From Polytrichum commune (Eukaryota; Streptophyta; Polytrichopsida; Polytrichales; Polytrichaceae), in contig OX485807.1 in assembly GCA_950295325.1 (NCBI GenBank), positions 25,143,666-25,207,665 of the forward strand: a stretch of DNA of 64,000 nucleotides, in the 5' to 3' direction. Position numbers and translations under genes: made by a program. Positions 1-64,000 of this stretch are shown in pieces. Within the stretch, counting starts at the first letter, position 1, and every line of letters starts with the position of its first letter. The notes beneath the pieces were generated by a model. That model made no database searches and was not told the origin of the DNA. It worked only from the letters and a program-made list of their open reading frames with translations.

Positions 1-3000
1 AAGCACCTGCACTAGCGGTAACTACTAGGGCTAGGAGAGGGGATGCCCCGTTGGAGGTAGGAATAGGAGAGCAAGGAAATTACTCTTCGGATGAAGAGAT
101 TAATCTCTCCGAGTTGGATAGGGTAGCTAGAAGAGCTACTAAGGATGTGGAGAGGGAAAATATAATTTTACAAGATAGGGAGAGGACTAATGCGGTACAT
201 GACTTGGATAATAGCGATGTGGGTGAATGGGAAGGACCGGGGGTTCCCGTAGACGAATTCGACGTAGTGGGTAATTCTAAGGTGGAAAGATCTACCGGGT
301 ACGACTTGTGGGCGGACCTTAGTACACTCAAGGCGGATATTACTTTCGGCCAACTATTGGAAATTTCACCCACGGCAAGGAAAACATTAAAGGAGGGAAT
401 GCCGGTACACAAGAGGATGAGGAAGGTGAAAGCTAAAATAGCCGCTAGGATCCAATCACAAGGTGGAAGAGACGTGAAAGCTATAGAAATAGAAGTTGTT
501 ATAGTAGATAAGGTGGTTCCTAATGTGCTAGTCGACGGAGGGAGTAGTCTAAATATACTACCGGAGGATACTATGAAAAAATTGGGACTTGGACTCACGG
601 GGCCTTCACCTTTGGTCATAAATATGGCAAATCAAAGTTCGACTACGCCTTTGGGGATGATCAAGGATTGTAGAATGACTACGGGAGGTGAGGAGTACTT
701 GGTCACCTTCCATGTCATTAAAATGCACTCCAACAAGGACACCTTCCCCATTTTGCTAGGTAGGCCTTGGTTGCGGATGGCGAATGCTATGGTCAATTGG
801 GGTGGACCTAAACCATCCATCACTTATGGTCCGGAGGGTAATAGGGTCATAGTGTCCATTGGTTCATTAGAAGGATGGATGAAGAAGGAGATGTATTTGC
901 CATTGGAGAAGGAAATTGATGACTTAAACGAGAATGAGATTGGCAAGGCATTGGTGGGAGTCGTCCATCCCGAAGGTCAAAGGGTTGTTATAGATTCGGG
1001 CTCGGGAAGTCTAGGTCCTAATTTTTACAATTATGGGGATAATGGGGATTATGCCCAATGGCTAAGGGAGTACCCCGAGTCCGAGGTTGATGTAATGGTT
1101 ACATTTCACCAAGTAGGCTTAGGGAGTGAATTTCCTAGTGTTAGTTTAGGAGAGGGCTCATTGTTGGAGCCATGTGAGGTGCTCACCGAGGAAGAGTGGG
1201 TTAGCTGTGGGTTAACACCTTGGGTAGATGACGTGGAAGAGGGTGAGGTTAGTTTAATTCATGTAGATGGGACTCAAGAGGAGGATGTGATTATTGAGTC
1301 ATCGAAATTGGAGGAGCCTTTACATTTCAAGACCACGTCTACGGGGATAGTTGTAGGTCAAGATGTGAAAGATTACCCCAATGTGCCTTCCGATTGGTAT
1401 CGGAACAAAGAGGAACAAGCACATGTGTCGGAAGCGGATTGGCGGTACGTGGATGTGAAATTAAAGAATGGAAAAACCCGACAAATGAAGATGGGCTCCA
1501 AATTGGGGGAGAAAGAGGTTAGGGAGTATAGCAATTTGGTGGATGAGTTTAGTGATACTTTTGCATGGTCCTACGATGAGCTTAAGGGAATTCCTAGGGA
1601 AATGGTAGAGCACCGGATTCCTTTAATTCCGGGGGCGAGGCCAATTAGACAAAAGGAGAGGAGGATGAATCCTCAATTGCAATTGTTGGTGAAAGCGGAA
1701 TTGGAAAGGTTATTGAAGGCCGGGTTTATCAAGCCGGTGGAAATCACGGATTGGGTTTCTCCTATGGTCTTAGTAAAGAAAAAAAATGGGAAATTAAGGG
1801 TTTGTGTCGACTATAGGAAATTGAATTCGTGCACACAAAAGGATCACTTCCCCTTACCTTTTATCACCTTGTTGCTTGAGGAGGTTGGAGGTCATTCGCG
1901 ATATACCTTTATGGATGGGTATGCGGGTTATAATCAAATTTCCATAGCCCTCCAAGATATCCATAAAACGGCTTTTACTACACCTTGGGGTACTTTTGTG
2001 TGGGTAGTGATGCCATTTGGGTTATGTAATGCCCCGGCTACTTTCCAACGATTAGTAATGTATATCTTCACCGACTTGTTGTTCAAATCCATGACCGTCT
2101 TTGTGGACGATTTTAGCACACAAAGTAATGTGGATGATTACCTACATTGTATTAGGGAGGCATTGGTTAGGTGTAGGAAGATGAGGTTAGCATTGAACCC
2201 GGATAAGACATTTTTGGGAGTGAATAAGGGAGTGTTGTTGGGTTATGTTGTTAGTGAGAAAGGTAGAGAACCCGATCCGGATAAGATTGCGGCCATAAGC
2301 GACTTGGCAACTCCAACCAATTCCAAGGGGATCTCTAAGTTGTTAGGACATGTGGGATGGTACCGGGAACTTATTCCTAATTTTTCAAAGATAGCGGTGC
2401 CCATTACCCATTTGCTCAAAAAGGATGTCAAATTCGAGTGGACGGATGCTTGTCAAAAAGCCTTTGAGGAATTGCGGGATAGGTTGAGCACCTATCCGGT
2501 GTTGATACCACCCAATTGGGGTAAACCTTTTCACGTCTATTGTGATGCTAGTAATGTGGCAATAGGGAGTGCGCTTTGTCAAGCAACGGGAGAAAAAGAG
2601 AAGGATCAACCTATAGCTTATGCAAGTAAGCAATTGACCCCCGCCGAAAGAAACTACTCTACAACGGAGAGGGAGTGCCTAGCCATGGTGTTTTCCGTTA
2701 AAAAGTTTAGGCATTACCTCATGTGCAACCCGGTTGTATTTTTTGTTGACCACATGGCTATCAAGTATCTAATTAACAAGGCGGAGTTAAGTGGTAGGTT
2801 AGCTAGGTGGGTTTTGTTATTAGAAGAATTCGACTACACGGTGGAATATAAACCGGGTCGTATGCATTTACAAGCGGACCACTTGTCTAGGTTGTCGGAG
2901 AAGATAGGAAAAAATCCGGTAAATGATATGTTAGTAGATGATAGCCTCTTTGTGGTCACTTCTACACCGGAGTGGTATGCGGGCATAGTGGAATTTCTAA

Positions 3001-4100
3001 CAACCCACAAGTTGCCCAAAGAGTGGACAAAAGAAGAGAGAAGGAAGGTGAGGGTAAATAGTAGGCAATTTGTTGTAGTGGGCCATAGGTTGTTTAGAAG
3101 GGGGTCCGATGGTATTTTACGACGATGCGTGTCAAAAACGGAGGTTGAAGCGATTTTAATCGCTTGCCACGATAGCGCTTGCGGCGGTCACTTCTCGGGT
3201 CAACTCACCGGGCAAAAAATACTTAGAGCGGGCTACTTTTGGCCTACACTATTTAAGGACGCCCATGACTATGTAAGGAAATGCGACGCTTGCCAACGGT
3301 ATGCCCGAAACGACCTTAGAATGGAGATGCCTTTACATGTATCATTACCCTTAATTCCTTTCGAAAAATGGGGCATCGACTATGTGGGTGAGGTCCATCC
3401 CCAATCTTCAAAAGGAATGAAATATATTGTGGTGGCAACCGAATACCTCACCAAGTGGGCGGAAGCCAAAGCGGTGAAGACCGACACGGCGGAACACGCG
3501 GCAACATTTATGTACGAAAACATAATTTCGCGGTTCGGGGTGCCGAAGATCCTAGTAAGCGATAGGGGTACTCACTTTTTGAATGACTTGATTCGAGAGA
3601 TGACAGAGAAATTTAAAATTGATCACCGGAAGACTACTCCCTACCACCCACAAACCAATGGACAAACGGAAAGGGTTAACGGAATTTTGGTGAGTATACT
3701 ACGCAAGACGGTTATAGACTCGAAGCGGGATTGGGATACGAAACTAACGGCGGCACTTTGGGCATACCGTACAACCTATAAGGTAACTACGCGTGCTACA
3801 CCATTTTCCTTAGTCTATGGTCTTGAAGCGACACTACCAATCGAATATGAAGTCGAGTCACTTAGGGTGGCCGTGAGTACGAGACTTACCGAAAGTCAAT
3901 CCTTACGAAATCGACTAACCGATTTGGAAGCACTTGACGAAGGGAGGAGAATGGCGGCTCAACATATTGAGGCAATCCAAAGAAGGAGAAAGATTACTTT
4001 CGGCAAACGACATAAGAGAAGGGCCCTAACACCGGGAATGATGGTCATGATTCAAGACGCACGAAAGCTTGAATTTCCGGCGAAATTCAATGCGGTATGA
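1..4100 (+). CDS. Ty3/gypsy retrotransposon polyprotein (protease-RT-RNase H-integrase), 5' partial
   Basis: The frame is open to the left edge of the window, so gag and the true start lie outside; residue numbers here count from base 51. In order: retropepsin (LVDGGSSLNIL, about residue 160), reverse transcriptase (VCVDYRKLN about 580, PFGLCNAPATFQR, catalytic FVDDF about 684), RNase H (YCDAS about 828) and integrase with an HHCC zinc finger (about 1038-1080). The integrase catalytic triad is D in GIDYVG (about 1108), D in VSDRG (1171) and E in TERVNG (1207), a DDx35E spacing. The ADHLSRL motif after RNase H and the absence of a visible chromodomain suggest a non-chromovirus (Athila/Tat-like) lineage; that is family knowledge, not proven here. 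The element would copy itself through an RNA intermediate. The frame ends at a TGA (4098-4100) where a related copy at about 14.85 kb has TGG (Trp), so the last part of the protein is cut off by a nonsense change. All catalytic residues checked are present. Confidence 0.93.
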   Translation, partial: APALAVTTRARRGDAPLEVGIGEQGNYSSDEEINLSELDRVARRATKDVERENIILQDRERTNAVHDLDNSDVGEWEGPGVPVDEFDVVGNSKVERSTGYDLWADLSTLKADITFGQLLEISPTARKTLKEGMPVHKRMRKVKAKIAARIQSQGGRDVKAIEIEVVIVDKVVPNVLVDGGSSLNILPEDTMKKLGLGLTGPSPLVINMANQSSTTPLGMIKDCRMTTGGEEYLVTFHVIKMHSNKDTFPILLGRPWLRMANAMVNWGGPKPSITYGPEGNRVIVSIGSLEGWMKKEMYLPLEKEIDDLNENEIGKALVGVVHPEGQRVVIDSGSGSLGPNFYNYGDNGDYAQWLREYPESEVDVMVTFHQVGLGSEFPSVSLGEGSLLEPCEVLTEEEWVSCGLTPWVDDVEEGEVSLIHVDGTQEEDVIIESSKLEEPLHFKTTSTGIVVGQDVKDYPNVPSDWYRNKEEQAHVSEADWRYVDVKLKNGKTRQMKMGSKLGEKEVREYSNLVDEFSDTFAWSYDELKGIPREMVEHRIPLIPGARPIRQKERRMNPQLQLLVKAELERLLKAGFIKPVEITDWVSPMVLVKKKNGKLRVCVDYRKLNSCTQKDHFPLPFITLLLEEVGGHSRYTFMDGYAGYNQISIALQDIHKTAFTTPWGTFVWVVMPFGLCNAPATFQRLVMYIFTDLLFKSMTVFVDDFSTQSNVDDYLHCIREALVRCRKMRLALNPDKTFLGVNKGVLLGYVVSEKGREPDPDKIAAISDLATPTNSKGISKLLGHVGWYRELIPNFSKIAVPITHLLKKDVKFEWTDACQKAFEELRDRLSTYPVLIPPNWGKPFHVYCDASNVAIGSALCQATGEKEKDQPIAYASKQLTPAERNYSTTERECLAMVFSVKKFRHYLMCNPVVFFVDHMAIKYLINKAELSGRLARWVLLLEEFDYTVEYKPGRMHLQADHLSRLSEKIGKNPVNDMLVDDSLFVVTSTPEWYAGIVEFLTTHKLPKEWTKEERRKVRVNSRQFVVVGHRLFRRGSDGILRRCVSKTEVEAILIACHDSACGGHFSGQLTGQKILRAGYFWPTLFKDAHDYVRKCDACQRYARNDLRMEMPLHVSLPLIPFEKWGIDYVGEVHPQSSKGMKYIVVATEYLTKWAEAKAVKTDTAEHAATFMYENIISRFGVPKILVSDRGTHFLNDLIREMTEKFKIDHRKTTPYHPQTNGQTERVNGILVSILRKTVIDSKRDWDTKLTAALWAYRTTYKVTTRATPFSLVYGLEATLPIEYEVESLRVAVSTRLTESQSLRNRLTDLEALDEGRRMAAQHIEAIQRRRKITFGKRHKRRALTPGMMVMIQDARKLEFPAKFNAV

Positions 4101-4286
4101 TTAGGACCTTACCTTGTCTATGAGGTCTTTCCTAATAATTCAATTCAATTGGAAACGTTGAATGGTGAGCTCTTTCCTACCCGTACATCGGGAAGTAGAT
4201 GTAAGGAGTACCGAGCTTCACTAGACAACTTACCCTTGGAGCAAGAGATGTTTGGATTCATCCCCCGATGGTCGCCAATTATGTGA
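4101..4286 (+). pseudogene. Detached C-terminal tail of the gypsy polyprotein
   Basis: The reading frame after the TGA at 4098 stays open for 61 more codons and matches the tail of the 14.85 kb copy (GPYLV, then SRCKEYR). It ends with a TGA at 4284-4286, which lies inside the first bases of the 3' LTR (LTR starts at 4282). In the original element the polymerase stop codon was therefore supplied by the LTR. This supports reading the TGA at 4098 as a later nonsense mutation. Confidence 0.8.
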
Positions 4287-4982
4287 GCCCAAAAGGGTGC
4301 CCACATTTAGTCTTAGACCCTTGAAACGTTAGTTGATGCACTTTGAAGTAGCATGTTACTTCACAAAAATATAAAAAGAGTGAAATGTTAGTCTTAGAAG
4401 TACCATGTTGTAAGAGGCTAGGATGTGAGTTGTTATTGTATTTTTACCTTCGGAAGGATTTGAGTGAATGAGGATAGGTAAGGAGAACTTGGATTGAGTA
4501 GTTAGTGAGTAGGCTAGTACAAATGGATGGAGACAACCAAAGTGACTCAAGAGGCAAGTGCATTCGAATTGGGATGAATGGAGGATCACATGGAGCGCAC
4601 AAGTGGACCACCTCATCATGGCCACTTAATGGGGAAGGCCCAAGGAAGAATGCAAGGTGGAGGATAAGCAAATTCTCAAAGCACCAATCAAATCACGAGT
4701 TAAGCATCGTGGTTTGAATTAAGTGGTGAGCGACGATTTGGGAAAGTAAGGGGAGAAAGTTATGGCGGCGGAAAGCGAAGGAGGCTAAGTTTGGGTTGAA
4801 GCATCCCAAGTTTGGTAAAGTGTGGTAGGTAGAAAGCCAAGGCTAGTTAAATGTTCGAATTAGGATCCTTGTTGATCAATTGAGGGAGGAAGGCTTAGAA
4901 GATAGGATTGGCGCCTACTAAGTAGGAGGAAATCTCAAGGGCTTATCGTGAGCCTTGAGGGTGCTCACCCCCTCAAGCTTAC

Positions 4983-4990
4983 TATATAAT
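4983..4990 (+). promoter_or_regulatory. TATA-like box of LTR a
   Basis: TATATAAT occurs about 700 bases into the LTR, followed by a pyrimidine-rich stretch (ccctcattcttccctcactc). This is the usual arrangement for the U3/R promoter of a plant LTR. Placement is by eye only. Confidence 0.45.
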
Positions 4991-5504
4991 CCCTCATTCT
5001 TCCCTCACTCATCCTCTCTTTCCTTTGTGCTCCAAGGCACCCCACGAGTTATAAGTGTGGGTGTGGGAAGCCATATTGGAGCACATGTGTGTGCTTAGTT
5101 TTTAGTTTGAGAGCCAAGGCTTGTTAGCCTTGAAGAGGGCTTGACCTCTTGGTAGAATTAGTGTTGACGTGAAGGATTTTAAAGTTAATTCATGATTCCA
5201 ATTTGTGGTACTTTAAGTTCATGTTTTGAATACACGTGGTTGCAAGTTCCATGTTTAAGAGTTGAGCACTTGATGTTGTGATGAGTGCAAAAATATACTT
5301 GTGTGGATTAGTTAGTCTTAGTGAAGTTAGGAAATTCTCTCTCCCCCTCTCCTCTCTAGGATTTTAGGATTTTAGGATTAGAGAAGAATTGTGTGATTAG
5401 AAAGGGGTTGTTAGTAGAATTAGGGAAATTAGGTAGGAAGATTAGTTAAGGGCTTGAATAATTAGTGAGGTAGTTGGGGATTACAACTACAAAGTTGTGG
5501 GTTC

Positions 5505-5815
5505 ATGAAGGAGCTGGGTTTATGAAGGAGCTGGGTTTGTTTAGTTAGAAAGTAAAGAGCTGGGTTTATGAAGGACCTGGGTTTGTTTAGTTAGAAGCTA
5601 AGGAGCTGGGTTCATGAAGGACCTGGGTTTATGAAGGACCTGGGTTTGTTTAGTTAGAAGCTAAGGAGCTGGGTTCATGAAGGAGCTGGGTTTATGAAGG
5701 AGCTGGGTTTGTTTAGTTAGAAGCTAAGAAGCTGGGTTTATGAAGGAGCTGGGTTTATGAAGGAGCTAGGTTTATGTAATTAGAAAGTAAAGAGATGGGT
5801 TCATGAAGGAGCTTA
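5505..5815 (+). repeat. Minisatellite inside LTR a
   Basis: The unit gaaggagctgggttta and its variant gaaggacctgggttta repeat many times, interspersed with tttgtttagttagaagcta. Units are 16-18 bases and grouped into higher-order blocks of about 60 bases. It explains part of why this LTR is longer than its relatives. Confidence 0.8.
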
Positions 5816-6508
5816 GTAGATAGCCTACCTAATTAGCTCATAGACAAGTAGTTAGTTACATTATGCTAGTTAGTGTTATGTGTGGCTTTCACAAGTAAAT
5901 GTATTTGAGATTGACTATAGAGAATAGTGTTTTTTTAACACTTGCATCCTCTCTTTAAAAATAAACCACGTGCACAAATTAATGGAGAATGTGGAGCACT
6001 CTCGCGATGGCAAGACAAAGGAAGCAAAGACCAAAGGTGCGAGGGAGAGATTGACATAAGTCACATAAGTATTTCTTAATACTTAAAGGCTTATGTACGG
6101 TATGGAGACACCAAGTGAGACCTCTTATAGTAGCGATACGGAATACACAAGTGATAGTTCAAGTGGTAGTATAGAGTCAACGGCACGGACTCCATTTAGG
6201 AGAGGGATATCCTTAAGGGCTTGTGTAGCTAAAGCGGCCGGATGGACGTTAGAAGCAAACAAAGACAAAATAGCACCCGAGCATAAGGAGGTTAAAATAA
6301 CATAGTTAACTTGTGCATTCTCCACATACGTATTGAAATCGTACATTGAGTTGTTAAAAGTGAAATTCCAGTTAAATCCAAGACCACTTGAAGGGTGAAC
6401 CTTGCACTATGGACTCATCCAAGTCCAAATCCAATACCGCGGAGGAATGTGAGCCCAAACCCACTACTCGGACTACGGACGCTTAAGGGTGGGGGGTTTG
6501 GCCTCACA

Positions 6509-8653
6509 CATGAACGCACGTGATTCTCAAACATAATGTAGAGTGCATCCCTTGAGTTCCTATAGGCTTTATAAAGATATCTTACCAACACCTTACACAA
6601 ATTAGAACATTCTAGAAAAGCAAATTAATATGGTCCACATTGATATTAAACTAGGGATTTGGTGTGGGCTTAAATTTAATGTGGCCCACATTAGTGATCA
6701 TTTGGGGAGGGGTGCACTATACTAAATCCGTATGAGTATATGTGAGTGCACAAAAGAGGTATTGATTTGAACTTTGTTGTATTATGTATTATTCTTCACA
6801 AAATTATAAGTTGTAGTTATGTAAATATATAGAATAATTAAAAAAAATATACAACATCTCTACTAACTTGTATGGTAGTGTCACTAGATTTTATAGAATA
6901 AGGTTTATTTTATTTTAGTATTGGCTTAAACTGGTACATAAAAAGAACCAACCACAAGTGAACATACGATCTTACATATCATTTGATGGTAGACTTCAAA
7001 ACAATAATTGCATTAGCTTTTATGACATGTATTACAAATCAGAGTATGAGAGGATTGAATGGAAACAGATGCTTAGGGACTTGGAAAAAGCCCCGGACGT
7101 GGCCTACCATGACATTCTTAACAAATTTGATTTGATTTGGGAGGTCAAAGGTCTTATTATGACCCGTAGCAACTTAGTCCCTACTTGGAAGGATAGGCCT
7201 CAAATGAGCATTATTTCTAGATTTCCACTTAGGCTGCGCTGTTTCGGCTGGGTTGGTTGTATTTTCAATTTGAATTTTCAATTTGTGCCAAAAAAAGAAT
7301 AAGACATGTATTGCAAATATAAGGGCCGGTTCACAATATGGCCAAACTTTGAGAGGTTCAACATTTGGACCAATGAAAATGCTGAAATGCCCAAAGTCCG
7401 TCCTCTCGGCCTTCACACTAGAGGCCGAAGTCCAAAGGACGTGGCCTCCAAAAGAGCCTAGGTGGCAACACTTTTAGGAAGTTATGGCGCCAAGAGTTCG
7501 GCCTCTCGAGCAAAGATTGGGTATAGCAAAATGCTCAACCCAAACTTCCGTCGAGAGGCCGAACTTTTTTTTCATTAAAATAATCAATCATTGACAAGAT
7601 CTTGGCCGTTAGATTGGAGGGGTTATTTTGAGCAAGGAATAAAGTGGCATGCTCCTTTGAGTTTGGACTTTGGGATTGGCCTTTGGAGGCTTCACACTTT
7701 GGCCATCCAAGCCGAGAGGCCGTGGGAGTTCATGGCCAAAGGTTTGGACTTTGCGCTTGGCCTTTGGAGGCTTCACACTATGCCCAACTAAGGCTACCCT
7801 TACTATATTTTCTTGGCTATTTTCAGTTCATTTCTTTGGACTATCAACAAAGTTGGGCCACTCAATCGCACGGCCTCTCAACTTGGACGGCCAAGAATAT
7901 GTCCAAACTTCAAAAAAAAAGTGATTGTGAATTATATAAATATAAATATAAGCAATTGTGAAGATTCCTTGTGAGAGAATACCATTCATAAAATTGCACA
8001 CCCAATCAAAACTTTATTCAATATCAAGTTTACAAATCACGAGTGAATATGAATCAATGTAACTGGATGTGTAGTTTTTATCATCCATATTATGGTTGTA
8101 TTTCATCCGTTAACGTTTATAGAGTCAGATTTACAAAGAAGGGAGTACCATTTTGTTAACTGTTAACACGTTTAACATTTATAGTGTGCAATATGTGGGG
8201 AGTAGAAGAAAGATAACATTTAGAGATGTTTTGGATCACGTGTACAACCGATATAACTATTGCAATATTGTGCTCAACTTTAGTTAACTAGATATAACTA
8301 TAGTTGACTACATTTTGTGGCATACCAAAATTAGAATAAATATAGGTAACTGCATTTTTTCAAGACATATCACAAACAACTATAGTTAACTTGAACTTAG
8401 CACATGGATGTGATAACAACGATGTGAAAGAAGGATGTGGCCTCACGAGAGGCGAGAACCTTGGTTAGCCTCCCATAGACTTCTTCTCGATTATGGAGCA
8501 AAGGCCTCATGGAGTAGTATGAACATTGCACTAAGATCCATAAACCTCATATAATATACAAGTTTTGTATGAAAAAATGATGGCTTTATTTACATCTCCA
8601 ACGGTTACAAAATTGGTATGATTCAAAATTGCTGCAAAAAAAACAAAAAAAAT
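6509..8653. other. Intergenic, no supported gene; short internal duplications
   Basis: I see no conserved coding region. At 7380-7800 a family of fragments around ggccgaa / cggcctct and cctttggaggcttcaca recurs; cctttggaggcttcacact is present at about 7680 and again at about 7763, a direct repeat about 82 bases apart. AT-rich flanks follow from 7900 to 8650. Confidence 0.5.
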
Positions 8654-10570
8654 CTATTTTGCAGTGTCACGGAAGCACATTGTCGGGTTAACCATGTTGT
8701 ATGGAGGGGACTTCAAAATGTTCACTACGTGTGTGATGGTTGACCTTTCCGCTGGATTGGTCTTCGTCAATGAATCCAATGCTAACTCAAACCGCATATT
8801 CAAGCCATTTGGATCACTGTTTAGCTGAAACAAGGGGGAAGTCGCATCCCTGGCATAAATCTTCTTTGCCAAAGCACCCACTGAGAAGGACTCCGATAGA
8901 AACGTGTGCCTATGTTTCCGAGCCATCCTCACCGGAGAGGTGGATGTTCCACGCTGCCCTCGTACATGGAATAATTCTGGACCAGCACAGTTGTATTTTG
9001 CTTTGTGCTTGTTCATCTCATCCACTGAATCTTTTCCATAGTTGGAGGGTGCGTCTTCACCTCCCCAGGATGCCATGCTCCAATCACACACACCAATGTA
9101 AACCGTGTTCTCACGGTCTTGTGGGAAATGCAGCATGACATTGTTGGGATTAAGGTCATTGTGCAACATGTCATGCTTGTGCACTACATCCACAATGCAC
9201 ATTAGAGCCCATGCCAAATAAACTCGATGCCTTCGATATACAACCAACCGTTTCCGTGCTTCAAAGTCTGGCCCATGCATGTGAAGGATTGTGCGCTCGT
9301 GGGTTTCCGGAACGCTGAAGTCATAGATCCTCATATTTTTCAAGGAGCCTCCATTCCACCACATCGAATAGGATTCGTATGTTTTCATATTGAGGTATTG
9401 TAGCTTGATTACCCCAGGATGATCTACTGGACACGCCAATGCTTCAACTGAACGTTCCTTTCGATTCTCCAAACTATTCGTGGCCTTCATGGTCTTCCCA
9501 GCCCACTCTATCCAGCTAGGGATGAATGATGCTCCATGAATTGCGACTTTCCGCACCACTCCGAAGGTCCCTTGGAAGATTTCCTTATCCAAGGCTTTGA
9601 TCTCCGCATTCCTAGGCAACCATATGACACCTTGCCGGCCCTGAGTGGCAATGTTGTCTGCCATCTGCCTGTCAATAGAAATGGGAAGGTTGCGGGCGGA
9701 TGTTCCTTTTGCTGCTATTACGCCTCTTTTCCAATTCTCTAGCTTCATGTACAGCTCGGACTTCCTGTCACTACTACTTCCCTCGCTAGGATGCACAACC
9801 TCATATGCCATTGTTGGATTGTAGATTGCTTCCACGGCTTGTTGTTCAATCCAGGTGCCCCAATCGCTCATGCCCCTAGCATCTTCAAACTCCGCTCCAG
9901 CCGTGGCTTCCGTGAGAATAAGAATCAAATCGTTCCTCACCAAATCCAACCCCTTTGTACCATCATTGAGGTATTTTTTTTCCAAATAAACCATGCTGTT
10001 ATTTCTAAACCACTCCAACAGCACGACCCTACAATGGTTTCGAGCCTCATCGATCCGCGGGTCGCGTTTGCCTCTATTTTTCCTTTTCCTCGATTGCGAA
10101 CCTGAAACCCCGGACCCCTCCTCCGTCCCTTCCGAAATTGCTGGGCGTTTTTGTCCCCGTCTTTCACCATGCTCCGAACCCTGAGGTACATCACGTGCAG
10201 GGCTTTCCGGTCTTGATGTCCGCCGTGTCGGAGATCGTGGTGGCACGGACTCTCCATGAGTGGCTGCATTTATATCGGTGGAACTGCCTGAGCTTGGTCC
10301 CCTTCCTGTTCTCCCTCTATGTCCACTGTTTCCCCGACTCCCACGTGTTCCACGGCTTCCACGTGTTTGGTTGCCTCCTGAATGGCCAACTGCAAAGAAC
10401 TCTTCGTCAAACCGAAAAGGATCTGGACATGGGGGACGTGCTGCAGTGCTTCCACTTCCGGCCTCGCTTCCCGTACCCTCTCCAGTATGTGCAAGTGCAG
10501 TGCTTTGGAGCCAAGCACGGTGCAGCCTCGTATCCTCGTCTTGGTAAGGAGCAATGTCCTCCCCCTCCAT
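8654..10570 (-). CDS. Divergent protein kinase with disordered RG-rich N-terminus
   Basis: This is a single-exon frame of 638 residues from the ATG at 10570-10568 (MEGEDIAPYQDED). The frame is open further upstream, but that part looks like 5' leader. Residues 1-200 are low complexity, with RG/SRG repeats and basic stretches (possible nuclear targeting). The kinase domain runs from about residue 325. It shows a glycine loop (FQGTFGVV, about 330), a candidate ATP lysine (AGKTMKA), a catalytic loop HNDLNPNN (about 468) that keeps the catalytic Asp but has HND for HRD, and CDWS (about 495) where DFG is normal. The metal-binding Asp is kept, so activity is possible but unproven. Substrate and pathway cannot be told from sequence. 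No intron is needed. The domain is most like Ser/Thr-type kinases. It could be a host gene or TE-captured, since TE debris lies on both sides. Confidence 0.75.
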   Translation of the reverse strand: MEGEDIAPYQDEDTRLHRAWLQSTALAHTGEGTGSEAGSGSTAARPPCPDPFRFDEEFFAVGHSGGNQTRGSRGTRGSRGNSGHRGRTGRGPSSGSSTDINAATHGESVPPRSPTRRTSRPESPARDVPQGSEHGERRGQKRPAISEGTEEGSGVSGSQSRKRKNRGKRDPRIDEARNHCRVVLLEWFRNNSMVYLEKKYLNDGTKGLDLVRNDLILILTEATAGAEFEDARGMSDWGTWIEQQAVEAIYNPTMAYEVVHPSEGSSSDRKSELYMKLENWKRGVIAAKGTSARNLPISIDRQMADNIATQGRQGVIWLPRNAEIKALDKEIFQGTFGVVRKVAIHGASFIPSWIEWAGKTMKATNSLENRKERSVEALACPVDHPGVIKLQYLNMKTYESYSMWWNGGSLKNMRIYDFSVPETHERTILHMHGPDFEARKRLVVYRRHRVYLAWALMCIVDVVHKHDMLHNDLNPNNVMLHFPQDRENTVYIGVCDWSMASWGGEDAPSNYGKDSVDEMNKHKAKYNCAGPELFHVRGQRGTSTSPVRMARKHRHTFLSESFSVGALAKKIYARDATSPLFQLNSDPNGLNMRFELALDSLTKTNPAERSTITHVVNILKSPPYNMVNPTMCFRDTAK

Positions 10571-10859
10571 CGTGAAAAAAACCGCGTGAGTGAGCGAATG
10601 TAAAAAGGAGTGAGTGAATGTAGAAATGAGTGCGTGAATCTGGAAAAAAAATTGCGAGGGTTCCCCCACAATTTGCCCTGCCCTCCCAAACCCCCTGAGA
10701 CCCGCGCGGTGCCGCTGTCCTTGGGACGGCAACAAGGTCTCGGGTCCCTTTGTGGTGGGAGGGGAGGAAAGTGAGGGGAACTAAAACCCCACGGCTTTAT
10801 ATAGGCAAAGGGGAGCACAATCATTATGGGATCCCGGTCGGATTTGACATGGGGCACGA

Positions 10860-11715
10860 AAAGGACGTATGGGGAACGTGGGAACGCGGGGGCGGACGGA
10901 GGGAACGAGGGGGCGGACATAGGGGAACTCGGGCGGACGGAAGGGAACGAAGCGCGGACGGGAGGGAACGTACGGGAACATGGGGCGGACGGGAGGGGAA
11001 CGTGGGGCGGACTGGAGGGGAACGCGGGCGGACGGGAGGGGAACGTAGCGCGGACGGGAGGGGAACGTAGCGCGGACGGGAGGGGAACGTAGCGCAGACG
11101 GGAGGGAACATGGGGCGGACGGGAGGGAACGTGGGGCGGACGGGAGGGAACGTGGGGCGGACGGGAGGGAACGTGGGCGGACGGGAAGGGAACGCGGGGC
11201 GGACGGGAAGGGAACGCGGGGCGGACGGGAAGGGAACGCGGGGCGGACGGGAAGGGAACGGGTGCGGACTGGGGGGGAACGGGTGCGGACTGGGGGGGAA
11301 CGGGCGCGGACGGGAGGGAACGGGTGCGGACTGGGGGGAACGCGGTAGGGAACGGGTGCGGACGTTAGGAAACGGGTGGGAACGTGAACGCACGGCGGGG
11401 GAACGTGGGGCGGACGTGAGGGAACTTGGGGCGGACAGAGCCCTCCGCGTTCCCCCTGTCCACCCCCGCGTTCCCCCTGTCCACCCCCGCGTTCCCCCGT
11501 CCGCTCCAGCGTTCTCCCCCCCATTCCCAACCCCTTTCCGCCCCACCCCCGTCCGCTCCACCCCCCGTCCGTCCGCTCCACCCCCCTCCGCCGTCCGCAC
11601 CACCCCCCTCCGCCGTCCGCACCACCCCCCTCTCCCGTCCGCACCACCCCCCTCCGCCGTCCGCACCACCCCCCTCTCCCGTCCGCCCCACCGTCCGCCC
11701 CTGGCCGCCCCACAC
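10860..11715. repeat. GC-rich minisatellite with a strand-skew switch
   Basis: From 10860 to about 11430 the plus strand carries a 21-23 base unit of the form ggacgggagggaacgtgggg, repeated over 20 times. From about 11440 to 11715 the plus strand becomes C-rich, with units such as gtccgcaccacccccctccg (about 22 bases). The two halves are roughly reverse-complementary in composition. Long frames across it on both strands are artefacts of the repeat. It lies about 290 bases upstream of the kinase start. Confidence 0.9.
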
Positions 11716-11909
11716 CCTCCTTAGTCATATTTTTCTACTTTGATTTTAACAGAACCCTAAACACAATGGCAAAATGGTTTACTTGGCAAGGGAAATATGC
11801 ACATCCACGTCGGCGTTTTCTGCCACATAGGACGCCACCTTGGCAAGAAGGTAAGTATTTTACCCACCCTAGTCCATTCCCCCTATGTTGACCCTACGTG
11901 GACCCTATT

Positions 11910-11939
11910 GTGTCGTGACGGAGGGGTCCGTCACGACAC
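11910..11939. other. Perfect 12-bp inverted repeat
   Basis: GTGTCGTGACGG, then six bases, then CCGTCACGACAC: a perfect hairpin with 12-bp arms in a CG-rich stretch just left of the integrase fragment. Further CGTGACG/CGTCATG variants follow to 11980. Function unknown; possibly the edge of an inserted element. Confidence 0.7.
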
Positions 11940-11989
11940 GCCCTGACATGACGGCACGACACCGTCATGACGTCGCGATAGACAACCCT

Positions 11990-12390
11990 GTAGAGTAGCC
12001 TCCAAACCATACACTAAAGAGAAAGGAATAGCTTGTGTAGTCACCTTGTAAGTAGTCCGATAAGCCCATAATGCCGCCGTCAATTTTTTATCCCAATCCC
12101 TTTTAGAATCCAAAATTGTCTTGCATAATATGCTTACCAAGATCCCATTGACCCGCTCCGTTTGTCCATTCGTTTGAGGATGATAAGGTGTAGTCTTCCT
12201 ATAGTCAATTTGAAACTTGTTGGTCATTTCTTGAATTAAGGAATTCAAGAAATGAGTTCCTCTATCACTCACCAAAATCTTAGGCACTCCAAACCTCGAG
12301 ATGATGTTTTCATACATGAACGTGGCCGCATGTGCCGCCGTGTCGGTCTTGACCGCTTTAGCCTCCGCCCACTTGGTGAGATATTCGGGT
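11990..12390 (-). pseudogene. Gypsy integrase fragment, inverted relative to its neighbour
   Basis: The minus strand encodes the integrase core with VSDRGTHF and NGQTERVNG, closely matching the first element and in one frame. Homology begins at the junction near 12390, with the stretch encoding an E-Y-L-T-K-W-type motif, and stops abruptly near 11990 after YGLEATL. Both ends are breakpoints, so this is a fragment and not a functional gene. Confidence 0.85.
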
Positions 12391-15032
12391 GCTAGACCAA
12401 TTAGACAGAAGGAGAGAAGGATGAACCCTCAGTTGTAGTTGTTAGTAAGGGCAAAATTAGAAAGGTTGTTAAGGGCTGGTTTTATAAAGCTTGTAGAGAT
12501 CACGAATTGGGTGTCTCCGATGGTGTTGGTTAAGAAAAAAATTGGGAAGTTGAGGGTGTGTGTGAATTATAGGAAGCTGAATGCTTGCACAAAAAAAATC
12601 ACTTTCCTTTACCATTCATAACTCTCCTTTAAGAAGAGGTAGGGGGTCATGCTCGCTAAACGTTCATGGATGGTTATGCAGGCTATAATCAAATTGCCAT
12701 AGCATTACAAGACGTACACAAAACGGCCTTCACTATTCCTTGGGACACATTTGTGTGGGTGGTCATGCCATTTGGATTGTATAACGCTCCAGCCACGTTT
12801 CAAAGGTTGGTCATGTACATCTTCACCGACTTGTTGTACAAATCTATGACAGTCTTCATTAATGATTTTAGCACTCAGTCGAATTCTAGTCAACACTTGG
12901 GATGTGTGAGAGAAGCTTTGGTTAGATATAGACAAATGCAGTTAGCTTTGAATCTAGACAAGACCTTTTTGGGAGTTCAGATAGGGGTGCTGTTAGGCTA
13001 TGTGATGAGTGAGAAGGGCATGGAACGAGATCCCGAGAAGATAGCAGTCATAGATGAGTTGGCCACACCAACCAATGCCAAAGGCATAGCCAACTTGTTA
13101 GGACATGTAGGTTGGTATAGAGAGTTGATACCGGATTATGCAAAGATCGCAGTGCCTATCACTCAACTGCTCAAGAAGGATTGTAAGTTTGAATGGACAG
13201 ATGCATGCCAAAGGGCATTTGAGGAGTTAAGGTCGAAACTCAGTACCTATCCGGTGTTAGTGCCGCCCGATTGGGGAAAACCATTTCACGTGTTTTGTGA
13301 TGCTAGTTTAGTCACTATAGGTAGCGCATTATGTCAACCGACGGGGGACAAGGGAAAGGATCAACCTGTCGCTTATGCAAGCAGACAGTTAACCCCTGCA
13401 GAGAGAAATTATTCTACCACAGAGAGGGAGTGCTTGGCCATGGTCTTCTCGGTCAAGAATTTCACCATTACCTCATGTGTAATCCGGTGGTCTTCTTTGT
13501 TGATTATATGGCGATCAAGTTCTTAGTCAACAAAGCGGAGTTGAGTGGGAGGTTGGCTAGATGGGTCCTCATATTGGAGGAGTTCGACTACATTGTTGAG
13601 TATAATCCTGGGCGTATGCACTTGCAAGCCGACCATTTATCAAGGTTGTCAGATGAGGTGGGATCCAACCCAGTAGACGACAGTCTGAGGGACGACAAGC
13701 TCTTTTTAGTCATAGCTCAGGCGGATTGGTACTCAGGCATAGTGGAGTTCCTCACAACCCAACAATTGACTAGAGATTGGACGAGGGAGGAAAGAAAAAA
13801 TGTCAGAGTTAATAGTCGATACTACACAGTGATAGGCCATAGACTGTTCAGGAGGGAAATGGATGGGATCTTGCGGCGTTGTGTGTCTGAGGTTGAAGCG
13901 CCCTCCATATTGGCTGCATGCCATGATAGTGCCTGTGATGGTCATTTCTCGGGATTACTCACTGGCCAAAAGATGATCAGGGCATGTTATTTCTGGCCCG
14001 ACTTGTTTAAAGATGCTAAGGAGTACGTTAGGAAATGTGATGTCTGTCAAAGGTATGCGAGGAATGACCTCCACATAGAGATGCCTCTGTATGTGTCATT
14101 GCCTCTAGTTCCCTTTGAAAAATGGGGGATAGATTATGTGGGCGAGGTTCATCCCCGTTCTTCAAAGGGTATGGCTTACATCGTGGTTGCGACCAAGTAC
14201 CTGACCAAGTGGGTGGAAGCTAAGGCGGTGAAGACGAACACAACCGCCAATGCCACCACATTCATATATGAGAACATCATTTCAAGGTTTGGGTGTCCTA
14301 AGATTCTAGTTAGCGATAGGGACACACACTTCTTGAATGAGATGTTTCAAGAACTGATAGATAGGTTTAAGATAGACCATAGAAAAACAACTCCTTATCA
14401 TCCGCAGACCAATGGTCAAACGGAGCGTGTTAACGGAACTCTGGTGAGCATCCTTCGCAAGACAATTCATGATTCAAAGAGGGATTGGAACGTCAAGTTA
14501 ACAGCGGCATTATGGGCTTATCGCACAACCTTTAAGGTGACGACACAAGCGACTCCATTCTCTTTAGTATATGGGTTGGAAGCTACATTATCCATTGAGT
14601 TCGAAGTCGAATCATTGCGGGTCGCTGTGAATTCGCGTCTCACAGATAGTCAGTCATTAAGAAATCGACTGACAACATTGGAGGAACTTGACGAAATGAG
14701 AAGGATGAGCGCTCAGAACATTGAGGCCATTCAAAGGCGAAGGAAAATCGCCTTCGACAAAAAACACAAGAAAAGAGCACTAAGCCCAGGTATGATGGTC
14801 ATGATTCAGGATGCGAGGAAGTTAGAATTTCCTGGTAAGTTTGATGCAGTTTGGTTGGGTCCCTATCTTGTTCGTGAAGCCTCCCCAACAACTCGTTGCA
14901 ATTGGAGACACTGAATGGAGAGAGCTTCCCAACACGGACTTCAAGAAGTAGGTGCAAGGAGTATCGAGCTTGAAACGATGCTTGCCTGCGGAGCAAGAGA
15001 CTTTGGGTTCGGTCCCAGATGGTCGCCAATTA
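12391..15032 (+). pseudogene. Broken gypsy RT-RNase H-integrase copy
   Basis: Homology to the first element starts abruptly near 12391 at the RPIRQKERRMNPQ stretch upstream of RT and runs to the LTR at 15033. The frame changes at about 12600-12666 (with a stop TAA) and at about 13460 inside RNase H (FSVK.F / HYLMCNPVVFF), and again near 14880 in the C-terminal tail. The RT catalytic FVDD is changed to FIND, so the first catalytic Asp is lost. Integrase motifs (HHCC, SDRDTHF, NGQTERVNG) are recognisable at 13900-14430. Three frameshifts plus the lost catalytic residue make this a dead copy. It abuts the inverted integrase fragment at 11990-12390. Confidence 0.92.
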
Positions 15033-16120
15033 TGTGAGCCCAAATTAGGTGCCCACATGTGTTCTTAGGCTAAAAGGCCATTAAAACCTTTACTTTGGTT
15101 TTTGCAATTGTCATTCAAAAGCATAAGAAAAAGGGAGGGCCTAAGTTAGATTAGAATGGGGGTTAAAACTTTTATGTTAGTGTTTTAGTTCTTGTTGGTC
15201 TGGAGGAATAGTTGGGAGTTAATTAGGAGGGCTCTCAACTTGAAGCTTAGATTTTGTGTGTGGGGGTTAATTTGACTAAGTTAGGACTGGCCATTGTCCA
15301 TTGTGGGAGGGGGGCCACTGTCGGCCCTAGTGAATTTCGGAGACAAAGGATCAGGTGCGGCTGGCTGCTAGGCGGTTGCTCTCGGCTTTTCCAGACATGC
15401 ACTCTCTTGCGGTTAGCGGTGGAACGGGGGTATGCCAGGGCAATTCAGGGGAAACCTCGGCGAGGGGAAGGCAGGGAATGCGATGGTTGAGGGAGAAATC
15501 AACTGCCGCTAGGGCGTCGCCAATGCAACTACTGCCGCTCACGAGATTGAACTACTGGGAGGACAAGGAAGCTGCTGAAACGATGGGCAGTTGCCGTTCG
15601 ATTTTGAGCTTGCAGCCGGGAAGCGCATGGGTTCAGGTGGTCTGGGAAGATCCCAGCACCGTGGTTACTCGAAGGGCGCCATCACCAGCATGAGCACAAA
15701 CCAAGCAACCGAGGTGACTGGAGTGGGCATCATCCGCCCACCCCCGAATGTAGGCTGCTGCCGCATTACAATTCTGAACTGGTTGAAAGTATCAACAACT
15801 TCCTGAATCGGGGTATGGAATTGTGGGTGCGGAGCGGCCAGCTAAGTTCGGCAACAACGATTGGATCAGACATGGGATCTCAAAGGGAAGGGCAATCGGT
15901 GGTTGCATAAGGTACACAAATCATCCAGGAAGTCGGTGGCTAACACCTACTGCTGTCGCTCCTAAAAACTCTAACACTTCCCTCTTAACCATTTTGTCTT
16001 TGCCCTTCTGCTGGACCTCACATTGCTACTGCACCAGGGCAGAAAGGTTGGGGCAGATGGAAGGGGAAATCTCTGAGCGGAGGTAGAGGACTGAGTAATG
16101 GAATGTTGGGATCCAGCAAG
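15033..16120 (+). repeat. Partial LTR (LTR b), 3' end missing
   Basis: It starts TGTGAGCCCAAATTAGGTGC immediately after the broken polyprotein copy, preceded by the same gatggtcgccaattat sequence as in the first element. It lacks the conserved 3' terminal block and is cut at 16120 by the start of another LTR. Short frames inside it have no recognisable product. Confidence 0.75.
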
Positions 16121-17822
16121 TGTGAGCCCAATATGGTGCCCACATGTGCACTTGACCCCAATTAGACATTAGAACTCGGATTTGGGGGTCCATTTAATAA
16201 TTCGAAAAACATAAAAAGAGTGAAGCCTTGTTTTTAAACTTCAATTGAACACTAGGAACTGAGGCATGAATGGTGTGGAATTATTAGTTGTTAGGGAGCG
16301 GAGGATTACATGGGGGAGGGGTGAAGCCACAATTAGGAGAAATTGAGAAGTGGATTTTGTTTTGCTTGGTGTTATGGCTAGTTTAGGATTCATTTAATAG
16401 TTAGGACCCAAGCTTGCGGGCCTTGACTTAAGTTAGGGAACTTAGGCTAATGGAGGTGCCACTTAAGGGTTGGGTTAGCTACTGGGCCAAAGGGTGGTCG
16501 TTATGGGGTGAGAAGGTGTCCGTTTAAGGGGACTGCCGCACAGAAAGATAAGAAAACCGCCAGATTTCCGGGACCTGGGAATGGAGGGGTCCTCTGTTCG
16601 GGAAGGGAACTCTCGGCAGTTGCTGCACAGAAGGAGGAGGGCGCTGCAAGGAGTAGGGTGTGGTTTTTTTTTTCAGGTTTTTGAGGATTTGCGGCTAGAG
16701 GCTACAATGTGATGAAGCACTGGGTAGCAAGGAGGAGATCTGAAGGAGGGGTCGAAGCAGCTAACGGGATTTAGAGAAAGAGGAAAAAAGTTGAGCTGGG
16801 AGGGAAAAGTTTGTGAATGCTACAACCTGGACATTGTGTGTCTGGGCGGAAAACAGGGGAGATTCGGGTCCTAGGCAAGGGCCCTCGGATCATCATGCGT
16901 AATCACTGGGAGAAACCAGAAGGAGGAGGGTCATGTGTGATTCGAGGTGGCAGTTGGCAGCAGGCGTGAGGAATCACCAGCCGTTCACCAGTGCAATGTG
17001 TTTCTCTTAGATTGTGACGGTTTCCTCGCTTGGTGCCGGCCTGTTGAAGGAAGGAACATGGGCGGCACTACCAGGCATAACAAAGTTAACCAAATGTTGG
17101 GTCTCGACAGGTAATAAAGGTCACATTGATGGTTGAGGAAGTGTGGAAAATTCAGCAGGGGTGAAGAATTAGGCCCAGAGTGGCGAATGCAGGGAATGGA
17201 TTCAACTTTTCAGCTGTGCTAGGTCCAAGAGGGATCCTAGTCTGAGATCAGGGATCGAGCTGGTTCAAGCTGTTCCAACTCTCCGAGCTCTGGAAGCCAG
17301 ACCAGGGGCGACATCGGGCTAGGACCTTGCCTTCAAGCTCAGCAACATTGTAGCTGGAGCGGCCCAGGAAGGTGATTTGAAGGAGGGAGTGGACGCTGCA
17401 GAGGGATGACTGCTGGGAGAAAGGCCTGCTGCCGAAAGGGCAAGTGGCAACAGGGGCTTAGAGAAGGCAACCATTAGATTAGATGAGGAGGAGGCCTGTT
17501 GGGTTAGAGGGTGGCTGCAGTTGAACTGGGGGTTAAGGATCCACTGATTTAATTATAGTACCGGCTGGTGTTAATGACCGGACCGTGGCGATTAGAATAG
17601 TGATTAGAGTTAGCTAGGTTGTTAGTCATTAGTTGAGTTGAGGGGTGTAAAGTATTTCTAAATGTTTTGTGCTCATTTGATTGAATAAAGCTAGGAATTG
17701 AATGTGAATGTGATTTAAGCGTGAGTCACAAAGAGAATGGGAAAGAGGTTCAATATGAGCATGTGTAGCCTTATTCTCCCACCTGGATTACGACGCTTAA
17801 AGGTGGGTGTTTAAGGCTGACA
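16121..17822 (+). repeat. LTR c, about 1.7 kb
   Basis: It begins TGTGAGCCCAATATGGTGCC, has the shared ATAAAAAGAGTGAA box near 16215, and ends with the conserved terminal block at 17762-17822 (ending GGCTGACA). Sequence similarity to the neighbouring LTRs is strong only at the two ends, so this is an old and diverged member. Confidence 0.7.
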
Positions 17823-19076
17823 TAAATGATGCGTCCGCCGGGAGAGAAGTGGAATTAGGAGGTTGAGACTTGGAGGCACAAACTAGTGGGAGAGGAAGGA
17901 GCACTTGGAGCACGGTCAGCATCTTACTTAGGGTTTTGATTTTTGTCATTGGCTAGAATTGTCCTTGGATCGAATTGCATTTTTATTTATGCATTTTGTT
18001 TTGAGGAGGGAGCGCGGCTTAAGGTGATGTCCTAAACTCTCTGGAGAATGGCTTAAGGACATAACATTAATCTTACGATCATTAGTTCACTAAATCTTAG
18101 AGGGATAATTAATTTTAGGAGGAGTCAACTTTGACACTCACCTTGGGGTGAGTCTCCAAGTTGGGGGATTTTGAATTTGATGTGTTAGACTAGAGTGTTA
18201 GTTAGAATTGTTGAGATTGATGTCACATTGAATCACTGTCGAGAGTGAGTGCTAACTTGCAGGGGGAAGCGAATTGCTTGAGGTATGACATTCTTCAAAG
18301 TGAATTTGCTAATTAATTAAAGAAGGACTTTAGTACTTGTCTTTGTTGTTATCTATTGTAGAGGGTAATTCCTTAATCATTGCATTGTATCGGAGACGAG
18401 AGGGTGATGCCTCAGTCTTTAATGTGGTGCATGGCGAAGGTTAGCCCCTCATTCTCGGTATTGTGGTGAGTGCCAATTTAAGGAAGAGTGCGGAGGTGAT
18501 TCTCCGGCCTGACTGAGAATTGGCATGAACATGCTTATCCCATGTTTGGGATTTTCACTTAAGTGGGCTTGCAGGTTCTTTTTCTTCACCTCCTCAATTT
18601 TAAACCACATCAAGAAAAGTGAAAACATTAAAAAGTGAAGGTAGCGAGGGGTATGTTTGGTCAAGTGAGGATTGATCGATTATTTGGGGAATGCAAGGTA
18701 AGACTCGATTTCAAAAACCAAGTTTAGAATTAGGATTAGACAAAGTTACACGCATGAGGAGATTATCTATGATTAGTGAGGATGTGGAAGATGTTGAAGT
18801 TAGATTAGAAAGGTGTTTGAATGTGGAGCCTATTGTTAGTTTATTATTAGAAACATTAGAAGTAGAGGCTCAACTTGAGAAAGAGGCAACTCCTTCTGAG
18901 TTGAGTGGCGAGACATCATCGGAGACTGATACACTTAGAGAAGAGATTCCGATAGGGATTGATAGGGAAGTAGGAGAGGACACACCGGTTACCATGGCTC
19001 AGGAGGGACGTGGGATGGATCCACCACCCATACCTCCCATGCCACTCATTGATCCATTGGTTAGGCCGAGAGGGCT
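17823..19076 (+). pseudogene. Retroelement leader and N-terminal gag-like ORF, interrupted by a solo LTR
   Basis: This follows LTR c as internal sequence. An open frame starts with ATG at 18691 and reads through serine/glutamate-rich sequence to MDPPPIPPMPLIDPL. It is then interrupted at 19076/19077 by the minus-strand solo LTR. The proline-rich stretch would fit the N-terminal region of a gag protein, but no defined domain is visible. I see nothing coding in 17823-18690. Confidence 0.45.
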
Positions 19077-20556
19077 TGTCAGGCACAAACTCCCACCCTT
19101 AAGCGTCGTAGTCCGGGGGGGAGCATATAACTCACACTCAATGCCTAAGGCATTCAGTCATGCCAACAGTGTTCCAAGCCCTCCAGTAATCATCTCAACC
19201 CACTAATTTATTTCATGTTGAGAGGTACAAGCATTCACAAATGTTTTCTTAGCCTTGGCCCTTCCCACTCAACCTCCTAACATTGAGCACACACTAATCT
19301 CATCCACCCCCTAACTCCCAAGGTTTTGAGCCTCACACATTATGGCTCATTAATCCACCATCCCCCTAATTTCCTAATCTAAAACTTCCCTTCCTACCTA
19401 TTTGGTAGGCTTGCCATATAATAGAATGCCATCAGTAACCCCTCAGCCCCTCGGATCCACAACATTACCCATCCTCCCTTCGCAATTCTACGCTGTCCAC
19501 AGTGACATGTAGCCCGTCAACGCCCGTCAACTGACGGCAGTTCTCGGTCGATAGCTCCAGTGCAGCCACGCCGTCCCAGGTCCTCGAGGGCTCAATTTGG
19601 GCTTCTGGCCCAAAAGTCAGCCTTTCATTTCTCAGCTGCAGCTACTTATCAGAGGCTCCAACCCTCTACCTCTGCGATCTGAGCCCCCTTGTGAGTTCGG
19701 CTGCTCCTCCTCGAGCTCAAACCTCAATCTACCTGAACACAGTTGAGTTTACTCAGGACTGCCGCAACCTCATTCACCCTCCTGTGGCATTCTTCGCATG
19801 AGCCTCAAATTTGATTATGCCTGGTTTGAATCAACCGCCCACCTTCAGCTGACTCAGTTGATAACCTTAGAGTCGCAACCCATTCACCAACATTCGGCTG
19901 CCAACCACTTGTTTTCCCTGAATCGCCAAAGTTGAGTTTCGTCCTTCATTCCACTGGCCCAACCTCTAATCCTCTTGTCTTTTCATCTCAGCTCGGCCAA
20001 GTGTAATGGCCAGCATTCTTGGTGACAAGCAGAAAAATGGCCACTGGGAAGTCCCAGCAACCAGCCCTTGATAGCATTCTAGCCAACCTTTACCGATCTC
20101 ACTAGAGGATCCACTATCAGCCACCCCCACTGTCCTTGCGGCAGCAACCAAACTTTTTCAGGGCTCCGCCCTGGACTTCATACCGACGAGTGAGAGAGAG
20201 AGCATTGAATTCCAACGCCGAGGTAGCCTCCCCCGCTACCGATTCTTCCTCCCTGATTTTTCTAGGTAACAGTCACCACCCCCCTAAAACGAACAACCCC
20301 ACACCTAAATCAACTAATAAACCCAACTACCTAACTTAGCCCAAGAGTTAGCTCTTTTTCCTAACGGTGTCTCCATCAATCTCCCTTCCCTTTCTAACTA
20401 ACCAAGGACTAACTTGTAGGCCCTTAAAGTAATTCATGTCTCAACCAACAATTACACTCTTTTCATGCTTTTGAATAATTAATAAAAGAAATCCAACACC
20501 ACTTAAAATGAGTTCTAAGAGTTAAACACACATGTGGGCACCATATTGGGCTCATA
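19077..20556 (-). repeat. Solo LTR (LTR d) with 5-bp target duplication
   Basis: Read on the minus strand it starts TATGAGCCCAATATGGTGCC (TG to TA at the first dinucleotide) and ends GCCTGACA. It is flanked by GGGCT at 19072-19076 and GGGCT at 20557-20561, a 5-bp target site duplication of the size gypsy elements make. There is no internal coding sequence, so it is a solo LTR formed by LTR-LTR recombination. It fixes the 3' end of this LTR family at the conserved terminal block. Confidence 0.85.
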
Positions 20557-20602
20557 GGGCTACCAATTGTGGTTCCACAAAACTTAGTAGCGGTGGACAA
20601 GC

Positions 20603-22033
20603 TGTGAGCCCAAAAACTGGGCCCACACAGGTTCTTAAAACTGGGCCCACACAAATTCATTAAAAACTCGGGCTTTGATTTTGTCAAAGGTTCAAAATTA
20701 TAAAAAGAGTGGGGTTTCGGGTTGGATAGCAACTTAAGTTGGGAGTGGGCGCTAGTGCCTTTGTGCTTGTGAGTTAAAAAGACTTACTTAGGAGAGTAGT
20801 TAGTGGGTTATTGAAGCTTAGAGTTTAGGCTAGGTAAGTTGGATTTGTTTGGCTAAGGTAGGATTGGTAATTGTTCGTTATGGGAGGGGGGGAACTGCTC
20901 AACCTAAAAAAACCAGGACAGTGCGAATCAGGATGGGCAGAGGAGACTGTCTGCTCTCTCTCTCTGAATGCGCGGCTACAGAAGGGTTGTCTGGGAGCAG
21001 GAAAATGCTGCTGGGTAGGAGAACCTTTGGTCACTCTGTGTGAATTGGTTGGGCAATGCTGGAATGGACCTGGGTTCCCACCGCAGATCTGGCCGAGGTT
21101 GCAAAGCATCTGTAAATGGGGAACAAGCCGGGTAATGGCTGGGAAATTGTAGGAGGGGCGGCTGGAAGAGGAACACCGAAGAAATGCATCAGGATTGAAG
21201 GAAAAATCTGTGAATTCTCAGGGTTGTTAATTTTTCAAGGGCTGAAAGCTATTAAAATGAGAGGAGCGTAATGGGAAATCTAAACGAAAGCAGGAGGATG
21301 AGCTAAGGGCAGACGTTTTAGTGGGATTCGAAAACTACAAATGTGTGAATGCTGAAGGTTTAGCGGCGTGATGGCTGGGCGACCCCTCTGGGACGGAATT
21401 CGGAATCTGCCGAGCCAGTCTTGGGATCAGGAGCAACTCAAGCTTGCCGAAGTCAAGCTTGGTCTCAGCCTTCGAGATTGAGGTAACGGGAAGAGGCAGA
21501 CAGAAGGATCGAAAGGAGGTGGGGAGAACAAGGGAATCCCTTGTTAGCTTTCTGGTCTCTCTCGGTGTTGGGTTGCTGCCTTGCTCATATAGGCTGCAGC
21601 ATTGCTTGATTAAGTGGGGAAGTTAGCTCTGATATGGGAGGGGAGCTTGAGTAGCGTTGGGGGTAATGAGCATGAGTTCCTGGTTGAATGTTCCCGAAGT
21701 TGGGCACCGACTGGGGTGCAGGGGTTGAGGCAATTTAATACCCAGGCAGGGATGGGTAGTTCCTCTCATCAAATGTTCTCAAGTAGGTAGGCTATTACTT
21801 AATTAGAATTTGTTATGAGTGTGGAATTAGGATTAGATGGTGGGTTGTGTAATACAAGTATTTGTTAACACTTGGGAATGAAATCAATAAAAATTGGAAT
21901 AAAAAAAGAAGTATTGTACACACTATTCCCCCACATGTGGAGGGTCGAGGTTGCATGTGCATGAGGAACTCGTCATGTGACAAGGGAATCTCTCACCTGG
22001 ACAACGACGCATTTAAGGGTGGGGGTGATCCTA
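20603..22033 (+). repeat. LTR e, about 1.4 kb, joined to a gag frame
   Basis: It starts TGTGAGCCCAAAAACTGGGC, contains a short internal repeat of actgggcccacaca, and has ATAAAAAGAGTG at about 20700. Its 3' terminal block is at 21976-22033, but the last bases (GGTGATCC) differ from the usual CTGACA and run straight into the gag reading frame. The leader normally found between LTR and gag appears to be deleted. Confidence 0.6.
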
Positions 22034-23270
22034 TCTCACTCATGCCATCCCACCTCCCTAAATTTTACGGAACTAAAGATGAGGATCCATCTAGGCACAT
22101 GGAGAGGTACATTGAGAGGTTGGCTAGTTCTCTTGTGACTAATCCGGGATATTGGTTGGTTTGGTTTCCTACCACTCTAGAGGGTGAGGCCTACGAGTGG
22201 TATAGAGACCATGCCGAGGGACATTTTAGAGGATGTGAGCAATTGCAAAGGGAATTTTTGAATGAGTTTAGGCCGGAGGTTGGTCAAAGCACGGCTTTGA
22301 GGGCATTGGCTTCATTGAAGCAAAGAAGGGAAGAGGAAATTTCGGCTTACATTAGGATGTTTGATTTAGTGTGTACACGATTTGTGGGCACCATGCTCAA
22401 TGATGACACACTAAAACAATTCTTCATTCAAGGATTCTTTAAGTCGGGAACAATTAGGGGTGTTCTTGAGAGGAAGCCTCAGACATTGGCGGATGCCAAG
22501 AGGACGGCTAGAGAGATGGAAAATTTGGATAGGGATCATGAAAGATTGTAGAGAAGGGAGGGTGAATTAATCCCTCAATTAATTCCCATTCGGCCGAGAG
22601 TGGCGGAGGGAGAGCCAGGTAAGTATGGGAGTCAAGCCCCATATGTTCTCATTGATGCAAGTCCACGTCCTTTAGCGGTTAGAGAGCCGACACCACTTTT
22701 AGCATTACCAGCCCCTAGAGTGGATCCTCACCTTGAGGAAGTGGAGAGAAGGTTGGGTGATAGTCAGTTGGGATTTCAGGAGGCTATGATTAAGCAAATG
22801 CAGAGTCTTACAGATCAGATGTCATTGATAATTAGGAGTCAATAACATGGTCCTCCTCCTCAAGTTGAATCGGGTAAGCATGCTTCGGGATTGTGGTGTG
22901 TTCAATGTGGTCAACCGGACCACACTCGTCAGTTTTGTAGGAATAGACAAAACTGTGATCAAAGAATGAACAGTGGTCCACTTCCATACAACCAAAGGGG
23001 TCAAGGACAAATTCAGTATGGACAGGGTAACAATAGGGGACCTCCTCTTAGAGGTCAAGGTGGTTAAAATGTAGAGAGGAATGAGTTCCATCATTTTTGT
23101 GGAAGATGACATGCACAAGGTTATGGTTGTAGTAATTGTGAGGAAAACCATCCATCGGACGAGTGTCGTCGACCGGACAAGATCATTAGTATGCCCAACC
23201 CGGTAGCCAACCCACAACAACAAGTGAATAAAAAAGCTGTGTATTTTATATTTACATCATTGGAGTATTG
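22034..23270 (+). pseudogene. Gag polyprotein with zinc knuckles, four in-frame stops
   Basis: The retrotransposon gag domain is clear (LPKFYGTKDEDPSRHMERY, then WFPTTLEGEAYEWY and LKQRREEEISAYIRMF). The same frame continues past stops at 22549 (TAG), 22843 (TAA), about 23064 (TAA) and about 23107 (TGA). It leads to a CCHC zinc knuckle CVQCGQPDHTRQFC (near 22895) and a second C-rich motif CSNCEENHPSDEC (near 23130). Nonsense codons accumulate without a frameshift. It would package the element RNA into particles; this copy cannot. No protease or RT follows it here. Confidence 0.85.
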
Positions 23271-23310
23271 GGGACGAAGGGCGAAGACTCAATGAGGTCA
23301 AGCAATCACA

Positions 23311-23370
23311 TGTGAGCCTTAGGCTCTCACCTGGACTACGACGCACAAGGGTGGGAGTTTAGGGCTGACA
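23311..23370 (+). repeat. Isolated copy of the LTR terminal block
   Basis: A 60-nt unit begins TGTGAGCC and ends GGGCTGACA, with the core cctggactacgacgc and aagggtgggagttta shared with the LTR ends at 6448, 17762, 19077 (reverse) and 21976. Here there is no LTR body next to it. It follows the decayed gag directly. Confidence 0.7.
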
Positions 23371-26300
23371 ACTACACTCGATTGAAAGTGACACAACTAT
23401 TTAGGGGTGTGTTAAAAAAACACTACCTTCTCCAAAATGCCGTTGGGGGCAATTTTGAGGCTCACAAGGTTAACATTCAATAACGGCAATGAGAGAAATG
23501 ATGAATGATCCGAATTTTTTGAGCAAGGACGATGTTAGAGCTTACTGTAGTTTCCATGAGATTGTTGTTGTGTGGTTATTTGACAATAGAAAAATAATGT
23601 ACATGTCCAAAGTGTTGAACTTGAAAATCCATGATAAAGATGCAAGGCCTTACCTTCTTCAAGGATGTCACAAAAGGAAAAGCAATTTAAATCAATCATG
23701 GAAAGCCACAATATGTATAATTGGATGGCATACATTCAAAATAATCGAATGTAAGTTTGTTTACCTTCAATTTCTTCGTGGAAGGTTTTATTTGAGATGT
23801 TTGTCTTTGAGGGGTTTCCAAATGCAAATGTATGCATATTTTTTTCCATACATTTGGTTTTGTCTTGGCATCAGGAGGTCTCTCAATGCATATGCTTGCA
23901 CACTTGTTATTTGTGTAGAATATACAATTTGACTATGCTCTTGGATATGTTCAAAAATTAAAACTAGCAATGACAACAACCTTCCACAAAACATGCAACA
24001 TGAAAGAGTGTCTTCCTTTGGTTATCTCCAGTGATAGGTCCTTTACAACTTAGGGGTTAGTGTTATAACAATGGGTGGATGGAACGATTTTGGACGGTCA
24101 CGGGGTTTCATACTTGGGAACTCCTAACGACCTTCTCATAGGAAGTTTGAAGTGAGCCACATTTAGGGTCTTCCAAAGGACATGCTTTAGGAGATTGACA
24201 CTTTAATTCTTGAGAAGAAAGTGTGTTGCAGACTTTTACTGCCTAGTGTGGAATCTCTTGTATTCCTTGTTAATATGTATGACCAAAAAAATGATGAAGC
24301 TGTTAACATGCAAGAGCTCATGACACGGCATTGTGAAGGTTTATTTTGATTCTTTTATCGAATTAACCTAATACTAGTGGTAAATAGACTTTAGATAGTA
24401 AATATGAGGTCGGTTAGGTAAGTTGGGAGTTAGAAACTAGCCTAGTAAGTAAATCCTAATAGAACAAGCATTAACGGAATATTATAGGACTATGTGAGGA
24501 TTGACTTAGCTAGGGCAAGATTCAAGTGGTTGGTAAGGCTAAGATTGACTTAGCTAAGGGCTAAATCCAAAGTGACTACATGACAACGGGTTAAAGGAGT
24601 GGAGCAAAACAACGTGGACTAGATGGATGCACGTTTGACCGAGCCGATTCGCTTCGACGAGAAAAAATCCAAGTTGACAAGTGTCTTTTGACACTACTAA
24701 GTCAAAATGGATCTAAGCGGATCCAATGCGAAAGATCAACAAAGCCTAAACGGATCCAATGCGAGGGTGGACGTGGCAAGGCGGAATACCACGGAGTGCC
24801 TACCTCGACCACCTATTTAAGAGGCGTCGAAACTCCATCAAACATTACCACTATTCCACTTCATCGGTCTCGGGCCCTTAGAGCCTCAACCTTCTCGACG
24901 CTTAGTTATCTATCTCGCCAACTTAGGTGTCCCCGACTTCTATTAGTAGTTAGTAGTTAGTAGGGGGAGTGGTTGTACTCCTTGAGAAGGACTTCACCCC
25001 GGTTAGTTGGTTAGGCCATTTTCTACAAGTTTTATATTTCTAGGTAGGTCTTGAAGTTCTCTATCCTTGCATCCTAATCTTGCGTAAAACTAAAACTCTG
25101 TCCAAAAGTTATGAGAGTTTCCGTGAGGCAGCTCATATATTTCTTCTTTCTTCATATTCCTTTTTGATTAGTTAGAAGTTTTATTAGCATTTGGTTTTCT
25201 TTGCATTGATTTTTAGTAGTTTAGCTACATTAAAAGGGTCTAGGTTGCCTATTCTAAGGTAAATAAGCTTAAGTTGGACTAATCAGATACTTAAGAGGCT
25301 AACTATTATCTTTTTTCTCAAAAAGACTTTCGAATCTTATAAAATGTATTTGTGAACGAAAAGTAAGCACGACTCAACCCTTTGGCTTGGAAACCAAGGG
25401 GATTGCCTACTTTACCTCACAGGCATGGTTGGGAACATCCCCACAAAGGGATAAGTTATAGGGCATGGACTTACTAAAATTGGGTGGGGGTGTCCAACAA
25501 ACACATTTGATGCCTCCTTTGTGACCGTGATGTGGAAGCTCGTGAAGGGAACTGATGTAGAGTTTAGGCTTGGCTGAAAGAGGGAGAATGATTTAATAAA
25601 AATTTCCCAAGAACCAACATTTTTTTTGGTTAGCAATTAAATCGTATGTGCAGGGGTTACAACCTAGGGAAATCATAGATGATAGTTTGGGGAAAAAATA
25701 CATTGTCATCACAACAAAGGAGTTGGATGACATTACGGGGGCTTTGAGAGAGTGGGGTGTTTGTGTTCCTTCATATACAGTATCCACATTTCATTTCTTT
25801 CTGGCCATTGGTGTGGCTCTTACTCTCCCAATCCAACACAAATTCTTGTAAATTTTTGAAGACAAGGTTGTGCAAAATTCTACATAAATTGTGTATACAC
25901 TATTTCTTTTGCTCCCTACAAATTTTAGCAAGATGTGTCAAATGGCTCCGTGAGCTTAGCGTTTGGGGTTATCATGTTGTGGTTGTGTTGTCTAAGATTG
26001 AGCTAGAGACATTTATGGTACATGCTTGGGACACCCAGGTCTTGGTGTATGTTTTGATGGTTTTCACAAAAACTCTTGCAGAGGTTGAATAAGCAAAGTA
26101 TTTGAAAAATTTGTTTGGTGTTAGCAAATTGATTTTTGTTGATTTGAAGACACTAAAATGATCTCCTTTAGGGAATTGGTCGACATTGGGCGCTCAACCT
26201 AGAGTTTCATCTCTCGACGCCTTTGTGTGGAAAACACTGAAATCTAACCGAATTATTTTCAACATTAAGTGTGGTGCAACTTCAACATTATTGAGTCTTC

Positions 26301-27524
26301 ACAAATGAATTCCTATTGCCAACATTGTCACAATTAACTCAACACATAGGTTGCCGAGAAATAACAACAATAATTTAAATTTTTTCACAAACTTCAATGC
26401 TGGAGTGAATTGTTGATGCAATGCAAAGGGCTAATGACAAACATAAAAGAATTGGAGTGGAGATAGTTGACGATGAGACGCTACATGAATACCAAGAACT
26501 AATTAAGGGATGTCGCCATGGAGGAGGTGGAAAACGTGCATGCCCATGATTCCGACATATTTGATGATGAGATGGAGAATTACAATTTTTCCGATACATA
26601 GAACGTGGGGGAAAGGGGGGGGGGGCTCAAAACACTCACGAGGCATTGGGAGAGCTCCTCATGCCCCAAGCTAGATCACAAACCCCTAAAAACTCTCCAC
26701 CTTATTCAATTTTTGTTCTTGACTATGAAATTGCAATCGCATATGCTCCCAACCTTGCATTTTCTACACCCTCACCTTCACCTCATGCACCTGATGTGGC
26801 AGAGGATATTATACACCACAAATATAAGGAAGACAAGATTTTGGAGGTTATTGCGCCAATGCCTGAACATCTTCAATCTAAACATGCCCCTCTCCCTACC
26901 ACCTACTCGTCAAGTGGTTGGGGGTCCCCTTTCAGGGGTAAGTACAACGTTTAGAGGGTACAAACACAAGGTCAACACATGGCAACATGAAGGACAAGAA
27001 ACCAGAAACTTGAGTCTATTGCAACAAAGGCAACAATTCCACATGAGACTCCAACCATGTGTTTTATACTTTTTATTATATTCAAATTAATAGTTACATT
27101 TTTAAGTTTGAGGACCAAGAGGCTCTCGATGCTCAATTCTTCACGATAGTACATTAATACGGAGAGGTTCATATATTCATTTTTTGAAAATTTGCACTAT
27201 TATCTTGTAGCATCGACTGATTTGCCTCCCAAGTTCATTTGTGTGCAATTGGTAAGATATTCATTAGTGTTTGATTTGAATGGGTTTTTGTGCTCCAGAC
27301 CAGTTAATAAAAAAGAAAGTTTTATTGTGGCCAAGCGCCCGTGAGCTTCTAGATTGGTGCCACAATAAGGTTGACATTTTGTTCTAGACTTCTATTTGGA
27401 AGCTAAAAACCAGACAAATGATTAAAGCCTTAATGGAAGAATGTAGATACTTCAAGTTTGATGAAGAAGGTGGATTCATTTATTAGGAACACTAAACTTT
27501 TTCCAAGCACCGTGATAAACCATA
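23371..27524. other. Non-coding region, no supported gene
   Basis: I find no conserved protein on either strand. The segment about 24350-25330 has a TATA-like cctatttaagagg near 24820 and could be the LTR or promoter end of an unrecognised element. Short frames at 25648-25851 and 26605-27090 have no recognisable motif. Their codon content resembles degenerate TE sequence. Confidence 0.4.
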
Positions 27525-27644
27525 CACTACAACAAAATGCATGTTTTATGACTACAATTTATGATTGCACTCAGTTATATTTTGGGATTTATGACTGAGT
27601 GCAATCATAAAATGTAGTCATAAAACATGCGGTTTGTTGTAGTG
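27525..27644. mobile_element. CACTA-type MITE, 120 bp foldback
   Basis: It starts CACTACAACAAAATGCATG and ends with the near-perfect reverse complement (TTTGTTGTAGTG). The terminal inverted repeats are about 50 bases each with only a few mismatches, leaving a spacer of about 20 bases. It is flanked by ATA on both sides (27522-27524 and 27645-27647), the 3-bp duplication typical of CACTA elements. It encodes nothing and must be moved by a transposase in trans. Confidence 0.92.
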
Positions 27645-30600
27645 ATAACAACCATTTTGTTCAAGGCAATTAGGGTTTTCAAGAAGTTGAACAATGTCAT
27701 ATTGCATAATGTTTTGTTTATAGAGGATTATCTAGCTAAAATTTGTCCTAATCATTGGAGTCAAGTAATCCCTCCTCCCACTTACAAACCTGAGTTGAAT
27801 TTTGATGACAAATTTCTCCTTGGTCCATTGCTTGAGTAGTTGCAATGCCTTGTGGTCTCAAACATAGGTGTAAGGACGTTTGTAAAAATGAACCTCCTCT
27901 TATCTAGAAAATCCCAACTTTGTAAGTTTGACGCTTATTGGGTTTTACTACTAGACCACTATTCAAAGAGGTTTTCCCATGTAGATCGAGCAAAGTTATT
28001 CTAGCCAAAGTAATAACCTCGGTAGATCTCCCGAAACATTCTTTAATGTATCACAATGTTGTGCTATTTTTTCAATTTTCAAGGGGGGAAAATTCACTAA
28101 AAATAAAGGGGAAAAAATGACTCTCCTTTTTCCCCAAATGGCGTCGTCGAAAAATTCCCAAACTCTTGTTCTAGCTCCGGAGGACATTGTGAAATCAACT
28201 CAACAAGTTCTTGGGTATCATGGGAACTTTGGGAGTATCCACATGGGCCAATTACTTTAAGAATGAAATTCGGCACATCTTCACTAGATGTCCATGTCCT
28301 TAGGTTCCCCTAAGAGTGTCACAAAGTTGGACTTGGGGTTTACACATTTTTAGCTTTCTTTAGGTTCCTTTATTTTTTCTTCTTATGTGAAATAAAATTT
28401 TGATCTATGACTGTAACATCTTATAATGTTTCATTAGGGAAATACGGACCATGAGTTCTATTTGTAAATACTTTCAAACCATTGTAAATGTTTTTTTTCC
28501 CCCTATATTACCAATAGTGTTTTGAGCTTCCATATACGAATGTATATAAATGTATTTGTTTCTTGCTCCACATTTTCCCAACACATGTGTTTCTTGGTAC
28601 TATGATTAGGAGTTTTCCTAATGCATCTTCTCCACAAGATTTTGAGGTTTCTATCATCCTATGCAACCTAAGTCCAACCAAGGCCTTTCAAGTTGATTAT
28701 CTACTTTGTAGTTGCTCTTTGTTGAGGGTAAGATAGAAGGCAATTGCGTATTTTAATGGACATGGTAATATTGGAAGGGTTAAGTTTATGGGACCTCAAA
28801 GTTCGTCTAAGATTATGGGAATTTATGTCCCTGCTATTACAAAATTTCCATGTCCTTTTGTGGTCATGCATAGAAGATGTTGTCCTTCAAAATGTGTTGC
28901 GAAGCCTATATGCAAGGAATGTCGTTTGTACATTGGCATTGTGTGGGGCAGATCAAAGTGCACAAATATAAATGGGTTCATTAGTAAGATGTATCTTTCC
29001 TCCTTAAAGAGAAAGAAATCGTCTTTAGGCACCACAAAAGTATGTTTAGTTGCAAGGAGGGAAATATCTTGTTTGTTGATGATCAACCTAGAAAACACAT
29101 TAGGAACAAGGCCTCAAAGTGTTGCTACTTCCCCCGCACTTGGCCCGGTCCTAGAGTTATAGATAATATCATCAACATTAGTTATATCTACATTGAGAAA
29201 CTTATACATGCACCAAATGTTCCTTTGTATTTGGGAATTATATTATAGGTGGACAACCTCCAATATCATGTTAGGATAAAATGTTTGGGTTGTTTGTGAT
29301 TGGCAACTACTTGCCGAACTCAATAAATTCTTGGAACACTTTATGTGAGTACTTACCAATCTCTCTCTATTCATTTTTTCCCCCTTTGTATTACTACCAT
29401 GGACTGGGAGGTCTCTTGATCCAACATTTCTATGATGTATTCTTTTTGTATTTAATTGCATTGCCACACTTTGCTCTTTGTCTTCTTTTTGTATCAATTA
29501 TCTATGAGTGTGGCACTTAGGCACCACAAAATTGAAACCCATAAAATCTCCAAATAAATGCATGGACTTGCAACCCACAAAGCTATTGAAGTGTAACTCC
29601 CATCTTGCTTACTGCCTAAGGCAAACCATTGCAGCTGATTCTTCCTCACCACAATGCAAGATGTTGCGTGTTAGATGATGTCTACAACTTTCGGGAGGTA
29701 GTTTGACTTCTCATTTGTAAATCTCTTCGTCCTAATTTTCTTTGCTCACGGGGGGATCACACCCCCTTACATTTTGTAATCACATGCGATAATGGGGTAT
29801 TTAATGGGGGGATATTTATGCACCTCTCGATATTTTTTCCCTCCCTATATGTAGATATAAAGCTACTTTGACGTATTTTTTAACACCCTATATTTATTTG
29901 TAATTGTTTAGAAAGGCTAATTTTTTGCATCATATTTTTTTTATAAATCGTACAAGTACCAAATAGTAGACGGAATACTATAGCATTGCAAAGTTGACTA
30001 TGTGAGCAACAAACGTTCCATAGCATCCATCTTGTCATTTAATCGGTTTCAATTAGTTTTACCAATGCTAAATTGTTCAAAATGCCGTTCAAAACACAAT
30101 CAATAACACTTGGATATTATTTAAAAGGTTACCAATAAACATGGAGATAACAAAATGTACAAGCTAACATAGACAAGTTGTAAAAACGGATAGAACAAAA
30201 CAAGAAACACAATCAATTATCACCAAACATGATTTTTTTGTAGAACTATGTACTCCAAAAACAAAAGATTGCATTCAAATGGAAGAAAGTTAAATACACA
30301 AATTGAAAACATTTACTTCAATTGTGTTCACAAGCACATTCAACCTTAAATCAAATATTTACAATGTGAAGGGTTAGGATATAACTATGCACCCTCCAAT
30401 ACATGTCAATATCCTCTACAATGTCATGATAAGACTAAAATTTTTGGAGAGATTTGCTTAACACCAATGATGACGAATAACTAAAACTAATTGATGACAT
30501 GAGGCGGGTAACCTTTGAAGTCTCCAACCACTCCACCAAGTCTTCCTCGAAGGCAGAGTGTAAGGCAAAGCGCAATCCTCTACGTCTACCACGCTGACGT

Positions 30601-33600
30601 TGTCAAATGTTGTAGCGCATCATCGATCATCTACAAAAGATTGTTGTAGCAAAAATATAATTAATAAAATGTTGGCATATTGGACACTACTAGCATTATT
30701 ATTATTACATAATGGAGTTTGAAATTTTATGTTTGAAATCTTCGAAAGAAACCTATAATTCTAAGGTTGAAAAAGATCATATGAAAAAAGTTGGCTCACA
30801 TTTCCGAGATGATCCCAATATCGGCCTTTCTAAAACCCAATTCCAACCTCACAAACTTTTCTTAATTTCTTTTTCATTTGAGTAATCTCCTGGTTTTCAC
30901 GACATTAGTTCCAGTTCAATGACAAAATTGGCCTCTCATAGAATGACACTGCAATCTCTAGTAGGACCTCGTCCTCTGAATAAGAAACCACATATTACAC
31001 AAAATCCGAATGACACATCTCATCAAAACGTACACATTTTTGCAACTATTGGTAGCGACATTAGAACATCCCACTTAAGGTAGATGTCTCAAAGAACAAG
31101 ATACAAGTACAGAGTAACCTGGAAAGCATCTCATCTTTCTACACTCACATTCAGGTTTTGTAACTCTTCATCTTTCTACATCTCACATTTAGGAGGGCGT
31201 CGGAAATCAATAGCATGTCGTCAAAAAACATACAGTGGAAAGGAAAAATCAAGGAGTTCGAGTTTGAAATCAATTCTTACCGCATGCAGAGCAAGCTGAA
31301 TCTTTGGTGCTCATGAAACACCTTGTGTGAACGTTATGAAGCAAAGAAGAAAACTCCAAAAAATGTGTCTTACCTACCGCCTATGCGCCACACTTCACCA
31401 ACGCAAGACCTCCTACCCAAACACTTCACCGCCTTCACGCCACTGTGCTTGCCCAACCCTAAGCAAGCCAAGGGCCATTGAGAAGTCACAACATTCCTTC
31501 CCCCAAAAAAATCCACAACATTTCCCTCCATATTAACGCGTTTCATTCAAATTTGGACAAAATTTACACAATTCTTCATCCAAGTAGTCAAACCCATAAT
31601 TATTCTATTGATCCTACTACACACATTTGGGGGGATCCAATATCTAATACCCTATTTTTTTTCTACTGATTACTAAAATGAAGGAATTATTCACCACCCT
31701 ATTTTACAAATAATCATGTAGAGGACATATTTCCAATGCTATGGTAGATCTAACGAATTTGTAAAATTTACCCTCGATGAATTAAATTGACCCTATTTTT
31801 TTATCTCACGTGGTTTCTAAAATTTCAATAGTCACCTCCCCGTGTCTTTGCTTCATCGTTATACTAATAAAAATTCACATCTTTGTTTTCTCTATTTTGC
31901 AGGTCCAACCAACTCATCTCCTTACGAATTCTCATTTGCTTCCCCCACCTCAAGGTTTTGCTCAAATAAAAGCTAGCCAACTCTATATAGGAGTCACTAA
32001 CGACTACGAAAACACTCGGAACTCTCCAAATCCTATATTTTTTCCACAAAGAAGGCATGAAAGTTGTTAGGAGGCTCTAGATATGGTGGCCAATTCGGGA
32101 ATACTTAGTCGTCAAGAGCTTTGCGATCTTCTATTGAAATAATAGACGTATATAGTGAAGGATTTCAATGTGATTATGGACTATAATTTGTTTTTCGGTT
32201 TACTATATACATTGCTTGATGTAGTGCACAACTTGTGTTTGAGATTTTATGACAACTTATGGAGTTTTATTTCCCAAATCCCATTTTCACTCTTCACATG
32301 TGTTTCATTTTATATATTTTGTTAAGTGCATTTTATTTCTATAGATGGGGAGGCCTCCCAATGCTCTTGGAGATTAAACTTGTTATAATATAATTTGTAG
32401 TACACTTTCCTACTTCTCTTTTCTTACAAATAATTGTTCTTTTACATGAAGCCAAGAATAATTTGGGCATCGGGTGTGCTCCTTGTCCCATTATTGTTTA
32501 CTAGAATGTTTTAGGGCTTCTATTATTAATTTTCTTATTATTAATTTATCAATAATCATCAATAATTAATCTTAAAATAAATTCAAACTCCTTAATTGTA
32601 TGATTTTAGTTAAATACTTGTTACCCTTGTAAAAAAAAACCCTATCATGTGTACCTATTACTAATAGCAAGTAACATATTCTTAGTGTTACCACCAGTGA
32701 GGCCCACTCAAAAGTAGAAGCACAATATCTTGCCGTCCTATATGTTGGTGGTGATATTTGTGTTGCATAAGGGATCTAGGTGACTAAATTGCTTACACAA
32801 CCTTTCACTATTGGCTAAAGCATACCGACAGCCAAACTCGATGACCGTATCATGCATGTGATCTCAACCATCATCGATGAAGGGACCCTAGTGAGCTTAT
32901 CCTCTATAACATTTTAATTATTTCAACTCATTTCCCTACCACTTCATGGAATATGTTAAGTCTTCTTAAATCCAAGACTTGCGTTGCTATTTCTAGCTAA
33001 AATTAGCATTAATAATTTGATTTCAAGCTACAGTTTAGTTCATTGCATTTTCACCTCGTGGATAAAAGAGTTTACAAACATGCCAGAGAGTTGTGACCTT
33101 AAAAAATGCACTTCTACAATATCAAAATGACTAAAATGAAATAAAATTATGAAGACAAGGTGATATCAAGTTTTTGTTTTGTGTCTCAGTGAAAATACCT
33201 AGGCTTTGTCAAGTCTTGTAAGTTCTGGTCTCCTTTTTTGTTAGGCACACTATGACAATGGATATTACCTTACAGAACATGGGGTTGGTGTTGGTTGGTG
33301 TGGTGTGGTCCTAAGTTATGGACATCATGGCATGATGAACCCAAAGAAGGACAAGTGTTAGTAGGTGGGCACTATGGAGTAATTTCCGCATATGCATTTT
33401 GTACATACATTGATAAGTATATTTAATTGTGATCCCTTCCTCAAATCACCCCCTATAGATTCAAGCCTATTATGAACTTGGTTCAAGAATTCATTGGAAT
33501 TCCAAATGGTGCACATGTAGATGACTACAAAACGAACCTCCTCAATATGAGAAATGTATAGAGAAAAAAGAAGGGTATACGTTCTAATTGCATGCTAGAT

Positions 33601-34025
33601 AATAGATTTGTGCATTTAAACCAAGGTTTTCAATTTCATGTGATAAATGTCTCAACTACATACATGAAATGTACATCATGAAGAAATTATGTCTTTTATA
33701 TATAAATGATCCAATGAGTGAGTTATTGAAGATTTTCATCCATGGATTTGGCTCATAATAATCTCATTCCATAATATACTATGTCATTGAAGCTAGGGCA
33801 ATGATAGCATCTAGAATTACCATCATATGATCAATTAAGTCATAAGGTCACTTTGATCCATTTGATTTTTGACTCTAACATAATCCTATCTCCATGTGTC
33901 CTCCATGTGCAAAGGATGGGCTATTGAGTCAATAGTTCGTTGTATTATACTCACCTACTACCATCATCCAAGCAAGAAATGCTAGATTAGGATTCTAGTC
34001 ACGAGTGGGTGCATGTATTTTGGAC

Positions 34026-34059
<34 letters not shown>

Positions 34060-35680
34060 AGTGGTTGCATATGGATGTGATTTGAAGGTCACACACATAA
34101 GTTATTTTTTTATCCTAATGAAGAGAGCACCACCTGAGTAAGAATTAAGAAAATTGTGATTTTCAATTATTGGAATCAAAGTTGAGATTTAAAGATGATC
34201 TCTTTTAATACCACACATGTACTCCCAATAGTGTAAACTAATGTTTGTGTTTAGGTTGAGAGGAAAGTATTGCATGGAAAAGTACTTCCCACTAACCCCT
34301 CACTAATATGTGTTAATGCCTTGACATATTATGTAGCTTGTCTCTTATTTAATTTTGATAAATTGACACTAGAACTAGTTTCAAAGAATCTAAATTAATC
34401 ATGTGAACCACATCAAAAGTCAATCAACCACAAACATGTAGGAGGTAGGCTTTTAACCCTTAGACTTGGCTTCTCCAATATGACCTTGGAATCCCCTATG
34501 TGAATATCAAAACTTTAACAAATTTTTATCTCCATGTCTAATAAGTGACATCCAAATCCAAATTGTATATATGTATAGAGCATGTGGGTGAGGAGTGCCT
34601 CAAATATTTCTCTAGCCATCTCAATATCTCTATATGTATTTGGTGAGGCTTGTATGATAAGATGTCTAAAAGGGGAGATTTTTGCACCATTATGTGTTCA
34701 ATTATTGCATGGAAAACATGCACTCATGTGTTGTTCAATTTACAAAAACCTTTCACCTATGAATCTCAAATCCCATTGCACCCAACATAGTGAAATCTAA
34801 CAAAATTATTGATCAAATCCAAACACCTAAAGCCACAGAAAACACATGCATTTTTGCACATTTGGGCTTCTTAGGCATTTAGGGTTAACACGGATGAATG
34901 AGGGGTGCACTAATATGCAACATCTCCCATTGCCCGATGTTTGGAGCACACAATCCAATCCCATCATAACAAGGATCCATTTGATGTCTATTCCTACTTA
35001 TAAGCCTTGTCATATACCAATCAAAAATAGGTTTCCAATCAAGAATCATGACCCCAAAAGGTCCCCATACCTTACAATTGGTTCGATGTTGACTCAATAC
35101 ATGCGTACATGCACTACTTATTGCTCAAAGTTCCGGAAATAGGTGCTTCCACTATACCGTATGACTCAATTGTTTTAACACCAATTGAATCATGTGACTT
35201 ATTTGGGATACTTGATCGTGTTCGGAATCTACCCCAAAAAATACACTAACAACACATCATCCCAAATTAAAGCAACTCATTAATGAAGGCAACCTAATTG
35301 CATATAACCATTGGCACATAAGATGATGCTCTAAAGTTAGGGAGCAAAACGTCTTCCACATAACATAACCCTCTCCTTCCCATGCCTTCAATCTAAAGCG
35401 TCGATCTCCATGATTGGAAGCATGGTCTCTAAAGGAGAGAGCGACAAAATGGTTGTGTCCAGTTACCCCTCCCAGCCCTCGAAGGCTACGTAGTCCAGAA
35501 TCCAGATCAACATACTCTAAAGAAGAAGGAATCTAGAAAACACCGACAGTCCAGCAGAGTCCCACAGCTGCTACAAATTGAAAGCAACCTAATCCTGCGT
35601 CAACGATCTATGACTGCGTGCATTGGGTACGGTTCTGGATCTTTCCATCCGCTGCTGCTTGAGGGCGGTAGAATTGAATC
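27645..35680. other. Long AT-rich non-coding region
   Basis: No gene can be supported on either strand. Frames near 28744-29250 and 31084-32070 are short and unconserved. The region contains simple-sequence runs and a (GT)n tract. It is best read as decayed intergenic or TE sequence. Confidence 0.45.
34029..34058. repeat. (TG)n microsatellite
   Basis: An uninterrupted run of about 15 TG dinucleotides. Confidence 0.95.
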
Positions 35681-35689
35681 CACGCTGTA

Positions 35690-35960
35690 TATAAACTTAT
35701 GATCTGTGTATGTTTAGTGCAGCACTCAATGCGTTCCACTCTGTTGCCTCCATCATTCCATGGCTGCCTGGATTTCCTGAGCTTCTCGACCTCTCCATGG
35801 AGCAAGGCGATTGCATCCAATCCCTCGTGGTGTAACTTATGTATGTATGTTCAATGCAGCCGCCGTTCATGCCTTCTACTCTGTTGCCTCGATGATTCCA
35901 TGGTTGGCTGACATTCCTAAGCTTCTGGAGCTCTGCACGGATGCTGCTTGAAGCTTCACA
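35690..35960. repeat. Imperfect tandem duplication of about 140 bp
   Basis: The first copy (about 35695-35830) and second copy (about 35836-35960) share cttctactctgttgcctcgatgattccatgg-type sequence, then cctgagcttct / cctaagcttct, and each is preceded by a cttatgtatg.atgttcaatgcagc-like segment. It lies about 1 kb upstream of the RNA-dependent RNA polymerase gene. No protein is supported. Confidence 0.7.
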
Positions 35961-36129
35961 CGTGGTCATCCGTTCGATTCCTGTAGGCAAGTCGATCGTG
36001 CAGCAAGGAGGTCAGACCCATTCTGAGATAATCATTACCATCGTCATTTTTGTGGTTTTGTTGCACTTAGTGATTGATTGCCGAGTTCCGGCGCTTTTAT
36101 ATTGAGGTTCGTTTCGCAGCAATGTCCGG

Positions 36130-36205
36130 GGAGAGTTTTGGGCATAATCGGCCGAGATCCTAGTGTTTTCAAGTCCAACCGGTTACATGTTGTGATCTTC
36201 CGGTC
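36130..36205. repeat. Dispersed repeat shared with 55365-55435
   Basis: Both sites carry tttgggcataatcgg, then caagtcca.ccggtt and tgtgat in the same order and spacing. The other copy sits beside the interstitial telomere repeat near 55.4 kb. It is in the upstream region of the RDR gene. Confidence 0.65.
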
Positions 36206-36988
36206 TTTCATTATCTATTCAAGGTATATGCCATAGATTCCTCTAAAATGATGGGTAATTATCCTGAAGTCTTGAACTTCAACCGGTTTTCTCTTAAACT
36301 CAATAGGCTCATCTGTACCTAGCGGTCGGTTCTCCCCGTTTTATTGCTTTGCAGCTCCAGTCGCAGAGGATCAAATGTCACGGAGACATATAGAGAGGAG
36401 GTCTGATTGAAGTTCTGCAGGATCTGTTCGACTAAAGACGATCGTAGTTGGTGCCTTGCAAATCCACACGAGGTTACTGTCAGAAAGTGCGTTTACACAC
36501 AACCACCGTTTGTGTGGTTGATGGTTGTAGTTTACTTAATTGGAACTTAATTTGGTTGTATTTTTGAGGTATAATGATAACGATAGAGAAGGTGCATTGA
36601 TGACAACTACAACCACAACTCCTCTTACTTGCCCTATTTCGATATCAGATGTACTTGGGAGTATGTCCAACAGTAATTATGTGTAAACGTGGTTGTGGTT
36701 GAAGGTAGCAGTAGTAGACACTCAATACCAATTACAGCAGAATTTTCGGAGTTCCAGGAGGAAGCTCAAAGGTCACTAGTACAGCTTAACCCTTTAAAGG
36801 CCAAGAAAGCCTCTGATCCGATGGCTTGTCGATCGAGAGTGGAGTGTTATGACGTCTGAACAATTCTACGATTTAAGCTCTGCGGTGTTGCCTTATGAAC
36901 GCTAACAATTGAATTTCAATCGGAGTGACGTGCTCTTAGATCAGGGTGAAGGGACGAATATCTTGAGAAGCTCGACACTGTGACGGCG

Positions 36989-39900
36989 ATGGAGGGACGT
37001 GCCAAGACGTTTGTGAATAATATTCCCTTTGCGGCGACTGTGACGGAATTGATCACATTTCTGGAGGCATCGATTGGGGCAGGCTCAATCTTCTCCGCCA
37101 AAATTAAGGTCGATAAGGAAAATGGGAAATCGATGGGCCAAGCGGTAGTGGCTTTTGAAGATCGAGACAGCGCTCTCAAAGCTGTAAATTTAGCTGAGTT
37201 TGGTACTCTACAGTTTCAGAACAAGAAGATTGTCGTAAAGCTGGTTGACAGAGACATCGTGCACAAGCCGAAGCACAACCTTATAACCGTTGAGCTCGGT
37301 AGTCTAGACTTGGGCTATATGAAGGCGGACACCACCATGCTCGTTTTGTGGTCATCGAGCTCCAAAGCAGTGACCACGGACGTCGATTTTAATAGCAGGA
37401 GAGTGAGATATACCCTAACTGTGAATGAAGCGACGCAGTACAAATTGGAATTTCACTTCGAGGACATCTTCTTCATCAACCCCACCGCCATACCAAAGAA
37501 TGGAAACTTTGCCCTCCTGATGCAGGTCTTGACGCAATACCCTAATGATGTCCCCTGATTTGCCTGCATTTCCTCAATTTTGTCGGTAAGTCTGCCTGCA
37601 TAGACAATGATGAGAAGTGTTCATGCTCATCGAGTCACCCTTGAGTAACTCACCAGGATTGCTACTTGTGCAGATCCAAAATCCACCGCGGGTTTTTCAA
37701 AGAGGATACCATGGGGACAATGAGGGCGCGATTCATGCGGACTTCCAGTTTAGTTTTTCCAAGGGAGCGAAGGAGGAGCCGTGGGCGAGAAGCACAGACT
37801 TCACACCGAACAGCTCCATAGGGCAGGCCTGGGCGTACCTGCTCGAGTGTCCAGACCTTAAACTAGCGGGGAAAAAGGATCTCTTTCAGAAACTCGCTGA
37901 TTTTAAGTTAGCGGAATACCCGCCGATCAATCCTCGAAGGGTGAATCTCCAATCTCCAATCTCCAATCTCTCAACGGTGACACGTCAGACGCTTGTGCCC
38001 ATAGTGGAGGCACCGGAGGACATGGGTATCGCATTTGAGCTCATATTCAAAGTGAATGAGCTCGTGCAGTATGGGAAATTGATCCCTGACGATCTGACCA
38101 GGGCATTTTACAGTATATTAAAGCCACGTTGCACTCCACATGAGTATGCAAAGCTTGGACTTCGTGAGATTTTGGAGCTGAAATCCGTTGTGTGTTGGAA
38201 TCCTGTGCGAGTTTTCTTCAACGCCGTGCTGAAACACCAAGCCAACAAAGTGCGAACCCCCATCTCCGGCTCCGTGAAGCTGGAACGAAGCTTACTGAGT
38301 GTGCACAGGCTCGCCATTACTCCCACCAAAGTTTACTGCTATGGCCCGGAGGTTGACCTCTCCAACCGAGTGACAAGAGAGTTCAAAGACAAGGTAGACA
38401 ACTTTCTTCGTGTGTCCTTCATTGAGGAAGATTGGGAGGAAACATCAGCCACCGCCCTCACCACAGGCTCCGACAAGGAGGTTTCCCGTGTTTATGATAG
38501 ATTCTTGCTGGTGATGCGCGAGGGAGTTAAGCTTGGAGGTAAAAACTATGAATTTCTGGCATTCTCCTCGAGTCAACTGCGTGAGCGATCTTTCTGGATG
38601 TTTGCCTCCACAGGGGACGTAACACCTGCATCTATTAGGGAATGGATGGGGAACTTTCTGAGCATCAGGAACGTAGCCCAGTGCGCTGCTCGCATGGGTC
38701 AATGCTTCTCATCTTCCACACCTACACTCGAGGTGCCTTCTCGAGAACTGGAACTCATTGACGATGTGGAGAGGGTGGATAGGAGGACATCTATAAAGTA
38801 TTGCTTCAGTGATGGGATAGGCAAAATCTCCGAAGACTTTGCCAAACAAGTCGGCCGCAAGTGTGGGCTCCGGCGAATGGGAGTGTCTATGGCGCCATCT
38901 GCTTTCCAGATCCGCTATGGTGGCTACAAGGGTGTGGTAGCGGTGGATCCATACTCACTATATAAGCTTTCACTGCGCCCAAGCATGCGGAAGTTCTCTT
39001 CCGAACATATTGGCCTTGAGGTTCTGGGCTGGGCTCAGTTCCTGCCTTGTTATCTGAACCGGCAGATCATCTCCCTGCTGTCCACACTTGGGATTGAAGA
39101 CCACGTTTTCGAAAATCTGCAAGAACGGGTGGTTGCTCAACTAGATGCCATGATAGAGGACCCTGTCGTGGCTCTCGAAGTTTTGCAGGTATCTCCTCCA
39201 GCCTAACATGTGAAGATGTCATGTTCGAAATGAGAATCTTTTAACATTATACAACTTACATGTTGTTCACATAGAACGAAGCTGTAGAAAGTGTATCCTA
39301 AACCCTAAACTTTAAACCTCTACAGCAGTTAAGAATTGACAGGTAGATTCCACAACAGTGGACTGTGGATGGAAGTCTAACGTGAAAACATAGTTTTCGA
39401 AGTTGGATGCTTCCGAGTTTTTTTGGAGCACCATAGGATCAAAGCATATTTATTATTACTCTACAGGTCATCCCCAGAAAGTTTCAGTATTTAATTTTAC
39501 ACAAGGTTGATGAGATCAGCATTTACAGAATCCTTACATTTGTCCCCGCCAGTCAGGCATCCAGCAAGTCAGTGCGTGCAGAAGTTACAAATTCTCAGAA
39601 AAGTTAATCTATGTATAGAAAAGGTACGGTCTTCCTCATTACGTTACTCTGGTCACACAAATTCTGAATCATCTGATGCAGGCAACACATTCAGGAGACT
39701 CACACCGAGCAATCAAGAAGATGCTCGAGATTGGTTATCATCCGGTTAAAGAGCCCTACCTGAAGAGCATGCTGAGTGCATTTCGAGCGTACCAGTTACT
39801 AAAATTGCGCACAAAAACCCACATCTTTGTTCCAACAGGGGCATTAGTTATGGGCTGCCTTGACGAGACAGCCGTGCTCAACTACGGGGAGGTGTTTCTC

Positions 39901-41633
39901 CAACTTACACCACCTTCAGCAAATTTTCACCAGCTGCAGGATGGGTTGGATGAGTATCCAAAAGAACTCCACGGAGAGGACAGTGATATAGTTGCAAGGG
40001 TGGTGACAGGACAAGTGGTGGTGGCAAAGAATCCATGTCTCCATCCTGGGGATGTCCGCGTTCTTCAGGCTGTCAATCACCCAGGCTTACGACACATGGT
40101 GAATTGCCTCGTGTTTCCACAGAAGGGCCGCAGGTGCTTAATTTCTTGACACATCATTCATCCTTTGAGCATTGCTTGGTGATTGTGAAACTGGCTTCAA
40201 AGCAGCAGTTAATCTAATATTCTGGACATTGGAAGTGCAGGCCACATCCCAACGAATGCTCCGGGAGTGATTTGGATGGGGATCTATATTTTGTGAGCTG
40301 GGATAGGTCTCTCATCCCACTCAATATGGAGGAGCCGATGGACTACACCCCTGCACCAAGGACAACACTAGACCATCCGGTTACTGTGGAAGCAAGTTTA
40401 ACTGCTCCTTTAAACCTTCTTTGCATCATTGATTCTACTATCATTAGTACTATATACTCCTGCAGCCCACGAAAGGTAACAAGGATGAGCAGTAATCCCT
40501 TTCAAAACCTTGTCTCCAGGTTTGGGTCAGTACCCGTGCTGGCCTGCATATTGATGACCGGTTACAAGATTATATCAAGGATATATAGAGTATGTAACAA
40601 TATTGTGTCTATGATTATATCTGTGCAGGAGCTGCAGGAATTTTTCCTAAACCATTGGCTCAATGACAACCTGGGGCAGATTTCGAATGCACATGTGGTC
40701 CACGCGGATCGCGAGCCACTAAAGGCCAGGAGTAAGAAGTGCATAGATCTTGCCAAATTATTTTCTATTGCTGTGGATTTCAGCAAAACAGGCGTACCTG
40801 CAGTCATAACCCATTCCCTCCGACCAACTGAATATCCTGATTTCATGGAGAAAGAGGATAAACCCACATACCGATCTCAGCGCGTGATCGGAAAGCTGTT
40901 CAGATCTGTGAAAGAGGCAGCAACTCAGAAAGTCCCGGACTTGGATTTGTCAGAAGAATCCATGTCCAAGTACTATGACCAGCAATTACAGGTTTCACCT
41001 TCTAAACCTCAAGCCTCAATGCGAGTCATACATAATATGTGGAGCTCGCCTCATTTGCGGGTTTTGACCAAACTGTGTCATGATATCCAATTTGGGAAGG
41101 GTATTGTGATTATTGAGGATTTGCAAACATATCCACTCGCTATTCAATCTCACCTCACAAGTTCATCTCTGCAGGTATTTGGTTTTGAGGATTACGTGGA
41201 AGAAGCCATTGCGTACAAAAACGAATATGATGTGAAGCTTATTGGACTAATGAACCAATATGGCATAGAGACTGAGGCCGAATTGATGGGTGGCAACATT
41301 TTACGGCTGTCACGGCATTTTCGAAGGCGGGTCGAGGAAGTCAAGAAAAGGATTCATTTAGCAGTTAACTTGCTGAAACGAGAAGCTCGTGCATGGTTCT
41401 TTGGTCAACAGGGCAATGAGGAGGAGGAGGAAGAAGAAGAAGAAGAAGAGCGCCGGGAAGTAGATCACTTTGCCAAGGCTTCCGCTTGGTATCATGTCAC
41501 CTATCACCCTGACTACTTCCATAAAAATGATCAATTTTCTGCGGCCACGAAGGTGAAGTTGCACCTCTTGAGCTTCCCTTGGGTAGTCAATGACATCCTT
41601 TTTGAGATCAAGGGAAATTACACTAGTAACTAG
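36989..41633 (+). CDS. RNA-dependent RNA polymerase (RDR1/2/6 clade), six exons
   Basis: It makes double-stranded RNA from single-stranded transcripts, feeding small-RNA silencing. My exon model is 36989-37525, 37674-39188, 39682-40133, 40241-40391, 40629-40991 and 41175-41633. It gives 1,158 residues, normal for the family, with all phases consistent. The N-terminus has an RRM-like fold (KTFVNNIPFAATVTELITFL, residues 6-25). The core has GKISEDFA, SAFQIRYGGYKGVVAVDP, then AKNPCLHPGDVRVLQAVNHP and CLVFPQKGRR. The catalytic DLDGD (40269-40283, about residue 845) is intact, followed by DLYFVSWD. The C-terminus ends in ASAWYHVTYHP and LSFPWVVNDIL, after a run of glutamates. I chose exon junctions by the known protein pattern; for example, ALLMQ joins IQNPPRVF. 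Intron 4 starts with GCAAGT (a GC-AG intron). Introns 4 and 5 are multiples of three with no stop. No disabling mutation was seen. The exact paralogue (RDR1, RDR2 or RDR6) cannot be settled by eye. Confidence 0.93.
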
Positions 41634-43058
41634 GTTTATAGATCATAACATAATTGCAAGATGTTTGCGATAGTTTTGTGATGGTTTTGTGGGTATTGAA
41701 AATCCCGATATTGGTGTCAAATTCTCAAAAGTATTACAAAATTGTTATAAGTATATTGCAAATGCATTATTAGTTCGTTGATATATCATGAGCAAAAGTG
41801 ACGTTCAAATTATGTTGTACGTATGTTAAAAAATAGTTGCTAATAAAAAAAACATCTACATATTGTGCCCACCTTGCAATGGATTTTACAAAGGATTAGG
41901 AATATGTAACAATTGGTTTTGCAATAGGTTAGTAATTTGTAACACTTTATAAATGTTAAAAAATATTCTTCTATATGAAAGGAAGAATATTACATTGATA
42001 TATTGATTGCATTATATTTATTAATTATATTCATTTTCATTTTGGACATTTTATTATATACTGATTATGAATTATTTAATAAAACATTCTTCATTAATTA
42101 GAGATGTTTTTTTTGTCATATTTTCACAAGATTACATTCTGAATCAGAATATTGGTTGTATATAATCCACGTTCTTTATTGATGTTCTTGTAACATTAAA
42201 CAATTATTAAAAAAATTAAATTAAAAATGTATGAATAATATTTTTGATCAATTATTTCATCGATATTTAATTTTTTATCATATTAATTTATAATAAGTTA
42301 TTAACAAATGCCTACCCCATTCTATGTGGTTTTTGAATTTTTTAAATTTACATCATCCATAATTGTATTGTAAAGAAGGTGGAAAGTTGATGGTAAACAT
42401 TAAATTTATTTACTTTATTTTTGAATTACAAGTTAGCTATAAAATCATGTATTCAAATAAGTTTAATATCATAAGTAATATTGATATACATATGATTTTG
42501 CAATTTATAAAGTCACACATTTGATTAATACACAATATTATCTAAAATCATAATCATGTGGTAGAATCCAATTCAATACAAAACAAATATTTTATATTCA
42601 ATCAATAATGTTGATGACTGATCAACTAGCAAAGATGTGATCACTATCCATATACCAAGATTACAATTTGCAAATTTAATGTTTTGACATATTTGGATCT
42701 GATTTGGACTAAGGCCTAACTTGTTATCATACCCGACATCTGTAGTGAACTCAAAGCCACCTTCGAAGGTGCTCACACTCCTCTTTCTTTGCAAAAGTAG
42801 TTCAATGATGTCTAACCATTGTATGTTCCAGTTTGATCAATAATACAAATGCCTTAACATGAATAGAAATAATAAAGAAAATGTAAGATAGATAGATGCA
42901 ACTAGATTTGAAGTACAACATGCATAAAAAAAATACCAAATAAATAATTCACCTAACAACCAACTCACTACATAATTCATTAAGAAAACATTACGATCCA
43001 AAAATAATTATACATCATTGAAAAAAAATTGCAAAAAATAATCTCAAGTGGATTATAT

Positions 43059-43091
<33 letters not shown>

Positions 43092-44030
43092 CATATATGC
43101 TTATCTTTTTTGGCTATCAACAACTTAGGCACTTGGGACTCATCGCCTTCAAAATGCAAAGACCTCTTCTTATCGCAAAAGTAGGTGATCAAGGTAGTCT
43201 TTTTGTACCTTGCAATGCAATTCATGAAACACAAGAAATAAAATCAAGGGGATTTCACACTAGAGCTTGGAGGTCTATGACCATTAAATTCTAAAATCTC
43301 TCACTGGTAGAAAATGCTAAGATCTTCCCACTTCACTTTACACTAGAGCTTGAGGTCCTAAGGGACCAAAGAGGTTTGAATGGATGAAAAACTTCATGGA
43401 GTCCTCCATGGCATGCAATGGATAATGTTTCATGGTCTACCAAATTTTGAGTCAAGCCCACTTCAAAATAAATGCATACCACATTTGTTGTGTTCTAACA
43501 CTCTAGATTATTCATAAAAAATGAGATATTGTCTAATGACAAAATTATTACAACCACTATCATATAAATTACTGCTAGAAGAGATAGTGTTCCTTTGAAG
43601 CTTTAAGCATCTAAATACCCAAAGTGAGATTTGGAGGATAAACATGCATGTCAACAAGTTCTACCTACACTTGACTTCCATCAACTTCAAGGAATTTCTT
43701 CAAGCATCATGTTTTTGCCTTTTGTGCCCCATAACTAAGACCAAGTGTTGCTGCCATTGTCACCAATAATAATGCATTAGAGAATCAAAGTCTTTCACTA
43801 CTATGACCTTATCAACTAAAATGAGCCAAAATGTCCAATATGAGACAATCCGTACCTTTGGGAACGTGCATTGGGAACGTAGTTGACGAGCAAAATCCCG
43901 TGAATATACCTTAATTGACAATGTTTTTGGAACCACTTGATATAAAAACACATTGTTTCAAACATATTGGTTGATTCACCCGTTGTACCGGGGCACATAC
44001 TGCTGCAGAAACTACACCATAGAACGGGCC
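41634..44030. other. AT-rich intergenic region
   Basis: Strongly AT-rich to about 43.1 kb with no supported gene. From 43.1 to 44.0 kb base composition rises, but only short unrecognised frames occur. The left edge of the palindrome-bearing locus is somewhere at or before 44033; I could not find a terminal repeat. Confidence 0.5.
43054..43100. repeat. (AT)n microsatellite
   Basis: About 13 uninterrupted AT units followed by tacatatacatatatac variants. Confidence 0.95.
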
Positions 44031-44117
44031 AACCACGGGCGAAAGCCCGTGACCAAGGAACACCGCCCAACACATGCGGGAAAATTTCTATAACGAAAGC
44101 TTGACTAACCACAACAC

Positions 44118-44190
44118 ATGCACTACAGTAGGAGATATGCACTACAGACAGAGATATGCACTACAGTAGGAGATATGCACTACAGAAGCC
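44118..44190. repeat. Short tandem repeat, unit gagatatgcactacag
   Basis: Four copies of a 16-22 base unit containing atatgcactacag, beginning after ccacaacacatgcactacag. It lies among the left palindromes. Confidence 0.8.
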
Positions 44191-44801
44191 TGACTGTCCA
44201 AAGGCAGATCAACACAATTGAGAAGCAATAAAGCGCTTGAGAGCAATTGTGCTCTAAAATCAGAGGTGAAATCATAGAAGCCTGTCGCCACTAAATTTTG
44301 GATAAAGAATGTTGCTACATCGCACCACGGGCGAAAGCCCGTGGCCAACCAGCACCACGCAAAACATGCAATTTTAATCCATAGCAATTGCCTAACTGTC
44401 CTAAACCAGACCAACACAACTAGAAGCATAGATGCGCATGACAACGTATATGTAATACATAAATCATTTGTCCAATCACATAAGCCATAAAAGACACTAA
44501 ATATTGAACAAGGTAGAGGGATAAATCTACGCCAGGACGAAAACCCGTCACAAACCAACACAATGTAAATCATGCACATTTTAAACCAACACAATGTAAA
44601 TCACACCAAAGATATGTGCACACAAAGAAGACACTACCATACACATGACTATATTTGTGTCCAAAAATTAATGGTTGAATCATAGATACCACAGTGGGCA
44701 CATCATATTGCAGAGAGTTAAAATATAAATGTACCACGGGCGAACGCCCGTAAACAACCGCTAATACACAGGCGTGTAAATCTATAATCATGAAGGTCCA
44801 C

Positions 44802-45293
44802 CTAAGCACAATAGGAGTATGAATCTTTAATCCTTTGCAATATCTTGTCATGGGGTTCTCTTTGAGCTGCAGCTTGTTGCTTGCGCTTTAGCTCTTCAAC
44901 ACGAAGCTTGTCATTCATCAGAACTGTGGCATCACGAAGTTGCTTCACCCTTGTAGCAATGTAATCAGACATTGATGATGTAGCCTTGGGAGAGCCGCAC
45001 TTCCAACATCCTGAACTACTTCCAGAACCCGTAGGCTCACTAGGGCGAGCGGTTTGGAGAGCAAGTTGTCTCTTCGCCCGAGGGTGCGGCATTGTGACCG
45101 GAGCTTCAACCGCAACCGCAATCGCGACATCACGTGATTGGAGCATATGTGCCTACAAGAACAACATAACGCAATATTATGAAAATCCCCAGGGATAAGA
45201 AACAAATGCAAATGGGCATTCAAATGGCAAATGAATTACCTTAGGACACGGTGACGACACTTCGGCGAAGTCCGCATCAGCATCTGCACCATG
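44802..45293 (-). CDS. Possible 3' exons: small coiled protein with a CxxC motif
   Basis: The 45146-44802 frame encodes a basic, alanine-rich stretch, then SGCWKCGSP and a helical KQLRDA...EELKRKQQAAAQ segment, ending in a TAG. An in-phase upstream exon (45293-45240, reading HGADADADFAEVSSPCPK) joins it across an 86-base intron with CCGACAG and CTTGTAG acceptors and a GTAATT donor. It may be the last part of the large gene upstream (then the TAG at 45757 is either an error or an alternative end) or a separate small gene. One palindrome copy (45530) lies in the interval before it. Function not recognised. Confidence 0.4.
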
Positions 45294-45759
45294 CTGTCGG
45301 GATGGTGGAGTGGAAATATAATGCTTGGCACGTGTATGCAATGGGGAATGTTGTCAAGATAGTTGGATGTTATTGCATAGAAGAGGAACATTATGTGAAG
45401 CACCTTTGTTGGTCAGTGGAAACGTTGTGCAAATTCAGAAACAATTTATGATAGCACAAGGAGTCCCAAATTAAAAACCACAATAACAACTAGGCTGACG
45501 GTAAACGCAACAACTAGTCACAGTGCTTGCCACGGGCGAACGCCCGTGGGACAATGACAGATGAACAACCAGTGATGCAAAGCAGTATAGTCGCATTAGA
45601 TATATTCATGTACATATGACTGTGCCGATACAACAACATTACATAACTTAGGATAAAAAACCAAAACAAATTCATGCATAGTGTGAGTTCCTCATTAGTC
45701 CAATATGCAGTACAAATTGAAAATATGTACACTTCGCCAGAACTTCCTTTGGCTGGCTA

Positions 45760-46542
45760 CATTGGCATCTGCGCCGCTGGAATTCTACGATCCGTAGTCA
45801 CTTCTCTATGTCTAGCCAACGCATTCTTATATATCTGCGAATTTGGTAACTCTAGATTGAAGGGTCCCTGGCCTGATGGATAAGGGTTGCTCCCTACAAA
45901 ATCTGGAACATAAACTTGTGAAGTCAAAAGGTTCTGCAAGTAATTATGGAGAGTATCCAAGCTCTGGTTTGACAGAAAAGGGGGGGGGGGATTAATGTAA
46001 CTCCCTGAAGGGTTTGCTATGCACTTGTAAGGGGAGTCATCAACAAGCAATGTGGTTCTATGAGTGGGTGGCTTCGAATGCGGCAGGGGATGCATCCGAC
46101 TCCACTCAAAAAATGCGCAGAGGTCCTTGATGAAGAAGCTCAACTCAGCATTCACGGGACTGGGTAAACTCTTTCCGCGCTCATCGGCCAAAACTTGACA
46201 CATCTCCTGGCCGAATACATACTCAGGCTGCCTACAACCTTTGAAGAAGTATTGGACAATTGGCTTGAGATTCTTCAGAACCTTGGAGGACCAGATGACA
46301 ACATGGAAGTTTGAAAGCACAAAGCGCAAGAACCGTCCCAATCCCTTCCTGGGAATGACGGCACTATAAGGGAGAAATAGTGGAGCCACTTCCCCACTTA
46401 TTAACGGGCTATGTTGTGCATCAAGTGCCTTCCTGGTGTTGACATTGTCGCACTTTGCGTTCCTCACCAGAATCCCGTTCACATCCAGCACTAACCATAT
46501 CTTCTCTCTCCGGTGAACAACTGTACTTGGAGAGGTGGGGAT
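45760..46542 (-). other. FCP1/NIF-type HAD phosphatase domain with altered DxD
   Basis: The exon begins IPTSPSTVVHRREKIWLVLD and continues VNGIL, then VVIWSSKV, and TLLVDDSPYKC about 145 residues later. These match the HAD/FCP1 motifs (DxDGT, W-S/T-S, DD). The first Asp nucleophile is present but the second Asp of DxD is Asn. The family removes phosphate from the RNA polymerase II tail or similar targets. With Asn at the acid/base position this copy is probably a pseudo-phosphatase or binding domain. Confidence 0.6.
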
Positions 46543-48121
46543 CTGGCGATGACAAAATCGAAAGTCATTCTAATGGATTCTCATCTAACGAAACAATATT
46601 ATGGTTAGATATAAGTATAGCATACATAAGAGGGCAAAGTAGCTACGCAATCAATTAGTTAGGCGAAATCTAGCAGAATCCCGTACCGTCACTGGCACTT
46701 GATCCTCCAATGAGCGACCTGAGACAAAATCCACAAACAAAGTTCATGAGTACGTAGGCAGAAATCATAGTGTAGACCTTTACTTGAATGAAATGTAAGC
46801 CAACCTCTATGAAGGTAAATATTATAGCATACCTTCAGCTCGAGGGCCCGGTGAACTTGAGGCAGCGTCGGGACGGACAGGGGAACTCGCACGATGATCA
46901 CGAGGGCTTGAGGACCCAGCAGCTCCAACATGGACTTCACGGACGGGAGATTCCTGTGCTCCGCTAATGTCAATAACCTCCAGCGTAGAGTCAACAACAC
47001 TCTGAGCTTGCCCAGCAGCGGCTCCCTGACCTTGACCTCGTCCTGGACGTTCTGGTGGGGCATCGAAGAATGTCCACCTCTTTCGCATTTTCTTCAACGA
47101 AGCAGCATGGAGGATATGCTTGAACTTCACAGCTGCACAAAACGCTGGCGTGGAGAGATACGCAAACATCTTGTGATAGTCATAGGACTTGTACATGTTG
47201 CTCAGGTTCAAGCGCACATTCTCCGGAACCTCCGACAAATACTTGTCCACGAAAGGCGCAAAATGGACCTTGTCCTTCTCATCTGACTCCTTGCCCTTGC
47301 CCTTGTCCTTGTCGGATGCGTTCGGTGGAGGTCTTGCCGCAAAAAGGGGGTGAGGATCATCAGCAAAGCTTAGTTTCACCCTGCTGTACCCAGGCTTGCC
47401 GTAGTCCTCGTCCTCCGAGTCGTCTGTCATATAATCGGCAAACGTTCCCCGAACACGATATGGAACAGGGTCTTTCACCTTAACCCGCACATCCATATCA
47501 ACACGTCTCTGGGGCATATCATCATCGCTGTCCAGGCAAATGACCTCTGTCCGGATGACCGTCTCTTTTTCTCCTGAAGCCGAAGCAGCTGCAGGTTCCT
47601 CCTCAACCGCGGCTACAGAGGGCTCCACATTTGGACGCGCTTGTCCTAGGACCTCTAGAACCGCCGCAGCAACCTCTTCCACAGGTGAGGACACGTTCAA
47701 ATCTGATCTCTCCCCACTCACCAATTGGGTATCCATGATAGTATCGATTACATCATCAACATTGTCAACCTCACCTTCATGAACAGCGCCAGTCTCGCCC
47801 TCGTCATCGCGGCTAGATTGTCTTATATCCTCCGAAGAGCGAGATGCTTCTCCACCCCTAGGAGCTCGCAGAGATTTTCGTCGGATAGCCTTAACCTTCT
47901 TTCGAGCAACCGGCTTCGATGTAAACCTTGGAGCATGTATCTCATGTTCCCGAGTATCACTTGGCGTTTGCTCTTCTCCGATTTCCTCATGCTCCCGACT
48001 TTGTCGGGAAGCCTCAAACGGCTGAAATCCGCGCCCCGGAGTTGGCGGGATACCAGATGTATATGATGACCCAGGGGGCTGAAGGCTCCTCTCTGAGGGA
48101 CCTCCCTCTCCCTCAACAGGC

Positions 48122-48239
48122 CCCACGGGCGATCGCCCGTGGGAGGGACCTCCCTCTCCCTCAAAAGGCCCCACGGGCGATCGCCCGTGGGAGGGACCTC
48201 CCTCTCCCTCAACATGCCCCACGGGCGATCGCCCGTGGG
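48122..48239. repeat. Three palindromes inside the coding sequence, 48-nt period
   Basis: Perfect 22-base palindromes (half-site CCCACGGGCGA then its reverse complement) at 48122-48143, 48170-48191 and 48218-48239, exactly 48 bases apart. On the minus strand they encode a 16-residue repeat around GPSHGRSPVG. These copies have the symmetric GATC centre. Confidence 0.95.
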
Positions 48240-48539
48240 ATGGACCTGCATCCCCCTCATCCTCATCCTCATCATCTCCCAGCTCTTGCAATGGAGCTTC
48301 AGGGGGAGCACCCTCATCATCATAATCATCTCCCTCATCATGGCCTTCCTCGTGCTCCTCTTCACGAGGATCCTCGTCAACCTCCTCCTCATTAACCTCA
48401 TCCTCCTCGTCATCAAGCACCACCTCATCAATCTCCTCTTCATCCTCCTCCTCTTCATCGTCCTCCTCTTCGATATCGTTGGCACGTTTGCTTCTCCTCT
48501 CGCGATCAATATCCTCATCCTCGCTGTTGTCTCCCGAGT

Positions 48540-48850
48540 CCTTCCCTTCTTTATACCACCTTTGTAGGCTCCAGTCAACGGCCGCCAACATTCTTGCCTT
48601 TGCCGTGCCAACGACATCCACAGGAACAATGTTCACGACCTTCATACCCAGCGCCTGCAAAAATAAGATAAAATAAATTTAGAAATGGCGGACATATACG
48701 TAATTCATGGTCATTGTTGGAAAAACGAATATGAGTACATAATAAGGATACAAAATGTGAATTCTTACATGTGCGACGATATGAGCTTTGTTTCCACCGC
48801 AAACATTCAAGAAAATTGTCCCTTCCAGACAGGAAGGCTTGATGATGTCA
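48540..48850 (-). other. Methyltransferase-like motif I spanning an intron
   Basis: The stretch IIKPSCLEGTIFLNVCGGNK joins, across the intron 48655-48768, to ALGMKVVNIVPVD and a helix KARMLAAVDWSL. This has the layout of the C-terminal motif I of beta-class N4/N6 DNA methylases (KP, hydrophobic strand, G-x-G loop, LGR-type strand, acidic residue). The loop CGGNK is degenerate and a DPPY motif is not convincing (only LDPPPRY much earlier). Treat as a possible, probably inactive methylase fold. Confidence 0.35.
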
Positions 48851-50127
48851 ATGTACGTCTGCATCCTGAGCTCCCCCTTGAAAATGGATCTTGACGCCTC
48901 ACTGGCATAAGCCCTCTTCACTGAATATCGCTTGTAGTCTCGGGGGTCATGCATGTCCAACATCTTCCTCCCGCCGCAAATCCGTACTGCTACCTCTTCG
49001 GTTGACTCCCCTTTTTTGGGGAAAATGCAAGTCGTTACCCTCAAAGAACTATTCCGGTAAAAGCAGCCCTGCGAAGTAAGTTTCTCCCCACTGCATCCTC
49101 TGTACAAGGCTTCACAAAACCTCACATTGTACGGGAGATACGCCTTCAACACATTGTGTATAAAGTGTCGATCAGGATACTCCGACACGACAGTCCACAA
49201 TTGTGGGGCTTGTAGTATTCCAGGGAGGTCCCGACGAAGACCTTGCAGAGTGCCTTCAACAATCTCCTTCACACGGAAGCCACTGTCCACTCCGTACCTA
49301 ACTCCAAGAAGAAACCTCGTGTCCATGAAAACATGGGTTATTGGAGCAAACGTTTGTCCCTCAGCACTAACCCGAAACTTGTTGTCTATAGACAACACTG
49401 TGTGCTCCTCCAACACTTCCCTAACCCAAGTGCTAAGTATATTGTTCACTCCCTCCATAAATCGTGCAGGAATCGGCACTTTCTTCTTGGCGGGATTCAA
49501 AGCGGCAGCTAGGTAATCCGCTCCCAGTAGGTCCAGTAGTCTTTCCCTCTGCAGCCGTCCAAAATTGTTCGTCTCCTTCCATGCATGCCATTCGTCGTGG
49601 TCAATAGTGTTATTCTGATCAACTTGAATAACATAACGTGGGGGGGGATCTAAACATTCCGCCATCGCAATATATGTTTCGTTCTTCTTCTTCCTATTGT
49701 ATGCCCACTCACCAATTGTCTTCAAGGTATGGCGGGGATACTCTTCACCTTCTCTGGTGACCAGACATTAATCCGCTGCCATGTCAAGCTTCACCTCTGT
49801 CAAGCCGCGAGTGTGCTTCATGTCGTTCTTCACAACACTTTTGGGTTTAAAACCCTTCTTCTCCTTTGCCAACGCCAGGGTTTTCTTGTCTATATACTTG
49901 CCTCTCTCAAAATCCATGAAAATTCGCTCTCACTTTCTCCAGAGTTCGTCACCCAACGTCAGGAAGATGTGTTCCATTATCAAATTGGATTCCTTCTCCA
50001 CACGGAAGGTCCACATGAGGCACGTGGTGAATTCCTTCCATTTCCTGAACGCTTCACTGTTGGTTGCACTCTCCCGGTTTGTTCGAGGCGGCTTTCCTCT
50101 TCGAATCCACGTCTTCCTTGCGTGCTA

Positions 50128-50640
50128 TATGCACTCCACCCATGTTGGATAGTGCTTTCTATATTCACTATCCAAGTTTAGAACACCAGAAAGATGGAAC
50201 AAAGGATCATCATCACCTTCAGGAGCCCATACCACATTGCATGGCCATCGAGAAAAAAAATTCTTCACCTCCGGAGTGCTCTCTGGGTCATTGACGAACT
50301 CCAGGCAGGCAGCCAACGTGTGTTGTCCATTAACCACATGGAATCTCTTGTCTTCGACCTCCTCAAAACTTCCTGGCTTCGAACTTCTATCTGCTGGAAC
50401 GATGGTCAAAAAGTTCGGATGGTTCTTCTGCATGAACGCAAAATTGAAGAGCCACGTCTTCATCTCTCTCAAATGCGCCTCTGATATGGGTTGACAATTG
50501 TATCCCGCATCTCCCCGCTCAACATTTGCGATATTTACATATCCAGAGACACCCTCGCCAAATATAAACACTCTACTGTATTTCTTCATAAAAACCTCCA
50601 AGTCCATCAACCTATCTCCAACAGATTTATCCGGCGGCCC
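50128..50640 (-). other. ParB/sulfiredoxin-like domain segment
   Basis: Within the giant gene, VVNGQHTLAACLEF resembles the ParB-family box II (G-x-H-R/T with a following helix). It is preceded by a segment with YVNIANVERGDAGYNCQPISE that could hold box I. In bacteria this fold binds CTP or DNA partners and is sometimes fused to DNA methylases. The match rests on this motif only. It ends at the TAG at 50125. Confidence 0.45.
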
Positions 50641-51433
50641 ACTCTTCGACTTCTTTGGAATCTTCTCCACCTCTAGGAAAGGACTAGGATCACTTGGCTT
50701 CTTCTTTCCCTTCCTTTGATTCTCATCTTCTTCGGGATTGTCCTGTACAGTCAAGTCCAGGACGTCATCCTGTCTTGCTTTCTTCCTCGTTGCCGCCTCT
50801 CGAACCTCATCTCCTGCCTTTCTCTTGCCTTCACGGATTTGCTTCTTCTTCGATAATGCCTCCAGCCTTGATGCCTTTGCCTCCTCCACTATAACCTGCA
50901 CCCTGCGGAGAGCAGCTTTGTAGTCCTACTCGATCATGAATGCTCTCTCCTCTTGGGTCTTTGTGTGCTTGTTTGTCTCGCCGTAGATGATACAATAAGT
51001 TAGGAAGTCGCCATTCGTAGACTTGATATTCTCTCCCTCATGATTTAGCTCTTCATTGACATCTTCATATGCGAACGAGTCCACATAGCCAACAACCTTG
51101 AAATCCTTCTTTCGCTTTGAAGACTTGCACATTATCATAACCCTTTTTCCATCGGCTTGAAGGTCCAACACGTGCTTTGCTTTCATATATCTCCTCCATG
51201 TAGTATCAATCTCTGTTTTGGTGTACAATGACAACACCGTTGTCTCCCCAAAGCCACTATATTGCATGAACCACTTGACATTCTCTCCCAAATCGACTAT
51301 GTCCCAGGTCACTGTCCTGGACATTCCACCGGACACTGCGTACAAACAAATGGACATGTTAATACCCTAGGCAAGTCGATGCTTTCGACTATCTAGAAAC
51401 ATATCGAGTCTGTCTTAGGTGCCGTTGTCCTAC

Positions 51434-51464
51434 CTTTTCGAGCAGTCTGCTTCGTTCTTGCCAT
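51434..51464 (-). other. First exon encoding the histone H3 N-terminus, with splice donor
   Basis: The ATG at 51464-51462 has a good context (gcgATGGC). It is followed by codons for ARTKQTARK and then a donor AAAG|GTAGGA. The acceptor tttgtttgtacgcag precedes 51335, 98 bases downstream. The join gives MARTKQTARKVSGGMSRT in the same frame as the long downstream exon. Histone H3 begins MARTKQTARKSTGG, so 12 of the first 14 residues match. The K4 and K9 equivalents are kept; S10 is V, T11 is S and K14 is M. The exon is too short for ordinary gene finders. Confidence 0.85.
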
Positions 51465-51683
51465 CGCTCATGAAAAGAAGGATTTCAGTTCAAAACGTCT
51501 ATGTACCTGAATGAAACAAACACTGTCTATTTTAAGTTCTGCACTATACTGCACATTTCCAAAAGAGAAAGGATGATTTCATTTCCTACTGTTAACCATA
51601 TATTTGCTTGTTATATAGCCCATATAGAATGGCCAAATAGAATGCCTCTACATTATAAGATGCCTCTACATTGTGTTACAAGG

Positions 51684-52434
51684 CCCACGGGCGATCGCCC
51701 GTGGGAAGTCCTTGTCATTTGTCTCTGCAAACCAAATCTCTGGTTGCAAGGCCCACGGGCGTTCGCCCGTGGGCAGTGACCTTGCCAACCCCCTTTGAAT
51801 TCTTAGTTCCTAGATAGGTTCTTTCATACAAGGCCCACGGGCGTTCGCCCGTGGGCCTTCCCCCTTTCCTTTTCTAATTCATTCATCTATCTAGTATTCT
51901 AATTCACTCTCATTCTTTAATTCATACTATCTGTCTAATTTTCTTCATACTCATATTTCTCTCAAACATTTATCTCTCTCAAACACATATTTCTCAAAAA
52001 TATATTTCTCAAACACGTACTCCTATTTTCTCAAACACATATTTCTCTCAAACATACCCACTTACTTCTCTCAAACATTCTTATCTTTTATTCATACTCG
52101 TATAATGATTCTCATATGAGAGTTTCATTTTTTACTCACATCTATCTTTAATTCTATACCTCTATTATTTCTCTCATTCATTCCCATTTTTAATTCATAT
52201 TTATACTCTACCTAGTTTCCTTCATACAAGGCCCACGGGCGTTCGCCCGTGGGCCTTCCCCCCTTCTAGTTTTCAATTCATACATCTATATAGCTGTCTC
52301 ATTCCTACTCAAACATTTATTCTCATTTTTAATTTATACTACCTAATTAGTTTCCTCCATACAGGGCCCACGGCCGATCGCCCGTGAGGCAGCCCCACTT
52401 CTCGTTCTAGAGCCCACGGGCGTTCGCCCGTGGA
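51684..52434. repeat. Right array of palindromic repeats (GTTC-type centre)
   Basis: Copies lie at 51684-51705 (GATC centre), 51752-51773, 51834-51855, 52232-52253 and 52413-52434 (all GTTC centre), and 52367-52388 (GATC centre, imperfect arm). At 51834 and 52232 the symmetry extends to 30 bases (aagg...cctt). The array sits upstream of the H3-tail exon. The asymmetric copies are in the opposite orientation to those of the left array. Confidence 0.92.
51860..52350. repeat. Low-complexity CT/AT-rich sequence between palindromes
   Basis: Irregular repeats of ttctctcaaacat, attctcatttttaattcata and similar, with no coding potential. Likely the 5' untranscribed or leader region of the minus-strand gene. 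Confidence 0.7.
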
Positions 52435-52773
52435 GCTTGATTTTCTACATGACAAACAAATTGACCCTTTTCACACTGCCACCACAAATATCCACTATTA
52501 GAATTGGAACTCACCAGGTTTCCTTGGTGGGGTCATTGCAATTGCTCTGCAATGTCAATAGAATTGCCTGCACACAAGGAAATCAAAAGCATATGTGTGA
52601 AACAAAGTGAACAAATTCAATCAACTAACCCAATTATCAACTTCAAAACCCAAATTGAGCACAATGCAGACCTTTCTTCACTCCAATAATATATGAGTTT
52701 GGCTAATCATGTCTTCAATAGATGATCACATAGCCACATTCAGACCTTCATTCACCTATGCATTTATAACCTG

Positions 52774-53180
52774 ATTGAAGAGAATCCTACAAAAAAACAC
52801 TTTAGGTTTGATTCCATTGACGACAACAATGGCCTACATGGAAAAGAAGGAAATATGGAGAATGCAGCAAACACATGAGATCAACAATCTGGCCACTACA
52901 AATAAATATTCATCAAACAATGTGCCAGAATTTGTGGGCACATTCAAGAATCAATAACAAGCAAAAAGCAAGAGTGGAGAAAGATACATAGAGTGGGCAA
53001 TGCAATTGAGGAAAGGGAATGGGAGCTCATTTCAGATTGTGGCTAAAGACATGCATTCATACCCTTATTGTAGAGAATCCTACAAAACAACACTTTAGGA
53101 TTGATTCCATTGAGGACACCAATGGCGCACATGAAAATGGAAGAAACATGGAGAATTCAGCAAACAAAGGAGATCACTGG
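52774..53180 (+). repeat. Direct duplication about 295 bp apart
   Basis: Segment 52774-52885 (gagaatcctac...cactttagg.ttgattccattga...) is repeated at about 53070-53180 with about 85 percent identity by eye. The intervening sequence is not obviously repeated. Confidence 0.75.
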
Positions 53181-53439
53181 GACAATACCAAGCAAAAAAC
53201 TTCCAAGAATCAATACCAAGCAAAAAAGAAGAATCAATGGAGCAATTTCGCCTCCTACACTCATACCAGATTGCAAAGAATAGGTGAAATTCTGTTGAGT
53301 ACTCACCTTAATTGGATTGAAGGAGGTTTGATGGAGAGTTTGGGACTGCAGAAAGATGCAATGAGTGGGAAATGGGAATTGATGCCAGACTCTTCCAAAT
53401 GTGCCAGAAATGTAACCACAGAAAAGGGTGTGAGCAATG

Positions 53440-53900
53440 GAATATGGAGGGAAGAGGTTCTGACCCAAAGGGTGCGACCCAAACGGCGAGGAGGGAAAGA
53501 GAAAGAGAATGAGAAATAGAAAGACAAAGAAAAAGACAAAGAGAATTCCGGCGATGGCGCCTGAGAGGGAGTGAGGGATGGAGGAAGGAGCCAGGAAGGA
53601 AGAGAGGTGAGTGAGGGGGAGGTGGGAGACGAAACGAGGGCATTGTTGGCGGAATTCAATGCATGTTGGGAGGAATTCATTGCATGGTGGGAGGAATTCA
53701 ATAATGGTCCGAGAGCATTGAAGGCGCCTTGGGAGGGAGGGAAAGAGAAAGAGAGACGGAAGAGGCTGGAGGGAGAAGAACAAAAGAACAAAAGAACAAA
53801 AGAAAAGATGGGTGGGAGAGGAGATGGATGGGAGGGCCATGGAGGGACGTGAGGGAGATGAAGGGACTTGAATATGACGGCCGAGGTACACGTCCTCCTT
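53440..53900 (+). repeat. Purine-rich (GA) tract
   Basis: The plus strand is dominated by A and G (gagggagg, agaagaacaaaag units; aaagaacaaaagaac repeated). Long frames on both strands reflect composition, not genes. Confidence 0.8.
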
Positions 53901-54104
53901 GCGATTGGACCTACGATAGGCCATCATGTGAAGTGAGCCTACATGCCCACTTCACTATTCATCATTGGAAGAGAGCCTACATGAGCACTTGAGTTGGGAG
54001 TTGCCTGTATGTTCAAACCCAATGTAAAACCCAATGGGAACAACCTACAAGAACAAACATACAGGATGTGAAACCCAATGGGAACATGATATGAACCAAC
54101 ATGA

Positions 54105-54172
54105 ACCAATATATGTATATATGTATATGTGTATGTGTATGTGTATGTGTATGTGTAAATGTGTATATATAA
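54105..54172. repeat. (TATG/TGTA)n microsatellite
   Basis: tatatgta units followed by five tgtatg hexamers. Confidence 0.9.
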
Positions 54173-55437
54173 TAAAAAATGACATAGTATCTTCAGTGAC
54201 TACAATATAAGTATCTTCAATCACATAGTATCTTCAATCAATATAAGTTATTGATAGAATCTTAAAAGACATACTTTATTCAAAGTTTTTGAAAGACATA
54301 CTTTAACATGCTCCAAAAGACAATCCCACCCTCCTTTGACAACAAAGTTTGGAGTTGCTAACCCTTTGCCATCCAATGAGGCCTAAAGGATAAAATATAA
54401 CTCACCCGTTCAAATATGACCCCCAACTATCTTGATTTACCCAAATAGTATAATAGCTAGTTTGGACTTTAAGGAACATGACATAAACCACGTGATTAAA
54501 GATAACACAAACATTTAAATGTTGAACCACCCTAATAAGTGACATTGGTGTCCAATGTTCATGGTATTTCGTGTCATGTGCGCTATTTGTGAAGGGCCTA
54601 TACTAGCAATTTTAGATGCCAAGGGCAATTTGATTGATTGCCATGACCCCTAATTTTGCATTGGACCTACCAATGTTTGAGGGGCTCCTCACAATATATA
54701 GTAGACCATGCCATGTAGGTTTTGCATACCACTTGAAAGTCTAGTAGACTTTTCGTCTAGTAGACTATTCTGAAGCACAAAATACAAATAATTAACCACA
54801 TTAAGATTTGAGCAATACAATGAATGTGGCTTGCATTGATTTTCTATTGAAAAATAACTTCAAACAAATAGTAATGTAAATCATTATCATAGTAGTGGTA
54901 ATGTTTCTTGCACACACTTGTATGTCAATCACCTAATATACTAATTCATTTTGCTTCTAGTAATGGACCCCAAAAGTAGGGCGTGAATTTTTACTACCCA
55001 AGATGTGTTATTACACAATATTTCCAAGTGTTTCTTGACAACATCAATAAAATGGGGTCTCATGGTCACAACTAGTATTATCTTATAATACCCATTGTTG
55101 TTCATAAAAACAATTGAAGATGGGGAAAGATGTTATTTCATCACCCCTGGGCCAATAACTAACACATGACCCATTTCCATGTATTAAACATGTACTCAAT
55201 ACTGAAATTGTGGTTAGCAACACTCAAGGTTGATTATGTTTTTAAGATGCACCCATGGCATTGTGGACCCATAACATTAGTGGAATCCGAGCCAATGATT
55301 TGTTGGACCGACAGTGAATTTAGAAAGTGCGTGCGAACCTTCCATGATGGTGGGAGTGGCCGGTCTGATTTTTGGGCATAATCGGTCAACATCCCAATGT
55401 TTCCAAGTCCAGCCGGTTCCACAATGTGATTGTTTGG

Positions 55438-55470
55438 TTTTAGGGTTTAGGGTTTAGGGTTTAGGGTTTG
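55438..55470 (+). repeat. Interstitial plant telomere repeat
   Basis: Four tandem TTTAGGG units. About 80 bases downstream (55545-55562) the reverse form aaccctaaaccct appears, so short telomere-like tracts face each other. Confidence 0.92.
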
Positions 55471-56092
55471 GCAAATACATGAATTTTAATTTTTAAAATA
55501 ATAACCATAAAAACACCACACAAATATATGACCCTATTACATTTAACCCTAAACCCTATTAGAATTAACATTATTTTACATTAATATTTGGCATCGCACG
55601 ATGTACTGTTATTCCATTGGGCAATTCAAATGTATTACTTATGAGTTCATAATCACTCATGTTGAAAAGGTTGTTTGGACGTTTAGGGCCTTCACTTATT
55701 TGTGTGAATAGGTGTGAAGCTAAGAATAACCCACCCCCCCCCCCATAGGTAGAAAGAGAGTGTGTAGAAAAGATTGGACTTATATGTGCTCAAATATGGA
55801 CATTAGGTAGGTTTAGTACTTAAGACATATGTAGAGACTTTGTAAGCGCTTTGGCTTTTCAATAATTAAAGGTTGACCAAGTAATCATTGTGAAAGATTG
55901 ACATGCAAATAGATAAATAGCATCACCAACTTCTTATGCAAGTGAGCAAATGTAAATAGAGAGTCTCTTCACATGTAGGTGTTTACTGCCTTTTGGTGGG
56001 GAACTTTGTGACCGTGGCTTTATGAATGGTTTTGTATCTTAGGTAGGGATTGATTAGATGGGACATTTGGGGAGAGGTCTTGGTGAGAGGTT

Positions 56093-56112
56093 CACTATAA
56101 GAAACCCGCGTT
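56093..56112 (+). mobile_element. Probable CACTA element terminus
   Basis: CACTATAAGAAACCCGCG starts here, matching the CACTA-type terminal pattern (CACTA followed by AAGAAA). It lies about 1.1 kb beyond the 3' end of the minus-strand CACTA transposase. The matching opposite terminus (ending TATAGTG) was not found before the LTR at 63047, so the pairing is unproven. Confidence 0.5.
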
Positions 56113-57186
56113 TTTTGGGTCGTTTTGGGGAAACGAGTGATGTTTTCCGAGATGTCACTATGTTCGGCAATAAACGCCCACAAAATTGCAGATTTTATTG
56201 GACGTTGCGTGAAACATGACAGATCATGGGCCAGGACATGGCGATGTCAGGAAGGATAGCCATGTTCTTGTGGATGTCATTTAAAACATGCTGACGTCTT
56301 GCGTCGGGCCGTTTGTAAGGCCGCTAACGCCACGTCATCCCCACAGGTCTATCCACGGCATGTATAAAGTTGCGGCGGGCAGACTTAAAGTGCTGCCCGG
56401 GAAAAAAAGGTTGGAGAATGTTCAACTATGTGTGGTTGGCTATAAAAGACAAACTTGTTCCCAAAAATTTGAGGGAATGCCACATAAATTTCTCACGGTG
56501 CATCAATATGGTTCTTGGCATGCATGTTATTCTCCCGAATTCCGTTCAAATATTTGTAGCGGATGAGCCAAAAAACACGGGGGTGGTTGAGTCATTCTCT
56601 AATTGCCATAAGGTAGACATGCGGGACCACAATTGCATACCGTAGGTTCATATATAGCAGGTTCAACACATGTTAGCTGAATAATTAATTAAAGTGGAAA
56701 AATGCCCTTTGGATTAAAATAGAAAAATTATGAAATTTCAAGTTTTGCTACAAAATGAATGTTTTCTCATTCACTTGTTTATAATTTAGTTTGTCATATG
56801 TTGATTTTGATTTCAAAGGATTTCAAAGGTTATATATTTGTACATTTAGACATGAGGAAATCAAGGGAAGACTTTTGCAAGCAAAATATGGCACTTCATT
56901 GCTCTCACAATTCCAAAAATACATGCGCCAAACGTGGGAGTGCCCACGTTGGATCTCGTGGCCACATTCCACATATAGACGAGCAACTGCTACTGGAAAA
57001 TCTTAGTGCCTAGAAAATTATGACCATCCGTCTGTTTGAACACAAAGGACGTCTCCGCAGACACCCGAGTAGACATCAGCCTTGACAGTCGGTTCCTCTC
57101 CAACAAGGCGTCCCTTGTGACGCAACCTTATACATTGCATGCCATGTGTGATGTGACGTTGCTGTAGGTGCTTTGGGTTGTAACCA
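56113..57186. other. Non-coding subterminal part of the CACTA element
   Basis: No supported gene. Short motifs gatgtc and ggacat recur (for example 56231-56290) and also appear in the introns of the transposase. The interval may be the subterminal region where transposase binds. Confidence 0.4.
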
Positions 57187-60100
57187 CTAATACTGTGTTC
57201 CTTCGTTTTCTTCTTCCCCACGAACATCCAACGGGGCTGGGATGTGCATGCCGCCGTCCGTTGTGGGCTCTCTAGTGGGCTCTACATCTTGCATTTGTGG
57301 TTGTAAACCCACAAAGTCAGCATCGTGGCCGACATCGATTATGCGCGGTAAGGTCTGGTTGGTTTGTAGTTGCCCACGTCTACCCCTCACGTCCGTGCGA
57401 CATACAACCTTCCATCCTGGCCTCGTCGGGTCATTGGAGAAAAATACTTGTTGACAATGCAATGGAAATGCAAAAGAGTTTGAGTGCACTTTGCCATCCA
57501 TGCGGTTGAAGTTCGCAACGGTGAAACCATATTGATCCCGTGTGATGTTAGGGTGTCGAGGATCTGCACTTGGGCGAACCCAATCGCACACTAGCACAGT
57601 GGTGCAATGATTTCGGTAGTCTAGCTCCAAGATCTCTTCGATGTAGCCCACATACTCCTCGGTTGTCTCTATGGGTCACCCATTTCTCAAGCCCCATGGT
57701 ATTTGTCGTGTAAATGAGGCCACCACACATGAATCGCGCGTGACGAGGCCACCCTCAGTACCTCGTACTCGGAAGTGCATGCCAAACGCATACATTTTCC
57801 GGTGTGAGATTGCATATCGCTCGGGAGGTTGCGCGTATTGCGCAACATCGACGTCCACAACTTCACCGGAGGAACGCTGACGTGACAGACGCGACGTCAA
57901 CCATGTTGCAAAGGGAGGAAGATCGTGTAGTTCCAACGGATACCGCACTGCCAAAGTTGGATGCCGGCGGCGACACATTTTCCGAAAGGCCTCCCTTTCT
58001 TTCCAACGCGAAACTCTAGTTGCCATAAACTCCCTGCACAAGGTTGTGTGCCATTAAATTGTGGTTAGAAATGGCCCTTGCATGTATATAAAGGTGATGC
58101 AAAAGTGTGATGGCCATCATCTGCAATATCACATGTGACGCGTATATCTAAGAAAGAATGTCATTTGGGACATCATGTCCAACACATCCTCATGCACTGC
58201 TGCATGTCACAGTTGACATGGCACAGGTATTTTGCATTGGGTGACAGTATATATCATCGAGGCTTGAAGTAAAGTAAGTATGGGTTCCACTAACTCTCTG
58301 CAACGCTCCAATGACGACGCACTGTCCAAAACAAAAGCGTGCGCATAGTTGCGGAATTCGTCGGACATCTTTCGCTTTTGTTGTGAGTTGCAACGGAGAA
58401 TCTCATCGTTCATGGTTGCATCCTCTTCAGCGTCCCATACACGATGTGTAGTTCCTCTGTATTGATGCATGTACTCCGTGCAAAAACCAAGCGTGTCGTC
58501 CATTTGATAACCTTCCGCTATGCTACCCTCCGGATGTGCAAATGTTCGAACGTAATCTTTCAACGTTTTCATGTACCGTTCTATGGGATACATTCATCGA
58601 CAATGCACTGGACCGCACGTGTACAATTGCTCCACCAAATGGACGGGAAGATGCGTCATGACATTCATAAATGTGGGAGGGAACTCCTTCTCCATGATGC
58701 ACGTCGCCATCACCACATCCAACATTGTACCCTCCTTGTCGCCTCTCTTCACCTCCTTGGCGCATAGTCTCTGAAACACTCTACTCAGTTTGATAATAGC
58801 TATGCGCACGCTTTCATCCAATAGGTTGCGTATAGCCACTGGAAGAATCTGGAAGACATGTATTTAGAAAGTCAGAGAACGATTGTGTCGCGTCCCCCTG
58901 GACATCAGACAGAACATCTAGGAGCGTCATGAAGAACATGGAGTGCGAGAACAATTTGAGGATAACGTCCCCCAGGATGTTGACGCGTCAACCATGTTTG
59001 GAATGAGGTCTCAGTAGACATCATGTGGTGTGTGCCTATACTCCTATGACACATTGATACATTGTATTACAACATTGACATCCCTGAGGGTGTCCTTCTT
59101 GACTTGCCTGTTGCATGAGAACATGGTAGTCGTGCGTTTTCATGTACTGCAATTTCCCATCCGCTAGGCGCTTGTAAATGCTACCCACGTAGTTTGTGGG
59201 GGTGCGAATATTGGAGACAATTCCAACAAACTCCGCGCGTTCATGTGGCCTAAAAACATAGGAAGCGTGCGGCATATAGTACCCATCCTGTGGCCGCCGT
59301 GGGGGTTGCAACCATATCTCTTCGCGTATTCCCAGGTCCTCCGCGTCGACCCTGCTTCCAGGACTATCATTCATTCCAAACAATGTCTTCAACAAGTTCT
59401 TGCACAAATTCTTCTAACAATGCATAACATCGAGGATGTGACGCTCTAGCAGGTGCTGCACAAGACACATGGGCAATTTCAGACACATTGCCAGCACTTT
59501 CATGGACACATGCATGCCTCGTCTATCCGTATGAGCAAAGCTGGTAATCATCATGGCCTGAAGCGTTAGGTCAGATGTCTTGGTGGACATCATTACAAAC
59601 TACGTGACCGAGACGGACGTCGCGATGTCCACTTCAACATCTGTGGACAGGATGTGCAAACATTAATTGTTATACGGGAATCACCTGCCAGTATTCCAGC
59701 TCGAACAACGCACTAAGTCTTTTGACGCCTGTGACATGCACAGGATCGTTGGGTCCGTTCTCTCTCCCGCCCATTTGTAGGTATGAATCGCGCCAAGCTG
59801 CGTATCGAATGATAACATCCCCCGACATTGGTTTTGGCCTAGGACGTTCCTCTTCCTCCCCATTGAATCTCCTATTCCGGCGATACGGGTGGTGACGGGG
59901 TAAATAACAACGAATGCCGCTGTAAACAATTTTGGTGCCCCTAATGCTCCGATTTGGAAGCATGTCTCCGGTTTTTGCCATCCTCGCATCGGTGTTTGGT
60001 CCACAACAAGGGCACCCCTTGTAGCCCTTACAAGTAAGACCAGAAATGAGGCCGAAAGCGGGAAAATCGGAAATGGTCCACATAAGTATGGCACGCAAAG

Positions 60101-61442
60101 TGAAAGTGCGACTCCCTTGTGGTTGGGAGAAATCTAAAGCCTCAACACCATGCCAAAGCTCTTGTAGCTCCTTAAAAAACGGTCGTATAAACACATCAAT
60201 GTTTGAAGAGGACGGCGACTTCTTCCCGGAAATCAATATACACAACGAGATTAAAAACTTTTTGGTCACCAACCATGGCTCGAAATTGTAAATCAAAATC
60301 AATACCCGCCACGTCGACCAGTTGGTGTTGTTTAGTTTAAAAGGATTCACTCCGTCCAAAGCGAGAGCCAGTCTCATGTTCCTATCGTCACGCCCAAAGT
60401 TGCCAAACGCGACGTCATTGTTGATGTGCTTCCATGCAGGGCTGTCAACCACAGAACGCATGATGTCATCACTGCTGACGTGTTTGGTGTGACCTGTCAA
60501 TAGACGTGCTATCTCAGACGAGCGCCACATCCGTTTCAACCTAGAAATTAGGGGAAAGTGACGGATTACTCTTGCGGGAATGTTGTTGCTACCATCCAGC
60601 CATCGTCGCGCCGTGCACTTGGGACATAAATCATGATTTGCATATTCTTCGTCATATAGAATACAACCATTGGGGCATGCATGGATATTGTTGTAGGTTA
60701 ATCCAAGTCGACGGATGCTCTTCCGAGCCGCATAATGAGTTTTGGGCAACTTGTTGGGCATTGGTAACAAGTCTCCAGACAAAAATCGGAACAACTCATC
60801 GGTAAATGTATTGCTCACACGGAACACCGAGCACATGTTCATTATGATGATCGTGGCGGACACAACACTCATTTTTGAACCCGGGTACACTGGAGTCGTG
60901 GCTTCCGTATACAAACCATCCAATTCACCTTCGATGTCGCTGTCTTCCTCGTTCTCCATATGCAAACGTCCTTCAGCTACGGCCTCTTCGTGGAGTGCAT
61001 CCCCTCTGCCCAGTGCCTCCAGCACCTGACGTTCAACTTCATGGAATTCATCCAGGAGGGATGGGGGAAGTGCCCCGTTGTCGGCGTCCACGGGTTCAGG
61101 TAATGTGTTCGAAGGGATGTCTTCTACAACGTCGTTGTCACAACAGATGTCCTCCACCCACATTCCAGACGGTGGGTATCCATCGACGGGGTCACCGCCT
61201 AGTAAAGACTTGGTTAGAAATGGATCACGGCCAACTGCCGCGTGGTGTTGCCGTATAACTTGTATGGTTTTTCTGCGTCCACCCTTGCAGTCTTTGTAAG
61301 GACATCTAAATGTGTGCACATTGTTCTCTGTCGCCACGCGGAGCTCCGTGTGAAGTATCAAATCCCCTATTGGCACGTGACGAAGTGTGCGTCCATTGTC
61401 CGACAAACGAATGGTTGCACCACGACGCACAACCGAACCCAT
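57187..61442 (-). pseudogene. CACTA (En/Spm) transposase, TNP2 type, with three nonsense codons
   Basis: It would cut and paste the CACTA element. Exon 1 (61442-59685, 586 codons) starts MGSVVRRGATIRL and has a zinc-finger-like CPYKDCKGG. It continues with the TNP2 core (RLALALDGVNPF, GCPCCG, YLPRHHPYRRNRRFNG). Exon 2 (59557-59108) has HLLERHILDVMHC, then a TAG at 59414-59416 inside a normally conserved stretch, and ends KTHDYHVLMQQ. A GC-AG intron (59107-58849, starting GCAAGT) joins it to ILPVAIRNLLDES. The DUF4218 part (58848 to about 58210) holds a TGA at 58594-58596 where the family has Trp before MYPIERY. The DUF4216-like part (58041-57187) carries a TGA at 57676-57678 with the frame continuing into YVGYIEEILELDY. 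No frameshift was seen in these segments. It is not functional as it stands. Confidence 0.88.
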
Positions 61443-62049
61443 GTTGCGTGTCCCGAATTGGAAGATGTTACCTCACTGGGCCGATGTTACACACCCTGCA
61501 GCGCTTCCGCAAGGTCTCCGCGTGGTCGTGTTGCGCATGAGCATTGATATAAACAGAGGACACCATTCGTTGATACTATGCGGAGTGTCTCTTCCAGGGT
61601 GGATGTCATTGAGAATGTCCATGGGGACATTGCTGTTGATCTGTCGGCGTCAATTGTGACATCTTCCTGGACACCAAAATGAAGGTCACACACTACACGG
61701 CAGTGTGTTCCATACACACCCACGTGAAGGATTTGACTGCTGCAGAACATCGAAACCACAATGGTCACGTCGATGACCTGGATCTTTCATTCCCGCACAC
61801 AATGGGGAGCGCACAGTGTTCGAATTAAGCACATGTCGCATTGGGTGTCTTACATGACGTCCAAGAAAACACTGGTATCTACGACGCCAGTAAAAAAACA
61901 ATGTAACTGACCTTTTCCCACGTGTCCTAGAGGGTATTCCAGGCAGTGGATGCCCCAGAGGACCCTGAGAAGGCTCGCCGACATTCTCTAAACCCTAAGT
62001 GTTGCGGCTTCACCTTTGTACGCTCATTGCTTGAACATCCCTTAGTAGC

Positions 62050-62385
62050 ATGGCGGTGTCGCGTTCAGCACGAAAGCCTGGTAGGGTTGTCCGTTTTATA
62101 GACACATCACAACATCCGCAAAGGGTGGATGCGGATGACTCCGAGGCCGCTGCAGTGTTGTCCACTTTGGTGTTTGAATGCGAAGAGAAGAATGCAATGA
62201 TGCCATCCCAAAAACCCAACACAATTCAAAGAACCCAACGTGCACACCGTCGCCGCCGCTCACGCTTGCTCAACTTCTTTGGGAGTGAAAATTTCACAAC
62301 ACCCACTGAGTCATCGAGCATCGCTATCAAACCCAGTTCCAAAACAGGTAAATCTTCCATCTCATATGCATGCATCACAATTTAG
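62050..62385 (+). CDS. Unrecognised small basic protein, possible first exon
   Basis: The ATG at 62050 opens MAVSRSARKPGRVVRFIDTS, followed by an acidic patch and an Arg-rich RRRRSRLLNFF segment. A good donor (AAAACAG|GTAAAT) occurs at 62347, so the last 12 codons may be intron. It is divergent from the CACTA transposase, about 600 bases apart, so it could be the second gene of that element or an unrelated host gene. Not recognised. Confidence 0.35.
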   Translation: MAVSRSARKPGRVVRFIDTSQHPQRVDADDSEAAAVLSTLVFECEEKNAMMPSQKPNTIQRTQRAHRRRRSRLLNFFGSENFTTPTESSSIAIKPSSKTGKSSISYACITI

Positions 62386-62706
62386 GTCACGGTCAAGTTC
62401 AAATTTTGCTGTGCGGCGAAATTTTTCGCCGCTCTCGGCCACTGGAAGCCGAACTCCGACAATGGCACTGGGAAGCCTGCATGCGGACACGCGGCAGCCT
62501 CCGGTTTTAGGTGCTTGTACGGCCTCCAGTGGGTTGGGCATAGGGTCACAGTCGGCCATAGGTCTTCTCCGATGCCGAGGTGCATAGATCCTCTTACCTA
62601 CGTCCGCTAGTCTCCATTGTGGTGTCTGCTGCAACGCCGATGTGTTGCTTTCCCTACGGCGATGCGCTGCCTTCCCACGCCCTTGTGTTGCTTTTGGGTG
62701 TCCAAG

Positions 62707-62927
62707 ATGCTGCGGACACGGGATCGCACTGGGAAGCGCAAGGAGATGTCTCCAGCAACATTGGTAGAACACAGGCGCGCAGCTGGAGAGCGGCGATCCA
62801 AGGCCAGAGAGGACCTGCGGCATGTGGCTGGGAGGCGTGGCTCACCCCCGGCAAGACGCCGCCGCATAATCGAGGTATCATCATCGGAGGAGGATGCGGC
62901 TGAGGACGTGCCGGAGCAATCCTGGAG
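62707..62927 (+). CDS. Unrecognised Arg-rich ORF with SUMO-interaction-like motif
   Basis: The frame from ATG 62707 is Arg/Lys-rich and ends IIEVSSSEEDAAEDVPEQSW before a strong donor (CTGGAG|GTAAGT). The acidic stretch after IIEV resembles a SUMO-interaction motif. The reading phase does not match a direct join to the exon at 62050, so the two are kept apart. The LTR insertion at 63047 would cut off any 3' exons. Confidence 0.3.
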
Positions 62928-63250
62928 GTAAGTGGGTTTTTCTCCTCCTTTCCTGACCTCTTCCTGGTGTTGATGCTAGCGTAGAGCACAACCAGTCTTC
63001 ATCGTCGCGATGTCCGCGCCTGTTCGACCAGTTCAATTGAGCCGCATGTGAGCCCAAAATGGTGCCCACATGTGGTGATTAACTCTTCGAAACCAATTTT
63101 AGTTTGACTTTGATGTGTTATGATTATTCACAAAACATAAAAAGAGTGAAGTGTGGTGTGGATTTAAGTTTAGGCATTAGAATGTGTTGTGTAGTTATTT
63201 CAAGATTTGATTTCAATAAGAGGATGCCTTGATTATGTGAGTAAAGGGTA

Positions 63251-63275
63251 CACTACTAGAAAATCATGACCAAAT
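63251..63275 (+). mobile_element. CACTA-like terminus nested in LTR f
   Basis: CACTACTAGAAAATCATGAC is a typical CACTA end. The following sequence repeats aatgaccaaatcaaca at about 63392, as subterminal repeats do. The other end is outside the window or lost. Confidence 0.6.
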
Positions 63276-63539
63276 CAACAAAAAATCAACAGATCTTTGT
63301 CGATCTGGGCACTGCAATGACCGATTTCACTGATTTTTGAATTTTTGTAAAAATCAACAGTTTACTGCCTACATTTTTGTTTATTAGAATAGTACAATGA
63401 CCAAATCAACAAAATTTTAGTAAATGTGGAATCTTTTTGGAATATTCTAGGATCTATTGGAATATTGTAAAATATTTTTAATTTTTTGCAATTTATGGTC
63501 TTGTAAATGTATGGGTATGGAAATAATTACGAATTCAAA

Positions 63540-63920
63540 GGTGTGTAAATATTATAAATATTATATTAGTTGATAGTTAATATTATATATATATTCATAT
63601 ATTCATATGTATATGTATATGAATTCATATTAATATGTATAATATGTATATAATATATGTAACATATAATATATAATATATAATATATATTATATATATT
63701 ATATATATATATATATATATTATATGTATACATTTAAAGTAATTATATATAGTATATATTTACTGTAATTATATACAGTATATATTTACTGTAATTATAT
63801 ACTGTATATATTTACTGTAATTATATACTTTAATTATATACTATAATTATATACTGTATATATTTACTGTAATTATATACTGTAATTATATACTGTATAT
63901 ATTTACTGTAAATATATACA
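63540..63920. repeat. AT-rich minisatellite
   Basis: It starts as tata/atat microsatellite and becomes a tandem array of about 27-29 bases built from aattatatactg and tatatatttactgt (63750-63915). Confidence 0.9.
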
Positions 63921-64000
63921 TCAAGTAGGTAGTAAAGAGAAAATAGTGGCCTTATTCTAGAAAGGTTTAAAACACTCCACTTATATCATGTGTGATGTGA

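What the first reader, a model, noticed from the sequence alone, without database searches (positions are those of the whole stretch)
51336..51464. A TE-like giant gene whose product begins with the histone H3 tail
The 31-nt first exon encodes MARTKQTARK exactly and splices in frame (98-nt GT-AG intron) to VSGG, giving 12 of 14 matches to the H3 N-terminus. K4, K9, R2, R8 and T3 equivalents are retained. The rest of the protein is not a histone. An H3 tail at a free N-terminus could bind H3K4/K9 readers, writers or erasers and tether the protein or its DNA to chromatin, or decoy silencing. I know of histone mimicry in pathogens and in some cellular proteins, but not in a plant element of this architecture.
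Basis: partly seen in the sequence, partly recalled or inferred. Interest (0 to 1): 0.95.

Follow-up and report, generated by a model that had tools for sequence, protein, structure and literature searches.

The report
Jumping gene wearing histone H3's tail
A repeated, mobile DNA element in this plant genome encodes a large non-histone protein whose first ten amino acids are the start of histone H3, a feature kept in most copies examined, which suggests that the element imitates the cell's own chromatin label.

Summary
Exon 1 (51464-51434, minus) encodes MARTKQTARK and joins in phase, over a 98-nt GT-AG intron, to VSGG. It is not a quirk of one copy. In the window's own genome (408 Mb, seven large contigs) 57 copies found through exon 2 alone keep a start of exon 2; exon 1 lies upstream in 54 of them: 37 read MARTKQTARK, 13 MARTKQTTRK, 4 other variants. 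K4, Q5, R8 and K9 are unchanged in all 54. Outside residue 7 (A or T) codons change mostly silently while intron 1 diverges. One metagenome homologue, 82% identical to its nearest compared copy, has the exon too. One young subfamily has 20 further copies, 98-100% identical, that share a 3' end: a mobile element. A stop in frame precedes the ATG in all 10 representatives checked, so the tail should be a free N-terminus. The window copy itself is broken. The rest has a PH-like fold (modest match), an acidic stretch and an NIF-phosphatase-like domain, but no known transposase. Best explanation: an H3-tail mimic that engages H3K4/K9 readers or enzymes. Retention is shown; partner and benefit are inferred. 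My seven literature searches showed no report of such an element.

The parts
51434..51464 (-). Exon 1: ATGGCAAGAACGAAGCAGACTGCTCGAAAAG, MARTKQTARK plus the first base of the next codon
   Evidence: present in 54 of 57 copies
51336..51433 (-). Intron 1, 98 nt, GT-AG, phase 1; 97-108 nt in the 44 of 47 copies (this one included) where the acceptor was located; sequence diverges strongly between subfamilies
51465..51511 (-). Leader: TGA in frame two codons before the ATG, and an acceptor-like TTCAG whose G is 51507
   Evidence: same layout in the 10 representatives (TTTAG in L073)
48764..51335 (-). Exon 2/3 coding part: VSGG, PH-like domain, long helix, basic linker, NGQHT-motif region, middle region; four in-frame stops in this copy (broken); 3' limit approximate
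   Evidence: PH-like fold; copies without stops exist
46822..48663 (-). Next coding part: GMKVVNIVP..., long acidic stretch, C-terminal region; limits approximate
   Evidence: partly collinear with L084 and P0032
45757..46599 (-). NIF (FCP1/SCP-like) phosphatase domain exon; LDVNG in place of DxD
44802..45152 (-). Possible last exon / small ORF, in the same order in subfamily B
43803..56092 (-). Repeat unit that carries the gene: left (3') end near 43800; right (5') end not found. At 56093 an unrelated CACTA element interrupts it
44325..52433 (.). Ten 20-bp palindromes CCACGGGCG-NN-CGCCCGTGG (starts 44325, 45530, 48123, 48171, 48219, 51685, 51753, 51835, 52233, 52414; the one at 44325 imperfect), all inside the unit
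   Evidence: 0 in 100 shuffles

Best explanation
This is the first coding exon of the main gene of a high-copy mobile element of unknown class (at least 13.3 kb in subfamily B, a nested 1.3-kb repeat included). It gives the element's large protein a free N-terminus identical to the H3 tail (after removal of Met: ARTKQTARK, or ARTKQTTRK in some lineages). The tail works as an H3 mimic: it is bound, and probably modified at K4 and/or K9, by the host's H3-tail machinery (PHD/CW readers, K4 demethylases, K9 methyltransferases). It either holds the protein on chromatin or draws that machinery towards or away from element DNA. SHOWN by sequence: exon, phase, splice sites, retention in 54 of 57 copies, mostly silent change outside residue 7, stop in frame before the ATG, mobile copy pattern. 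INFERRED: expression, the joining of later exons into one protein, Met removal, binding, modification, benefit to the element. V in place of S10 would remove the phospho-switch next to K9 (recalled H3 biology).
For: Exact tail far beyond chance. Copies found through exon 2, not through the tail, still have it: 54 of 57. R2 is K in 2 and T6 is I in 1; K4, Q5, R8, K9 never change in the 54. Outside A7 there are 7 silent and 0 replacing changes on internal branches, against 53 and 47 in exon-2 codons 6-60. Intron 1 keeps place and phase while its sequence diverges. In one representative each of subfamilies B, C and D exon 2 has no Met before residue 24, so exon 1 should supply the start; a stop lies in frame just upstream in 10 of 10 representatives. 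P0015, at most 82% identical to the 41 loci compared and so from another genome or lineage, starts MARTKQTARK and reads through intron 1 into VSGG. 20 of 21 non-self matches of the B query end within 24 bases of one point, 15 at exactly the same base, at 98-100% identity.
Against: No transcript, protein or binding data. Counting all codons, exon 1 is not more constrained than exon 2 (Fisher p = 1.0). Residue 7, which HP1-type readers need small (recalled), is Thr in 15 of 54 copies, including young copies with few changes, so classical H3K9 reader binding may not be the selected function. Of the 78 metagenome protein records returned by 3 searches only one contains the tail; the others start downstream, probably because intron 1 is seldom open and in frame, and are uninformative. 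The copies with no stop were not checked over the whole gene.
Confidence: 0.62

Rival explanations
1. Passive capture: the element once picked up the first codons of a host H3 gene as a start-codon exon; the peptide has no H3-like function and persists by descent.
For: The sequence is plainly of H3 type. With A7 included, constraint on exon 1 equals the rest of the gene. A7T, A7S, R2K and T6I variants exist.
Against: 11 silent against 3 replacing changes outside A7, dN/dS 0.088; under neutrality at most 3 of 14 has p = 3e-5. Exon 2 has diverged to about 72% protein identity between subfamilies with an identical tail, and introns further. The two intron-bearing H3 genes read, L007 and L008, have their intron after K23, not K9, and no 5' flank is shared with the 13 H3 genes compared, so no H3 exon was copied with its borders, as far as these show.
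Confidence: 0.2
2. The exon is kept for a general reason (start codon, basic N-terminus, N-terminal acetylation or nuclear import) and the H3 identity is convergence.
For: The tail is short and basic.
Against: Identity over 10 residues, with 3.5e-5 occurrences expected per genome; uncharged T3 and Q5 are also kept in all 54 copies.
Confidence: 0.03
3. A host gene family amplified by duplication, not a mobile element.
For: No transposase, integrase or reverse transcriptase domain in the gene parts scanned; terminal repeats and target-site duplication not shown.
Against: Copies on all seven large contigs; a young subfamily at 98-100% identity whose similarity stops at one common 3' point; subfamilies of different age and decayed copies.
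Confidence: 0.08
4. A special case of the best explanation (its probability is part of that one): the tail is a decoy against silencing that soaks up H3K9 methyltransferases or readers so that the element escapes heterochromatin.
For: K9 and R8 unchanged in 54 of 54; V10 cannot be phosphorylated.
Against: A7T in 15 of 54 copies would be expected to weaken chromodomain binding (recalled); nothing tested.
Confidence: 0.2

Closest known systems
Histone H3 N-terminal tail
   Same: Residues 1-10 with Met identical; free N-terminus predicted; GG at 12-13
   Different: S10 replaced by V, no K14, no histone domain found; the tail is a separate exon, whereas two intron-bearing H3 genes of this genome split at K23
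SNAG-domain repressors (GFI1, SNAI1), whose N-terminus copies the H3 tail to hold LSD1 (rows and abstract starts; details recalled)
   Same: A short H3-like peptide at the extreme N-terminus of a larger nuclear protein
   Different: SNAG peptides only resemble H3 (recalled); here the match is exact over ten residues and the carrier is a mobile element
Histone mimics of viruses and of EZHIP and G9a (EZHIP paper PMC6513997 seen only as abstract start; others recalled)
   Same: Borrowed histone sequence used on histone enzymes
   Different: Those are internal or C-terminal motifs (recalled); here a dedicated first exon at the N-terminus
Chromodomain LTR retrotransposons (abstract starts of PMC3350952 and PMC3605345)
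   Same: Mobile elements that engage the H3 tail
CACTA (En/Spm) elements
   Same: Plant DNA elements; one is nested beside it in the window (56093 onwards, tnp2 at 59670-61472)
   Different: No conserved CACTA ends on the H3-tail element and no tnp2 domain in its gene

Membership tests
Histone H3 | N-terminal tail ARTKQTARKSTGGK | tested here: met
   10 of the first 10 residues, 12 of 14; differs at S10, T11, K14
Histone H3 | Histone fold domain | tested here: not met
   No Pfam histone match in any coding part scanned
H3-tail mimic (SNAG-like) | Mimic at a free protein N-terminus | tested here: met
   Stop in frame before the ATG in 10 of 10 representatives; by sequence only
H3-tail mimic (SNAG-like) | Binds an H3-tail enzyme or reader | not testable with these tools
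   needs biochemistry
CACTA DNA transposon | CACTA terminal inverted repeats | tested here: not met
   CACTACTATGACC at window 43796 looked like one, but the C4 copy reads CATAACTATGACC there, subfamily B ends differently, and the genome count (32+42, up to 2 mismatches) equals the reversed control (41+30). The 5' end is not known
CACTA DNA transposon | tnp2 transposase in the element | tested here: not met
   tnp2 (PF02992) of the window lies in a separate nested element; none in the gene parts scanned
LTR or LINE retrotransposon | Reverse transcriptase in the element's gene | tested here: not met
   No RT, RNase H or integrase Pfam hit in the gene parts scanned
NIF / FCP1-SCP phosphatase | NIF domain above Pfam cut-off | tested here: met
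   PF03031 38.4 and 43.4 bits, cut-off 21.8
NIF / FCP1-SCP phosphatase | DxDx(T/V) catalytic motif | tested here: not met
   LDVNG in the window copy and in a subfamily-B copy; motif recalled
ParB / DGQHR-like DNA-binding proteins | ParB-like domain | tested here: inconclusive
   VNGQHTLAAC resembles it by eye; Pfam, NCBIfam, PHROGs, PADLOC and PDB sequence-profile searches gave nothing clear; the model of that part was mostly below pLDDT 50
PH-like superfold | Barrel plus C-terminal helix | tested here: inconclusive

The most novel reading that the evidence does not exclude
A new kind of nuclear selfish element: its large protein shows the host's chromatin machinery an exact H3 tail, and through a DNA-binding part reads the element's own 20-bp palindromes, whose two arms differ together between subfamilies. 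It would be a tail-plus-site tethering or partition system comparable in logic to ParB-parS, or a way to write or erase chromatin marks on element copies.
Probability: 0.12. Interest if true: 0.96.

Novelty: new variant of a known kind. Interest (0 to 1): 0.88.

Why it matters
Histone mimicry is known from viruses, bacteria and a few cellular regulators (recalled). A mobile element whose dedicated first exon is the H3 tail would be molecular evidence that elements imitate the substrate of the silencing machinery, not only evade it. Because young copies carry A7 or T7 tails on nearly identical proteins, nature supplies a ready comparison of which H3 readers matter. The case can be tested with peptides and existing plant chromatin reagents.

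Tried and rejected
CACTA identity for the H3-tail element: proposed from CACTACTATGACC at 43796 and an 11-nt inverse match at 54897; rejected. Right (5') end: at 54772 the unit joins a repeat Y that also occurs without it (L082, L083); in subfamily B 22 of 46 match rows, self included, span the whole fetched 3.9 kb. The 5' end was not found. A7T by methyl-C deamination: T7 copies L045, L052, L055 have only 4-7 substitutions in exon 2 (L046 10, L054 29), so this is not a convincing cause. H3-gene capture by shared flanks: none found. An exon 1 in the remote family L081: none recognised in the 1.07 kb upstream held. A methyltransferase-like reading of the middle region: model (mean pLDDT 47.8) and searches inconclusive. 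Alignments A5 and A6 were misaligned; neither was folded, A7 was. Organism: seven large contigs, plant-type RDR gene, TTTAGGG repeat; I suspected a Polytrichum-type moss from recalled chromosome number, and one literature search gave no support.

Census bookkeeping: one search scored 96 of 842 first-look candidates and printed 99 matches, so 57 is a lower bound. I counted rows with query start up to 37; rows with later starts and 24 remote matches (23-27% identity) were dropped. Of the 54 exon-1 sequences 47 were read with their GT donor; 7 were read only from the listing, which does not show the donor. Of the 3 without: L072 is destroyed, L076 has none in 0.6 kb, and L063 is interrupted by an LTR-like insertion just before exon 2, so its exon 1 may lie in sequence I did not read. 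A last search for all variant spellings with the donor did not complete.

Full report
1. The observation. On the minus strand, 51464-51434 reads ATGGCAAGAACGAAGCAGACTGCTCGAAAAG (MARTKQTARK plus one base), followed by a 98-nt GT-AG intron and by exon 2, VSGGMSRTVTWDI.... Twelve of the first fourteen residues equal histone H3. The expected number of coding 30-mers for MARTKQTARK under the window's dinucleotide composition is 5.5e-9 in the window and 3.5e-5 in the genome. A stop in frame lies two codons upstream of the ATG.

2. It is a family. A metagenome search with a query joined from window ORFs gave 46 homologues, 59-98% identical where they overlap. One of them, P0015, begins MARTKQTARKGITTVP and reads through an in-frame intron into STVSGGMSRAV. 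P0015 is at most 82% identical to the 41 loci of the window's genome that I compared, so the exon is probably present in another genome or lineage. No other of the 78 records returned by three searches contains the tail.

3. The whole genome. The window lies at C5:25143666-25207665 of a 408-Mb assembly. The exact 31-nt exon occurs at 4 places; all synonymous spellings of MARTKQTARK occur at 54 places. Of the 30 fetched as loci, 17 continue with G|GT (element type) and 13 with S-T-G-G (histone genes). Of the other 24, 20 sit beside exon-2 matches and 4 look like H3 genes by codon usage.

4. Census through exon 2. Searching with exon 2 alone gave 99 matches, with 96 of 842 first-look candidates scored. 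57 copies keep a start of exon 2. Of the 30 returned as loci, 29 have exon 1 in place. Of the other 27, 15 are in the exact list; I fetched the remaining 12, and 10 of these have a variant exon 1, one a destroyed one and one none. Together 54 of 57: 37 MARTKQTARK, 13 MARTKQTTRK, 2 MAKTKQTTRK, 1 MARTKQTSRK, 1 MARTKQIARK. The GT donor was seen in 47; in 7 the exon is known only from the listing. The 30th locus, L063, is interrupted by an LTR-like insertion before exon 2, so its exon 1 may exist further upstream. K4, Q5, R8 and K9 are unchanged in the 54.

5. Selection. On a tree from exon 2 (47 copies), exon-1 codons 2-10 show 13 silent and 14 replacing changes; 11 of the 14 are at residue 7. 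dN/dS is 0.36 for all nine codons (below neutral, p = 0.009) and 0.088 without residue 7; exon 2 gives 0.31 (codons 6-60) and 0.43 (codons 6-430). With residue 7 included there is no difference from exon 2 (p = 1.0); without it p = 0.03, or 0.015 on internal branches. Leaving out residue 7 is a post hoc choice, the numbers are small and the tree is poorly resolved among young copies. Intron 1 keeps its position and phase at 97-108 nt (44 of 47 copies, acceptor not located in 3) while its sequence diverges strongly between subfamilies.

6. The tail is at a free N-terminus. In 10 of 10 subfamily representatives a stop in frame lies shortly before the ATG, downstream of an acceptor-like TTCAG (TTTAG in L073); in one representative each of subfamilies B, C and D exon 2 has no Met before residue 24. 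Removal of Met before Ala is expected (recalled), which leaves Ala1 as in H3.

7. It is mobile. A subfamily-B stretch (L084, C1:48471100-48480000) matches 21 other places; 20 of 21 end within 24 bases of position 6619, 15 at exactly 6619, at 98-100% identity, on C1-C5; the one truncated match lies on C7. Upstream, 22 places (self included) match the whole 3.9-kb L085. So the unit is at least 13.3 kb in B, a nested 1.3-kb repeat included. In the window, subfamily A runs from about 43803 to at least 56092, where a CACTA element with a tnp2 gene is nested in it. Terminal repeats, target-site duplication and the 5' end are not determined.

9. Palindromes. CCACGGGCG-NN-CGCCCGTGG occurs ten times in the window, all in the element, none expected. 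In the fetched A and C copies both arms carry CG; in B and D both arms carry TG/CA; mixed forms are rare (1 of 12 in L039, 1 of 11 in L041; none in L084, L042, L057, L021). The remote family L081 has another palindrome, CTTTCACTCGATCGAGTGAAAG. This looks like a set of sites for a dimeric DNA-binding protein, or hairpins; untested.

10. Interpretation. An exact H3 tail, kept through subfamilies that share only about 72% of exon 2, at a free N-terminus, in a mobile element, is best read as a functional H3 mimic (0.62). Which partner it meets is open; Thr at residue 7 in 15 of 54 copies speaks against a simple HP1-type K9 reader as the only target and leaves K4-side readers and demethylases, or R8-K9 enzymes. 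The main rival is passive capture (0.2).

11. Literature. MARTKQTARK occurs in 3 held papers, none on mobile elements by title. I saw no report of an element-encoded H3 tail; the library lacks most subscription journals and bioRxiv preprints.

Noticed in passing
44325-52433: Ten 20-bp palindromes CCACGGGCG-NN-CGCCCGTGG confined to the element; in other subfamilies (L084, L042, L057, L021) both arms differ together: CCACGGGTG..CACCCGTGG. Some lie inside coding exons.
   Followed up: partly
L081 (C3:1969500-1974500): A remote relative (24 matches of 23-27% identity) with a similar two-ORF layout, a phase-1 acceptor before GG-M, its own palindrome array, and no H3 tail recognised in 1.07 kb upstream.
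   Followed up: partly
56093 onwards, tnp2 at 59670-61472 minus: A CACTA element (CACTATAAGAAA...) nested in the H3-tail unit; its end has 23 further matches at 98-99%.
   Followed up: no
36950-41633 plus: RDR6-type RNA-dependent RNA polymerase gene (RRM, RDR6_2nd and RdRP Pfam hits) in the same window.
   Followed up: no
L063, C1:67910208-67914503: An element copy in which an LTR-like insertion ends just inside exon 2; the element's 5' part continues at C1:67903906-67907821.
   Followed up: partly
54772-56092; L082, L083: A repeat of more than 3.6 kb (Y) that flanks the upstream side of subfamily-A copies and also occurs without them (7 further rows at 98-99%).
   Followed up: partly
L045, L046, L052, L054, L055 and L065-L075: Residue 7 of the tail is Thr in 15 copies, young and old alike, with no clear cause; young A7 and T7 copies are otherwise nearly identical in exon 2.
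   Followed up: partly
10880-11717: GC-rich arrays of about 21-22-bp units in a window otherwise mostly 35-50% GC.
   Followed up: no
1-6081 and C1:33092239-33098243: A stretch of the window, apparently part of an LTR retrotransposon, is 98% identical to one inserted in the 3' part of the C1:33.08 Mb copy of the element.
   Followed up: no
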